NCBI RefSeq assembly: GCF_017643905.1
Contig: NZ_JAEPMO010000007.1
Location: 1 to 51,392 of the forward strand
Length of the DNA: 51,392 nt
Direction: 5' to 3'
From: Marivita sp.
GTDB taxonomy: Bacteria > Pseudomonadota > Alphaproteobacteria > Rhodobacterales > Rhodobacteraceae
A model generated the notes under the pieces. It saw nothing but the letters and a program-made list of their open reading frames with translations, was not told where the DNA came from and searched no databases. Positions 1 through 51,392 of the stretch are shown in pieces. Position numbers and translations under genes: made by a program. Within the stretch, counting starts at the first letter, position 1; each line of letters begins with the position of its first letter.

Positions 1-2
1 CC

Positions 3-176
3 GGGTCCCCCGAGGTACACAACCTCAAGAAAAAGGCGTGGATCACCACCTTTGTCAGTATCGGCCTCTGGATCGTGATCGCGGGAATCATCCTGTCCGG
101 ATGGATCACCGTGCGCGATCTGGACTTCTTTGGCCGGATGGGGCCTGCGCCTGAATTTGGTGGTACAGGTGGGTAA
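3..176 (+). CDS. C-terminal fragment of a membrane protein
   Basis: An open frame enters from the left edge and ends at TAA 174-176, leaving 57 residues. It holds one clear hydrophobic segment (TTFVSIGLWIVIAGIILSGW) followed by a short tail rich in Gly and Pro, so it is the last transmembrane helix and tail of a longer protein. The family is not recognised. Its 3' end overlaps the 3' end of the opposite-strand EI24-like gene by 71 bases, an unusually long convergent overlap. The frame could be fortuitous, but the helix-plus-tail pattern argues for a real gene. Confidence 0.55.
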   Translation, partial: GSPEVHNLKKKAWITTFVSIGLWIVIAGIILSGWITVRDLDFFGRMGPAPEFGGTGG

Positions 177-843
177 AGGTCGCCGCTCCGAGGATCGGGA
201 TCACAAGGTTCACCAGCGGTAGCGATAGCGGCATGGCCATCAGCGTGCCTGCGATCCAAATCTTGCCCACATGGCGTTTGCGCAACGCTTTCGCACCTGC
301 GCGTCCCTCTCGGCGCATTGCGGCCAGAGTGAAGTATTCCCGCCCCAGCAGAAAGCCGTTCAGTCCCCAGAAAATGAACAAAGCGAAGGGCGGGAACATC
401 ACGTAAAGGATCAGCGCGAACACGTTCGCCGCGATCAGAACGCCGAGAAAATTCACCGTGTCACGCAGCGCGTCCCCAAAGGGCACCCGGTCGGCTTTCG
501 GCAGATGCGGATAATGCCGGTCCTCGACCGCATCCGCGACATCGTCGAGAAACATCGACGTGATGGCCGAGGCGACCGGGATCATCAGGAAGACCGACAA
601 AACGATCATCGAAATAAAGGCGGTCCAGCTCAGCAGGTCGTCCAGCCAGGTCACTTCGCCGATGAAGGGCAAGGTTGCCTCGGGGCCAAGCCAGGCATTG
701 AGCAACCACATGAGTGCCGCGAAAAACGCGACAAGCAGCGCAAATCCAAGGCCGACGCCCAGAAACAGAACCTTGCGGAACCGGGGATCGCCCAGTTGCC
801 CCAACGTGAGAAAAAAGCTGCGCAGGATCATCTGTCGAGCCAT
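106..843 (-). CDS. EI24/CysZ-like integral membrane protein
   Basis: This 245-residue protein has several long hydrophobic segments and a mid-protein polar stretch (AVEDRHYPHLPKADR), the pattern of the EI24 domain family that includes the sulfate-uptake protein CysZ. No cys genes lie nearby, so sulfate transport is not supported by context. The start ATG (841-843) overlaps the end of the nitroreductase gene by 16 bases, so the two minus-strand genes are probably co-transcribed and translationally coupled. Its 3' end runs into a convergent gene. The family call is fairly firm; the function is unknown. Confidence 0.75.
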   Translation of the reverse strand: MARQMILRSFFLTLGQLGDPRFRKVLFLGVGLGFALLVAFFAALMWLLNAWLGPEATLPFIGEVTWLDDLLSWTAFISMIVLSVFLMIPVASAITSMFLDDVADAVEDRHYPHLPKADRVPFGDALRDTVNFLGVLIAANVFALILYVMFPPFALFIFWGLNGFLLGREYFTLAAMRREGRAGAKALRKRHVGKIWIAGTLMAMPLSLPLVNLVIPILGAATFTHLYHQIQAQAPSGQRSPDRAR

Positions 844-1406
844 GTCGTGATTGAGTCGAGGTCCGGGCGTGGGCGTTCCGGGGGAATTGCCGAAGCCGTG
901 CCGATATGAATGAACCCAGCAACCCGCTCATTGTCTGTCAAACCCAGTGTTTTCTGACAAAACGCGCAGTCATGGGATGGCCAACCGCTCAGCCAATTCG
1001 CACCCCATCCCGATGCAAGAGCCGCATTCAGCAAAGAAAGACACACAGCACCCGCCGAATAGGTCTGTTCGATCGCCGGGATTTTCTCGGACGGTTTCTG
1101 CACTTCGATCACGGCGACGCAAAGAGGGCTGTCCAAGAATTGCTGCCGGGCCTTGGCGATATCTTCCTCAGTGCGCCCGGTCTCTGCGCCACATTGCTCA
1201 ACGGCATCGGCAAGACGGTTCAGAGCCGGTTTCTCAAGGACGATAAAGCGCCATGGTTCCAGTTTCCCATGATCCGGCGTTCGCGCAGCTGCTGTGAGGA
1301 TCGGCATGAGTGCATCCCGGTCTGGCGCCGGGTCCTGCAGCAGTTTCGCCGGGCGAGAGCGGCGCGTGTGCAAAAATTCCATCACGGCTGTATTCGCTTC
1401 GGGCAT
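828..1406 (-). CDS. Nitroreductase family protein (YdjA-like)
   Basis: This is an FMN-dependent NAD(P)H oxidoreductase of the small nitroreductase fold, 192 residues. Visible family features are the N-terminal MEFLHTRRS segment that contacts FMN phosphate, the PDHGKLEPWRFIVL stretch typical of the YdjA/TdsD branch, and the C-terminal GFIHIG strand. The start at 1406 (MPEANTAV) is preferred because AGGAAAG lies a few bases upstream. A longer in-frame start at 1436 has no ribosome-binding site. The gene precedes, and overlaps by 16 bases, the EI24-like membrane protein. The natural substrate cannot be read from the sequence. Confidence 0.85.
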   Translation of the reverse strand: MPEANTAVMEFLHTRRSRPAKLLQDPAPDRDALMPILTAAARTPDHGKLEPWRFIVLEKPALNRLADAVEQCGAETGRTEEDIAKARQQFLDSPLCVAVIEVQKPSEKIPAIEQTYSAGAVCLSLLNAALASGWGANWLSGWPSHDCAFCQKTLGLTDNERVAGFIHIGTASAIPPERPRPDLDSITTWLDR

Positions 1407-1486
1407 CGTCTTTCCTTCATCGTCAAGTGAGACCATGCAAGACTGCAGGTCCGGAGGCGTGTCTTCTGGCGTGATAGGACGAAAGC

Positions 1487-1741
1487 GTGTCGAAGAACAG
1501 TCTTGCCGATCTTGCCATTCCCGGAACGACGATCACTGTTCGCGTGACGCCCAATGCGCGTGCCAACAAGGTGGTGATGGACGACGGCGTGATCAAGATC
1601 GGGGTGACCGCACCGCCAGAGGATGGCAAGGCCAATGCGGCGGTTACGGTGCTTTTGTCAAAGGCGCTCGGCGTGCCGAAATCCAAGCTGACATTGGTGC
1701 AGGGGCACAAATCGCGGCACAAGATATTTCGGCTGGACTAG
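1487..1741 (+). CDS. DUF167 (YggU) family protein
   Basis: This small 84-residue protein of the DUF167/YggU family carries the hallmark block TPNARANKVV near the N terminus and APPEDGKANAAV in the middle, followed by a Lys/His-rich end. It starts with GTG, with AGGA about 8 bases upstream. The biochemical role of the family is not established. Its stop codon overlaps the convergent 79-residue gene by 4 bases. Confidence 0.85.
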   Translation: MSKNSLADLAIPGTTITVRVTPNARANKVVMDDGVIKIGVTAPPEDGKANAAVTVLLSKALGVPKSKLTLVQGHKSRHKIFRLD

Positions 1742-1977
1742 CCCGTTTTTTCCTCGCGGGAATAGACGCCTTCCGGCAACGAGAGGGACGCTGCCAGGTC
1801 GCGCATCTGGGACATCGAAAAGGTGATCTTGTTCATTTGGTCCGTGCGCGGATCGTACTGTTCCACGGGGATGCATTCTTCGAAACCGATGACGATCACA
1901 TCCTCCTGCAAGGGCCCTTTGCCCTCATCAACAAGGGTCACAACTGTCGAGTCAAATCCGTGTTCGATGCTAAACAT
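1738..1977 (-). CDS. Conserved small hypothetical protein
   Basis: This 79-residue acidic protein has no signal peptide, membrane segment or cysteine. I do not recognise a domain. It is kept as a gene because it has a start codon, fills the interval between two real genes, has a balanced residue composition (hydrophobic strands such as EDVIVIGFEE) and ends exactly at the DUF167 gene with a 4-base convergent overlap. The ribosome-binding site is weak. Confidence 0.6.
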   Translation of the reverse strand: MFSIEHGFDSTVVTLVDEGKGPLQEDVIVIGFEECIPVEQYDPRTDQMNKITFSMSQMRDLAASLSLPEGVYSREEKTG

Positions 1978-2108
1978 GGGTCAACCCTAGCGTGCCGTCC
2001 GGGCAAATGCCAATGACGATCTGCGAAAAACCACTCGGGGGAATTCGGGACTGGCAGGTCATCCCTGATGCCCCTATTTTGAAGGTCTCAGATCCTGGGA
2101 GTGTCTTG

Positions 2109-2828
2109 ATGCGCTGGCTCGTTCTCTTTGCTTTTGTCGCTCTTGCAGCGTGCGATGTTCCGGCACCGACGTCGCAGGTGCAGCCGCGCCCGCAGGGTGG
2201 ATCAACGCAAGTCTCGCAACAGGACGCCCGCACCCGAGCAGGGGTGGCTGCACGTCAATTCGTGACCGTCGTTGAATCGGTCGAACCAGTCGCAGAGCGC
2301 GAATGCCGGCGTCTTGCGCCGGGGGCGAACTGCGATTTTCAGATCGTCGTCGATGATCGTCCAGGCCAACCTCCGAACGCGTTTCAAACAGTGGATCGCA
2401 ACGGACGACCAATCCTTGCTTTCAACCTTGCCCTTATCGCATCCGTCGGTAATGCCGATGAACTGGCCTTCGTGATGGGACACGAGGCAGCACACCATGT
2501 TCTGGGCCATCTTGGCCGCACGCAGCAGAACGCCGCGGTTGGAGCAGTTATCCTCTCTGGTCTTGCCGCGCTCGGTGGTGCGGATGCAGCGACTGTCCAG
2601 TCGGCGGAACAGATTGGTGCGTCCCTCGGGGCACGGACCTATTCCAAGGATTTTGAACTGGAAGCTGATCGATTGGGTACGGTCATCACAGCCCGCGCGG
2701 GCTACGATCCCGTACGCGGTGCCCAGTTCTTCAACCGGATTCCGGACCCCGGAAATCGGTTCCTTGGCACCCATCCACCCAATGCCGCGCGAATGGAGAT
2801 TGTGCGTCGAACGGCAGCGGGCCTCTGA
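2109..2828 (+). CDS. M48-family zinc metalloprotease lipoprotein
   Basis: This is a probable envelope-anchored zinc endopeptidase of the M48 family, 239 residues. The zinc site HEAAH is at residues 125-129 and the third ligand is Glu185 in the EADRLG motif. The N terminus is a lipoprotein signal, with the lipobox LAAC about 14 residues in, so the mature protein should be lipid-anchored. The start at 2109 is chosen over an in-frame ATG at 1992 because it gives that signal peptide and has GGGAG 7 bases upstream. It lacks the TPR region of BepA-type proteins. A role in outer-membrane quality control is inference. Confidence 0.88.
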   Translation: MRWLVLFAFVALAACDVPAPTSQVQPRPQGGSTQVSQQDARTRAGVAARQFVTVVESVEPVAERECRRLAPGANCDFQIVVDDRPGQPPNAFQTVDRNGRPILAFNLALIASVGNADELAFVMGHEAAHHVLGHLGRTQQNAAVGAVILSGLAALGGADAATVQSAEQIGASLGARTYSKDFELEADRLGTVITARAGYDPVRGAQFFNRIPDPGNRFLGTHPPNAARMEIVRRTAAGL

Positions 2829-2906
2829 CAACGAGGCTTGACCTGCATCAAGGTTTGCGGTGATCGCCTCGCTTACCCTTGGGACAGAACAATGGGGAGC
2901 ATTGTG

Positions 2907-3161
2907 ATGTCCTACGATTCAAAACGTGATGCGCACACGCAGTTGGTTCTCGGCATGGCCGACCGACAGGGCCTTGATCTGCAGGAGATGATTCTCCGCG
3001 CCGAACTCTCGGAAGACCAATTCGATCAGGCCGTCGACCGGTGTCTGGGCTGCACCCAGCCGGACGCATGCAAATGCCTTCTGGACAGCGCCGGGCCACA
3101 GTTGAACTTGCCGGATTACTGCCGGAACGGTGATCTGTTCGATCAACTGGGGGCGAAATGA
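2907..3161 (+). CDS. DUF6455 family protein (first of three)
   Basis: This 84-residue protein has the cysteine signature C-x2-C-x5-C (CLGCTQPDAC), another Cys two residues later and one in the closing LPDYCRN motif, as in the DUF6455 family common in Rhodobacteraceae. The start at 2907 is preferred over ATG 2892 because GGGGAG sits 7 bases before it. The stop overlaps the next gene by 4 bases (ATGA). The spaced cysteines suggest metal or iron-sulfur binding, but no function is known. Confidence 0.8.
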   Translation: MSYDSKRDAHTQLVLGMADRQGLDLQEMILRAELSEDQFDQAVDRCLGCTQPDACKCLLDSAGPQLNLPDYCRNGDLFDQLGAK

Positions 3162-3445
3162 CCCGCGACGCCGGATCGGTGGCATGGCGGCCTCTTGGCG
3201 ACGCGACCGAGCATTACTGGCTGGTTCAACGCATGGCCAAAGCCTGTGACATTGACCCAGCGGCTGCTGCGGCACGTGGTGATCTAAGCGCCGAATGCTG
3301 GGCTGACATGGTGAGCACATGCCGGTCTTGCGACTGGGTCGAAGGGTGTCAGCGGTGGCTTGACCGACAAGACAGCGAGGGTGATGCAACCCCTCCTGTC
3401 GCGTGCATCAACGCCGAAAGGCTGAGAGCACTTGCAGAAAGGTAG
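3158..3445 (+). CDS. DUF6455 family protein (second of three)
   Basis: This 95-residue paralogue of its neighbours has the same C-x2-C-x5-C signature (CRSCDWVEGC) followed by RWL and a late Cys in ACINAERL. The N-terminal half contains a helix resembling that of the third copy (HYWLVQRMAKACDID against HFWLTRSVGKVMGIS). It is translationally coupled to the first copy through an ATGA overlap and has GGGGGCGA as ribosome-binding site. Function unknown. Confidence 0.78.
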   Translation: MTRDAGSVAWRPLGDATEHYWLVQRMAKACDIDPAAAAARGDLSAECWADMVSTCRSCDWVEGCQRWLDRQDSEGDATPPVACINAERLRALAER

Positions 3446-3450
3446 ACAGG

Positions 3451-3717
3451 ATGACCGTCCAACATGTCGGTGACGCCGAATTGCACTTCTGGCTGACACG
3501 CAGCGTGGGCAAGGTCATGGGCATCAGCTTTTCCGAAGCCATGGCGCAAGGTCGATTAAGCGCGCAGGACTATGCATCCCTGGTGACGGCGTGCCGGGCC
3601 TGTGCTCTTGTCGAGAGCTGTCAAAGTTGGCTTGGATCGCAAAAATCCCGGGCCAAATCACCACCGCCGGGATGTGCAAATGCCAAAGCCCTTGGGAGCT
3701 TGGCACGCAGTCACTAA
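3451..3717 (+). CDS. DUF6455 family protein (third of three)
   Basis: This 88-residue protein is closest in layout to the second copy: HFWLTRSVGKVMGIS, then CRACALVESCQSWL, then a late Cys in GCANAKALGSLA. The start at 3451, six bases after the previous stop, is supported by an ACAGG box just upstream; the longer in-frame ATG at 3403 lies inside the preceding gene. Together the three genes form a compact operon that probably arose by tandem duplication. Confidence 0.78.
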   Translation: MTVQHVGDAELHFWLTRSVGKVMGISFSEAMAQGRLSAQDYASLVTACRACALVESCQSWLGSQKSRAKSPPPGCANAKALGSLARSH

Positions 3718-3749
3718 TCGGCGGATCGCCGTGATCCTGAATGGGAAGA

Positions 3750-4730
3750 TCAGGCCCGAAGGTTCTTAGCGCTTTCCTTGATCCCGGAGTATTGCCCGGA
3801 CGGGCGGAACCGCCACAGATAGTCGGGCAAAACGGCTTCCAAGGCTGTCGGTTTGATACCAAGATCCGCAAATGTTTTTGCACCGTCGGATACGACGTTG
3901 TCGTTCTTCAGGTTCTTGACCTGATCGCTCGTCACCATCGCCGGGATCAGACCGCCGCTGATGGCGCTGGCAAAGTCGAACAAACCGCCCATGATCGACG
4001 CAGCGAAGAACGGAATGTTGAGGATCAGACGACGTCGACGGATGACCTTGAGCATCTCCTGCATCAGCTCGCGGAATGTGTTCACATCCGGCCCGCCCAG
4101 CTCGTAAATGCCCGGCGCGGCATGACCTGTGACAGCGAGGCACGCTGCCTGGGCCACGTCATCGACATAGACCGGCTGGAACTTGGTATCTGCGCCGACG
4201 ACCGGAAGAATCGGGCCAAGCCGGGTCATACCAGCAAAGCGATTGAAGAACCCGTCTTCTGGGCCAAACACGATCGACGGGCGCAGGATCACGGCATTGG
4301 GCATGTGTTCAAGAACGGCTGCTTCGCCCTCACCTTTGGTGCGTTGGTAATCGCTTTCGCTATTGGCATCGGCACCGATGGCCGAAACATGCACCATCGT
4401 TTCGATGCCGGCCTCGGCCGCAAGCCGCGCAACCCGCCCGGCGCCTTCGGCCTGAACCGCGTCAAAGGTATTCTTGCCATTTTTCGCAAGGATACCCACG
4501 CAATTGACAACCGCATCCGCGCCCTGCATCGCGGCGCGCACGCTGGCATCGTCGCGGATGTTGCACAGGATCGGTTCAACCTGACCGACCACGCCATAAG
4601 GCTTTACGAAAATCGCTTCGTTCGGACGCCGCACGGCAACGCGCACCCGCCATCCCTGCTTGGCCATCCGCCGCGCGATATAGCGCCCGACAAACCCCGA
4701 GCCGCCGTAGATCGTGACGAGTTTGGACAT
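3750..4730 (-). CDS. NDUFA9-like atypical SDR NAD(P)-binding protein
   Basis: This 326-residue extended short-chain-dehydrogenase-like protein starts with the dinucleotide-binding motif [13 protein letters not shown]. It has the family segments [17 protein letters not shown] and YQRTKGEGE, matching the bacterial relatives of complex I subunit NDUFA9. The start at 4730 ([10 protein letters not shown]) has GGAG 7 bases upstream; a longer open frame to 4874 adds only non-homologous sequence. In alphaproteobacteria such proteins are annotated as complex I-associated or sugar-epimerase-like. No nuo genes are present here, so the role is open. The gene stands alone and converges on the DUF6455 operon. 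Confidence 0.82.
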
Positions 4731-4881
4731 GTGAATGCTCCCAATCATAGCTTGACTGACCTCTACCGTTGTCGCCTCTCGCGGGCAAGGTGCAGGATTG
4801 CCGCAAAGCAACGCACAAAAGCCGCGAAAAGCCCGTTGACACCCTTTCGGGACCGGATTAAACGCCAGCGTCACGACACCT

Positions 4882-4967
<86 letters not shown>

Positions 4968-5053
4968 CTCTTCCCGAAAACATAAAGAAGTTTACCAATC
5001 GCTTGTTTCTGGCGAAACGCGGTTGAATGTCATCGTCCTGACCTGTGCTTCGT

Positions 5054-5092
5054 CCGAGGCGAAATTGACGTCGCGCCTGTGTTTTGCCTCGG
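5054..5092 (+). promoter_or_regulatory. Leader stem-loop ahead of the ABC importer
   Basis: CCGAGGCGAAA (5054-5064) and TTTTGCCTCGG (5082-5092) can form an 11-pair stem with one G-U wobble and a 17-base loop containing the palindrome GACGTC. It ends 78 bases before the first binding-protein start in the roughly 200-base gap after the tRNA. It could be an RNA leader structure or a protein-binding dyad. No convincing -35/-10 pair could be placed in this gap. Confidence 0.4.
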
Positions 5093-5170
5093 GGCTTGCC
5101 AATTGGGCCCGCTTGGCGAACAGTGTCGGCACATCAAATCATCATCTATAACAAAAAACAGGGAAGTCTC

Positions 5171-6751
5171 ATGAAGACGACATTTGCTATTTCCATGGCT
5201 GCTGCACTCTTGGCCACGACAGCCCCAGTCAGTGCGGAAACCTTGCGCTGGGCTCGTTCCGGCGACGCTTTGACGCTTGATCCGCATGCGCAGAACGAAG
5301 GTCCGACCCACACCATCCGCCACCAGATGTACGAACCGCTCATCATCCGCGACGTGACGGGCGCGTTTGAGCCCGCTCTGGCAACCGATTGGGCACCCAG
5401 CGCCGACGATCCCAATGTGTGGGTTTTCAACCTCCGTCAGGGCGTCAAATTCCATGACGGGTCGGATTTCACCGCCGAGGACGTCGTCTTCAGCTTTGAA
5501 CGAGCCAAGCAGCCCAACTCGGATATGAAAGAACTCATCGGGTCGATCACCGAAGTTCGTGCTGTGGACGATTACACCATCGAAATGGTCACCGACGGTC
5601 CGAACCCGATTCTGCCGTCGAACCTCACCAACCTGTTCATCATGGACAAAGGCTGGACCGAGGCGAACAACACGGTCAATGTTCAGGACTTTGAAGGTGG
5701 CGAGATCACCTTTGCCACCACCAATGCAAACGGCACCGGGCCTTACGTGCTGCAAAGCCGGGAACCGGACGTGAAGACCGTCATGGTCAAGAATGACAAT
5801 TACTGGGGCATTGACCAGTTCCCGATGGAAGTGACGGAAATTGTCTACACGCCGATCCAGAACGCGGCGACCCGTGTTGCGGCGCTCCTGTCGGGCGAGG
5901 TTGATTTCCTTCAGGATATGCCGGTGCAGGATCTTGAACGCGTGAGCAATGCCGATGGTCTTGTCGTGAAACAGGCTCCGCAGAACCGCGTGATTTTCTT
6001 TGGTATGAACATGGGCGCCGATGACATCGAAGCGGATAACATCGACGGCAAGAACCCGTTGGCCGATGTGCGTGTGCGCAAGGCAATGTCGATGGCGATC
6101 AACCGCGATGCCATCCAACAGGTCGTCATGCGTGGCCAGAGCCAGCCAGCAGGCATGATCGCACCGCCCTTCGTCAACGGTTGGACCGCTGAGATGGATG
6201 CCGAATCGTCAACTGATATCGAAGCCGCCAAAGCGCTTATGGCCGAAGCCGGTTATGGCAACGGTTTTTCGATCCGTCTGGATTGCCCGAACGATCGGTA
6301 CGTCAACGATGAAGCGATCTGTCAGGCCGCCGTGGGCATGCTGGGTCAGATCGGAATCACAGTGAACCTGGACGCCAAAACCAAGGCGCAGCACTTCCCG
6401 CTGATCACAGACGGGAACACCGATTTCTACATGCTGGGCTGGGGTGTTCCGACCTACGATTCCGAATACATCTTCAACTTCCTGGTGCACGGCCGTGAAT
6501 CCGACATCGGCACATGGAATGGCACCGGCTATGACAATGACGAGCTGGATGCGAAGATCAAATCGCTTGCCTCGAACACCGATCTAGACGCGCGGAACGC
6601 AGACATCGCCTCGATCTGGCGGGTTATTCAGGATGAACAGCTGTACATCCCGATCCACCACCAGGTTCTGAACTGGGGTATGTCCGAAAAGGTTGGCATC
6701 GAGGTCGATCCCGAGGATCAGCCGAAGATCAAGTACTTCACAATGAACTGA
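5171..6751 (+). CDS. ABC transporter substrate-binding protein (family 5), copy 1
   Basis: This 526-residue periplasmic binding protein is of the peptide/opine/nickel family (SBP_bac_5). The signal peptide is residues 1-22, with cleavage expected after VSA. Family blocks include TLDPHAQNEGP, the Tyr-Glu-Pro-Leu segment, LRQGVKFHDGSDFTAEDVVFS and the C-terminal QLYIPIHHQ. The start at 5171 gives the signal peptide and has AGGGAAG upstream, so an in-frame ATG at 5084 is rejected. It heads a six-gene operon and is followed by a second related binding protein. The ligand is probably a peptide, amino-acid derivative or opine; it cannot be fixed from sequence. Confidence 0.9.
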   Translation: MKTTFAISMAAALLATTAPVSAETLRWARSGDALTLDPHAQNEGPTHTIRHQMYEPLIIRDVTGAFEPALATDWAPSADDPNVWVFNLRQGVKFHDGSDFTAEDVVFSFERAKQPNSDMKELIGSITEVRAVDDYTIEMVTDGPNPILPSNLTNLFIMDKGWTEANNTVNVQDFEGGEITFATTNANGTGPYVLQSREPDVKTVMVKNDNYWGIDQFPMEVTEIVYTPIQNAATRVAALLSGEVDFLQDMPVQDLERVSNADGLVVKQAPQNRVIFFGMNMGADDIEADNIDGKNPLADVRVRKAMSMAINRDAIQQVVMRGQSQPAGMIAPPFVNGWTAEMDAESSTDIEAAKALMAEAGYGNGFSIRLDCPNDRYVNDEAICQAAVGMLGQIGITVNLDAKTKAQHFPLITDGNTDFYMLGWGVPTYDSEYIFNFLVHGRESDIGTWNGTGYDNDELDAKIKSLASNTDLDARNADIASIWRVIQDEQLYIPIHHQVLNWGMSEKVGIEVDPEDQPKIKYFTMN

Positions 6752-6811
6752 TCGCGCGGCTGCGCCCTTGAGGCGGGCCTGTCGATCATGGTCATGTGAG
6801 TCACGCCAAAA

Positions 6812-6842
6812 ATGTCGCGGCCTTGTTCTTTGGCCGCGACAT
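6812..6842 (+). other. Intercistronic stem-loop after binding protein 1
   Basis: A perfect 11-pair stem, ATGTCGCGGCC (6812-6822) with GGCCGCGACAT (6832-6842), encloses a 9-base loop. No T-run follows, so it is more likely an RNA 3'-end stabiliser than a terminator. It sits 28 bases before the next binding-protein gene. Confidence 0.7.
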
Positions 6843-6869
6843 CACTGATTTCATCCAAAGGGAAATGCC

Positions 6870-8435
6870 ATGCGACGTTCACTAAGACTGGCGGCCATTC
6901 TTGCCGTATTTGCCCCTGCCGTGCAGGCAGAAGAGTTCACTTGGGCGGTGAACACCGATCCACAGACGATGGATCCTCATGCTGTAAACTCTGCACCTGT
7001 TCTCGGTTTTCTGAACAACGTATACGAAGGTTTGGTTCGTCGCGGAAAAGACATGACTGTCGAACCCGCGCTCGCCACCGCGTGGGAGCCCATAGGCAAC
7101 GGCGAAGGCTGGCGCTTTACGCTGCGCCAAGGTGTGACCTTTCATGATGGTGCCGAGTTTACAGCACAGGACGTGCTGTTTTCCTACCAACGGGCTTCGA
7201 ATGAAGTGTCCGATACACGCAGCTGGTTCGCCCCCGTTTCCGATGTCGTGGTCGTTGATGACTACACGGTCGATTTCATGACCTCCGCGCCGAACCCGAT
7301 TTTCCCAGGATCCATCGCCAACTGGATGATCATGGACAGTGGTTGGGCCGAAGCGAACAATGCCGCGCTGCCGGATAAGGAAAATGGCAACTATGCCACT
7401 CTGAACACCAACGGCACCGGTGCATTCCGCGTCACGGCGCGCGAACCCGGCTTGCGCACGGTTCTTGAACCCTTCGAAGGTTGGTGGGGCGAGACAGAGC
7501 ATAACATCACGCGCGCGGAACTGACACCGATCCAGAATCCCGCAACTGCGCTGGCGGCCCTCCTGTCGGGGGATGTGGATTTCATCAACCCGGTACCGAT
7601 TCAGGATGTGGCCCGGCTGAAAGAGAATCCCGATGTCGATGTCATTCAGGGCATCGAAGCCCGGGTCATCATGCTCGGCTTCCCGCATGAGGCCGAAACA
7701 CTCAAGTTTTCGGCCGAAACAACCGACGCCAACCCGTTCGCCGATGTGCGTGTCCGTCAGGCGGTCGCCCATGCGATCAATGTACCTGCGATCCTGCAAA
7801 CCATCATGCGCGGCAATGCCGAAGAGGTCAGTCAATTGGTCAGCGAAGCGATGCAGGGATATGTCCCGGAACTTGCCGAACGCCCCGCTTATGACCCAGA
7901 TCGCGCCCGCGCCTTGCTGGCCGAAGCCGGATATCCGGACGGATTCTCGTTTGGTTTCAAATGCACGAATGACCGCTATCTGAACGACGAGTCGGTCTGT
8001 CAGGCGATCACCGGGATGATGGCGCAGGTTGGTTTGAAGGCAACTCTGGATGCGATGCCTGTCCAGAATTACTGGCCGGAACTCCGCGCTGACAACTACG
8101 ACATGTTCCTCCTGGGCTGGTCTCCGGGAACGTTTGATGCGGAACACCCGATCCGCTTTCTGGCCGCAACCCCGAACGAGGAAAAGCGCGTTGGAAGCTG
8201 GAATTTCGGAGGCTATTCCAATGCGCGCGTGGATGAACTTTTGCCGATGATCCAGTCCGAGATCGATCCGGTTGCACGTCAGGCCATGATCGACGAAACC
8301 ACCAAGATCCTGCAGGACGAGATGGCTTATCTGCCGATGTATGTGCAGCCTTTGGTGTGGGGCATCCGCAGCAACATTGAAGTGACACAGCGTCCCGATG
8401 ACTTCTTCATCCTACGCTGGGTGACAGTAAACTAA
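6870..8435 (+). CDS. ABC transporter substrate-binding protein (family 5), copy 2
   Basis: A 521-residue paralogue of the preceding protein with the same layout: signal peptide 1-20 (cleavage after VQA), TMDPHAVNSAP, YEGLVRRGKD, LRQGVTFHDGAEFTAQDVLFS, GTGAFRVTAREPGL, and a PMYVQPLVWG end. Long stretches align with copy 1, for example DRYLNDESVCQAI against DRYVNDEAICQAA, indicating an old tandem duplication. GGGAAATGCC precedes the ATG. With only one permease and ATPase set downstream, both proteins probably feed the same channel with different ligands. Confidence 0.9.
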   Translation: MRRSLRLAAILAVFAPAVQAEEFTWAVNTDPQTMDPHAVNSAPVLGFLNNVYEGLVRRGKDMTVEPALATAWEPIGNGEGWRFTLRQGVTFHDGAEFTAQDVLFSYQRASNEVSDTRSWFAPVSDVVVVDDYTVDFMTSAPNPIFPGSIANWMIMDSGWAEANNAALPDKENGNYATLNTNGTGAFRVTAREPGLRTVLEPFEGWWGETEHNITRAELTPIQNPATALAALLSGDVDFINPVPIQDVARLKENPDVDVIQGIEARVIMLGFPHEAETLKFSAETTDANPFADVRVRQAVAHAINVPAILQTIMRGNAEEVSQLVSEAMQGYVPELAERPAYDPDRARALLAEAGYPDGFSFGFKCTNDRYLNDESVCQAITGMMAQVGLKATLDAMPVQNYWPELRADNYDMFLLGWSPGTFDAEHPIRFLAATPNEEKRVGSWNFGGYSNARVDELLPMIQSEIDPVARQAMIDETTKILQDEMAYLPMYVQPLVWGIRSNIEVTQRPDDFFILRWVTVN

Positions 8436-8442
8436 AGCGTTA

Positions 8443-8464
8443 CAGGGGCGCGCCGGCGCCCCTG
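8443..8464 (+). other. Intercistronic stem-loop after binding protein 2
   Basis: CAGGGGCGC (8443-8451) pairs with GCGCCCCTG (8456-8464) around a 4-base loop and is followed by ATACC rather than a T-run. It separates the binding-protein genes from the permease and ATPase genes. It probably protects upstream mRNA or partly attenuates transcription. Confidence 0.7.
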
Positions 8465-8485
8465 ATACCAACCACCGGGGGCGAC

Positions 8486-9466
8486 ATGCTCGCATATATC
8501 ATTCAGCGTGTTGGGCAATCGGCGCTTGTGCTGCTGATCGTCGGGCTAGTCGCCTTTTCGATGTTCCGCTTTGTCGGAGATCCTATCGACAACATGCTGG
8601 GTCAGGAACGCACGGCCGAAGATATCGACCGCTTGCGTGCGCAGCTTGGTCTCGATCAGCCCTTTGTCGTGCAGTACTACAAGTTCCTCGAAGGCGCTGT
8701 GCAGGGCAATTTCGGCGTGAGCTATAGGCAGGGACGACCGGTTGCAGAGATCCTGTTGGAACGCGCACCAGCCACGCTGGAACTTGCCATGGTGTCTGGT
8801 GTTCTGGCGATCCTGTTCGGTATCGCTTTGGGTGTGTTCACGGCTATTCGACGGGACGGACTGCTGGCGAATGTGATCATGTCGGGGTCGTTGATTGGGG
8901 TGTCGTTGCCCACATTCCTGATCGGCATTCTTCTGATTTATCTGTTCTCGGTGGAATTGGGCTGGCTCCCTAGTTTCGGACGAGGCGAGACCGTGGACCT
9001 TGGAGGGTGGTCGACGGGGTTCCTGACGGAAAGCGGGCTCAAAGCACTCATCCTGCCGTCGATCACGCTGGGGCTCTATCAGATGACCCTGATCATGCGG
9101 CTTGTCCGCTCCGAGATGCTCGAGGTGCTGAGGCAGGATTACATCCGCTTTGCGCGCGCGCGCGGTCTGCGTGATCGGGCGGTGAATTTCCGTCATGCTC
9201 TCAAGAACACGATGGTGCCTGTCATCACGGTGATTGGACTTCAGCTTGGCGCGATCATCGCCTTCGCGATCATCACCGAAACCGTGTTCCAATGGCCGGG
9301 GGTTGGCCTGCTGTTCATCAACGCGATTCAGTTCGTCGATATTCCCGTGATGGCCGCGTATCTGATGCTGATCTCCGTGATGTTCGTCGGGATCAATCTT
9401 CTCGTCGACATCCTCTACTTCTTCATTGACCCGCGCTTGCGGGCAGACCGGTCAGGAGGCCACTGA
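8486..9466 (+). CDS. ABC transporter permease, DppB/GsiC type
   Basis: A 326-residue inner-membrane permease. The N terminus MLAYIIQRVGQSALVLL is typical of DppB-type subunits. Several helices follow, with the EAA loop (RLVRSEMLEVLRQDYIRFARA) that docks on the ATPases. The end, FFIDPRLRAD, is also typical. GGGGGCGAC precedes the start. The last base of the stop overlaps the ATG of the next gene (TGATG), showing tight coupling with the partner permease. Confidence 0.92.
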   Translation: MLAYIIQRVGQSALVLLIVGLVAFSMFRFVGDPIDNMLGQERTAEDIDRLRAQLGLDQPFVVQYYKFLEGAVQGNFGVSYRQGRPVAEILLERAPATLELAMVSGVLAILFGIALGVFTAIRRDGLLANVIMSGSLIGVSLPTFLIGILLIYLFSVELGWLPSFGRGETVDLGGWSTGFLTESGLKALILPSITLGLYQMTLIMRLVRSEMLEVLRQDYIRFARARGLRDRAVNFRHALKNTMVPVITVIGLQLGAIIAFAIITETVFQWPGVGLLFINAIQFVDIPVMAAYLMLISVMFVGINLLVDILYFFIDPRLRADRSGGH

Positions 9467-10410
9467 TGTCGGATGTCCCAATTCCGGTGAAGCCGAAGTC
9501 GCGCCTGCGGATCGCGCTCGACAGCGACCTATATTACACATTCCGCCGGTCGCCCGTTGCGATGGTCTCTGCGGCGGTTGTTCTGCTGCTTGTGCTGTCG
9601 GCTGTCTTTGCCCCGCTCATCGCACCGACCAATCCGTTTAACCCTGCCTCGCTCAACCTGATGAACGGGTTTACCGCGCCAATGACGCCCAATGCATTCA
9701 CTGGGGAAACGTTCCTCTTGGGGACGGATGACCAGGGGCGCGATGTGTTTTCGACCATCCTTTACGGCATGCGGATTTCGCTGTTCGTCGGCGTGGCAGC
9801 CGTATTCTTCGCGATGGTTCTGGGCATCACACTTGGTCTGATCTCGGGGTATGTCGGCGGCTGGACCGGAACCATCATCATGCGGACCGCGGATGTGCAG
9901 TTGACCTTCCCGTCGATCCTTGTTGCCATGCTGATCTTCGGGATCGCCAAGGGTGTGACACCGGTCGAATATCGCGACCAGATGGCGATCTGGGTTCTGA
10001 TCCTTGCCATTGGCCTGTCAGATTGGGTGCAGTTCGCGCGTGTGGTCCGTGGTGCGACGCTGGTGGAAAAGAACAAGGAATACGTACAGGCGGCCCGGCT
10101 GATCGGTCGGACACCGGGCGCAATCATGCTGCGGCACATCCTGCCCAACGTGCTGTCACCGGTTCTTGTGATCGCGACGATCTCGCTTGCCTTGGCCATC
10201 ATCGCCGAAGCGACGCTCAGCTTCCTTGGTGTCGGCGCACCACCCACTCAACCATCCCTCGGAACCCTGATCCGCATCGGGCAGGGGTTCCTTTTCTCGG
10301 GCGAATGGTGGATTCTGCTGTTCCCGGCGGTCACACTTCTTGCGCTGGCCCTGTCGGTCAACCTGCTGGGTGACTGGCTGCGCGACGCCCTGAACCCGAG
10401 GCTACGCTGA
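9466..10410 (+). CDS. ABC transporter permease, DppC/GsiD type
   Basis: The 314-residue second permease. A cytosolic N-terminal stretch (RIALDSDLYYTFRRSPVA) is followed by the first helix, then the family motif LLGTDDQGRDVFS, then the EAA loop (RVVRGATLVEKNKEYVQAA) and the closing DWLRDALNPRLR. It pairs with the DppB-type subunit to form the channel. It is joined to both neighbours by one-base TGATG overlaps. Confidence 0.92.
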   Translation: MSDVPIPVKPKSRLRIALDSDLYYTFRRSPVAMVSAAVVLLLVLSAVFAPLIAPTNPFNPASLNLMNGFTAPMTPNAFTGETFLLGTDDQGRDVFSTILYGMRISLFVGVAAVFFAMVLGITLGLISGYVGGWTGTIIMRTADVQLTFPSILVAMLIFGIAKGVTPVEYRDQMAIWVLILAIGLSDWVQFARVVRGATLVEKNKEYVQAARLIGRTPGAIMLRHILPNVLSPVLVIATISLALAIIAEATLSFLGVGAPPTQPSLGTLIRIGQGFLFSGEWWILLFPAVTLLALALSVNLLGDWLRDALNPRLR

Positions 10411-11384
10411 TGGCTGATCCAGTTCTGTCGATCCGCGACCTGTCGGTCGAAATTCCCACGCGGCACGGCATCGTGCGCCCGGTGGATGGCGTCAGCTACG
10501 ACATCGCAGCCGGAGAAATCCTTGGCGTCGTCGGCGAAAGTGGCGCGGGCAAGTCGATGGCGGGCAATGCTGTGATCGGCCTTCTCAATCCCCCAGCGCA
10601 TATCTCCAAGGGGGAGATTTGGCTGAATGGAAAACGCATCGACCACCTGACAGGCGACGCGATGCGACGGCTGCGAGGCAAGGAAATCGGCATGGTCTTT
10701 CAGGATCCGCTGACCTCGCTCAATCCGCTTTTGCGGATCGGGGATCAGCTCACCGAAACCATGCTGACCCACCTGCCGATCAGCCGTTCCGAGGCCGAGA
10801 AACGTGCAGTTGCTGCTTTGGAAGAAGTCGGCATCCCCGGCGCGGCAGAGCGCGTGAACAGTTATCCGCACGAATTCAGCGGTGGGATGCGGCAACGCGT
10901 GGTCATCGCCTTGGCGCTCTGTGCCGAGCCCTCTCTGATCATCGCGGATGAGCCGACCACCGCGCTCGACGTCTCGGTCCAGGCCCAGATCATCGCGCTG
11001 TTGCGTCGCCTGTGCCGGGATCGCGGAACGGCGGTGATGCTGATCACACACGACATGGGGGTGATTGCCGAAGCCACCGACCGTGTCGCGGTGATGTATG
11101 CCGGGCGTTTGGCCGAACTGGGTCCGGTCCGCGACGTGCTGACCCATCCACAGCATCCCTACACGCATGGGCTGATGGCCTCGACCCCCCTTGCTTCGCA
11201 GGGCAAAAGCCGTTTGCACCAGATCCCCGGCGCGATGCCGCGTCTGGATGCAGTGCCGGATGGCTGTGCTTTCAACCCCCGCTGTCCCCATGCAACAGAC
11301 AAATGCCGGCAGGCGCCCGTGCCCCGTGTGAGTAACGGTCAAGCGGCCTGCTGGTACCCCCTGGTCGAGGAAAAGGTCATCTGA
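10410..11384 (+). CDS. Oligopeptide-type ABC ATPase, DppD type
   Basis: A 324-residue ATP-binding subunit with Walker A GESGAGKS, signature FSGGMRQR, Walker B LIIADEPTTALD and switch His in LITHD. The C-terminal oligo_HPY region has the conserved Cys-containing CAFNPRCPHA segment, which in related importers can hold an iron-sulfur cluster. It lies between the permeases and the second ATPase with one-base overlaps. It energises uptake together with the DppF-type subunit. Confidence 0.92.
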   Translation: MADPVLSIRDLSVEIPTRHGIVRPVDGVSYDIAAGEILGVVGESGAGKSMAGNAVIGLLNPPAHISKGEIWLNGKRIDHLTGDAMRRLRGKEIGMVFQDPLTSLNPLLRIGDQLTETMLTHLPISRSEAEKRAVAALEEVGIPGAAERVNSYPHEFSGGMRQRVVIALALCAEPSLIIADEPTTALDVSVQAQIIALLRRLCRDRGTAVMLITHDMGVIAEATDRVAVMYAGRLAELGPVRDVLTHPQHPYTHGLMASTPLASQGKSRLHQIPGAMPRLDAVPDGCAFNPRCPHATDKCRQAPVPRVSNGQAACWYPLVEEKVI

Positions 11385-12346
11385 TGGCGCTTGTACGGGT
11401 CAAAAACCTCAGTCGCGTGTTTGACGTGTCGAAGCCCTGGCTGAACCGGATGATCGAACGTCGTTCCAAAGCGTTCCTGACCGCGGTGTCCGAGGTGGAT
11501 TTCGATGTGGAGCCGCGCAGCACCTATGCGCTTGTGGGGGAAAGCGGGTCTGGAAAATCCACCATCGGCAAGATGCTGGTTGGTCTGTTGAAAGCAACCT
11601 CTGGCGTTGTGGAAATCCAAGGCGTCGATCTGGCCAGCGAAACTGATGCGGCCAAAATCGACGCGATCCGGTCAGACATCCAGATGATCTTTCAGGATCC
11701 TTACGCCTCACTCAATCCGCGCTGGCGGGTGAAGGATATTATCGCGGAGCCTGTTGCCTCGCGTGGAGGGAACACCGAAGGTCTAGCGGAAAAGCTGCTC
11801 GAACAGGTGGGTCTTGCGGTGCAGGATGCAGGCAAATTCCCGCATGAGTTCTCCGGAGGTCAGCGACAGCGGATCTGCATCGCCCGTGCATTGGCGTCAG
11901 AGCCGAACTTGATTGTCTGCGATGAACCGACTTCGGCACTGGATGTGTCGGTGCAGGCACAAGTTCTGAACCTGATGAGCGATCTGAAGGACGATTTCGG
12001 TCTGACCTACGTGCTGATCAGTCATGACCTGACGGTTGTACGGCATATGGCGGATCGGATTGGGGTTCTCTACCTTGGGCGTTTGGTGGAAGAGGCGACG
12101 CCAGACGACCTGTTTGAGACACCAAAACATCCCTATACCCAAATGTTACTGGCAGCTGCACCGCAGATGGATGGCTTCGGCCGCGAAGTGCAACCGCCCG
12201 AGGGGGAAATCCCCGATCCGATCAATCCGCCGTCCGGCTGTGCGTTTCACCCGCGCTGTCCCATCGCGCAGGATATCTGCAAGCAAAAGCGCCCCGAAAT
12301 GCGAAACCTGAAGGGGATACGTGTGGCCTGTCATATGACTGAATGA
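11384..12346 (+). CDS. Oligopeptide-type ABC ATPase, DppF type
   Basis: The 320-residue second ATPase of the importer, with Walker A GESGSGKST, signature FSGGQRQR, Walker B LIVCDEPTSALD, switch His in LISHD and the C-terminal CAFHPRCPIAQDIC segment. It is the last gene of the operon: a strong hairpin with a T-run follows four bases after the stop. The complete set of two binding proteins, two permeases and two ATPases indicates a functional importer. Confidence 0.92.
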   Translation: MALVRVKNLSRVFDVSKPWLNRMIERRSKAFLTAVSEVDFDVEPRSTYALVGESGSGKSTIGKMLVGLLKATSGVVEIQGVDLASETDAAKIDAIRSDIQMIFQDPYASLNPRWRVKDIIAEPVASRGGNTEGLAEKLLEQVGLAVQDAGKFPHEFSGGQRQRICIARALASEPNLIVCDEPTSALDVSVQAQVLNLMSDLKDDFGLTYVLISHDLTVVRHMADRIGVLYLGRLVEEATPDDLFETPKHPYTQMLLAAAPQMDGFGREVQPPEGEIPDPINPPSGCAFHPRCPIAQDICKQKRPEMRNLKGIRVACHMTE

Positions 12347-12349
12347 CGA

Positions 12350-12373
12350 ACGGGGCCCAAAGGCCCCGTTTTT
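12350..12373 (+). terminator. Intrinsic terminator of the ABC operon
   Basis: ACGGGGCC (12350-12357) pairs with GGCCCCGT (12362-12369) around loop CAAA, and the stem runs into TTTTT. It lies between the convergent ABC operon and ggpS. On the opposite strand the hairpin is not followed by Ts, so it serves mainly the plus strand. Confidence 0.85.
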
Positions 12374-12377
12374 GATA

Positions 12378-13868
12378 TCACGCTGCCGACTTTTGTCGCG
12401 CTGGCAACAGGTCTTCGATAGAGGTTCGCCCCCAACTGGCCAAATCGTATCGGCGTATGGCCTCTTGCATCGAGGCCATGCGGTCACGGCGTTCGGGCTC
12501 TGACATGTCGAGTGCCTGCATGATCGCCACATCCATCGACCGATTGGAAAACGGGTTGGTCGCAACCGCAGCACCTAGCTCAACAGCCGCCCCCGCAAAT
12601 TCGGACAACACCAGAGCACCATCGCCGTCAACGCGCGAGGCGATGAATTCTTTTGCGACAAGGTTCATGCCGTCCGCCAGAGGCGTGATCCATGCAACCG
12701 ATGCAGCCCGATAGTACGCCACAAGATCATTGAAGGGTATCGCGCGCGATACCAGAGTGATGGGTTGCCAGTCGAGCGACCCGAACCGTCCATTGATTCG
12801 ACCTGCGGCTTCTTCGATGGCGGATTGAATCTCGCCGTACGCAGCCATCCCGCGGTTCGCGCTGACGGACACATGCATCAGCTGCACCGTCCCTCGCAAT
12901 TCGGGGCGTTCGTCCAGAATGCGTTCGAAGGACTGAAGCTGTTCGATCCCGCCCTTGGTGTAGTCAGTGCGACCGACCGACAGGATCAACTTGCGATCCC
13001 CAAGGTCCTCCAGCAGGTCTTTAGCGCGTGTTTGCGTTGCTCGTTCGTTTGCTCTGCTTTGTATGTAGTCCACATCTACGCCGACCGCCGCGACATTCAG
13101 ATGCACATCCCGGTCGGGTCCGCGCAGGACAGTCGGCACATGACGCTCTGTCAGTGCCGTGCCTTCGGCAATCAGGTCGTCAGACACTTTTTTGCGCTCG
13201 GTGATTTCGACATCCATCAGGCTTTGGACTACGGCGGCGAAGTTGGTGGCATAGCGTGGGATGTGGAACCCGACACTGTCGCATTGCATCAGGCTTTCCA
13301 CGATCTCTTTGCGCCAAGGCAAGACATTGAACATATCCGGTGCTGGGAACGGAGTGTGGTGGAAGAAGGCGATTTTGACGTCTGGCCGCATCTGGCGCAG
13401 ATACCCCGGCACAAGCCACAGATTGTAGTCATGCACCCATACCAAAGCGCCTTGCGCGGCTTCCGCCGCTGCCGCTTCGGCAAACCGCCAATTCACTTCG
13501 CGGAAATTGGGCCAATCAACCGGGTCGTAATTGTAGCGATCCTTGAAGCTGTGCAGGATCGGCCAGAACGCCTCTTTTGAGGTGACGTGGTAAAACTCGT
13601 GCACCTGTTTCTGCGTTAGCGGAAGACGTGAGACCGAGTAGCTACCAAAGCTGTCTTCAACCTCGATCTGCCTGTCCCAGCCGGGATCATTGGCGTCCTC
13701 GGCGAGTTTCCAAGCGACCCAAGCCCCGTGATCGACCTTGCCGAAAAAGCTTTTCAGCGTTGGAACGATCCCGTTCGGGCTCTTGTTTTCACGCAGAACG
13801 GTTTTGCCGTTCTCTTCGACTTCTTCGTAGGGTTGGCGGTGGTAGACGATCACAAGATCGGAGGACAT
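12378..13868 (-). CDS. ggpS: Glucosylglycerol-phosphate synthase
   Basis: This 496-residue GT20 glycosyltransferase joins glucose from a nucleotide sugar to glycerol-3-phosphate. GT20 active-site motifs are present: WVHDYN (144-149), HHTPFP (170-175), GRTDYTK with Arg300 and Lys305, and DGMNLVAKE from Asp399. The N terminus (YHRQPYEEVEENGKTV, SPNGIVPTLKSFF, HVTSKEAFWPILHSF) matches, from memory, cyanobacterial GgpS rather than trehalose-phosphate synthase OtsA. The start ATG shares its first base with the phosphatase stop (TGATG) and has AGGGAG upstream. Cyanobacterial GgpS uses ADP-glucose; the donor here is not proven. Trehalose-6-phosphate synthase is the alternative, but an adjacent glycerol-3-phosphate dehydrogenase argues against it. 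Confidence 0.88.
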   Translation of the reverse strand: MSSDLVIVYHRQPYEEVEENGKTVLRENKSPNGIVPTLKSFFGKVDHGAWVAWKLAEDANDPGWDRQIEVEDSFGSYSVSRLPLTQKQVHEFYHVTSKEAFWPILHSFKDRYNYDPVDWPNFREVNWRFAEAAAAEAAQGALVWVHDYNLWLVPGYLRQMRPDVKIAFFHHTPFPAPDMFNVLPWRKEIVESLMQCDSVGFHIPRYATNFAAVVQSLMDVEITERKKVSDDLIAEGTALTERHVPTVLRGPDRDVHLNVAAVGVDVDYIQSRANERATQTRAKDLLEDLGDRKLILSVGRTDYTKGGIEQLQSFERILDERPELRGTVQLMHVSVSANRGMAAYGEIQSAIEEAAGRINGRFGSLDWQPITLVSRAIPFNDLVAYYRAASVAWITPLADGMNLVAKEFIASRVDGDGALVLSEFAGAAVELGAAVATNPFSNRSMDVAIMQALDMSEPERRDRMASMQEAIRRYDLASWGRTSIEDLLPARQKSAA

Positions 13869-14650
13869 CAAAAGCTCCCTGAAGTTGGATGAAGATCAAA
13901 GGCCGCAATGGCCTCAAGAATGCCCGCAGCGCCTTCGCCGCGCGCGCGGTGGATTTTTGGAGAGGTCGGAAGTTGGTCGTAAAGTGCCTGTTCAGAGCCC
14001 CCGACCGCGACCGCATGCAGATCAGCCGTCAGCATCGAAATATCGTTGAGCGTGTCGCCCGCCGTAAGTACGCGTTCTGCTGAGATGCCGAGAACATTGA
14101 TCAATCGACGAAGGGTCGGGCCCTTTGACACGCCTTTGGGAAGAACGTCGACAAACCGGTTGTCCGAGATAAGAACATCGACATCCAGCTCGCGAACCGG
14201 CGCAAGGTCTGTCGCATCAAACCCGTTTGGCGAGATGTCATAGCTCAGACGATGCCGGAACGGCGTATCCTGCAGCGTCAGACCGTCCACGTTTGACATC
14301 AGCGCTTGGACCTGATCCGCCTTGCCAGCCCAGGCGTGGGCTATCGGCGCTTCTAGCGCGGGCACAGGCAGCACGATGCCGGGCGACAAAACCTGCGCGA
14401 TGGTCGTGCCCACATCCGCGATCACGTAATCCGGCAAGGGGATGCCGTAGGTGTCGGTATGATCTTGAATGAATTCGGGATGTCGGCCTGTGACGAAGAT
14501 CAGACCGATTGTGTCACGGTTCTCTTCGATGAAATTGTAAAGCGCCTCGCGTGCCTCTGCCGATCCTCCAAGGAATGTCCCGTCAAGATCGGTCGCAAGA
14601 ACGAAGTCTTTGTCAGAAATGGCTTTGTGAATCGCGGAATGAACGGTCAT
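13868..14650 (-). CDS. HAD-IIB phosphatase, probable glucosylglycerol-phosphate phosphatase
   Basis: A 260-residue HAD-superfamily hydrolase of the sucrose-phosphatase/Cof type. Motif I is DLDGT with the nucleophile Asp21 and Asp23, motif II includes FVTGRH, and motif IV is the GDTLND metal site near residue 207. It sits between ggpS and the glycerol-3-phosphate dehydrogenase gene, overlapping the first by 1 base and the second by 4. This position makes removal of phosphate from glucosylglycerol-phosphate the likely reaction. It is not the cyanobacterial type of GgpP but resembles the HAD domain fused to GgpS in some gammaproteobacteria. Substrate assignment is inference from context. Confidence 0.8.
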   Translation of the reverse strand: MTVHSAIHKAISDKDFVLATDLDGTFLGGSAEAREALYNFIEENRDTIGLIFVTGRHPEFIQDHTDTYGIPLPDYVIADVGTTIAQVLSPGIVLPVPALEAPIAHAWAGKADQVQALMSNVDGLTLQDTPFRHRLSYDISPNGFDATDLAPVRELDVDVLISDNRFVDVLPKGVSKGPTLRRLINVLGISAERVLTAGDTLNDISMLTADLHAVAVGGSEQALYDQLPTSPKIHRARGEGAAGILEAIAAFDLHPTSGSF

Positions 14651-15789
14651 AGAGGCCTCTTGTCAAATGCAGGGGCGGTGGACAGCGAGGTCGGATGCGC
14701 AAAGGTAAGCGACATCGCACGTGGTTCGGATTCGATGGGTTCAGACCAGAACCGCGCAAAGGTTTCCGCGATCGGCTGACCGTCTTTCAGGATGCTGCGA
14801 ACCGTTTCGCAAATCGGCATAGGGACGGACAATTTACGCGCGAGGTCGGTGACGGATGTCGCGTTGGCCTCGCCTTCGACGATGATCGGTTTGCCGTCGA
14901 AACACGCTGCGCGGTCCAAGCCTTGTCCCAATTGAACGCCAAGCGACATGTTCCGCGATGTTGTGCTGGAACAGGTCAGGGTCAGATCACCGATACCGGA
15001 CAAGTCCGTGACGGTTTCGCGGCGTCCGCCCAAAGCCTCGGCTAGCGCCTTCATCTCGTCCAGACCGCGGGTGATCAGGGCCGCACGGGTGTTTTCCGCA
15101 AACCCGGCACCCCGCATCATCCCGCAAGCGATGGCGATCACATTCTTGACCGCGCCACCGATTTCCACCCCCACCAGATCGTCGGATAGGTACGTGCGAA
15201 ACGCCGGTGTCGCCAGCGTAACAGCCATCCGGGCCGCCGCGCTGTTTTCAGGGTCGAGCCGATCCGCCTGATCGAATGAAAACGCCAATGTCGCGGCAGA
15301 GGGATGCCCGGCGGCCAACTCGGTGGCAAAGGTAGGACCTGATAATGCTCCAACACTGTGGCCGGGCAGTTCATCCTCCACGATCTGGGACATCAGAAGC
15401 CCGGTCTCTGCCTCGATCCCCTTGGCACAGACCACAATCGGAATTCCTGCCGGGGTGACGGGCCGCATCGCACGTGCCGTGGACCTGATCGCGTGGGAAG
15501 GGACGACCAGCAATACCGCGTCCGCATCGCGCAGAACGGTCATCAGATCGTCCGACGCGGTTATCGACGGAGCGATATCAATCTCTCCGAGATAGCCGGG
15601 ATTCTGCGCAGTCCGGTTGATGGTCTCGGCAATTTCCGCCCGGCGGCTCCACAGCGAAACCTGCGTGCTGTCCTGCGCAGCCACATGCGCAAGCGCGGTG
15701 CCGTACGCGCCTGCTCCCATGACGGCGAGGCGACGATAGGGATAGGCCGACCGCAGGAGGGGGTCGCCCGACAACCGGTCAATTTTCAT
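14647..15789 (-). CDS. gpsA: NAD(P)-dependent glycerol-3-phosphate dehydrogenase
   Basis: A 380-residue enzyme interconverting dihydroxyacetone phosphate and sn-glycerol-3-phosphate. It has the Rossmann motif GAGAYGTA near residue 25, the family block CAKGIEAETG and the catalytic-Lys region VGVEIGGAVKNVIAIACG. The ATG at 15789 is weakly supported by a ribosome-binding site, but the first strand RRLAVMGAG must be included. The long open frame to 16023 lies across the galU start and is rejected. It is the first gene of the operon, overlaps the phosphatase gene by ATGA, and supplies the acceptor for GgpS. It may be a second, dedicated copy beside a housekeeping gpsA elsewhere; the window cannot show that. 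Confidence 0.88.
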   Translation of the reverse strand: MKIDRLSGDPLLRSAYPYRRLAVMGAGAYGTALAHVAAQDSTQVSLWSRRAEIAETINRTAQNPGYLGEIDIAPSITASDDLMTVLRDADAVLLVVPSHAIRSTARAMRPVTPAGIPIVVCAKGIEAETGLLMSQIVEDELPGHSVGALSGPTFATELAAGHPSAATLAFSFDQADRLDPENSAAARMAVTLATPAFRTYLSDDLVGVEIGGAVKNVIAIACGMMRGAGFAENTRAALITRGLDEMKALAEALGGRRETVTDLSGIGDLTLTCSSTTSRNMSLGVQLGQGLDRAACFDGKPIIVEGEANATSVTDLARKLSVPMPICETVRSILKDGQPIAETFARFWSEPIESEPRAMSLTFAHPTSLSTAPAFDKRPL

Positions 15790-15941
15790 TCGAATGCACC
15801 GTTCAAACAGGATTTCATACAAGGACAACACCAACAAACGCCGATGGGTTCCTTGCAAACGCAGAAAAATGCTGCATCTGCGAAACGATTTCGGCCGCAG
15901 CGCGTTCACCTGAATATTGCAACCATTCAAGGAGTCTGCCA

Positions 15942-16835
15942 ATGACCCGTCATGTGCGTACTGCGATCTTTCCCGTTGCAGGTCTTGGAACACGCTTCCT
16001 GCCCGCGACAAAAGCGACCCCAAAAGAACTGCTGCCGGTGCTGGATACGCCGCTGATTCAATACGCAGTCGATGAAGCGCGCGAAGCGGGGATCGAACGC
16101 ATGATCTTCGTCAGCCATCCGTCGAAAAAAGCCATCGAGCGTCACGTGATGGAAGACGCCCGTCTCACCCGAGAACTTAAAGCACGCGGGAAAGCGGACA
16201 TTGCAGAAGCGCTTTCGGATGCCGCGCTTTGTCCGGTGGAGGATGATGCGCGATTTGTCATGCAGCCCGAACCCAAAGGTCTTGGGCACGCAGTGCTTTG
16301 CGCCAGGGATCATGTCCTTGATGGCCCGGTTGCGGTGATCCTGCCGGACGATCTGATCCTTGGGCAGGTCGGATGCCTCAGCGAAATGGCGGCGGCCTAT
16401 GCTTCGGGTGAAATTGGCCACTTGGTTGCGACCATGGAAGTGCCGGAAGATCGCGTTCACAAATACGGCGTTCTCTCGGTGACAGGTAAGAACGGAGCGA
16501 TCATCAAGGCTGATGGAATGGTCGAGAAGCCCAAAGCACAAAACGCGCCGTCCCGGCAAGCCGTGGTCGGGCGCTACATCCTCGATGCGTCCATTTTTGA
16601 CGCGCTGGAAACGCAGAAACCCGGTGCCGGTGGCGAAATACAATTGACCGACGCGATTGCGTGCGGCGCAGCGGATTTGGGGCTGGGTGGCTTCCAGTTC
16701 TCGGGGACACGGTTTGATTGCGGCTCCAAGGCCGGTATGCTCGAGGCGACCTTGGAACTGGCGGCACAGGATCCGGAATGTCTGGAAGTGCTCAGGGCGC
16801 GTGGCCTTCTACAAACACGCCCCGTCGCAGCCTGA
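15942..16835 (+). CDS. galU: UTP-glucose-1-phosphate uridylyltransferase
   Basis: A 297-residue nucleotidyltransferase making UDP-glucose from UTP and glucose-1-phosphate. The N-terminal signature AGLGTRFLPATKA with KELLPVLDTPLIQYAV is diagnostic, and the later VEKP and GGEIQLTDAI blocks agree. AAGGAG lies 8 bases before the ATG. It is divergent from the glucosylglycerol operon across 152 bases, so the two may share control. UDP-glucose would also serve the exopolysaccharide region at the right end of the window. Confidence 0.93.
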   Translation: MTRHVRTAIFPVAGLGTRFLPATKATPKELLPVLDTPLIQYAVDEAREAGIERMIFVSHPSKKAIERHVMEDARLTRELKARGKADIAEALSDAALCPVEDDARFVMQPEPKGLGHAVLCARDHVLDGPVAVILPDDLILGQVGCLSEMAAAYASGEIGHLVATMEVPEDRVHKYGVLSVTGKNGAIIKADGMVEKPKAQNAPSRQAVVGRYILDASIFDALETQKPGAGGEIQLTDAIACGAADLGLGGFQFSGTRFDCGSKAGMLEATLELAAQDPECLEVLRARGLLQTRPVAA

Positions 16836-16868
16836 ACCACGCCACCGGGGGTTCCCCTTTCTGCACAG

Positions 16869-16912
16869 CCGTGATGTTATCCGCGCAATTCGCACTGCGG
16901 CGGGCATCACGG
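16869..16912 (+). promoter_or_regulatory. Nested inverted repeat in the aldo/keto reductase leader
   Basis: CCGTGATG (16869-16876) and CATCACGG (16905-16912) can pair around an inner CCGC/GCGG stem (16881-16884 and 16897-16900). The structure ends one base before the GGAGAGAG ribosome-binding site. It may influence translation of the next gene or be an operator. No regulator is identified. Confidence 0.35.
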
Positions 16913-16925
16913 TGGAGAGAGAACC

Positions 16926-17918
16926 TTGAAGAAAAGACGTTTGCTTCAGTCCGGCAAGATGGTTTCCGAAATCGGGCTCGGTTGCATGAGCTTTGGTGGT
17001 TTTTACGGTGCCACCGACGAAACCGAGTCGCACGCGACGCTGGCCGCCGCGCTTGACCTTGGAATTGACCTTCTGGACACCGCGAATGTCTACGGGCTTG
17101 GCATCTCGGAAACGGTGATCGGGACGTTCCTCAAGGGCGACACGTCGAAGTTCACCATCGCGACCAAGGCCGGCATCTGGCGCGACAAAGAACACGGCAA
17201 TCGCGGCTTCAACAACAAGCCGGATTACTTGCGGTCCGAGCTTGAAGGGTCTCTCAGGCGGATGGGTATTGATCACGTCGATCTGTTCTACGTGCACCGG
17301 CGTGACCGCGAACTGCAGATCGAAAATGTCATGGAAACTCTCTTGGCGCTGAAGGCCGAGGGAAAGATCGGCGGTATCGGGTTCTCCGAAATCTCACCCG
17401 CGTCGCTGCGCCGGGCCTCTGCGGTTGGCCCCGTTGATGTCGTCCAAAGCGAGTACTCTCTGTGGTCACGTCAGCCTGATCTTGGCATGCTGCAGACCTG
17501 TCGCGACCTTGGAGTTGCGCTGGTGGCCTATTCCCCTTTGGCGCGCGGGATGGTGTCCAGCGTAACACCAAACCCGGCCACATTCCTCGAAAAGGATTTT
17601 CGCAAGAACAATCCCCGTTTCCTCGAACCGAATTTCAGCTTCAACCTCCCATACGCCAAGGCGTTTCAGGCTTATGCACAAGATCACGGAACAACGGCGA
17701 CAGCGCTTGCGTTGGCGTGGTGCCTTGCCCGCGGGGAAAACATCATCCCGATCCCGGGCACACGCACGCCAGATCATCTGGCTGAATGTGCGGCCGCGTC
17801 TGCATTAACCGTCACACCCGACATGATGGCCGAAATCGAGCACATCCTTCCCGTTGGTTGGGCGCATGGCGACCGGTATTCGCAGGCGCAGTGGAACGGT
17901 CCTGAAGGCTATTGCTGA
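16926..17918 (+). CDS. Aldo/keto reductase
   Basis: A 330-residue NADPH-dependent oxidoreductase of the (beta/alpha)8 aldo/keto reductase family. The catalytic tetrad is complete: Asp51, Tyr56 (DTANVYG), Lys81 (ATKAG) and His124 (FYVHRRD). The C-terminal IPIPGTRTPDHL is the cofactor-binding segment of the YakC-like branch. The start is TTG at 16926, 4 bases after GGAGAGAG; no upstream ATG in frame fits. It is a single-gene unit closed by a strong hairpin. The substrate is unknown. Confidence 0.88.
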   Translation: MKKRRLLQSGKMVSEIGLGCMSFGGFYGATDETESHATLAAALDLGIDLLDTANVYGLGISETVIGTFLKGDTSKFTIATKAGIWRDKEHGNRGFNNKPDYLRSELEGSLRRMGIDHVDLFYVHRRDRELQIENVMETLLALKAEGKIGGIGFSEISPASLRRASAVGPVDVVQSEYSLWSRQPDLGMLQTCRDLGVALVAYSPLARGMVSSVTPNPATFLEKDFRKNNPRFLEPNFSFNLPYAKAFQAYAQDHGTTATALALAWCLARGENIIPIPGTRTPDHLAECAAASALTVTPDMMAEIEHILPVGWAHGDRYSQAQWNGPEGYC

Positions 17919-17940
17919 TCCGTTTTCGGATCAAAGACAA

Positions 17941-17968
17941 AAGGCCGGGCGCATGCCCGGCCTTTTTT
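17941..17968. terminator. Bidirectional intrinsic terminator
   Basis: AAGGCCGGGC (17941-17950) pairs with GCCCGGCCTT (17955-17964) around GCAT. A T-run follows on the plus strand and an A-run precedes it, so it can end both the aldo/keto reductase and the convergent TRAP permease transcripts. Confidence 0.88.
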
Positions 17969-17985
17969 GTTGATAAGCGATGCAA

Positions 17986-20271
17986 TCAGTCCGCGCCACG
18001 CACCGGGATCGTCGCATCGGGGCGCGGGTGCAGGACTTTTTGCACAAAGTAGGTTGCTGCCGCGATACCCACCCCGATCAGGTCGGTGATCAGCCCGCCT
18101 TCAATCATGAAGAGCGCGGCAAGGATCAGCGCGATCCGCAGGAACCAGACCGACCGTCCGCCAAGGAACCAACCTTGCACACCCGAGCTAAGAAGGAACA
18201 CCCCGATCGTCGCGGTCACTCCGGCGCGGATGACTTCGAACCAGGTTCCATCCATCAGGATCGCGCTGTTGTAGAAGAACATGTAGGGCACGATGAAAGC
18301 CGCGATGCCGATCTTGAACGACGCGACCGATGTTTCCATCGGGTTCGCACCCGAGATCCCCGCTGCCGCATAGCTTGCCAGTGCGACCGGAGGTGTGATC
18401 GCTGACAGAACCGCGAAGTAGAAGACGAAGAAGTGTGCCGTCAGCGTCGGGATGCCCAACTGCACGAGGCCGGGCGCAACGACCGACGCGGCAACCGCGT
18501 AGGCGGCGGTGGTCGGCATGCCCATCCCAAGCAGGATCGCGATACACATCGCAAAGAACAGCGCCAGAAGCTGGCTCACGCCTGCAAGGTCCAGAAGCAC
18601 AGCCGAGAAGCGTGCCCCGACTCCGGTCAGGCTGATCACACCCACGATGATGCCCGCGCAGGCACAGACCGCGATGATCTGGATCGACATGATCCCGGCC
18701 AGCTCAAATGCTTTGAGGATCGACCGCAGGCCCATTCGATGCGGCGTAAACCACGACACGACCGCTGCTGCGACGGTCGCCAAGGTGCCCGCGCGGATCA
18801 CGGAATAGCCCATGAACAGGGCAACGATCAGGATGATGATCGGGATGAACAGGTAGACCTGACGCACAAGCTTGTTGAACTTGGGAAGTTCGTCTTCCCG
18901 CATCCCGCGCATGCCAAGCTTGGCGGCCTCGAAATCGACCATGAAGTAGACCGACACGAAATAGAGGATCGCGGGGAGGATCGCGGCAATCGCGATGTCG
19001 GTATAGGGAATACCGGTGATCTCGGCCATGATGAAAGCGCCGGCACCCATGATCGGCGGCATGATTTGCCCACCGGTCGAGGCCGCTGCTTCAACCGCGC
19101 CAGCGGTTTTCTTGTGGTAGCCCACGCGTTTCATTAACGGGATGGTCAGCGATCCGGTCGCCACCACGTTGCCTGCCGACGTACCGTTGATCATGCCCAT
19201 CAGACCTGATGCAAAGATGGCCACTTTGGCGGGGCCACCCCGCGCACGACCCGCAGTCGCAAACGCAAAGTTGACAAAGTAGTCGCCCACTTTTGACGCC
19301 TGAAGAAAGGCCGCGAAGATGATGAACAGGATGATGTAGGTCGACGACACCGCCGTAGTCGGTCCCAGAATGCCCGCGTCGGAATAGACATGGCCGAAGA
19401 AGCGTTGCCAAGAATAGGCGCTTTGCACCGCGAGGATGCCGGGCAGCAAGTGCGCCACAAAGGTATATAGCAGGAACACACCGGTGATGATCACCAGTGC
19501 CAGACCCGCGACGCGGCGTGTGAGTTCGAGGATCATTGCAGAGCCTGCGGTCGCCGCAAAGGCGACCCCGATGGGCACAAACGGCGTACCGACGGCGTTG
19601 CGCGCGGCGGTGCCGTAGATGGCAATGAGATATATTGCGATGACGATCCCGCACAGGGCCAGAACCACGTCTGAGGCGGCGAAAAGCTCTCGCCCCCGTC
19701 TTTCGAACCAGCCAGTGACGATGGCTCCAAACGTGGCGATCAGAAGTGGCGTTCCGAACCACCAGACCTCACTGGCATAGATTTCGGTTCCTGGAAAAGC
19801 GGCCCATGTGGTCAGACCGCCCATCTGCGGCAGCGTGCCCGAATTGATGAGTGTATGATAGCCTGATGCGGTGATCCCGGCGACCAGTGCAGGAATGACC
19901 AAGATCAAAGCAAGAATCGAGATCAGCTTCGTTTCCTTGTGGGGTGCGTCATCTTCCGAAAAGGTGTGCGCTGAAAACAGCAGGAACCCCAGGGCCAGAG
20001 CGCCCGAAATGTGCACGATCCGGAAGTTCCAGGTTTCCAGAGGGAATTGCGGCAAAAACGGTATTTCGATCCCGGTCCAATCGGAAATGGACACCCCGTT
20101 CAATGCGATCATGTGGAACGCGGCATAGATGGTCGAAAGTGCGGCCATCACGAAATAGGCGCGCCCTGAAAACAGACGGCGGTTGCTCTCGATCGGTTCC
20201 TCGTCAACGCCTTCGGCGAGAATGGGTTCGTCCAGCGGCTCGTCGGCATGCAGGTTTTTGGAATCGGTCAT
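17986..20271 (-). CDS. TRAP transporter fused permease (TAXI type), system 1
   Basis: A 761-residue inner-membrane protein in which the small (DctQ-like) and large (DctM-like) TRAP subunits are fused, as in TAXI systems. It has many hydrophobic helices. Large-subunit motifs include SGLMGMINGTSAGNVVATGSLTIPLMKR (the G-x-S/T-x-x-N type hairpin region, residues near 365-390), STGGQIMPPIMGAGAFIMAE and LGMGMPTTAAYAVA. It works with the binding protein encoded just upstream to import a small organic anion, driven by a cation gradient. A minus-strand terminator-like hairpin between the two genes probably lowers permease expression. The substrate is likely a carboxylate, judging by the dehydrogenases nearby. 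Confidence 0.9.
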   Translation of the reverse strand: MTDSKNLHADEPLDEPILAEGVDEEPIESNRRLFSGRAYFVMAALSTIYAAFHMIALNGVSISDWTGIEIPFLPQFPLETWNFRIVHISGALALGFLLFSAHTFSEDDAPHKETKLISILALILVIPALVAGITASGYHTLINSGTLPQMGGLTTWAAFPGTEIYASEVWWFGTPLLIATFGAIVTGWFERRGRELFAASDVVLALCGIVIAIYLIAIYGTAARNAVGTPFVPIGVAFAATAGSAMILELTRRVAGLALVIITGVFLLYTFVAHLLPGILAVQSAYSWQRFFGHVYSDAGILGPTTAVSSTYIILFIIFAAFLQASKVGDYFVNFAFATAGRARGGPAKVAIFASGLMGMINGTSAGNVVATGSLTIPLMKRVGYHKKTAGAVEAAASTGGQIMPPIMGAGAFIMAEITGIPYTDIAIAAILPAILYFVSVYFMVDFEAAKLGMRGMREDELPKFNKLVRQVYLFIPIIILIVALFMGYSVIRAGTLATVAAAVVSWFTPHRMGLRSILKAFELAGIMSIQIIAVCACAGIIVGVISLTGVGARFSAVLLDLAGVSQLLALFFAMCIAILLGMGMPTTAAYAVAASVVAPGLVQLGIPTLTAHFFVFYFAVLSAITPPVALASYAAAGISGANPMETSVASFKIGIAAFIVPYMFFYNSAILMDGTWFEVIRAGVTATIGVFLLSSGVQGWFLGGRSVWFLRIALILAALFMIEGGLITDLIGVGIAAATYFVQKVLHPRPDATIPVRGAD

Positions 20272-20337
20272 CGTGTCCTCCCGGGTGATGGCCTGTGTAG
20301 CCTGAACGCTATCTTGAACCGGCCATCATTGAAACAA

Positions 20338-20364
20338 AACCGCGCCCGCATGTGGGGCGCGGTT
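20338..20364 (-). terminator. Attenuator-like hairpin between TAXI binding protein and permease
   Basis: Read on the minus strand, AACCGCGCCC (20364-20355) and GGGCGCGGTT (20347-20338) form a 10-pair stem with a 7-base loop, followed by TTTTGTTTC. This is a good intrinsic terminator placed between the two genes of one transporter. Partial read-through would give much more binding protein than permease. Confidence 0.8.
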
Positions 20365-20420
20365 CCGATTCTTCAGCACTTGCAAACAATAGAAACGCAT
20401 TGTTCGCAAATCATGCATAA

Positions 20421-21404
20421 TCATCCGCCGTGGATCATATCCGCCGCAATGCTTGCACTTGCGTTTTCTGTGAACCAGCGCGCTGCGCCGGGGTGCCACT
20501 TCATGACGGTGTTGCGATCCCAGAATTCCGGCAGTGTGGAGCGCGCTGCGCGGTGCGTGTTCACCATCCGCTCATTGTCTGACATGACCGCGTTGACGAC
20601 TTCGTACACGAAGGTCTCGGGCAGGTCGCAGTTTGCGATGGCGAAGTTCCACATCGAGACCGACCGTGCCGGCGCTTCGAGTGTGGTGTAGGCATCGGCA
20701 GAGATGTCGAAATTCGCCACAGGGAAGGCTGCCGTGATCTTGGCCTGTTCTTCTTCGGTGAATTCGATGATGTTGATCGCGGTCTGAACCTCAAGCTGCG
20801 ACACCGCAGGAACCGGAACACCCGCTGCGAAGGCGATCACGTCCAGCAGACCATCCTGAAGCTGACCGCCAAGGTCGGACCAGCCGCCATTGCGACGTTC
20901 GAAATTGACGCCCAGTTCTTCCATCATGCGCGGGAAATAGGTGTCGGATGTCGAGCCTGCCGGGCCAAAGCCGATACGCGCACCTGCCGGGATATCAGAG
21001 ATGGACGCGATCCCCGACGATGCGAGAGCGGTGACCGAGAACGGTGTCTGGTACATCGGGAACATCGCACAGGCGTTGGTCATCGGCAGACCCGGTGCAA
21101 TCGGGTTCGAACCGGCGATCGATTCCGCCGCAGGGCCCATGGTTGTCATGCCAAAGGGCAGATCGCCGGTGTGGACCAGCGCCATGTTCTGCATCGGGCC
21201 GCCGGTGACTTCGGCGCCGCCAGAGACACCCAGAACCTCGGACACGATCCCGGCCCAGCCAGAGCCATAGCCGAAATACGTCCCACCCTGCGATCCGGTG
21301 CCGACGGTAAAGCTCTCTGGCCAGCCTGTCCGATCCTGAGCGACGGACATGGTTGCCGAAAAGGCAGCGACCACAACGGCCCCTGTCAAAGCAGTAAATT
21401 TCAT
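20421..21404 (-). CDS. TAXI-family TRAP solute-binding protein, system 1
   Basis: A 327-residue periplasmic binding protein. The signal peptide is residues 1-22 (cleavage near SVAQ), followed by the TAXI hallmark TGSQGGTYFGYGSGWAGI. Later segments include ARIGFGPAGSTSDTYFPRMM and the C-terminal HPGAARWFTE. It captures the substrate for the fused permease encoded downstream. GGAGG lies 6-7 bases upstream of the ATG. A GCGGAT/ATCCGC dyad lies about 56 bases before the start. TAXI ligands include glutamate and other carboxylates; the ligand here is unknown. Confidence 0.9.
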   Translation of the reverse strand: MKFTALTGAVVVAAFSATMSVAQDRTGWPESFTVGTGSQGGTYFGYGSGWAGIVSEVLGVSGGAEVTGGPMQNMALVHTGDLPFGMTTMGPAAESIAGSNPIAPGLPMTNACAMFPMYQTPFSVTALASSGIASISDIPAGARIGFGPAGSTSDTYFPRMMEELGVNFERRNGGWSDLGGQLQDGLLDVIAFAAGVPVPAVSQLEVQTAINIIEFTEEEQAKITAAFPVANFDISADAYTTLEAPARSVSMWNFAIANCDLPETFVYEVVNAVMSDNERMVNTHRAARSTLPEFWDRNTVMKWHPGAARWFTENASASIAADMIHGG

Positions 21405-21459
21405 TGTTTTCCTCCACTGTGTGCGTTCCTCGGGCGCAGGTTTGCTTTTTGCTGCCCTA

Positions 21460-21473
21460 GCGGATTGATCCGC
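21460..21473 (-). promoter_or_regulatory. GCGGAT-TG-ATCCGC dyad ahead of TAXI system 1
   Basis: A perfect 6+2+6 inverted repeat lies 56 bases upstream of the binding-protein start. Its half-site GCGGA/TCCGC recurs upstream of the second TAXI binding-protein gene (33375-33388 and 33409-33422), next to dctBD. It is a candidate operator for a regulator common to both systems. Confidence 0.45.
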
Positions 21474-21519
21474 GACGCATGAAGTAAAGCTACAGGCAAG
21501 GAAATCACGAGTTCAAGGC

Positions 21520-21540
21520 AAAAGACTGTAACTTCAGTCT
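21520..21540 (-). terminator. Possible weak terminator of the LysR gene
   Basis: On the minus strand AGACTG and CAGTCT form a 6-pair stem with a 6-base loop, followed by TTTTG. It lies 46 bases beyond the LysR stop codon. The stem is short and AT-rich, so this is tentative. Confidence 0.3.
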
Positions 21541-21545
21541 CATTG

Positions 21546-21568
21546 ATTATTCAATTATTTTGAATAAT
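21546..21568. promoter_or_regulatory. LysR-type T-N11-A palindrome
   Basis: ATTATTCAA (21546-21554) and TTGAATAAT (21560-21568) form a perfect 9-base inverted repeat with a 5-base centre. The core TCAATTATTTTGA fits the T-N11-A rule for LysR-family binding sites. It lies between the 3' end of the LysR gene and the promoter region of the TAXI operon, about 140-165 bases upstream of the binding-protein start. This suggests control of the transporter by the neighbouring LysR protein. Confidence 0.5.
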
Positions 21569-21585
21569 TCCGATCCCGACATGCG

Positions 21586-22497
21586 TCATGCCGTTGCCGC
21601 GAGTGCGGAAAGACGGTCTTCGAGCACCTCCAGAAACGCATCCCGCGCTGGATGCCGTGCGTCCCGAACCCAAACCGCTGATACCGCAAGGCGGTTGCGG
21701 GCGCTGTCCGGCAGGTCAAGCGACACAAAGGAAACGCCACCCACCGCTAGCCGTGATGCCCACCGTGGCACGATCGCTAATCCCACGCCTGTGCTGACAA
21801 GACTGACAATCGTCTGCTTCTCCTCGGCGATCTGTGCAACACGTGCAGTGAGCCCTGCCTCGAGAAACAGTTTCATCGTCAGGTCGTGGCTGTGAGGCCG
21901 GGAATTTCGTTCCGGCACGATCAGCGGGGCGTCTGCCATGTCTTCGACCGAAACCTTAGTTCGTTTGGCAAGCGGATGGCTTTCCGGAACCGCGACGACC
22001 GCAGTTTCATAAAACAGATGCTGGTAGACAAGCCGCGCGTCGCGCACCTCTGGAGGCCTGACAATGGCGATGTCCAGACGCCCAGACACCAATCTTGGCA
22101 AAAGCCGGATTGTTTTCTGCTCAAGCAGTTCGACGTCAATCTCGGCATGCCTTTCACGAAAATGGGGCAAGAGCTGCGGAATAAGACCCGCAGCCGCGCT
22201 GTCGATGGCACCGATCCGAAGGATCGACGCCTGATCCTGTCGGCTGTCCCGGAATGTCGCCTCAAGCCGGTCCGCCTGCTCGATCAGGTCGCGCGCTGCT
22301 TCGACAAAATTGCGTCCCGGCTCCGTCAGAGAGACACTGCGCGTTGTTCTGACAAGCAGACGCGCACCCAGGCTTTCTTCCAGAAGCTTGATATGCCGTC
22401 CCAACGATGCAGGCAGCATATTCAGGCTTTGCGCCGCTTTTCCAAAATGCAGCGTGTCCGCGACGGCGACGAGGCACCTGAGTTGACGGAGTTCCAT
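21586..22497 (-). CDS. LysR-family transcriptional regulator
   Basis: A 303-residue regulator with the classic N-terminal winged helix-turn-helix (MELRQLRCLVAVADTLHFGKAAQSL, of which RQLRCLVAVAD and FGKAAQ are typical, then LLEESLGARLL). A LysR substrate domain of about 210 residues follows. It is divergent from the first tartrate-dehydrogenase-like gene (126 bases between starts) and lies downstream of none of its own likely targets. Its position between the TAXI operon and the dehydrogenases makes both plausible targets, with the transported acid or a metabolite as inducer. Confidence 0.9.
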   Translation of the reverse strand: MELRQLRCLVAVADTLHFGKAAQSLNMLPASLGRHIKLLEESLGARLLVRTTRSVSLTEPGRNFVEAARDLIEQADRLEATFRDSRQDQASILRIGAIDSAAAGLIPQLLPHFRERHAEIDVELLEQKTIRLLPRLVSGRLDIAIVRPPEVRDARLVYQHLFYETAVVAVPESHPLAKRTKVSVEDMADAPLIVPERNSRPHSHDLTMKLFLEAGLTARVAQIAEEKQTIVSLVSTGVGLAIVPRWASRLAVGGVSFVSLDLPDSARNRLAVSAVWVRDARHPARDAFLEVLEDRLSALAATA

Positions 22498-22623
22498 GCG
22501 ACCAATATTATTTCATTTTTTTATATGATCTCTGATGCGTTGTGTTGGCTTGGTCAAGTTGCGATTGTCACGCGTAACGGTCGGAGCGCGCATGTCCCGC
22601 GCCCGGAAAGCCATCAGGAGACC

Positions 22624-23700
22624 ATGATGCGGACCTATAAAATTGCTGCCATTCCCGCGGATGGCATCGGGCCAGAAGTGATCGACGCTGGAACGGAAGT
22701 ACTGTCCGTTCTCGCTCAACGCGCAGGAGACGTGCGCTTTGACGTGACGACTTTCGATTGGGGTTCGGACTATTACAAGAAGACGGGCGTCATGATGCCT
22801 GAAGACGGTCTTGAACAGCTCAAACCCTTCGACGCGATCTATTTTGGCGCCGTGGGTGCGCCCGATGTGCCGGACCATGTCACGCTCTGGGGTCTGCGGC
22901 TGCCCATCTGCCAGGGCTTCGACCAATATGCCAACGTACGCCCGACCAAGATCATTCCCGGTGTAACCTCGCCCCTGCGCGGCGTGGGTGTCGGCGATCT
23001 GGATTGGGTGATCGTCCGCGAGAATTCCGAGGGGGAATACTCCGGACATGGGGGCCGTGCGCACCGCGGCATGCCCGAAGAGGTGGGCACAGAAGTGTCC
23101 ATCTTCACCCGTGTCGGTGTGACCCGCATTATGCGCTATGCCTTCCAACTGGCCCAATCGCGTCCGCGCAAGTTTCTCACCGTTGTCACCAAGTCCAACG
23201 CGCAGCGCTTCGGTATGGTCATGTGGGACGAGATCGCAGCAGAGGTCGCGCAGGAATTCCCGGATGTCACGTGGGACAAGATGCTGGTCGATGCGATGAC
23301 GGTGCGAATGGTGAAGAACCCGCAATCGCTCGACACCATCGTCGCAACCAACCTGCATGCCGACATCCTGTCTGATCTGGCTGGCGCTTTGGCAGGATCG
23401 CTTGGGGTTGCGCCGACCGCGAATATCGACCCTGAACGCCGATTCCCGTCGATGTTCGAACCGATCCACGGCTCGGCCTTTGACATCACCGGCAAGGGCA
23501 TCGCGAACCCCGTGGCGACGTTCTGGACCGCCAGCCAGATGCTCGACCATCTGGGTGAGGCCGAGGCGTCTGCCCGTCTGATGCGCGCCGTGGAAAAGGT
23601 GTGCGCCGAAGGTATCATCACGCCCGATGTTGGCGGAACGGCCACCACGAAAGAAGTGACCGAAGCGGTGTGCGAAGCGATCCGCGGAGAGAACATCTGA
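22624..23700 (+). CDS. Tartrate/D-malate dehydrogenase-like decarboxylating dehydrogenase, copy 1
   Basis: A 358-residue member of the isocitrate/isopropylmalate dehydrogenase family, closest in layout to TtuC/YeaU (DmlA). Visible features are IPADGIGPEV at the N terminus, VRENSEGEYSGHGGR (substrate and phosphate-site region), the VTKSNAQ segment, metal-binding Asp residues in DAMTVRM and NLHADILSD, and FEPIHGSAFDITGKG. Such enzymes oxidise tartrate, D-malate or related 2-hydroxyacids with NAD and Mn2+. The start ATG at 22624 follows AGGAG; a long upstream open frame lies over the LysR gene and is rejected. It is the first gene of a probable catabolic operon controlled by the divergent LysR. 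Confidence 0.87.
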   Translation: MMRTYKIAAIPADGIGPEVIDAGTEVLSVLAQRAGDVRFDVTTFDWGSDYYKKTGVMMPEDGLEQLKPFDAIYFGAVGAPDVPDHVTLWGLRLPICQGFDQYANVRPTKIIPGVTSPLRGVGVGDLDWVIVRENSEGEYSGHGGRAHRGMPEEVGTEVSIFTRVGVTRIMRYAFQLAQSRPRKFLTVVTKSNAQRFGMVMWDEIAAEVAQEFPDVTWDKMLVDAMTVRMVKNPQSLDTIVATNLHADILSDLAGALAGSLGVAPTANIDPERRFPSMFEPIHGSAFDITGKGIANPVATFWTASQMLDHLGEAEASARLMRAVEKVCAEGIITPDVGGTATTKEVTEAVCEAIRGENI

Positions 23701-23760
23701 TTTTTGATCTTCGAAGGCGATGGCCTTGAAGAGGCCCTTGCCCCGATTGTAGTCTTTGAT

Positions 23761-23792
23761 GAAGCGGTGTCTTCGGCGCCGCTTCTTTATTT
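23761..23792 (+). terminator. Terminator-like hairpin between the two dehydrogenase genes
   Basis: GAAGCGGTG (23761-23769) can pair with CGCCGCTTC (23777-23785) through nine pairs including one U-G. The loop contains TTCG, and TTTATTT follows. It lies in the 110-base gap between the two paralogous dehydrogenase genes and may attenuate expression of the second copy. Confidence 0.55.
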
Positions 23793-23810
23793 GGAAAGGC
23801 CGCTTCTCGC

Positions 23811-24890
23811 ATGTCCCAGAACAGCTACAAGATCGCAGTCATTCCGGGCGACGGGATCGGCAAGGAAACCACCCCGGAAGGCGTCCGCGTGTTGCAGGCC
23901 GCACAAAAGCGGTTCGATCTTGGCTTCGATTTCGAAGACCACGATTTTTCCAGCGCGGATTACTACGTCAAGACCGGCGAAATGCTCCCTCCCGACTGGA
24001 AGGACAGGCTGTCGGGCAGCGATGCGATTTTCTTTGGAGCGGTTGGCTGGCCCGAAATCGTACCGGATCATGTGTCGCTTTGGGGGTCCTTGATCCAGTT
24101 CCGGCGCGAGTTCGATCAATATGTCAGCCTGCGTCCCGCCCGCGCAATGCCGGGCGTTCCGCTGCCATTGGCCGGTCGCAAACCCGGTGATATCGACATG
24201 ATGATCGTGCGAGAAAACACCGAAGGCGAGTATTCGTCCATCGGTGGGCGCATGTTCCCGGGCACGGACCGCGAGATTGTCATGCAGGAAACGGTGATGA
24301 GCCGGATCGGTGTGGACCGTATCCTGAAATACGCGTTCGATCTGGCCCGTTCGCGCGGTGGCCATCTGACCTCTGCGACCAAGTCGAACGGCATCTCGAT
24401 CACCATGCCCTATTGGGATGAGCGGGTGCAGGAGATGTCGGCGCAATATCCCGATGTGAAGGTCGACAAGTACCATATCGACATCCTGACCGCGCAGTTC
24501 GTCCTTCACCCCGACTGGTTCGACGTGGTTGTCGCATCGAACCTCTTTGGCGACATCCTGTCCGACCTCGGCCCCGCCTGTACGGGCACCATCGGGATCG
24601 CGCCTTCGGGCAACATCAACCCCGAAGGTCGGTTCCCGTCGCTCTTTGAACCGGTCCACGGTTCTGCCCCTGACATCGCCGGCAAAGGCATCGCGAACCC
24701 GGTCGGTCAGATTTGGGCGGCGTCGATGATGCTCGACCATCTGGGTCAGCCAGAGGCGGCAGCGGCCATCGTGCGCGCCATTGAGACCGTGCTGACTGAA
24801 GATGCGCTGCGCACTGCCGACTTGGGCGGCATGGCCGATACGGTGACCTGCGGAAGCGCAATTGCCGACGCCCTTCTGGACGGTGTCTGA
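23811..24890 (+). CDS. Tartrate/D-malate dehydrogenase-like decarboxylating dehydrogenase, copy 2
   Basis: A 359-residue paralogue of the preceding gene with IPGDGIGKET, VRENTEGEYSSIGGR, SATKSNG, the metal region YHIDILTA and NLFGDILSD, and FEPVHGSAPDIAGKG. Differences lie in the substrate region: copy 1 has the sequence SGHGGRAHRG and copy 2 SSIGGRMFPG. The two enzymes may therefore act on different hydroxyacids or different stereoisomers. The gene is followed two bases later by the hydrolase gene, indicating co-transcription. The ribosome-binding site (GGAAAGG) is somewhat distant. Confidence 0.86.
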   Translation: MSQNSYKIAVIPGDGIGKETTPEGVRVLQAAQKRFDLGFDFEDHDFSSADYYVKTGEMLPPDWKDRLSGSDAIFFGAVGWPEIVPDHVSLWGSLIQFRREFDQYVSLRPARAMPGVPLPLAGRKPGDIDMMIVRENTEGEYSSIGGRMFPGTDREIVMQETVMSRIGVDRILKYAFDLARSRGGHLTSATKSNGISITMPYWDERVQEMSAQYPDVKVDKYHIDILTAQFVLHPDWFDVVVASNLFGDILSDLGPACTGTIGIAPSGNINPEGRFPSLFEPVHGSAPDIAGKGIANPVGQIWAASMMLDHLGQPEAAAAIVRAIETVLTEDALRTADLGGMADTVTCGSAIADALLDGV

Positions 24891-24892
24891 GT

Positions 24893-25783
24893 GTGACCGC
24901 CTCGCGTTTTCTGGATGGCTTCACACTGCGGGACGAGACCGTCAACGGCGTGCGCATCCACTTCGCAAGCGCGGGAGAAGGCCCACCCGTCCTGTTACTC
25001 CATGGGCATCCGCAGTCGCATGTCGTCTGGCGCAAGGTCGCGCCTGCTTTGGTCAAAGCGGGTTACTCTGTCGTGGCATCGGATTTGCGCGGCTATGGCG
25101 ACAGCGAAAAGGTCGAGAGCCACGCACCACATCTGCTCTATTCCAAGCGCGAGATGGCCAAGGATCAGGTGGCTTTGATGCAGGCGCTGGGTCATAAGCG
25201 GTTCGCCGTTGTCGGACATGATCGCGGCGGTCGCGTGGCCCATCGCATGGCGCTTGATCATCCGGAGGCGGTGGACCGTCTGGTGGTTCTCGACATCGCG
25301 CCGACCCTGACGATGTACGAACAAACCAACCAAGAGTTTGCCACGCGCTATTTCTGGTGGTTTTTCCTGATCCAGCCCGAGGATTTACCCGAACGTATGA
25401 TCGGGCAGGACCCGGAATATTTCCTGCGCCGCCACATCGGTGGCCAGGTCAAGACACCCGGCGCGGTCACCGAAGAGGTCATGGCCGAATATCTGCGCAC
25501 CTACCGCGATCCGGCGACGATCCACGCGATCTGCGAAGATTACCGCGCGGCATCCAAGATCGACCTCGAGCACGACCGCGCCGATCAAGATCGCCGTATC
25601 GAAGCGCCTGTCCTCGCAATCTGGGGGGACACGGGCGTGGTCGGCGATCTCTATGATGTGCCGCAGACTTGGCGGGACAAGGCCCGAACGGTGCGGGGTG
25701 TTGCGCTTGCATGCGGGCATGCCATTCCCGAAGAAGCGCCCGATGCGTTGCTGGCGGAAGTCATTCCCTTTCTTGCAACCTGA
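24893..25783 (+). CDS. Alpha/beta hydrolase, haloacetate-dehalogenase-like
   Basis: A 296-residue alpha/beta hydrolase. The nucleophile motif GHDRGGR puts Asp110 in place of the usual Ser, with Asp134 (VVLD) as acid and His276 (ACGHAIPEE) as base, plus Arg111 and Arg114. This is the layout of fluoroacetate/haloacetate dehalogenases. However, the halide-binding His-Trp pair (His155-Trp156 in the well-studied enzyme) reads Trp155-Trp156 here, so defluorination is doubtful. The start is GTG at 24893, right after the dehydrogenase stop, so it belongs to that operon. A substrate related to the hydroxyacids handled there is a reasonable inference. Confidence 0.82.
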   Translation: MTASRFLDGFTLRDETVNGVRIHFASAGEGPPVLLLHGHPQSHVVWRKVAPALVKAGYSVVASDLRGYGDSEKVESHAPHLLYSKREMAKDQVALMQALGHKRFAVVGHDRGGRVAHRMALDHPEAVDRLVVLDIAPTLTMYEQTNQEFATRYFWWFFLIQPEDLPERMIGQDPEYFLRRHIGGQVKTPGAVTEEVMAEYLRTYRDPATIHAICEDYRAASKIDLEHDRADQDRRIEAPVLAIWGDTGVVGDLYDVPQTWRDKARTVRGVALACGHAIPEEAPDALLAEVIPFLAT

Positions 25784-25922
25784 CAAAACGCCCGTTTTTG
25801 CGCCAAACCGTTTGGATTCTTGCAGCAGTTGTGTCCTTTGGGTCCTGAGAGCCTGTTTTTGCAGGATTATGCGCTACCTACTGCGTTGCGGCATGCCGCC
25901 GATTCAAAAAAGGAGAGGTTCG

Positions 25923-27059
25923 ATGCAACTTCTTGCCCGTTGTGCCCTGGTAGGTCTGATGCTTGGACTTCCTGCCCTTGCGACGGCTCAAGGCCGTCCG
26001 GCGGGTGTGACCACCGCGATCGTGACGACCAGCAATATGGCGGAAACCGTGTCTGTGTTCGGCGAAGTCGTTGCCGGACGGGAAAGTGCGGTTGCCGCAA
26101 GGGTTGGCGGTGTTGCTCAGGATGTCCCGATCCGGATCGGCGATCTTGTCGAAGAAGGCGACGTGCTGGCACGGTTGGATACCGAACTTCTCGAAATCGA
26201 ACTGGCGCAAGCCGAGGCGCAGATTGCGATTGCTCAGGCGGGGATATCAGTCTCGGAGGCGCGGCTGGATCGCGCTGAAAAGGCGTTCCGTCGTGCCGAA
26301 ACACTAAGACAGAACTCGACCATTGCCGAAGCGCAATTGGAAGAACGCGCCAGCGACTTTGCCGAGGCGCGCGGTGCGCAGCAGGAAGCCTTGGCACGGA
26401 TTCAGGCATCAAGGAACGCGCTGGAACAGGCACGCTATCGTCTCGACAACGCCGTGGTCCGGGCGCCCTTTGACGCAGTCGTCCTCGATGTTGCGACCGA
26501 GGTTGGTCAGTTCATCACGGCAGGCAGCCAAGTGGCGACGCTGATCGACACAAGCGCGCTTGAAATCGAAGCGAATGTCCCCGCGCGCTACGTGTCCGCG
26601 CTAAGGAAAGATCAACCGGTTACGGCCACGACCGATATCGGCGATACCGTGACGCTTACTCTCCGGGCCATCCTGCCAACGGAATTTGCTGCAACGCGCA
26701 CCCGCCCCGTGCGTTTCGAATTGCAGGACACGGCGGCGACGATTGCGGTTGGGCAGACCGTCACACTTGATGTTCCGGTGAGTGCCCCGCGCGAGGTTCT
26801 CGTGGTTCCGAAAGACGCGTTGGTGCAGGCTCAAGGCGGGTGGAGTGTGTTCGTCCATGAAGACGGGAAGGCGATGCCGCGTACCATCGAAATCGGCGCT
26901 GCCCTCAACAGCTCATTCGAGGTTCTGTCGGGTTTGAACGAGGGCGACGAAGTTGTCGTACGCGGCAATGAAAGATTGCGTCCGGGACAGGACATTGCGC
27001 CATCCGGTCCGCCTCAAGGGGCACCAACCGGTGCGCCGTCCACCGGAAGCAACGGGTAG
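25923..27059 (+). CDS. RND efflux periplasmic adaptor (membrane fusion protein)
   Basis: A 378-residue adaptor. The signal peptide is residues 1-22 (cleavage after ATA), then the lipoyl-like half-motifs (GEVVAGRESAVAARVGG and VVRAPFDAVVLD), a coiled-coil hairpin of about 100 residues rich in Ala, Glu and Gln between them, a beta-barrel and a membrane-proximal domain. AAGGAGAGG precedes ATG 25923. It ends 3 bases before the pump gene. It links the inner-membrane pump to an outer-membrane channel; no TolC-like gene is in the window. A perfect palindrome GCGGCATGCCGC at 25888-25899 lies in its leader. Confidence 0.9.
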   Translation: MQLLARCALVGLMLGLPALATAQGRPAGVTTAIVTTSNMAETVSVFGEVVAGRESAVAARVGGVAQDVPIRIGDLVEEGDVLARLDTELLEIELAQAEAQIAIAQAGISVSEARLDRAEKAFRRAETLRQNSTIAEAQLEERASDFAEARGAQQEALARIQASRNALEQARYRLDNAVVRAPFDAVVLDVATEVGQFITAGSQVATLIDTSALEIEANVPARYVSALRKDQPVTATTDIGDTVTLTLRAILPTEFAATRTRPVRFELQDTAATIAVGQTVTLDVPVSAPREVLVVPKDALVQAQGGWSVFVHEDGKAMPRTIEIGAALNSSFEVLSGLNEGDEVVVRGNERLRPGQDIAPSGPPQGAPTGAPSTGSNG

Positions 27060-27062
27060 GCC

Positions 27063-30000
27063 ATGGACCTGATCCGTTCATCCATCGAACGTCCTATTGC
27101 CGTGATGGCTGTGGTCATCATGGCCGTCCTGTTTGGCGCATTGGCGCTCAGCCGCATTCCGGTGCAATTGGCCCCAGATGTTCGCAAGCCTGTGGTTGTC
27201 GTTGAAACCTCATGGCCCGGCGCGGCCCCTGCCGAGATTGAACGTGAGATCATCAATCCGCAGGAAGACGCGTTCCGGGGTCTTGAGGGGCTCGAGATCA
27301 TGACCAGCCGTGCCCGCACGGGGCAGGCGTCGGTCACGCTGGAATTTGCCATCGGGTCGGATATGGGTGACATCCTTCTGCTCGTGTCGAACCGTCTGGA
27401 CCGTGTCGGGGGCTATCCAAGCGAAGCCGGAGAGCCGACGCTGAACACCTCCGGGTCCGACGACAGCCCAATCGCGTGGGTGATGGTCAAGGCGAGGGAG
27501 GGCAACACGCGACCTCTGCCCACCTATGGCGACTTCGTCGAAGACGTGGTGAAGGAAAGGCTTGAGCGTGTGAACGGTGTTTCGACCGTCAACGTGTTTG
27601 GTGGCGTGTCCCGCGAATTGCAGATCGTGATCCGCCCGGAAGAACTGGCGCGATTGGGTCTGACGATCCCTGCTGTGGTTCAGCGGCTGCGCGCCGAGAA
27701 CATCAGCATTTCTGCCGGTGATGTGGAAGAAGGCAAACGCCGCTACACGGTGCGTGCCGATGGCAACCTGAACACGATTGAGGCGATCAACAGCGTTGTG
27801 CTGCGCAGCCAAAGCCTTGGCACCAATGGCGCGCTGGGTCGTGTCCGCATTGGCGATGTGGCGGATGTGAGCTTTGCCTACAAGGAAAACACCGCACGTC
27901 TTCGGTTCCGGGGCGAACCTGCTTTGGCCTTCAACATCGTGCGCGAACAGGGGGCCAACGTCATCTCGACCATGGAAGAGGTGAAGGCCGTCATCGCCGA
28001 ACTTGAGGCCGGGCCGGTCGCCACAAACGGTCTGACGCTTGAACAGGTTTATGACGAGACGATCTATATCGAAGGCGCGATTGATCTGGTCACTCAGAAT
28101 ATCTGGATCGGTGGTCTGCTTGCCGCCGCGGTCCTGCTGATCTTCCTGCGCAGTCCGCGTGCCACGCTGGTCATCAGCATGGCGATCCCGGTGTCCATCG
28201 TGGCCACATTCGTGGCGATGGCGGTCACTGGGCGGACGCTGAACGTGATTTCTCTGGCTGGTATCGCCTTTGCGGTCGGCATGATCGTGGATGCGGCCAT
28301 CGTGGTTCTGGAGAACATTTTCCGATTGCGGGAAGAGGGCAAATCCCGGCGCGACGCGGCCTATATCGGCGCGAAACAGGTCTGGGGCGCGATCCTTGTG
28401 TCGGCCCTGACAACAGTCATGGTGTTTATCCCGATCCTCGTGATGCAGCTTGAAGCGGGGCAGTTGTTCCGGGACATCGCCGTTGCGATTTCCGTGTCAG
28501 TCCTGCTTTCGCTGGTAGTTGCCGTGACGGTCATCCCGGCCTTGTCGAGCCGATTGCTCAAAGGTGGGGAGACCAAGAAGCTGGGGCTTCCCGGCATCGA
28601 CCACTTCGGGCGCGGCTTTACCTGGCTCATCATGAAATACGTACGGTTCACGGTGCGCTTCCGTACGGTTGGTCTTGTCATGGTCGCTGCCATCGCGACG
28701 GGCGCGGGCGTTGCCGCTTGGGCGTTCCTGCCCAAACTGGAATACCTGCCCGAAGGAAACCGTAATCTGGTGTTCGGCTTGATCATCCCGCCGCCCGGAT
28801 ACAATCTTGAAACCACTGAGACCATCGCCCAGCGCATTGAGGCTGTAGCACAACCGATGTGGGACGCGGCTCCTGCGACTGAAACTGAAACCGGGCAGCC
28901 GGCACTGGAATCGTTCTTTTTTGTCGCCACGCCGGGCAACAGTTTCGTTGGTGCGGCCGCAGTCGATGGAAGTCGTGTGGCCGAGGTGATCCCGATCCTG
29001 TCGCAGCCGATCTTTGCAGAGCCGGGAACCTTCGGTTTCATGACCCAGCCGTCGCTTTTCGGGCGCGGGGTCGGCGGTGGCCGGACCATCGAGCTGAACA
29101 TTTCGGGAGACGAGCTTGAAGACATCCTCCGCGTTGCCGGTCAGGCGGCTGGCACCATCGGGCAGCTCTTGCCGCGCTCCGAAGGGCACCAGTTCCGCCC
29201 TATTCCCGGTCTTGAACTGGGTGCGCCGGAGGTTCGGCTGATCCCGGACCGCGTGCGGCTTGCCGATGCGGGGCTAACGACGCAAGACCTTGCCGCGACG
29301 GTGGATGCGTTCAACGACGGCTTGAGGGTGGCGGAAATCAACGTTGGCAACCGGTGTCTTGATCTGACCCTGAAGGGGGACAGCACCGTTCTAAGCGGCC
29401 TGCGCACGCAGGACGTGGGCAGTTTCCCGGTGGTCACGCCGACCGGGCGGATCGTTCCGGTGTCTGAGTTGGCAGAGGTTCGCGTCACCGCCGGACCAAC
29501 CGAGATCCGCCATCTCGAGCGCCTTCGGACGATCACTCTCGAAGTGCGCCCGTCGGATGCTTTGCCCTTGGAGGCAGCAGTGGAGCTGCTTGAGACACAA
29601 GTGATCGCCGCGCTGGAGGAACAGGGTCTGCCACCAGGTGTGCGCATGTCGGTATCGGGCACGGCAGATCAGCTTTCTCAGACGTGGAACGCCATTCAGA
29701 TCAACCTTGCCGTAGCGATGGTCATTGTGTTCCTCGTCATGGCGGTTTTGTTCGAGTCCTTCGTGCTACCGCTTGTCGTGATGATCTCCGTACCCGTGGC
29801 CGCGGCCGGCGGTGTCGGAGGATTGGCCGTGTTGAACATGGTGGGCACGCAGCCTTTGGACATGTTGACCCTTCTTGGTTTCGTGATCCTTGTCGGGATT
29901 GTTGTGAACAACGCCATCCTGATCGTGCATCAATCGCTCTATCATCTGCGCGAGGAAGGCATGTCGCCCATTGATGCAATCGAAGAGGCAACGCGCAACC

Positions 30001-30233
30001 GTATCCGACCGATCTTCATGTCGACGCTGACGTCGGTCTGCGGAATGCTGCCGCTTGTGCTGTTCCCCGGTGCCGGGTCTGAGCTTTATCGCGGATTGGG
30101 GGCCGTGGTTGTGGGTGGTTTGGCGATGTCTGCCTTCCTGACCCTCCTGACCGTGCCACCGCTTCTGCGATTGGTTCTGTCGGCACGACCTGCCGAGGCC
30201 GATGCCGGACCGGAGCCTGTTGCTGCGGAATAG
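27063..30233 (+). CDS. RND-family efflux pump permease
   Basis: A 1056-residue AcrB-like inner-membrane pump with two repeats of six helices and large periplasmic loops. The first helix region (SSIERPIAVMAVVIM) and the conserved STLTSVCGMLPL segment near the end are typical. In helix 4 the usual Asp-Asp pair reads Asp410-Ala411 (MIVDAAIVV). In helix 10 the position of AcrB Lys940 is Asn949 (VVNNAILIV), while the Arg in RNRIRPIFMS is kept. Proton coupling must therefore differ from AcrB, as in other RND branches with the VNN motif. The exported substrate is unknown. It forms an operon with the adaptor gene. Confidence 0.92.
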   Translation: MDLIRSSIERPIAVMAVVIMAVLFGALALSRIPVQLAPDVRKPVVVVETSWPGAAPAEIEREIINPQEDAFRGLEGLEIMTSRARTGQASVTLEFAIGSDMGDILLLVSNRLDRVGGYPSEAGEPTLNTSGSDDSPIAWVMVKAREGNTRPLPTYGDFVEDVVKERLERVNGVSTVNVFGGVSRELQIVIRPEELARLGLTIPAVVQRLRAENISISAGDVEEGKRRYTVRADGNLNTIEAINSVVLRSQSLGTNGALGRVRIGDVADVSFAYKENTARLRFRGEPALAFNIVREQGANVISTMEEVKAVIAELEAGPVATNGLTLEQVYDETIYIEGAIDLVTQNIWIGGLLAAAVLLIFLRSPRATLVISMAIPVSIVATFVAMAVTGRTLNVISLAGIAFAVGMIVDAAIVVLENIFRLREEGKSRRDAAYIGAKQVWGAILVSALTTVMVFIPILVMQLEAGQLFRDIAVAISVSVLLSLVVAVTVIPALSSRLLKGGETKKLGLPGIDHFGRGFTWLIMKYVRFTVRFRTVGLVMVAAIATGAGVAAWAFLPKLEYLPEGNRNLVFGLIIPPPGYNLETTETIAQRIEAVAQPMWDAAPATETETGQPALESFFFVATPGNSFVGAAAVDGSRVAEVIPILSQPIFAEPGTFGFMTQPSLFGRGVGGGRTIELNISGDELEDILRVAGQAAGTIGQLLPRSEGHQFRPIPGLELGAPEVRLIPDRVRLADAGLTTQDLAATVDAFNDGLRVAEINVGNRCLDLTLKGDSTVLSGLRTQDVGSFPVVTPTGRIVPVSELAEVRVTAGPTEIRHLERLRTITLEVRPSDALPLEAAVELLETQVIAALEEQGLPPGVRMSVSGTADQLSQTWNAIQINLAVAMVIVFLVMAVLFESFVLPLVVMISVPVAAAGGVGGLAVLNMVGTQPLDMLTLLGFVILVGIVVNNAILIVHQSLYHLREEGMSPIDAIEEATRNRIRPIFMSTLTSVCGMLPLVLFPGAGSELYRGLGAVVVGGLAMSAFLTLLTVPPLLRLVLSARPAEADAGPEPVAAE

Positions 30234-30285
30234 GCGGGGATTTAATCGCTGACTTTGTCAAGCATCCTTGGCTATAGATCCGGGG

Positions 30286-32040
30286 ATGACAGATACTTTG
30301 ACCAAATCGCCGACATATACAGGGGACCCGTCACCGCAGCGGGCGTTCTATATCTTCGCGGCTGTGCTGGGTCTGTGTGCAGTTGCAATTGCCTGTTATT
30401 TTGCTCTGGCATCCTATTTTTTGCGCACCGAGGCGGCGCAGACACCCGAGCGTGCGCAGTTCTTTGCTTCGTCCATCGACGACGCGCTGACCCGGCTTGA
30501 GCATCTGCCCTACGTTTTGTCGATCGACGAAAGCACTTTGAACGCACTCACGACAGGAGACACCGACGAGTTGAATCCGATATTGGCGGATATCGCATCG
30601 CGGGCCGGGGCAGAGTTTATCTACGTTCTGGACCTGAATGGCAAAACGGTGGCGTCGTCGAATTATCGCGATACGGACAGCCTTGTTGGCAACTACTACA
30701 CCTTCCGACCGTATTTCCGCGATGCCGTCGCAGGGGGCGCGGGACGGTTCTATGCGGTTGGCGTCACGACGGGACGTCCCGGATATTTCATTGCGGAACC
30801 GGTGCGGGATGCGCAGGGAATGATCCAAGGTGTGGTCACCGTCAAGATCGGGTTCAACGACCTGAGCCGCGCAATGTCAGGCAATGGCGAACTGGTGCTT
30901 GTGGCGGATGAGCAGGGTGTCGTGTTGGCCAGTTCCGACCCCAAACTGATTTATGGCTACATGTCGCCTTTGTCGGAAGGCAATCGACGCATTCTGGAAG
31001 AGCAGCAGCAATTCGGTAGTGAGACTCTGTTCCCACTGGATTGGACGCCGGAAAGCGAACGTCGTGCCCGGCTGGATGGGACGGCCTATGTCTGGACCAA
31101 AGCCTATCTGGAGGAAGAGAACTGGTCGCTGCACCTCTTGTCTGAAGTGCGCGAGTCGCGGCGGCAGGCATTGCTCTACGTCGCGGGCGGATTGATGACA
31201 CTGCTGCTCTTGACGGTTGCCGCGTCGGTCTACCGCGCAGCGCAATTGCGCAATGCCCTCGCGATTTCCAATGCCGACCGTCAGCGATTGACCCGCGAAA
31301 TCGAAGAGCGGCGCATTGCCGAAAAAAACCTTGAATCCGCGCGCAGCGAGTTGGCGCAGAAGGAACAGCTTGCCGCGCTGGGGCAATTGTCGGCGTCGAT
31401 CACACATGAACTGGGACAGCCGATTTCCGCGATGCGCAACTACCTCGTGGCCGAGGAAATCGCCGCCAATTCTGAACCGAACGCGCTCTGGCCGCAGCTT
31501 TCGGGTCTTGTCGACCGGATGCAGCGGATCGTGGACCAGTTGCGGCTGTTCGGTCGGACCTCGGCGTCTGTGCCAACAACGTTCCCGGTTCAGGACACTG
31601 TACAGGCCGCTGTCCAACTGGTGCGGCATACAGCACGGGAGGCAGGTATCCGGCTAGATGTCACGCTGCCCGACCATCCGATCCGCGTACGGGGACGACC
31701 TGAACGCTTTGAGCAGGTGATCGTCAATCTTTTGCGCAACGGCATCGACGCAACCGAAGGCAAAGCGGACGGGCGTGTCACCCTTTCCATGGACGAGCGC
31801 GACAGCTGCGTTGTTCTGACCGTCGCCGACAATGGGCACGGGTTGGGCGATCTGAACATCGCGGACCTGAGCAAGCCCTTTTTCAGCACCAAACCCTCTG
31901 GCAAGGGAATGGGGCTTGGTCTTGCCATTTCGGGCCAGATCATCAACGAAATGGGTGGAACGCTGCATGCGGAGAACAACCTGGATCAAGGAGCCGTCTT
32001 TGTGATCATCCTTCCCAAGCCTGACAACGCTGATGCCTGA
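30286..32040 (+). CDS. dctB: DctB-type sensor histidine kinase
   Basis: A 584-residue membrane sensor. A first helix near residues 20-45 and a second near 295-315 flank a periplasmic double-PAS sensor of about 240 residues (dCACHE-like; VLDLNGKTVASSN, YFIAEPVRD). A coiled coil (EIEERRIAEKNLESARSELAQKEQ region) follows, then the H-box with His374 in SITHELGQPISAM and the ATPase boxes NLLRNGIDAT, DNGHG and GKGMGLGL. The ATG at 30286 is chosen over a TTG at 30268. Its end overlaps dctD by 8 bases. DctB senses C4-dicarboxylates in rhizobia; here it sits beside a TAXI transporter, so the ligand may be another carboxylate. Confidence 0.86.
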   Translation: MTDTLTKSPTYTGDPSPQRAFYIFAAVLGLCAVAIACYFALASYFLRTEAAQTPERAQFFASSIDDALTRLEHLPYVLSIDESTLNALTTGDTDELNPILADIASRAGAEFIYVLDLNGKTVASSNYRDTDSLVGNYYTFRPYFRDAVAGGAGRFYAVGVTTGRPGYFIAEPVRDAQGMIQGVVTVKIGFNDLSRAMSGNGELVLVADEQGVVLASSDPKLIYGYMSPLSEGNRRILEEQQQFGSETLFPLDWTPESERRARLDGTAYVWTKAYLEEENWSLHLLSEVRESRRQALLYVAGGLMTLLLLTVAASVYRAAQLRNALAISNADRQRLTREIEERRIAEKNLESARSELAQKEQLAALGQLSASITHELGQPISAMRNYLVAEEIAANSEPNALWPQLSGLVDRMQRIVDQLRLFGRTSASVPTTFPVQDTVQAAVQLVRHTAREAGIRLDVTLPDHPIRVRGRPERFEQVIVNLLRNGIDATEGKADGRVTLSMDERDSCVVLTVADNGHGLGDLNIADLSKPFFSTKPSGKGMGLGLAISGQIINEMGGTLHAENNLDQGAVFVIILPKPDNADA

Positions 32041-33370
32041 TCCGTTTCGTGCCTTGATCGTCGATGACGACGCCGAGATGCGCCAGTCGCTCGCAGTTCT
32101 GTTGGAGAGATCGGATTGGGCCGTTGAATCCGTGGGCAGCGCAGAAGTCGCGCTGTCGCGGCTTCAGGCGACTGCGCCTGACGTGGTCCTGTCGGATGTG
32201 CGGATGCCTGGAATGTCAGGGCTCGACCTTCTGGAGGCAATGTCGAAGCGCCCGTCGCCGCCGTTGGTTCTGATTTCGGCACATGGCGATATCCCGATGG
32301 CGGTGGATGCCATCCAGAACGGGGCTTACTCCTTTCTGGAAAAGCCGTTCGAACCGCGCCGGCTTTTGACGGTTCTCAAGCATGCGGCAGAACAGCATCG
32401 CTTGTCGGACATGACCAAACGGATGCGGGAACAGTTGGTTTCCCTGTCGGGATTGGACCGCGTGCTGCTGGGTGGTGATGTGCGTGTGACCAAGCTCAAG
32501 GAAGAGGCGATTGACCTCGCCCTGTCCGATGCCCCTGTCCTGATCACCGGCGAAACGGGAACGGGCAAGGAACTGGTCGCCCGCGCACTGCATCGTCTTG
32601 GGCCACGCCGCGACAAGGAATTTGTTGCGCTGAATTGCGCCTCGCTTGCACCCGACCGTGTCGAAGAACAGATGTTCGGCACGGCGCAGACGCTTTTGGG
32701 AAGTTTCCGCAAAGCGCATGGCGGCACGTTGTTTCTGGATGAAGTTGCAGCCTGTCCCTTGGAGATGCAGATAAAGCTGCTGCGCGCGCTGGAAACCGGG
32801 GTGATCCAACCCGTCGGAACCGATGAAGAGATTCAGACAGATGTGCGTATCGTAGCCGCCACGAATGAAGATCTGGCACCGCTGGTCGAAGCCGGCAAAT
32901 TTCGCGCGGATTTCCTGTTCCGCCTCAACACGTTCGAAATGCGCCTGCCCCGGCTGATCGAGCGTGGTGACGACATTGTTCTTCTCTACGAACATTTCGT
33001 CGAGCAGTTTTGTGAGACCTACGAGATCAGCCCCATCGAGATGACGGCGGAAGACGCCGCGGCCCTCTTGGCCCATAGCTGGCCCGGCAATGTCCGTGAA
33101 CTGCGCCATGTGGCCGAGCGGCGGGTTCTGGCTGCCCGGCGGGGAGGCGGGTCGGTAGCAGAAGCCCTGCGCACCGACGATCTGATCGACGACGTCCCGG
33201 CAACCCTGAGAGAGGCAGTGGCACGGTTCGAAAAAACGCTGATTTCGCAGGCGATCACGAACCATGGCGGGCGCATGGATGCGGTGGCTGAGGCGCTGGG
33301 CATTGGGCGGCGCACGCTTAACGAGAAGATCGTGAAGCTGGGATTGGAGAAATCCAAGCTTCTGGACTGA
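32033..33370 (+). CDS. dctD: DctD-like AAA+ response regulator lacking GAFTGA
   Basis: A 445-residue regulator. The receiver domain has Asp55 as phosphorylation site and Lys104. The AAA+ domain has Walker A GETGTGKE (173-180), Walker B GTLFLDE (231-237) and a Fis-type helix-turn-helix at the C terminus (AVAEALGIGRRTLNEKI). Between FG (215-216) and GTLFLDE only 14 residues occur where NtrC has 22. The GAFTGA loop that contacts sigma-54 is missing, and its place reads TAQTLLGSFRKAHG. Such regulators (for example NtrC of Rhodobacter capsulatus) act without sigma-54, so this one probably does too. Its likely target is the TAXI operon that follows. Confidence 0.87.
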   Translation: MPDPFRALIVDDDAEMRQSLAVLLERSDWAVESVGSAEVALSRLQATAPDVVLSDVRMPGMSGLDLLEAMSKRPSPPLVLISAHGDIPMAVDAIQNGAYSFLEKPFEPRRLLTVLKHAAEQHRLSDMTKRMREQLVSLSGLDRVLLGGDVRVTKLKEEAIDLALSDAPVLITGETGTGKELVARALHRLGPRRDKEFVALNCASLAPDRVEEQMFGTAQTLLGSFRKAHGGTLFLDEVAACPLEMQIKLLRALETGVIQPVGTDEEIQTDVRIVAATNEDLAPLVEAGKFRADFLFRLNTFEMRLPRLIERGDDIVLLYEHFVEQFCETYEISPIEMTAEDAAALLAHSWPGNVRELRHVAERRVLAARRGGGSVAEALRTDDLIDDVPATLREAVARFEKTLISQAITNHGGRMDAVAEALGIGRRTLNEKIVKLGLEKSKLLD

Positions 33371-33374
33371 GCCC

Positions 33375-33422
33375 TGCGGATTTCCGCAAGGGCTGTTGTC
33401 GCTAACCTGCGGAATGATTCCT
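33375..33422 (+). promoter_or_regulatory. Candidate DctD operators ahead of TAXI system 2
   Basis: TGCGGA-TT-TCCGCA (33375-33388) is a perfect 6+2+6 dyad. A second, imperfect dyad GCGGAATGATTCCT (33409-33422) lies about 33 bases further on, near three helical turns. Both are within 120 bases of the binding-protein start and right after dctD. The first dyad is extended by GCCC/GGGC and could also fold as a hairpin at the end of dctD mRNA, but no T-run follows. No sigma-54 GG-N10-GC box was found in the gap. Confidence 0.5.
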
Positions 33423-33491
33423 ATCCGTTTTGAAATCTCGCGCGTATGCTCCGGCTCAGCACTGCTAAGGTGCACATAAGGGGAGGCCTAC

Positions 33492-34502
33492 ATGAAATAC
33501 TTCAAGACCGCCGCACTTGCGGCGACCATCGCGTTTTCGGGCATTGCCGCACATGCGCAGAGCGAGGCCGGAAGCTATGTTTTGACCACGGCATCGACCG
33601 GTGGCACCTACTATCCGGTGGGCGTTGCGCTTTCGACGCTGGTAAAGGTCAAGCTTGAGCCGAGCCAGAAGATCGGCATGTCCGCGATCAGCTCGGCCGG
33701 GTCCGGTGAGAACATCCGCTTGCTGCGCGAAAATGAGGCGCAGTTCGGCATTCTGCAGGGTCTGTTCGGCTATTATGCGGCTACGGGCACAGGTCCGATC
33801 GCAGAGGTTGGACCGCAGGAAAACCTGCGCTCTGTTTCGATGCTGTGGCAGAACGTGGAGCACTTTGTTGTCTCGTCTGATGTGGCAGCAACCGGCACAC
33901 TGTCCGACATGGTCGCGCTGAAAGGCGAGGCGATGGCAATGGGTGCGCAGAACTCGGGTACCATCGGGTCAAACCGCACCATCCTGTCCGGCTTTGGCAT
34001 CGACATCGACACCGATTATGAACTGGTCTACGGCGGCTACGGCCCGTCCGCAGAAGCGCTCCAAAACGGTCAGGTCAAGGGCATCGGTGCCCCTGGCGGC
34101 GTACCGGTTGGTGCGATCAGCCAGTTGATGGCATCTGCAGGTGACAGCGTCACGCTGCTGAGCCTGACCGAAGAAGAAATGAAGATGGCGGATTCGGATC
34201 GTGGTCTCTGGACGCCCTACACCATTCCGGCTGGGTCCTATCCGGGTCAAGACACGGATGTGCAGACCGTTGCACAGCCAAACTTCCTGGCCACCAATGC
34301 GGATATCCCGGAAGAGCACGTCTATCAGATCACGAAGGCAATCTACGAGAACCTGCCCTTCCTGCAGGCCATCCACCCGGCAACAAAGGTGATGAGCATC
34401 GAAAGCGCGATTGCTGGTCTGCCGCTGCCGCTGCACCCCGGTGCGCTGCGTTATTATCAGGAAGTTGGCTTGGATATTCCCGAACGCCTGATCGCCAAGT
34501 GA
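33492..34502 (+). CDS. TAXI-family TRAP solute-binding protein, system 2
   Basis: A 336-residue periplasmic binding protein. The signal peptide is residues 1-22 or so (cleavage after AHA), followed by the TAXI motif TASTGGTYYPVGVAL, then NSGTIGSNRTIL and the C-terminal PLPLHPGALRYYQEVG. AAGGGGAGG lies upstream of ATG 33492. It is more typical of the family than the first system's protein. It sits between dctBD and its fused permease. A stem-loop follows its stop codon. Confidence 0.91.
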   Translation: MKYFKTAALAATIAFSGIAAHAQSEAGSYVLTTASTGGTYYPVGVALSTLVKVKLEPSQKIGMSAISSAGSGENIRLLRENEAQFGILQGLFGYYAATGTGPIAEVGPQENLRSVSMLWQNVEHFVVSSDVAATGTLSDMVALKGEAMAMGAQNSGTIGSNRTILSGFGIDIDTDYELVYGGYGPSAEALQNGQVKGIGAPGGVPVGAISQLMASAGDSVTLLSLTEEEMKMADSDRGLWTPYTIPAGSYPGQDTDVQTVAQPNFLATNADIPEEHVYQITKAIYENLPFLQAIHPATKVMSIESAIAGLPLPLHPGALRYYQEVGLDIPERLIAK

Positions 34503-34517
34503 ACCACACCAATTCGG

Positions 34518-34542
34518 CCAGCCCGTGCAAAGCGCGGGCTGG
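34518..34542 (+). other. Intercistronic stem-loop after TAXI binding protein 2
   Basis: CCAGCCCG (34518-34525) pairs with CGGGCTGG (34535-34542), and the stem can be extended inward by two pairs, one of them a wobble. TTCTCT follows, too weak for a full terminator. It resembles the hairpin in the same place of the first TAXI system. Confidence 0.65.
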
Positions 34543-34565
34543 TTCTCTGGCGTTTGGGTGGGACC

Positions 34566-36683
34566 ATGTCAAAAACTGAAGAAGACGAGGACGGAGGTCG
34601 ACTCCGTTCATTCAACGGGCTTGCGGACAGGACGATTTCGATCATCTGTTTCTTGATCGCGGTTGGCCATATCTATGTAGCGTTTGATCCGGTACTGTCC
34701 GAACTGCAACGCAATGCGTTTCACTTTGCCGGGTTCGCGTTATTGGCGGCGCTGCTCTATCCAATGTGGCGCGGATCGTCCGGCAAAGCGGCCCCCGTGG
34801 GACTGGATTTCGCGCTGGGGATTGCCGTCGCGGTCTCTGCGGTCTGGCTCGCGCAGGCGGAAACCGCGATCTATGACCGGGGCGTCAAGTTCTCGACCAT
34901 GGATTGGGTTGCCGCAACCGTCGCAATCGTCGGGGCAATTGAACTGACGCGCCGCGTTGCCGGAATCATCATTCCGATTCTCATCATTCTGTCGCTCACC
35001 TACGTGGCCTATTGGGGTCGCTTCGTCGGTGGAGTGTTCTCCTTCCCCGGGCTAAGTCCCGAAACCGTTGCCTTCAGGTCGATTTACGGCGATGATGCAA
35101 TGTTCGGCACCATCGCGCGGATCTCATCGACCTATGTTTTCCTGTTTATCATCTTTGGTGCATTCCTGCTGCGCTCGGGTGCGGGCGAATTCGTGATCAA
35201 TATGGCCCGCGCCGTGGCGGGCAAACTGGTGGGTGGACCGGGCATCGTGGCTGTGATCGCGTCTGGCCTGACAGGCACGATTTCCGGGTCAGCGGTGGCC
35301 AATACGGCCTCAACAGGTGTGATCACCATTCCGCTGATGAAACGCGCAGGGTTTCAGCCGAAATTCGCAGGCGGTGTCGAAGCGGCAGCCTCAACGGGTG
35401 GTCAGCTGATGCCCCCGATCATGGGTGCCGGAGCCTTCGTGATGGCCAGCTTTACCCAGATTCCCTACGAGAAGATCGTTGCAGTCGCAGCCTTGCCAGC
35501 GCTGCTTTACTTTCTGTCGGTCGGGTTCTTTGTCCGGATCGAAGCCCGCCGCAACAACCTTCAACCGTTGCCCGATGAAGGCCAGACCCTTGGGTCCGCT
35601 TTCAAGGAAGGGGGCGCGAGTTTTATCATTCCGATTTGTACTCTGATTGGTCTGCTGGTTGCTGGCTTCACCCCCACCTATGCTGCGGTCTTTGGTATCC
35701 TCGCCGTGATCGCATCAAGCTGGCTCACGAAGAACCGGATGGGCCCGAAGGCTGTCTTTGAAGCTTTCGTGATGGGGTCGAAAGGCATGGTTCTGACGGC
35801 GGTTCTGCTGTGTTCGGTCGGCCTTGTCGTTAACGTCATCGCAACCGCGGGGATCGGCAACACGTTCAGCCTGATGATCACCAGCTGGGCGGGTGGCAAC
35901 ATCATGGTCGCCTTGATCCTGATTGCGCTGGCCAGCCTGGTACTTGGCATGGGTCTGCCAGTGACCGCCGCGTATATCGTCCTTGCGACATTGTCGGCCC
36001 CGGCTCTGTCGGGAATGATCAGCGACCAGTTCGTGATCACGCAGCTTGCTGCTGGAACCCTGCCTGAGGCTGCGAAGGCCGTGCTGATGTTCGGTGTGCC
36101 GGATCAGATCGAACTGTTGAGTCGGGAGCTGACGCATGCCGAAGCTGCCGGATTGATCCGATCGCTGCCGCTGGAAATCGCGGCACCTGTGCGGGATCTT
36201 GTGGTGCCTCCTGCCGTTGCGACCAGCGCGCTCTTGTCGGCCCATATGATCATCTTCTGGCTCTCGCAGGATAGCAATGTCACGCCCCCCGTGGCCCTGG
36301 CGGCGTTCACCGCTGCGGCGATTGCCAAAGCGCCCGCAATGGCCACGGGTGTCGCCAGCTGGAAACTGGCCAAGGGCCTGTACATCATCCCGGTGCTTTT
36401 TGCCTACACGCCGTTCCTGTCGGGCAACTGGCCTGAGATGATCCAGGTGTTCTGTTTCGGTGCGATCGGAGTGTATGCACTTGCCGGGGCATTGCAGGGA
36501 TGTATGGAAAAGCCGCTTGGCTGGATCATGCGGGCGCTTTGCTTGGCGGCAGGTCTTGCTGCCCTGTGGCCAGACGCGTTGATCCTCAACATTGCAGGTG
36601 CAATCGCAACTGTCGGTCTCTTGGTGGCCAATATCCGCTTCGGAAAAACCCCACCGATGACAGCCGTGCCTGAATCGGCCTAA
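34566..36683 (+). CDS. TRAP transporter fused permease (TAXI type), system 2
   Basis: A 705-residue fused DctQ-DctM permease with many helices. The motifs GLTGTISGSAVANTASTG, STGGQLMPPIMGAGAFVMA and LGMGLPVTAAYIVL correspond to those in system 1. A large-subunit loop near residues 490-545 (DQFVITQLAAGTLPEAAK to EIAAPVRDLVVPP) is an insertion relative to system 1. ATG 34566 is preferred to GTG 34554 because the short acidic N terminus MSKTEEDEDGG follows it. It works with the preceding binding protein, probably under DctBD control. The substrate is not determined. Confidence 0.9.
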   Translation: MSKTEEDEDGGRLRSFNGLADRTISIICFLIAVGHIYVAFDPVLSELQRNAFHFAGFALLAALLYPMWRGSSGKAAPVGLDFALGIAVAVSAVWLAQAETAIYDRGVKFSTMDWVAATVAIVGAIELTRRVAGIIIPILIILSLTYVAYWGRFVGGVFSFPGLSPETVAFRSIYGDDAMFGTIARISSTYVFLFIIFGAFLLRSGAGEFVINMARAVAGKLVGGPGIVAVIASGLTGTISGSAVANTASTGVITIPLMKRAGFQPKFAGGVEAAASTGGQLMPPIMGAGAFVMASFTQIPYEKIVAVAALPALLYFLSVGFFVRIEARRNNLQPLPDEGQTLGSAFKEGGASFIIPICTLIGLLVAGFTPTYAAVFGILAVIASSWLTKNRMGPKAVFEAFVMGSKGMVLTAVLLCSVGLVVNVIATAGIGNTFSLMITSWAGGNIMVALILIALASLVLGMGLPVTAAYIVLATLSAPALSGMISDQFVITQLAAGTLPEAAKAVLMFGVPDQIELLSRELTHAEAAGLIRSLPLEIAAPVRDLVVPPAVATSALLSAHMIIFWLSQDSNVTPPVALAAFTAAAIAKAPAMATGVASWKLAKGLYIIPVLFAYTPFLSGNWPEMIQVFCFGAIGVYALAGALQGCMEKPLGWIMRALCLAAGLAALWPDALILNIAGAIATVGLLVANIRFGKTPPMTAVPESA

Positions 36684-36710
36684 GCCACTAAAGCCGCGTT
36701 TCGGGTCCGA

Positions 36711-37484
36711 TTACGAATAGGCGCAATCGGGCCCGCGATCCAAAGGTGTGTCGATGGTGATTTCTGTGGGAATCCAGTCGAAAATTGCCAGCGCCTGTCC
36801 GCTGTCGAACCCGACATAAAGCGTTCCGGTCTCTGGTTGGAGCGCAACTCCCTCCGCATCGAACCCGTATTGCGACAAGGGCGTGACGGACAGAACGCGC
36901 CCATCGGGAGCCAGTTCGAAAAGGCTGTTCAATCCCTCGTTGTCGTCGACGACCAGAATGTTGCCCGAATAGGGATCGCGCGTGACGCCCTGAGGTTCGG
37001 TCATCGGCGGGTCAAATCTATCTCCGAACAGTTCCATCAGAACGGTGCCGTCGGGTGCAATCCGCAACAGCCGTGATGGATCGTCTTCCACTACGAGAAA
37101 ACTTCCGTCGGCGTCGCGGTGCAGACCTTCGGTATCGTACAGAGTATCACTCAGGCGAAACGGCGCATCTATTGCGCGACCGTCACAGTCGATGCGGCGA
37201 AACTCGCCCCAGCCGTTGGCGATAAGAAGCCCCTCCTCTTCAACCGTCAGGCTACGCACCGAGCGCATGCCCGTGTCAAACCGACGAAGCTCTTTGCCGA
37301 AGGTCGACAGAAGAACAACCTCGTTGCTTTCATTGGCGACCCATATCCCGCAGACGAGGGCGTCATAGGCGATGCTGACGGCTCTGAAATCAGAAATGGT
37401 TTCCCGGTGGTAGATCTCCGCCTCCGCCATGGTTGCCGATACCACCGCAACCGCCAGTCCGACACCGCTCAGTCTCTTTCGCAT
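36711..37484 (-). CDS. Exported beta-propeller-like protein
   Basis: A 257-residue protein with a signal peptide (MRKRLSGVGLAVAVVSATMAEA, given here in halves: MRKRLSGVGLAV then AVVSATMAEA). It is followed by repeated strands ending in aspartate turns (LLRIAPDGTVLMEL, NILVVDDNEGLNSLFELAPDGRV, ETGTLYVGFDSG), as in SdiA-regulated/YjiK or NHL-type propellers. The start at 37484 has GGAGGG upstream. An open frame continues to 38330 but is the shadow of the flavoprotein gene. It converges with the TRAP permease and is divergent from the flavoprotein. Function unknown; probably a periplasmic binding or scaffold protein. Confidence 0.75.
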   Translation of the reverse strand: MRKRLSGVGLAVAVVSATMAEAEIYHRETISDFRAVSIAYDALVCGIWVANESNEVVLLSTFGKELRRFDTGMRSVRSLTVEEEGLLIANGWGEFRRIDCDGRAIDAPFRLSDTLYDTEGLHRDADGSFLVVEDDPSRLLRIAPDGTVLMELFGDRFDPPMTEPQGVTRDPYSGNILVVDDNEGLNSLFELAPDGRVLSVTPLSQYGFDAEGVALQPETGTLYVGFDSGQALAIFDWIPTEITIDTPLDRGPDCAYS

Positions 37485-37646
37485 CGCAACGCCCTCCATA
37501 CGCCTCAAGCTGTCTCGCGGAGGCGTGAATTCAAGGCGTTTTTGTGGTGCGACCTGCCACGGTGCATCCTCTGGAATACACCGTTCTTCCGTGCCATCCT
37601 GCCATAACGCCGTTTGACTCCCGCCGGCGCAAACAGGATGTCCTCT

Positions 37647-38888
37647 ATGGCCAAACATGTCATTGTGATCGGTGCCGGTATTGTCGGTGTGTCGACCGCC
37701 ATCTGGCTGCGACGGTTTGGACAGGACGTGACGATTGTCGACCGTGATGGACCGGGGCAGGGCACATCGTTCGGCAATGCGGGCTTGTTGGCAGCGGGTT
37801 CGATGGTGCCGGTGACGACACCGGGCCTGATCACGAAGGCACCGAAAATGGTGCTGGATCCCGGGTCGCCCCTGTTTCTGCGCTGGTCGTACCTGCCACG
37901 CCTCGCGCCTTGGCTGGTCCGCTATCTCAAACACGCGAATGACCGGGATGCGCGGCGTATCGCATCTGACCTTGCCGACCTGACCACCGATACAGTGGAC
38001 CAGCATTTCGCCCTGACCGAAGGTCTGGCGGCCCGTGCGTTTCTTTGCAAGAGCGACTACGTCTATGCCTATGGTACGCGCGCGGACTTCGAGAAAGACC
38101 AATACGCTTGGGCCTTGCGCCGGGAACATGGGTTCATTCCCACCCTGATCGAAGGCGCAGCCGTTCAGGAGTTCGAGCCAAGTTTCGGACCCTCGATCAA
38201 ATGCCTTGCCGTTGTCAAGGATCATGGGTTCGTCACAAATCCCGGTGGATATGTTGCAGCACTTGCACGGGAATTCGAACAGATGGGTGGTCGCGTCGTC
38301 AAAGCCACTGTCGAAGACATCGAAACCCAAGAGAATGCGGCCCCGCGCCTGATCACATCCCTAGGATCGATGGAGGCCGACGGCATCGTGATCGCCTCTG
38401 GCGCGTGGTCCAAATCCTTGACGGCGCGGCTTGGTCTCAAGATCCCGCTGGAAAGTGAACGAGGCTACCACATTGTCATGACCAACCCGTCCGGCGCACC
38501 GCGCCAGCCCTGCATGATCACGTCCGGAAAATTTGTTGCAACACCGATGCATATGGGATTGCGCTGTGCTGGGATCGTTGAACTGGGTGGGCTGGAAGCG
38601 GGCCCGTCTGAGGCACCATTCGCCTTGCTTCGGCGCAAGATTGCAGAGGCCTTTCCGAACCTCGTATTCGACCGTGAAGAGACGTGGATGGGTCATAGGC
38701 CTGCGACGACGGACAGTCTGCCGCTGATTGGCGAGGTCAGGAACACCGGAGTCTTTACCGCCTTCGGACACCAGCATATCGGCCTGACCGCCGGTCCAAA
38801 AACCGGGCGGCTTGTGGCAGGTCTGATCGCGGACCAGCCCAGCAACCGGAATCTTACACCCTTTTCCCCGCATCGCTTCGGTCATTGA
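37647..38888 (+). CDS. FAD-dependent D-amino-acid dehydrogenase-like oxidoreductase
   Basis: A 413-residue flavoprotein of the DAO family. The N-terminal Rossmann motif is VIGAGIVGVSTAIWL, with the acid at the end of strand 2 in TIVDRD. FGNAGLLAAGSMVPVTTPG is typical of DadA-like enzymes. The C-terminal half has RGYHIVM and the FAD-closing segment GHRPATTDSLPLIG with FGHQHIGLTAGP. It oxidises an amine or D-amino acid and passes electrons to the chain, judging by the family. ATG 37647 has AGGA 8 bases upstream; ATG 37638 is an alternative. It is monocistronic and unrelated to the flagellar genes that follow. Confidence 0.88.
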   Translation: MAKHVIVIGAGIVGVSTAIWLRRFGQDVTIVDRDGPGQGTSFGNAGLLAAGSMVPVTTPGLITKAPKMVLDPGSPLFLRWSYLPRLAPWLVRYLKHANDRDARRIASDLADLTTDTVDQHFALTEGLAARAFLCKSDYVYAYGTRADFEKDQYAWALRREHGFIPTLIEGAAVQEFEPSFGPSIKCLAVVKDHGFVTNPGGYVAALAREFEQMGGRVVKATVEDIETQENAAPRLITSLGSMEADGIVIASGAWSKSLTARLGLKIPLESERGYHIVMTNPSGAPRQPCMITSGKFVATPMHMGLRCAGIVELGGLEAGPSEAPFALLRRKIAEAFPNLVFDREETWMGHRPATTDSLPLIGEVRNTGVFTAFGHQHIGLTAGPKTGRLVAGLIADQPSNRNLTPFSPHRFGH

Positions 38889-38922
38889 CTACGGAACTTG
38901 GAAACACCTCGATTTTTAGGCG

Positions 38923-38937
38923 TTAAGCAGAGGTTTA
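38923..38937 (+). promoter_or_regulatory. Candidate CtrA box ahead of motB
   Basis: TTAA-N7-TTTA (38923-38937), followed by C, differs by one base from the alphaproteobacterial CtrA site TTAA-N7-TTAA. It lies 45 bases before motB. CtrA controls flagellar genes in this order of bacteria. Confidence 0.5.
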
Positions 38938-38969
38938 CACCCACCTGTTACACCCCGTCTTGGGTGTAA
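38935..38969 (+). repeat. Two TTACACCC repeats and one inverted copy before motB
   Basis: TTACACCC occurs at 38935-38942 and 38948-38955, and its complement GGGTGTAA at 38962-38969. The last two can form an 8-pair hairpin with a 6-base loop whose end touches the AAGGAG ribosome-binding site of motB. It could be a protein-binding array or a translational control structure. Confidence 0.55.
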
Positions 38970-38981
38970 GGAGAGTAGGGT

Positions 38982-39794
38982 ATGGCGACCGACAGAAATG
39001 TCGCGCCAGTCATCATCAAACGTAAGAAAATAATCGTCGCTGGCGGGCATCATGGGGGTGCCTGGAAAGTCGCTTATGCCGACTTTGTCACCGCGATGAT
39101 GGCCTTTTTCATGTTGATGTGGCTGTTGAATGCGACAACAGAAAAACAGCGCAAGGGGATCGCGGACTATTTCAGTCCGACCGCCCCCATCAGCCGATTG
39201 TCCAGTGGATCGGACGGTCTGTTCATGGGAGACAGCGTGTTTGCAGCGGATGTCTTGCCCCGCATGGGTGTGGGCGCGAATGCCTTGCAGCAAACGGACA
39301 GTAACGGCTCGGATTCCGCAGAAAAGACAGCTCAGGAAACGTCCTTCAAGGAGGTTCAGGACGTTCTTTTGGGTCTCGGTGGCGAAAGCATGCTGGAAGA
39401 CAAATGGTTGCGCCATGTCGTCACGCGCATCACCGACGAAGGACTTGTCCTCGAATTTTTCGATGCTGAAGACGACCCGCTGTTCGTCAATGGCACGGAA
39501 CCGACGGTGCTGACACAGTCAATTGCCTATGCTGTGCGCGAGGCCAGCAAGATGCTGAGCAACGAGATCGCCATCGAAGGTCACGTTGCGAAGGTGCCGG
39601 TTGTTCGCATCGAAGACCCGACATGGGATTTGTCCTCGGACCGCGCCTTTGCTTTTTCTGAACTACTGACCGGTTTCGGGCTTGACCCTGAAAGGGTGCG
39701 CAGACTGACGGCCTATGGGGATCGCGAACCAGTGGTCAAGAACCTGATGTCCGCACGCAATAACAGGATCGAGCTGATCTTCCTGAGATACTGA
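38982..39794 (+). CDS. motB: Flagellar stator protein MotB
   Basis: A 270-residue stator subunit. The N-terminal cytoplasmic IIKRKKIIVAGGHHGGAWKVAYADF leads into one helix (FVTAMMAFFMLMWLLN) with the proton-accepting Asp in YADF just before it. The C-terminal OmpA-like domain binds peptidoglycan (IAIEGHVAK, then LTAYGDREPV and ARNNRIELIF). AAGGAGAG precedes ATG. It is separated from its partner motA by four structural flagellar genes, an order known from Rhodobacteraceae. Confidence 0.93.
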   Translation: MATDRNVAPVIIKRKKIIVAGGHHGGAWKVAYADFVTAMMAFFMLMWLLNATTEKQRKGIADYFSPTAPISRLSSGSDGLFMGDSVFAADVLPRMGVGANALQQTDSNGSDSAEKTAQETSFKEVQDVLLGLGGESMLEDKWLRHVVTRITDEGLVLEFFDAEDDPLFVNGTEPTVLTQSIAYAVREASKMLSNEIAIEGHVAKVPVVRIEDPTWDLSSDRAFAFSELLTGFGLDPERVRRLTAYGDREPVVKNLMSARNNRIELIFLRY

Positions 39795-39828
39795 GAGCGG
39801 CGCTGGAAATTAGGTCAACTTTTATCCG

Positions 39829-39843
39829 TTAGGTCCCCGTTAA
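39829..39843 (+). promoter_or_regulatory. Candidate CtrA box ahead of flgE
   Basis: TTAG-N7-TTAA (39829-39843), followed by AC, is one base from the CtrA consensus. It lies 56 bases upstream of flgE, in the 105-base gap after motB. A similar box precedes motB. Confidence 0.45.
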
Positions 39844-39899
39844 ACCCCACGCCTTACTGCTGTGATGAACCCAAGTCATCGCACCAGAAAGGCGTTTCC

Positions 39900-41201
39900 A
39901 TGTCGATTTCCTCCTCACTCAGCGCAGGCGTTGTCGGCCTCGCGTCGCACGCAACCCGTCTGGCCACCATTTCTGACAACATCGCCAATTCTCAGACCCC
40001 CGGTTACAAACGGGTGGAGGCGAATTTTCACTCAATGGTCGTGACATCGGGTGGCGGAACCTACACGGCAGGTGGGGTGCGCACAACGACCCAGCGCTAT
40101 ATCGATCAGGACAGCGCGATCACCACGACCTCGAATTCGACCGATCTTGCGGTCAGCGGGCGCGGTTTCCTGCCGGTCGCCCAAGCGACTGAGGTGCTGT
40201 CGGGCTCGGAAACGCCGCAGATGTTCCTGACCACGACCGGGTCTTTCCGGACCGATGCAAATGGGTATCTGCGCACCGCCTCTGGGCAGATCCTGTTGGG
40301 GTGGCCCGCCAACCTTGACGGAACCATTCCAAACTATCCCCGCGCCACCAGCGAAGCGCTTGAACCCGTGCGCATCAACGTCAACCAGTTCAGTGGCGAA
40401 CCGACCACGCGTATCGAATTGGGGATCAACCTGCCCGCAACCGAAACCGAAGCTGGGGCGCTGGGTGACCCGCTGACCCAGTCGATCGAATACTACGACA
40501 ATCTTGGTCGCGCCGAGACTTTGGAATTCACCTTCACACCGGTTGTTCCCACCGCGGGCACATCGAACCAGTGGAGTCTTGAAATCGTTGACGGCGCAGA
40601 TCCGGCAACCGTCATCGGCCAATACGATCTGGAATTCGATGATGCCCGCACCCTTGGGGGGACGCTGCTGAGCGTCGGGGACGTGACTGGGGGTCCCTAC
40701 GATGCCGCGACAGGTATTCTGACGATCACAGCGCCAAGCGGCCCGATCGACATCAATATTGGCCGCCTCGGACTGAACGAAGGGCTTTCCCAACTCTCCG
40801 ATATCTTTGCGCCGTTCAATATCAGCCGCGATGGCGCTCCTGTCGGCAAGGTGACGTCGGTCGAAGTGGATGAAACCGGGCTTGTGAACGCCTTCTACGA
40901 CACGGGCACCACCCGGACACTCTATCAGGTGCCTTTGGTCGATATCCCGAACCCCAACGGAATGGCCGCCGCAGGCAGCCAGCTTTACATGCCGACACCA
41001 GAAAGCGGCAGTTTCTTCCTTTGGGACGCGGGTAACGGATCAACCGGCGATATCCTGTCCTTCGCTCTCGAGGAATCCGCGACCGATATCGCCAATGAAC
41101 TGACTGAATTGATCAGAACCCAGCGGGCCTATTCCTCGAACGCCAAGGTGATTCAGACCGTGGACGAGATGCTGCAGGAAGCGACCAACATCAAACGCTG
41201 A
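39900..41201 (+). CDS. flgE: Flagellar hook protein FlgE
   Basis: A 433-residue hook subunit. The N terminus carries the rod/hook motif LATISDNIANSQTPGYKRVEANF, and the C terminus ends in RAYSSNAKVIQTVDEMLQEAT, which together form the coiled-coil D0 domain. The middle has FlgE blocks such as GRGFLPVA and TGSFRTDANGYLRTASGQ. AAAGG lies upstream of ATG 39900. It polymerises into the hook linking basal body and filament. It is followed 26 bases later by flgK. Confidence 0.93.
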   Translation: MSISSSLSAGVVGLASHATRLATISDNIANSQTPGYKRVEANFHSMVVTSGGGTYTAGGVRTTTQRYIDQDSAITTTSNSTDLAVSGRGFLPVAQATEVLSGSETPQMFLTTTGSFRTDANGYLRTASGQILLGWPANLDGTIPNYPRATSEALEPVRINVNQFSGEPTTRIELGINLPATETEAGALGDPLTQSIEYYDNLGRAETLEFTFTPVVPTAGTSNQWSLEIVDGADPATVIGQYDLEFDDARTLGGTLLSVGDVTGGPYDAATGILTITAPSGPIDINIGRLGLNEGLSQLSDIFAPFNISRDGAPVGKVTSVEVDETGLVNAFYDTGTTRTLYQVPLVDIPNPNGMAAAGSQLYMPTPESGSFFLWDAGNGSTGDILSFALEESATDIANELTELIRTQRAYSSNAKVIQTVDEMLQEATNIKR

Positions 41202-41227
41202 TTCCATGAAGCCGTAAGGATATTTCC

Positions 41228-42676
41228 ATGAGCCTTTCCGGAGCCCTGTCCAACGCCATGAGTGGTCTTGTCGCCAACGCGCGCGGCACAACCGTCATTT
41301 CTTCGAACATCGCCAATGCCTTGAACGAAAACTATGGCAGGCGGGACATATCACTGTCCACCAATGCGACGCAAACGTCCGGCGGAGTGATCGTGGCCAA
41401 TGTGACCCGCCATGCCGATCCGATATTGGCCTATCAGAAACGGCTTGCGTTGGCAGACCATTCCGCCGCGAGCGCACAGTCTGATTTCCAAGCCACTCTC
41501 GAACAACTGATCGGCAGCGTCGACACAATCGGGTCTGTCGCAGAAAAACTGACGCGATTTGAAACGGCGCTTTTGTCTTCTGCGTCGGACCCGTCCTCGG
41601 AAACGCGTTTGCGCAACATTTCGGTCGCCTCGGAGGCATTTGCAGGTGGGTTGCGGGACACCAGCGCCGGGATTGACGCGTTACGCAGCCGCGCCGACGC
41701 GGAACTCGCGAACACCGTCGATCGTCTCAACAGTGGACTGCTCCAACTAGAGCAACTGAACGCACAGATCATGACTGCGAGGCATCTCGGCCAGAACGCA
41801 CATGGTCTGATGGATCGCCGCGATGCCACGCTCGACGTGCTTGCGGAATTTGTCCCGCTTCATGTCGTCGAACGCGATAGCGGGAAAATTGCGGTGTTCA
41901 CGGCGCAGGGGCGAACGCTACTGGACGAGCGGGCCGTCACAATCGGCTTTGCGCCAACGTCCACCATCCTTCCACACATGACCGTCGAAAATGGCCTTCT
42001 GTCAGGGATGACCATCAACGGTAAGCCTGTCGGTATTCCCGGAAATGGGATGATGAACGGCGGATCGCTTGAGGCGCAATTCAACCTCCGGGATGTCAGC
42101 GCGCCGCAGATGCAGAAACGCCTCGACGCGATAGCAAGGGATGCCATTGAACGGTTCGGCCCGGGTGGGCCGGACACGACCCTCGGCGTCACTGACCCCG
42201 GAATCTTCACCGATAACGGTCTCAATTTCGACGTGGCGAACGAGACCGGACTGGCCGGGCGCATCACATTGAACGCCGCTCTTTGGGTGGGTTCTTCCGA
42301 ACCCTGGCGATGGCGCGATGGCTTGAATGCTACCGCTCAAGGCGATGTCGGTCAAAGTGACCTGCTGTTAAGAATGAAGGCACAACTGAACCTCGCCGCT
42401 GTCCCCGGCTCCACCGTGCTGGGCTCTGCGCCGCGCAGTCTTGTCGATCATCTGCAGGAGCTTTCGAATACGGTAGCCGCTCAGCGCGTCGGATCGGAAG
42501 AGGCACGTGTGGCAACGTTCTCCCGACTGACCGAACTCCGCGACGCCGCCGCATCGGACGGGGTCAATACGGATCAGGAACTGCAAAAGCTGATCGAGCT
42601 TGAAAAATCCTATGCCGCCAATGCGCGTGTCGTCCAGGTCGTGGACGACATGCTTTCAGAACTTCTCCGAATTTGA
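41228..42676 (+). CDS. flgK: Flagellar hook-filament junction protein FlgK
   Basis: A 482-residue hook-associated protein 1. N-terminal motif SGLVANARGTTVISSNIANALNENYGRRD, a helical region with LEQLNAQIMTARHLGQNAHGLMDRRDATLD, and a C-terminal LIELEKSYAANARVVQVVDDML coil. GTAAGGA precedes ATG 41228. It is shorter than enterobacterial FlgK (about 547 residues), with a reduced surface domain, as usual in this group. Confidence 0.93.
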   Translation: MSLSGALSNAMSGLVANARGTTVISSNIANALNENYGRRDISLSTNATQTSGGVIVANVTRHADPILAYQKRLALADHSAASAQSDFQATLEQLIGSVDTIGSVAEKLTRFETALLSSASDPSSETRLRNISVASEAFAGGLRDTSAGIDALRSRADAELANTVDRLNSGLLQLEQLNAQIMTARHLGQNAHGLMDRRDATLDVLAEFVPLHVVERDSGKIAVFTAQGRTLLDERAVTIGFAPTSTILPHMTVENGLLSGMTINGKPVGIPGNGMMNGGSLEAQFNLRDVSAPQMQKRLDAIARDAIERFGPGGPDTTLGVTDPGIFTDNGLNFDVANETGLAGRITLNAALWVGSSEPWRWRDGLNATAQGDVGQSDLLLRMKAQLNLAAVPGSTVLGSAPRSLVDHLQELSNTVAAQRVGSEEARVATFSRLTELRDAAASDGVNTDQELQKLIELEKSYAANARVVQVVDDMLSELLRI

Positions 42677-42687
42677 AGGAACACATC

Positions 42688-43692
42688 ATGCGCGCCATTG
42701 GTGATCTTGCATCATTTATGCTCTCCAGTCAGTTTCAGACCCGCCTGCGAAATACCGCGGATATTTCGGCACAGGAGGCGACAACCGGCCTCGCCAGCGA
42801 CAAAGCGCGCCATCTGGGCGGCTCTCCGATGGCTGTTTCTCTGCTTGATCGGAAAACTCAGCTGCTTGAACAACATCAACGCGGCATCGCCGAGGCATCG
42901 GTACTTGCGAACGCAACGCAAAGCGTGCTTGGCCGGATTCAGGACCAGACCAGCGAACTTGGGATCAGCCTTTCGCTGGTCGGACAGTTGGACCGGGCGT
43001 CAGAGGTCAAGAGACTGTCTGACACGGCCGCAAAAACTCTGGTCGATGTGGTCAATGCATTGAATACCGAAGCCGCCGGCCGGTTTCTGTTCTCGGGCGC
43101 TGCAAGCCGCTCTGCACCTTTGCCGGACGGTGCGTCATTCCTCCACATGCTGCAGTCTGCCGTCGCGGGCTCTGCCACCACGTCGGACGTGACGACTGCC
43201 CTTGATGCCTGGTTCGACCCGCCCGGTGGATCGTTCGAGTCGCTTGCCTATTCCGGGTCAGACACCGGGTTTGCACAATTGCCGATCGGTCCCGACGACA
43301 TGGTGACATTCGGCCTGCGCGCAGACGGTGAAACGGTTCGAGACTTGCTCAAGGCTCTTTCCTTTGCGGCCCTTGCGTCGGACTCGTCTCTTGGATTTGA
43401 CGTCCAAGATCAAAAAACGTTGGTGGAGCAAGGACGCTTAGCCTTGCTCGACGTGGATCGGACCCTGACGGAAGAGCGCGCCGGATTGGGCTTGACCGAA
43501 GCCATGATCGAGACCGCGCGCCTGTCGACCGCGGCCGAGTTGGATCGCATTGCCTTGGACCGGCTGTCATTGATCGGAATTGACCAGTTCGAAGCAGCGT
43601 CCAACTTCGAGGCGGCCCAGCAGCAGCTTGAAGTCTTCTATCGCATCGCAGCCCGACAAGGGCGAGTGTCCCTGGCGGAGTATCTGCGATGA
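42688..43692 (+). CDS. flgL: Flagellar hook-filament junction protein FlgL
   Basis: A 334-residue hook-associated protein 3, resembling flagellin at its ends: N-terminal FQTRLRNTADISAQEATTGLASDKARHLGG and a C-terminal helix with NFEAAQQQLEVFYRIAARQ. The start at 42688 (MRAIGDLASF) has GAAGGA overlapping the flgK stop; an in-frame TTG at 42673 is less likely. The stop overlaps flgI by ATGA. It joins hook to filament together with FlgK. Confidence 0.9.
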   Translation: MRAIGDLASFMLSSQFQTRLRNTADISAQEATTGLASDKARHLGGSPMAVSLLDRKTQLLEQHQRGIAEASVLANATQSVLGRIQDQTSELGISLSLVGQLDRASEVKRLSDTAAKTLVDVVNALNTEAAGRFLFSGAASRSAPLPDGASFLHMLQSAVAGSATTSDVTTALDAWFDPPGGSFESLAYSGSDTGFAQLPIGPDDMVTFGLRADGETVRDLLKALSFAALASDSSLGFDVQDQKTLVEQGRLALLDVDRTLTEERAGLGLTEAMIETARLSTAAELDRIALDRLSLIGIDQFEAASNFEAAQQQLEVFYRIAARQGRVSLAEYLR

Positions 43693-44789
43693 AAGGTTTG
43701 CTCGCAGCAATCGCAATCTTCCTTCTTCCGGGGTTGGCAATGGCGCAGGGCGTGCGCCTGAAAGACCTGGCCAGTTTTGAGGGTGTCCGTGGCAACGATC
43801 TTGTCGGCTACGGCCTCGTCGTCGGGTTGGACGGCACCGGCGACGGCCTGCGGAATTCACCCTTCACCGAAGACATGATGTCCAACATTCTGGAACGGCT
43901 TGGCGTCAATGTCACCGGAGAACAATTCCGCGCCAAGAACGTGGCTGCGGTGATCGTGACAGGTCAGTTACAGCCTTTCGCGCGCGCCGGGGGACGGATC
44001 GACGTCACCGTATCCGCCATTGGCGACGCGTCGAGCCTCCGTGGCGGAACACTTGTCATGACCCCGCTGAACGCTGCAGACGGACAGATTTATGCGGTCG
44101 CGCAGGGTTCGATCATCGCCGGAGGGGTTGCCGCCGAAGGTGACGCCGCACGCACCGTTCAAGGGGTCCCGACAGCTGGAAGCATTCCGTCGGGTGCCAT
44201 TGTCGAACGGGAAGTCGCGTTCGAATTCAATCAGATGCAATCTTTAACTGTGGCGTTGAAAAGCCCTGATTTTTCAACAGCATACCGGATCGAGCGCGCG
44301 ATCAATGTCGCTTCTGGAACCCCCATAGCTACGATGACAGATTCGGGCACGGTCTCTGTCGACCTTGGCGGCTCCGGACAGAGATCCCCCTCCCACCTTC
44401 TGGCCCAGATCGAGAACCTGCGCATCGAACCCGACACCTTGGCACGAGTTGTCGTCGATCAACGATCAGGAACCATCGTGATCAGTGAAAACGTACGCGT
44501 GTCACGCGTGGCGGTGTCGAAGGGCAATCTGACCCTCACGGTTCAGGAAGAACCGATTGTTGTACAGCCAAATCCTTTCGCAGAGGGCGAAACGGTCGTG
44601 GTCCCTCGGTCGACTGCACAGATCGAAAACGCGCCAGCCGTGTCCCTGGCCGAGGTTCCGGGCAGCACGACACTCTCCGATGTGATCACCGGACTGAACG
44701 CACTTGGCATCACGCCGAACGATCTGATCGACATCCTGAAAACGATAAAGGCGGCCGGTGCGCTGCACGCAGAATTTGTCGTGATGTAA
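43689..44789 (+). CDS. flgI: Flagellar P-ring protein FlgI
   Basis: A 366-residue protein with a signal peptide (residues 1-18, cleavage after AMA). The FlgI opening is VRLKDLASFEGVRGNDLVGYGLVVGLDGTGD, with later blocks such as PSGAIVERE, VVDQRSGTIVI and the closing GALHAEFVVM. It forms the P-ring around the rod in the periplasm. The gene order flgL-flgI with an ATGA overlap shows co-translation. Confidence 0.94.
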   Translation: MKGLLAAIAIFLLPGLAMAQGVRLKDLASFEGVRGNDLVGYGLVVGLDGTGDGLRNSPFTEDMMSNILERLGVNVTGEQFRAKNVAAVIVTGQLQPFARAGGRIDVTVSAIGDASSLRGGTLVMTPLNAADGQIYAVAQGSIIAGGVAAEGDAARTVQGVPTAGSIPSGAIVEREVAFEFNQMQSLTVALKSPDFSTAYRIERAINVASGTPIATMTDSGTVSVDLGGSGQRSPSHLLAQIENLRIEPDTLARVVVDQRSGTIVISENVRVSRVAVSKGNLTLTVQEEPIVVQPNPFAEGETVVVPRSTAQIENAPAVSLAEVPGSTTLSDVITGLNALGITPNDLIDILKTIKAAGALHAEFVVM

Positions 44790-44823
44790 ACAGCGGTCTT
44801 TGCGCGCAAAAGGAATACACCAA

Positions 44824-45687
44824 ATGATTGCAGTTGCAGGCATCGCCTTCACCTTTTGCATGGTGTTTGGGGGCTATCTTCTGGCAGGCGGAAAGCTGGG
44901 CATCATTCTCAAGGCGCTTCCTTTCGAGATGATGATCGGCGGCGCGGCCATTGGCGCGTTTGCCGTTGCGAACACCTTTGCGTCGCTCAAACAGACGGGC
45001 AAGGACACGTTGAAGGTTTTCAAAGGCAGCCAGTGGAAGGCTGAAGATTACAATCAGCTTTTGCAGGTTCTCTATCAATTGATCAACCTGGCTCGAAAAA
45101 ACCCCGTCGGTTTGGAAGCCCATATCGACAACCCAGAAGAGTCCGAAATCTTTAGACAATTCCCGAAACTTCTAAAAGATCATGCCGCTCTCGACATCAT
45201 CTGCGATACGTTGCGCTCGGCCTCGATGAACTATGACGATCCGATGCAGGTCGAAGAGCTTTTGGACAAGAAGATAGAGGAAACCAAACATCACCTCGAA
45301 CAATCTGTGCACGGGCTTCAATCCGTTGCGGACGGGCTTCCTGCGCTTGGCATCGTGGCCGCCGTTCTGGGTGTGATCAAGACAATGGGGTCCATCGATC
45401 AACCGCCCGAGGTTCTGGGCAAACTGATCGGGGGCGCATTGGTTGGCACATTTCTTGGGGTTTTCCTCGCGTATTGTCTGGTCGCACCATTTGCTCTCAA
45501 GGTGAAAGCTGCTGCTGATGACGACATCAACTTTTACAGGACCATCAAGGAAGTCTTTGTCTCGCACCTTCACCAACATCCTCCGAAGATGTGTCTTGAG
45601 GTTGCCCGACAGAACATTCCCCATCATTACCGTCCCGGGTTCGCTGCACTGGATGAAGCCATTCGGTCTCTGAAAACCAATGCGTAG
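44824..45687 (+). CDS. motA: Flagellar stator protein MotA
   Basis: A 287-residue stator subunit with four helices. The motor-interacting cytoplasmic loop lies between helices 2 and 3. The ion-channel helices 3 and 4 read PALGIVAAVLGVIKTMG and LIGGALVGTFLGVFLAYCLVAPFA. The start at 44824 (MIAVAGIAF) has AAAGGA upstream. The end overlaps the next open frame by 8 bases. Together with MotB, encoded 5 kb upstream, it makes the proton-driven stator. Confidence 0.93.
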   Translation: MIAVAGIAFTFCMVFGGYLLAGGKLGIILKALPFEMMIGGAAIGAFAVANTFASLKQTGKDTLKVFKGSQWKAEDYNQLLQVLYQLINLARKNPVGLEAHIDNPEESEIFRQFPKLLKDHAALDIICDTLRSASMNYDDPMQVEELLDKKIEETKHHLEQSVHGLQSVADGLPALGIVAAVLGVIKTMGSIDQPPEVLGKLIGGALVGTFLGVFLAYCLVAPFALKVKAAADDDINFYRTIKEVFVSHLHQHPPKMCLEVARQNIPHHYRPGFAALDEAIRSLKTNA

Positions 45688-47395
45688 ATTGTGTGGCTCC
45701 CTCCTGATTGGTATCTGCCTCGCCGGGCCGCAGGCCGTTTCCGCCGCCACGGGAGTCGTGCGCGGTGGAGAACATCCCGGCTTCACCCGTCTGACCGTTT
45801 CGACCGACGAAATCTTGTCAAATGTGCAGACACAAACGACGGGACAAGGGCGATTCCACCTTGCCTTTACACCCGGTCTTTCGACGGTGGACAGCAGCAG
45901 GGTGTTTGACCGCCTCAACGCAAATCGCGTGACCGCAGTGATCCCAAAGGACAACGGTCTTGAGATTGTTCTGAACTGCAATTGCGAAGCAATTGTCACG
46001 CTTGGGTCTCCGGGGCTGGTCATCATCGATATCTCGGAGCGACCCGATTTTCAGGCGGCAGAACTCCCGCTACTCCCCAATCTGACCGCCGTTCTTCCCA
46101 ACCAGACGTGGCGTCCGGTCGACGATAGCGGCCTTTTTGCGCTCGACTTTTCTGTCTTGGATCGCCTGAACAAGACAATCTCCGCGCAGATCGGACAAAC
46201 TGCGCATATCAGTGGGTTCACGGAACTTGCGGTTCCGGCACATCGGAACGCGCCGGTCGTCGATCGCGAACAGACCGAAGCTATTTCATCGGCGCCGCAG
46301 CACGACAGGTGCGCATGGTCCGACGCGATCTGGGCCACATTTGGTGGACCTCCGAATGCGGCACATGACGAAGCACCCGATGATACGGTTCTCGTCGATC
46401 AGGATGCGATTGCGCTTCAAGACGCCTTGGTTGTTCAATTCCTTTCGGAAGGGCGGCTTGAAGAAGCGCGTATCGCTTTTCTGGCTTGGGATCCGGTTGA
46501 AGAGGAGCGCCAGAATTGGACGCAATTTGAAGAGATGTTTGATGCAACTGCGGATCAGGGCGCGCTTAGGTTGGGTGACTGCAATCCGTTCGATGACCTG
46601 CTGATCGCGGCAATGAAACATGAGGCGGACGTGCCCAACAGCGTCAAGATCGACCTTTTGAATGCCTTTTCGGTTTTGCCCGTTGGACTGCAGCTCCGAC
46701 TGTATCAAAGGTTGACCTGGCTTGTCGGGGAGTCGGGGGACACCCTCTTTCCCGGACTTTCGCAGCATTTTGCTGCCGAATTGGCCATGGCGGAACGTGT
46801 GCCTGTCGACCAAGACAAGAGTGGTCCCGATATTGACCCGGACAGACTTGCTGCCATTTCGATCGAATTGCGGGGAACAGATCACGAAAAACAAAGCTGG
46901 CAAGCGTCCTTTGCATCTTATCTGGCGCATCAGCGGTATTTCGATGCCCTTCATGACCTTGCCGACGACCCGCCTTCGACTGCACCAGAGCGCAGTCTTG
47001 CCGTCTCGGAACTCGTCGATCATCTGGTGACGCATGCCGACAGCATCACTTTTGTTCAGATCGCGCTTGCGGTCTTGCCCGACCTCGACCCAGCGCCGTC
47101 CGAAGCATCACTCACCAGAGTTGCAGATCGTCTTGCGCTGGAAGGGTTCACGTCAGTAGCGCAGACCGCGACAGAGGCATTTCCAGACGCGGTTTTTGGT
47201 TCTGCGCCCAGACGTGATGATGCGCGGCAGCTTTTGCCAAGCGCCGAGCCCGACACATCCCCAAGCACTGGACGGGACACGCCAGTTGCGTCGTTGGAGG
47301 GAGTCACCGAGAACTTGACCGTTGCCCTTGCGCGTCAAAGGGCCGAGGCCGCACAAGCGTTGCGGCAGTCGCTTGTCGAAACGCTATCGAGGTAA
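45680..47395 (+). CDS. Unidentified exported protein coupled to motA
   Basis: A 571-residue protein with a signal peptide (MRRLCGSLLIGICLAGPQA then VSA, cleavage before ATG). No further membrane segment is seen. The first 170 residues look beta-rich (TRLTVSTDEI, GRFHLAFTPG, LEIVLNCNC). The rest is helical and acidic, with helix pairs of the TPR-like sort (residues about 245-500), ending in a Gln/Ala-rich helix. I recognise no domain. Its start overlaps motA by 8 bases and it closes the flagellar block. A periplasmic role in stator or motor assembly is likely, comparable in position to MotC of rhizobia, but homology is not claimed. Confidence 0.75.
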   Translation: MRRLCGSLLIGICLAGPQAVSAATGVVRGGEHPGFTRLTVSTDEILSNVQTQTTGQGRFHLAFTPGLSTVDSSRVFDRLNANRVTAVIPKDNGLEIVLNCNCEAIVTLGSPGLVIIDISERPDFQAAELPLLPNLTAVLPNQTWRPVDDSGLFALDFSVLDRLNKTISAQIGQTAHISGFTELAVPAHRNAPVVDREQTEAISSAPQHDRCAWSDAIWATFGGPPNAAHDEAPDDTVLVDQDAIALQDALVVQFLSEGRLEEARIAFLAWDPVEEERQNWTQFEEMFDATADQGALRLGDCNPFDDLLIAAMKHEADVPNSVKIDLLNAFSVLPVGLQLRLYQRLTWLVGESGDTLFPGLSQHFAAELAMAERVPVDQDKSGPDIDPDRLAAISIELRGTDHEKQSWQASFASYLAHQRYFDALHDLADDPPSTAPERSLAVSELVDHLVTHADSITFVQIALAVLPDLDPAPSEASLTRVADRLALEGFTSVAQTATEAFPDAVFGSAPRRDDARQLLPSAEPDTSPSTGRDTPVASLEGVTENLTVALARQRAEAAQALRQSLVETLSR

Positions 47396-47465
47396 ATTTG
47401 TCGAAAAACAGAAGAGATATCGCATCAGCTCTGATATTCGGATGTGAACAAGGATCGAGGCGCGC

Positions 47466-49145
47466 ATGTTCAAAAAATCTCTAGCGATGTTCCTGCTTTT
47501 GGCCTGCCTTTCCCTGTTCGGAGGGATCGTTAACGCTCAGGCCGCAACCGGGAAGACTGGAATTGCGTTTGGTTTGAACGGTATTGCCGACTGGTCCACA
47601 CAACATCCATTTCTTGACGTTATGAAAACCGGGCGACCCTGGATCGGGCATCTCCCGAACCAGTGGGGTGGTGTGGAATTCGAAGACATGATGGCTGACG
47701 GTGTTTTTGATGACGCCGGCTGGCCGCAACGCATTCCCGAAGGCGTGACCCGCTTGGAAAGCCTTGTTCTTACCGATCAACCGCCAGAGGCGCATCACCT
47801 GTCCGGACGGTATGTCCTGACCTATGACGGTCAGGGGGATCTGACTGTGACCGGACGGGCGCGTGTGATCAAACGCGAACCTGGGCTTCGCATTTTCAGT
47901 TACACACCCGGCCCTGGCGCGGTTGGCGTCGCGATTGATGCGACAGACCCCACGGATCCCATCCGGAACATTCGCATTGTCCCCGAAATACACATGGATG
48001 CGTTCAAGGCGGGTGCGGTCTTCAATCCAGATTGGCTGGACCGGCTCGAAGGGGTTGCGCAACTGCGTTTCATGGACTGGATGTTCACCAACGGCTCACC
48101 GATCAAGACGTGGGAGGAGATGCCGAAAGAGACCGATTTTTCATATGTCTGGCGCGGTGTCCCACTCCCGGTGATGATTGACCTTGCCAATTTGATTGGG
48201 GCCGATCCCTGGTTCAATATACCACATCTCGCCGAGGATGATCTGGTCCGGCGTTTTGCGGAATTGGTCAGGGCAAATCTGGATCCCGGCCGTATCGCCT
48301 ATGTCGAATATTCCAACGAAGTGTGGAACTTCCTTTTTGAACAGGCGCGTTGGTCTGGCGAACAGGCCGAAGCACTGTGGGGCGCCAGCGATGATGGATG
48401 GATGCAGTATTACGGGCTTCGCGCCGCGTCCGTTATGAAGATCTGGACCGATGTGTTCGGCACGGATGCACCACGTCGTTTAAGGCGCGTGGTGACCGTT
48501 CAGACGGGCTGGCCAGAGTTGGAACAAGCCATTCTGGTTGGTGCGCGTGCGCAGGAGGAACTGGGTTTCAAACCCGTGGACATGTTTGATGCCTATGCTG
48601 TCACCGGGTATTTCGGATATGAACTGGGGGAGCCTGAAACGCTGGAAGACGCCCTTGAAAACGCGGCCGCCCAGGCTGAGGCCGATGGAAAGGCGCGTGG
48701 TTTGGCGCGCGTGGCTTTGCGCGAATACATTTCCCAAAACCGCTTCAATGGGATGGACGATCTTGCTGCGGAACGGGTTCGCAACGGGTCACTCAAGGAA
48801 ATGACGGACACGCTATGGCCCTATCACGCCGGTGTTGCCGCACGTTATGGGTTGCAACTCGTGATGTACGAGGGCGGCACTCACGCCGCTGTGCAGTGGG
48901 AGGCGGTCGATAACGAACGGCTTGTCGATTTCCTGATCGCCTTCAACTACTCGGAACAGATGGCAGACCTGTATCGGGATGCGTTGGATACCTGGGCAAG
49001 CCTGACGGACAGCCCGTTCAACGCCTTTGTCGACGTTGCAGCGCCAAGCAAATGGGGAAGCTGGGGTGCATTGCGACACCTGAATGATGACAATCCGCGG
49101 TGGCGCGTGTTGCGGTCAATGGATGCGGTGACAAGCGAGAATTAG
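47466..49145 (+). CDS. Exported glycoside-hydrolase-like protein
   Basis: A 559-residue protein with a signal peptide (about 27 residues, cleavage after AQA). The central part looks like a TIM-barrel glycosidase. YVEYSNEVWN places Glu285 after Asn, as in the acid/base motif of clan GH-A, and MYEGGTHA offers Glu469 as a nucleophile at a strand end. The N-terminal segment (DWSTQHPFLDVMKTGRPWIG, GRYVLTYDGQGDL) resembles cellulose-associated proteins seen near polysaccharide genes. It begins the exopolysaccharide region and may trim or process the polymer in the periplasm or outside. The exact family and activity are unknown. Confidence 0.72.
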   Translation: MFKKSLAMFLLLACLSLFGGIVNAQAATGKTGIAFGLNGIADWSTQHPFLDVMKTGRPWIGHLPNQWGGVEFEDMMADGVFDDAGWPQRIPEGVTRLESLVLTDQPPEAHHLSGRYVLTYDGQGDLTVTGRARVIKREPGLRIFSYTPGPGAVGVAIDATDPTDPIRNIRIVPEIHMDAFKAGAVFNPDWLDRLEGVAQLRFMDWMFTNGSPIKTWEEMPKETDFSYVWRGVPLPVMIDLANLIGADPWFNIPHLAEDDLVRRFAELVRANLDPGRIAYVEYSNEVWNFLFEQARWSGEQAEALWGASDDGWMQYYGLRAASVMKIWTDVFGTDAPRRLRRVVTVQTGWPELEQAILVGARAQEELGFKPVDMFDAYAVTGYFGYELGEPETLEDALENAAAQAEADGKARGLARVALREYISQNRFNGMDDLAAERVRNGSLKEMTDTLWPYHAGVAARYGLQLVMYEGGTHAAVQWEAVDNERLVDFLIAFNYSEQMADLYRDALDTWASLTDSPFNAFVDVAAPSKWGSWGALRHLNDDNPRWRVLRSMDAVTSEN

Positions 49146-49237
49146 GGCACGCTTTTCCCGCTATCCTTAAATTTGACAATATCCTATGCAACGTCGCGCC
49201 ATCCGCAGGTTCTTGAAAGTATAGGAAGTTTCTCGTT

Positions 49238-50110
49238 ATGCCGCCAAACTCACGCGGTCACACAGCCGAGTCCTTGCCGGTTCTCAGTGTCCTGATCCCG
49301 GCCTCGAATGAAGAGGCTTTGATCGGTCAGTGCCTTGAAAAGGTCTTGCAGAGCGCTTGGCCCCATGCCGTGCCGTTCGAGACAATTGTGATCTCGAATG
49401 GCAGCCGCGACCGGACCTCCGAGACCGCGCTTGAGATGCGACCGCGCTTTGCGGAAAAGGGGCTTGTTCTGCAAGTGCTCGATCGCAAGGATGGTGGCAA
49501 GCTGGGTGCGTTAAATGCTGGTGACCATGTGGCGCGTGCGCCGATCCGTATTTATCTCGATGCGGATGTAGAAGTTTCCGAAGGATTGATCAGCCAGATT
49601 TACACAGCGCTTGATACGCCGCAGGCTCGCTATGCCAGCGGCACTCTGATCCTTGCGACGCCAAAAACCTGGGCCACCCGCGCCTATGCCCGAATCTATG
49701 CACAGGTGCCATTCATGAAACATGGGGTTCCTGGGGCAGGTGTCTTTGCTGTCAACGCGGCGGGCCGGATGCGGTGGGGCACGTTTCCCAACATCATCTC
49801 TGACGACACATTCGTCCGGCTGAGTTTCCTGCCAGAAGAGCGTATTGCCGTCCCGGCGACCTATACTTGGCCACTGGTCGAAGGGTGGAGCAATCTGGTT
49901 CGGGTCCGGCGTCGTCAGAACGCAGGAGTGGATGAAATCCGGGAGTATTATCCCGAATTGCTGCGCAATGACGATAAGCCAGACTTCCCGATCCGCGAAA
50001 AGATGAAGCTGGCACTACAAGACCCACTGGGATTTGCCGTTTATTCCGGTGTCGCGCTGGTCGTTCGGTTGACCGGCGACAATTCAAACGGTTGGACCCG
50101 GGGACGGTAA
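49238..50110 (+). CDS. Family 2 glycosyltransferase
   Basis: A 290-residue GT-A fold glycosyltransferase. The N-terminal strand SVLIPASNEEALIGQCLEKVL is typical of GT2, and the metal-binding Asp108-Ala-Asp110 lies in IYLDADVEV. ISDDTFVRLSFL is the probable acceptor-site region. No long membrane helix, so cytoplasmic or peripheral. AGGAAG lies upstream. The stop TAA shares its last base with the ATG of the flippase gene (TAATG), so the two are coupled and probably build one exopolysaccharide. Confidence 0.88.
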   Translation: MPPNSRGHTAESLPVLSVLIPASNEEALIGQCLEKVLQSAWPHAVPFETIVISNGSRDRTSETALEMRPRFAEKGLVLQVLDRKDGGKLGALNAGDHVARAPIRIYLDADVEVSEGLISQIYTALDTPQARYASGTLILATPKTWATRAYARIYAQVPFMKHGVPGAGVFAVNAAGRMRWGTFPNIISDDTFVRLSFLPEERIAVPATYTWPLVEGWSNLVRVRRRQNAGVDEIREYYPELLRNDDKPDFPIREKMKLALQDPLGFAVYSGVALVVRLTGDNSNGWTRGR

Positions 50111-51321
50111 TGCAAGCGCTGGTATCAAAATTTCGTGGCAGCTCGCTTGATGCGCGCTTTATGCGCAGCTCTGTTTTCACGCTTGGCGGATACGCCATGG
50201 CGCAGGTCTTGCGTCTTGCCTCGAACCTGATCCTGACGCGCCTCCTTTTCCCCGAGGCATTCGGCATGATGGCGCTTGTGTCAGTAATCATGCAGGGCCT
50301 TGCGATGTTCTCTGATGTCGGGGTCAGCCCGTCGATCATGCAGTCAAAGCGAGGAGACGATCAAAAATTCCTCGACACCGCATGGACGATTCAGGTCATT
50401 CGGGGGGTCCTTTTGTGGCTCACGGCCTGTCTCCTCGCGATACCTGTCGCAACTCTCTATGGCGAACCGCTGCTGGCCTGGATCCTGCCTTGTGCGGGGA
50501 TCACCCTGTTCATCACGGGATTTAACCCGACCCGGCTTGATAGCGCGAACCGGCATCTGCTGATGGGGCGCTTGACGGGTCTCGACCTGTCGGTCCAGGC
50601 TGTGACCGTCGTGATCACCATCGCTCTCGCCTGGTATCTCGCATCCGTCTGGGCGCTTGTGATCAGCGGTATCATCTCGTCTATTCTGGTGCTTACCGCG
50701 TACAACGTTTTTCTGCCCGGGCAGCGCAATCGCTTTCAGTGGGAACGTGAAGCGGCGGATGAGCTGATCAGCTTTGGTAAATGGATTTTTCTTAGCACGA
50801 TCTGCGGTTTTCTCTACATGCAGGGTGACAAACTGCTGATCGGCAAGTTCCTGACGCTTGAGCAATTCGGCATCTACAATATCGGCTTTTTCCTTGCGAG
50901 TTTTCCACTGCTGATGGGAAGCATGATGACCCGGAAACTGCTGATCCCGCTCTATCGGGAACGTCCGCCGTCCGAGAGCATGGAAAATTTCCGGAGCCTA
51001 CAAAGAATGCGGTTTTCACTGACCGCCGGAATGATGGCGCTGACGGGGGGCCTTTCGGTTGCTGGGGTCGTTTTGATCGATATCATGTATGATCCGCGAT
51101 ACCTGATGGCCGGTGCGGTGGTGGTTCTGATCGCGGCAATGCAAATGCCGCAGATCCTCGTGATGACGTATGAGCAAGCCGCGCTTGCGTCCGGCGATTC
51201 GCGCCGCTTTTTCGTTCTCTCGGCTGCACGCGCCGTCCTGACACTTGGATGTAGGCGGTGTCAGCAAATTGTGTTGGCGCGAGGGCCTGAAGCGAGCAGC
51301 AGCCTGAGCGCATCAAGGTAG
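50110..51321 (+). pseudogene. Oligosaccharide flippase (Wzx-like), apparently interrupted
   Basis: A polysaccharide-exporter-type flippase with about ten helices in the visible part. It starts with SSLDARFMRSSVFTLGGYAMAQVLRLASNLILTRLLFP (RLASNLILTRLL is typical), and has later helices up to SARAVLTLG. Homology appears to end at residue 380 (about 51,249). The remaining 23 residues to the stop at 51321 are Cys/Arg/Ser-rich and unlike a membrane helix. Full-length relatives run to roughly 420-480 residues. The reading frame therefore seems cut by inserted or misjoined DNA. It lies one base into the GT2 gene's stop codon. Confidence 0.72.
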
Positions 51322-51392
51322 GAGCGGTCCGCGTTGTTCCGGGCGGCATGCCATCGGCCGTAGGCGGCAAGGTTCTTCGATGCGGGTCCGCA
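51250..51392. mobile_element. Possible end of an insertion element
   Basis: Right after the last flippase-like codon the sequence changes to TGTAGGCGGTGTCAGCAAAT, the kind of end found in insertion sequences, and an opposite-strand reading frame stops 11 bases inside that boundary. The second end and any target duplication lie outside the window, so the element type cannot be named. A contig edge inside a repeat would also fit. Confidence 0.35.
51261..51392 (-). CDS. C-terminal fragment of an unidentified protein
   Basis: Reading the minus strand from the right edge gives 43 open codons to TGA at 51261-51263. The fragment includes KNLAAYGRWHAARNNADRSY and LDALRLLLASGP, a plausible basic helical C terminus. 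I cannot match it to a named family; a transposase is suspected only because of its place inside sequence that interrupts the flippase gene. Confidence 0.45.
   Translation of the reverse strand, partial: CGPASKNLAAYGRWHAARNNADRSYLDALRLLLASGPRANTIC

Follow-up and report, generated by a model that had tools for sequence, protein, structure and literature searches.

A probable glucosylglycerol operon with an unfused phosphatase gene and a divergent galU paralogue in Marivita sp.

The window, that is, the whole 51,392-nucleotide stretch of Marivita sp. DNA analysed here, carries three adjoining genes on the minus strand: gpsA (14647..15789), encoding an NAD(P)H-dependent glycerol-3-phosphate dehydrogenase; a gene for a HAD-IIB phosphatase (13868..14650), the probable glucosylglycerol-phosphate phosphatase; and ggpS (12378..13868), which family models and phylogeny assign to the GT20 glucosylglycerol-phosphate synthases. 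The open reading frames lie exactly where an earlier note on this DNA had placed them: gpsA, the first gene of the operon, overlaps the HAD gene by 4 bases, with ATGA in common, and the TGA stop codon of the HAD gene overlaps the ggpS ATG at 13868 by 1 base. The automatic listing had started ggpS at a TTG 3 bases upstream of this ATG; with the ATG as residue 1, alignments with most relatives begin at that residue. Translation of the three proteins is probably coupled, from a single message. Divergent from the operon, again as noted earlier, a galU-type gene lies next door on the plus strand (15942..16835); we refer to this UTP-glucose-1-phosphate uridylyltransferase paralogue accompanying ggpS as galU2.

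The intergenic region between the two divergent genes (15790..15941) contains one TGCNGCA site, at 15870-15876. Such sites are present in 20 of 26 divergent regions of this kind, against a mean of 8.9 and a maximum of 17 in GC-matched controls; the 26 regions, like our trees, include a few duplicates (L061/L188, L082/L131, L035/L177). A motif near TGTCAAAAAACGACA recurs in 12 of the 26 with at most 2 mismatches (0 to 2 in control draws), and we dropped it because it is absent from the divergent region of the window. Directly 3' of ggpS on the minus strand, between two convergent genes, a GC-rich hairpin at 12349..12370 is a possible terminator: a 51-base stretch reaches -20 kcal/mol on folding (z -3.75), there is no T run, and the terminator scan does not list it. 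The yield of the promoter and terminator scan was no higher than that of shuffled sequence.

The GT20 protein scores 650.6 bits with TIGR02398, the curated GgpS equivalog model (cut-off 569), and stays below the cut-offs of the OtsA models (TIGR02400: 412.2 against 564.85 bits). In our trees, which are quick ones with a single support value, 66 GgpS rows split from 11 OtsA rows with support 100, the window protein falling on the GgpS side. There it groups, also with support 100, with alpha-type and cyanobacterial rows, the 'alpha-type' label taking in the beta-proteobacterial loci L208 and L210 as well, plus G294 and an actinobacterium. Cyanobacterial GgpS enzymes, 46-52% identical to the window protein, are closer to it than are the synthases of fused GgpPS proteins. 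On the strength of the models and the tree we reject an OtsA identity, and the earlier assignment to GgpS holds. The acceptor site points the same way: at the equivalent of Arg324, which is Arg in 14/14 OtsA, 42 GgpS proteins of the order have Asn and the remaining 3 have Asp, and at the equivalent of Gln146 all 45 have Asn. This exchange of the OtsA acceptor residues is an indirect pointer to glycerol-3-phosphate as the acceptor of GgpS. No other GT20 gene was found in the genome, which is 95% complete and so leaves room for a second, unseen one.

In favour of a trehalose-6-phosphate synthase/phosphatase pair mislabelled as GgpS one could cite the GT20 family membership, an identity of 28-37% with the OtsA-like loci used for comparison, and the fact that the best solved relatives are OtsA. 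We nevertheless consider this reading very improbable, as it conflicts with the OtsA scores, the tree and the Arg and Gln to Asn exchange, leaves gpsA within the operon unaccounted for, and would pair the synthase with a phosphatase whose listed matches are to Pfam S6PP and to HAD families and include no trehalose-phosphatase family.

The phosphatase scores 58.8 bits with TIGR01484 (cut-off 41.8) and 156 bits with Pfam S6PP (cut-off 20.3). Its DLDGT and GDTLND motifs are intact, and the HAD motifs are found in 45/45 of the order's GgpS genomes. The curated SPP models are failed, with 67 against 183.65 bits for TIGR01485 and 96.2 against 209.75 for TIGR02471. TIGR02399, the family of cyanobacterial GgpP, has no match anywhere in the genome; among the controls, Nodosilinea gave 504.3 bits (cut-off 365.5) and a Spirulina genome a partial match of 170.5. 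The proposal that this phosphatase is unlike cyanobacterial GgpP is thus borne out. It is no new kind of enzyme: its counterpart is the N-terminal HAD domain that GgpPS proteins (Stenotrophomonas, Pseudomonas, Azotobacter, Marinobacter) carry in fused form. These proteins have HAD and GT20 parts in the same order as the window genes; over 40 fused loci, identity to the window proteins is 36-43% for the HAD part and 40-48% for the synthase. They differ in being one polypeptide in 40/40, where the window and 44/44 relatives have two genes, and the unfused set has gpsA, and often galU2, attached. In 11 cyanobacterial loci no HAD-IIB neighbour was found within flanks of up to 5 kb (L200 without an upstream flank).

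GgpS of this type passes the cut-off in 45 of 292 genomes sampled from the order, every row viewed belonging to the window's own family, and in none of 14 control genomes; counts across genomes are phylogenetically non-independent, except in the six-genus stratified test given below. Of the 44 relatives whose GgpS exceeds the cut-off, every one has the HAD gene next to ggpS and 37 have gpsA there as well, a conservation of the gene set beyond chance. Clustering of neighbouring frames of 120 aa or more, with a group required to occur in 5 or more of the 44 loci, returned a single group; it looks ABC-transporter-ATPase-like by eye and is present in 10 loci. In the titles and abstract openings of the open-licence papers returned by our searches we found no publication on the operon in Rhodobacterales and none on galU beside ggpS; a gene named glucosylglycerol-phosphate synthase is listed for Paraoceanicella profunda in a passage of PMC7002103.

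The operon GpsA scores 360.8 bits with NF000942 (cut-off 257) and matches Pfam PF01210 and PF07479. The earlier note had spoken of the operon's own glycerol-3-phosphate supply. A gpsA gene is indeed part of the operon, but the supply is not exclusive, since gpsA and galU each occur a second time in the genome, which also has a glgC that passes its cut-off. The other GpsA, beside tsaD, belongs to the same enzyme family and is 38% identical to the operon copy. A GpsA tree separates 65 rows beside ggpS from 7 others with support 99 and several long branches. In 9 of the 45 GgpS genomes, spread over five genera, the operon gpsA is the only one found, with no copy at the expected site next to tsaD; by these gene counts, the operon copy appears to have taken the place of the usual housekeeping gene in some relatives. 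Some cyanobacteria have already been depicted with gpsA or glpD near ggpS (PMC6753628, Fig. 6 legend), and their loci resemble the window in this respect. In an engineered glucosylglycerol producer, overexpression of glycerol-3-phosphate dehydrogenase is described as part of a gain in salt tolerance (section of PMC8168540).

GpsA also serves lipids, and GgpS could use glycerol-3-phosphate or a similar acceptor on the way to a different glucoside. We regard this as unlikely: a phosphatase partner accompanies the synthase in 44/44 relatives, a homologue of it forms part of the GgpS polypeptide in 40/40 fused loci, and a species with such a fusion, Stenotrophomonas rhizophila, produces glucosylglycerol according to passages in PMC10873239 and PMC3653106.

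GalU2 scores 279.6 bits with TIGR01099, below the cut-off of 326.8 that the genome's other GalU passes. As TIGR01099 is still its best model, and its nearest solved structures are UTP-glucose-1-phosphate uridylyltransferases, we read it as a divergent paralogue, of the same family as GalU by sequence and in a clade apart from it (support 100). With 63% identity as the lower limit for a match, galU2 is present in 24 of the 45 GgpS genomes and 3 of the 247 others (p 1e-19), and in six genera holding both kinds of genome in 8/15 and 2/35, respectively (stratified p 0.001). In 23 of the 24 galU2-bearing GgpS genomes it adjoins the operon; the other 21 GgpS genomes lack it, including 4 of 6 with only weak glgC matches.

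Whether the synthase uses UDP-glucose or ADP-glucose, a question raised by the neighbouring galU, receives a divided answer: galU2 linkage and the weak-glgC genomes speak for the former, the donor pocket and the frequency of glgC for the latter. In mycobacterial OtsA, donor preference is set at Leu319, Val363 and Glu367 (according to part of PMC6879718), where the window GgpS has Val, Ile and Asp. Among the 45 GgpS proteins of the order, the second position is Ile or Val in 44 and the third Glu or Asp in 39; the cyanobacterial enzymes have 9 Ile and 2 Leu at the second and Glu or Asp in 11/11 at the third. The UDP-type Phe occurs in 0/45 of the order's GgpS against 11 of 40 fused enzymes. A glgC over cut-off is present in 37/45 GgpS genomes and 104/247 others (p 5e-7; within the mixed genera 14/15 and 19/35, p 0.056), and that of the window genome is flanked by frames that by eye resemble glycogen genes.

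It is thus a serious possibility, though one we hold at somewhat less than even, that the same operon encodes an ADP-glucose enzyme fed by GlgC, as in Synechocystis, whose GgpS needs ADP-glucose (passage in PMC6004087). The resemblance of the pocket to cyanobacterial GgpS and the presence of glgC in most GgpS genomes fit this reading. GalU2 would then serve another co-controlled need for UDP-glucose, such as envelope or periplasmic glucans, in keeping with genome G077, which has no GT20 match and in which galU2 directly abuts a GH94 glucan-synthase-like gene. Less easily accommodated are the position of galU2 beside the operon, three members of its clade that adjoin OtsA-like genes, and the six GgpS genomes with only weak glgC matches. 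In the engineered producer, moreover, a reduction of UDP-glucose pyrophosphorylase contributed to the improvement (PMC8168540), so that a linked galU would resemble a drain on an ADP-glucose pathway; its authors tie the benefit to carbon drawn from sucrose. Since galU2 probably feeds UDP-glucose from the common control region, we lean slightly towards UDP-glucose as an important donor, with a small share left for the use of both.

The GgpS model, the tree, the sole GT20 gene and the fused-GgpPS-type phosphatase together make it most likely that the operon serves synthesis of the compatible solute glucosylglycerol, a reading in which we have good confidence. On paper, all steps of the path that the earlier note had proposed from dihydroxyacetone phosphate are present. 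GpsA would reduce dihydroxyacetone phosphate to glycerol-3-phosphate, GgpS would transfer glucose to it from a nucleotide sugar, and the HAD phosphatase would release glucosylglycerol; we infer these reactions, as we do the donor and an induction by salt. The pathway itself is known, and the unfused operon is most likely a variant of known glucosylglycerol systems.

As an osmolyte, glucosylglycerol is known mainly from cyanobacteria, where it is tied to ADP-glucose. In the order of the window, 45 of the 292 sampled genomes have the unfused gene set, often with a paired UDP-glucose gene. Tentatively, and at a little under even confidence, we propose a route run on UDP-glucose through a dedicated GalU paralogue, uncoupled from the ADP-glucose of glycogen and borne on a transferable gene set whose gpsA has, in several genera, taken over the housekeeping role of providing glycerol-3-phosphate for lipids; this last half is based on the counted gene copies and the check beside tsaD. 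If UDP-glucose is the donor, these heterotrophs would have an osmolyte route independent of glycogen metabolism, and where the operon gpsA has replaced the other copy, the supply of a lipid precursor would be tied to an osmolyte operon.

The three operon genes lie without gaps on the minus strand: gpsA (15789-14647) comes first, the HAD-IIB phosphatase gene (14650-13868) second and the GT20 synthase gene ggpS (13868-12378) last, gpsA and the HAD gene sharing ATGA and the HAD gene and ggpS a single base, exactly the 4-base and 1-base overlaps read earlier. Behind ggpS, between the operon and a convergent oligopeptide-transporter gene, stands a GC-rich hairpin (12370-12349, minus strand; 51-base stretch at -20 kcal/mol, z -3.75), which lacks a T run and is not among the terminator-scan calls. 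The convergent region (5084-12346) encodes two family-5 solute-binding proteins and then dipeptide/oligopeptide ABC transporter genes; the nearest relative (G082, locus L051) has an OppF gene of 93% identity in the same position. The window also holds two separate TRAP-type loci (17986-21404 and 33492-36683), each with a DctM-like permease and an NMT1-like binding protein, the latter locus being preceded by a histidine kinase and a sigma-54 response regulator.

With 650.6 bits the synthase clears the 569-bit cut-off of the GgpS equivalog model, and it falls short of the OtsA model cut-offs. No other GT20 gene was found in the genome (274 contigs, 95% complete). A tree of 77 rows separates 66 GgpS from 11 OtsA with support 100 and places the window's protein with GgpS, as the earlier note had proposed. 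The fused GgpPS rows (HAD phosphatase and GgpS in one polypeptide) form one group (support 90) and the cyanobacterial GgpS rows another (94); the window's synthase belongs to a group (100) made up of 48 rows, alpha-type and cyanobacterial, and the alpha-type rows by themselves hold together with low support (51). The acceptor-binding residues Arg324 and Gln146 of mycobacterial OtsA, as described in an excerpt of PMC6879718, both align with Asn in the window's synthase, and the Arg324 column holds Arg in 14/14 OtsA rows and in 0/45 GgpS of the order.

The phosphatase scores above the cut-offs for HAD-IIB and Pfam S6PP and below those for sucrose-phosphate phosphatase. Its predicted dissimilarity from cyanobacterial GgpP is borne out: TIGR02399 has no match in the genome, while a cyanobacterial control scores 504 bits. 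Three HAD motifs were found in all 45 order-sample phosphatases. Identity between this protein and the HAD part of fused GgpPS is 36-43% across 40 loci; HAD and GgpS share one open frame in 40/40 of those loci, whereas they are separate genes in 45/45 order-sample and 26/26 named alpha-type loci. Glucosylglycerol production by heterotrophs and fused GgpPS are already known, as PMC10873239, PMC6753628 and PMC3653106 report, and the Fig. 6 legend of PMC6753628 has gpsA or glpD drawn near ggpS in some cyanobacteria. Among the open-licence papers searched (titles and abstract starts), we found no report of an unfused operon in Rhodobacterales or of galU beside ggpS.

TIGR02398 exceeds its cut-off in 45/292 genomes of the order sample, the window's among them, and in 12/398 of the phylum sample. 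The HAD gene adjoins ggpS in 44/44 relatives and gpsA does so in 37, the exceptions being G075, G089, G134, G221, G239, G258 and G291. The triad gpsA-HAD-ggpS recurs in named genomes including Salipiger, Roseicyclus, Celeribacter, Pseudooceanicola and Oceanicella, and also Filomicrobium and Hoeflea. The actinobacterium Microbacterium excoecariae carries the whole alpha-type triad (L207; identities 55, 52 and 56%; contig of 2.4 Mb), and its synthase is placed within the alpha-type rows of the 77-row tree, which suggests transfer of the set. Given this distribution, the triad seems to move as a unit. Three loci from Flavihumibacter and Sphingobacterium (L169, L170, L174) carry a fused HAD-GgpS with a distant gpsA homologue (26-28%) that precedes the synthase part by ~800 bases on the same strand; the gpsA-GgpS pairing may thus have arisen more than once.

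Divergent from gpsA, the plus-strand galU2 (15942-16835) starts 152 bases away. Its product scores 279.6 bits, under the curated GalU cut-off, and is 51% identical to the genome's other GalU (contig C97; 343.6 bits, over the cut-off). A branch with support 100 divides the GalU tree (66 rows, 64 different) into 31 best-scoring other GalUs and a clade of 28 ggpS-linked, 3 OtsA-linked and 4 unlinked rows. galU2, counted where the protein is >=63% identical to the window's, occurs in 27/292 genomes, 24/45 with GgpS versus 3/247 without (p 1e-19); this count leaves out G058 and the GgpS genome G154, which both match at 58%. The link persists in the six genera with both genome kinds (8/15 versus 2/35, stratified p 0.001). 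In 23 of the 24 carriers with GgpS galU2 adjoins the operon (elsewhere in G044): 21 copies diverge from gpsA, one from the HAD gene (L063) and one lies downstream of ggpS (L065). In G077, one of the three GgpS-less carriers, galU2 and a GH94 glucan-synthase-like gene lie end to end; inspection by eye showed no related neighbour of galU2 in the other two, G136 and G042. L128, L129 and L130 (G154, G058, G254) each have a GalU paralogue from the galU2 clade next to an OtsA-like GT20 gene.

The earlier note had asked whether GgpS uses UDP- rather than ADP-glucose, and the evidence runs both ways. Linkage of galU2 to ggpS and the OtsA-like partners in its clade argue for UDP-glucose, as do six GgpS genomes whose glgC matches are all weak (G078, G089, G139, G195, G237, G291; best E-values 4e-8 to 4e-4; G081 and G247, with stronger matches still under cut-off, are not counted). 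Since galU2 occurs in just two of these six genomes (G089, G195), there is no neat compensation between these observations. ADP-glucose is favoured by glgC over cut-off in 37/45 GgpS genomes versus 104/247 others (p 5e-7), an excess that fades within mixed genera (14/15 versus 19/35, p 0.056), and by a donor pocket that closely resembles the cyanobacterial GgpS pocket and lacks the Phe that contributed to shifting mycobacterial OtsA towards UDP-glucose (excerpt of PMC6879718). This OtsA rule may not transfer to GgpS, because OtsA-like proteins encoded beside galU2-clade genes show Phe, Ile and Val at the position and 11/40 fused GgpPS show Phe, and because mycobacterial OtsA takes both sugars (same excerpt). 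On this evidence, UDP-glucose would have about an even chance of being the donor and ADP-glucose a chance somewhat short of even, the remainder falling to use of both.

TGCNGCA occurs in 20/26 divergent gpsA-galU2 regions, the window's included; GC-matched stretches of the same loci average 8.9 and reach 17, so the motif is only a hint of a regulatory site. A near-palindrome close to TGTCAAAAAACGACA (<=2 mismatches) is present in 12/26 of these regions (e.g. L038, L061, L067; controls 0 to 2) and absent from the window's at that threshold.

The operon's own glycerol-3-phosphate supply, as proposed earlier, stands in that gpsA is part of it; in an engineered glucosylglycerol producer, raising a glycerol-3-phosphate dehydrogenase was among the changes that helped (PMC8168540). 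The search for a second gpsA found a 38% identical copy that follows a gene assigned by eye as tsaD-like. Both copies are present in 29 of the 45 GgpS genomes; 7 carry the non-operon copy only and 9 the operon copy only (G081, G110, G146, G165, G202, G203, G227, G247, G284). We inspected the tsaD site in these nine and in three two-copy genomes: gpsA lies immediately behind tsaD in the three, and in the nine tsaD is present with no gpsA found within 1.5 kb either side. The nine represent five genera, and assembly gaps are an unlikely cause because in four of these both sampled members agree. Operon gpsA has therefore probably taken over general glycerol-3-phosphate synthesis in these five genera, where the supply would thus not be purely dedicated to the operon.
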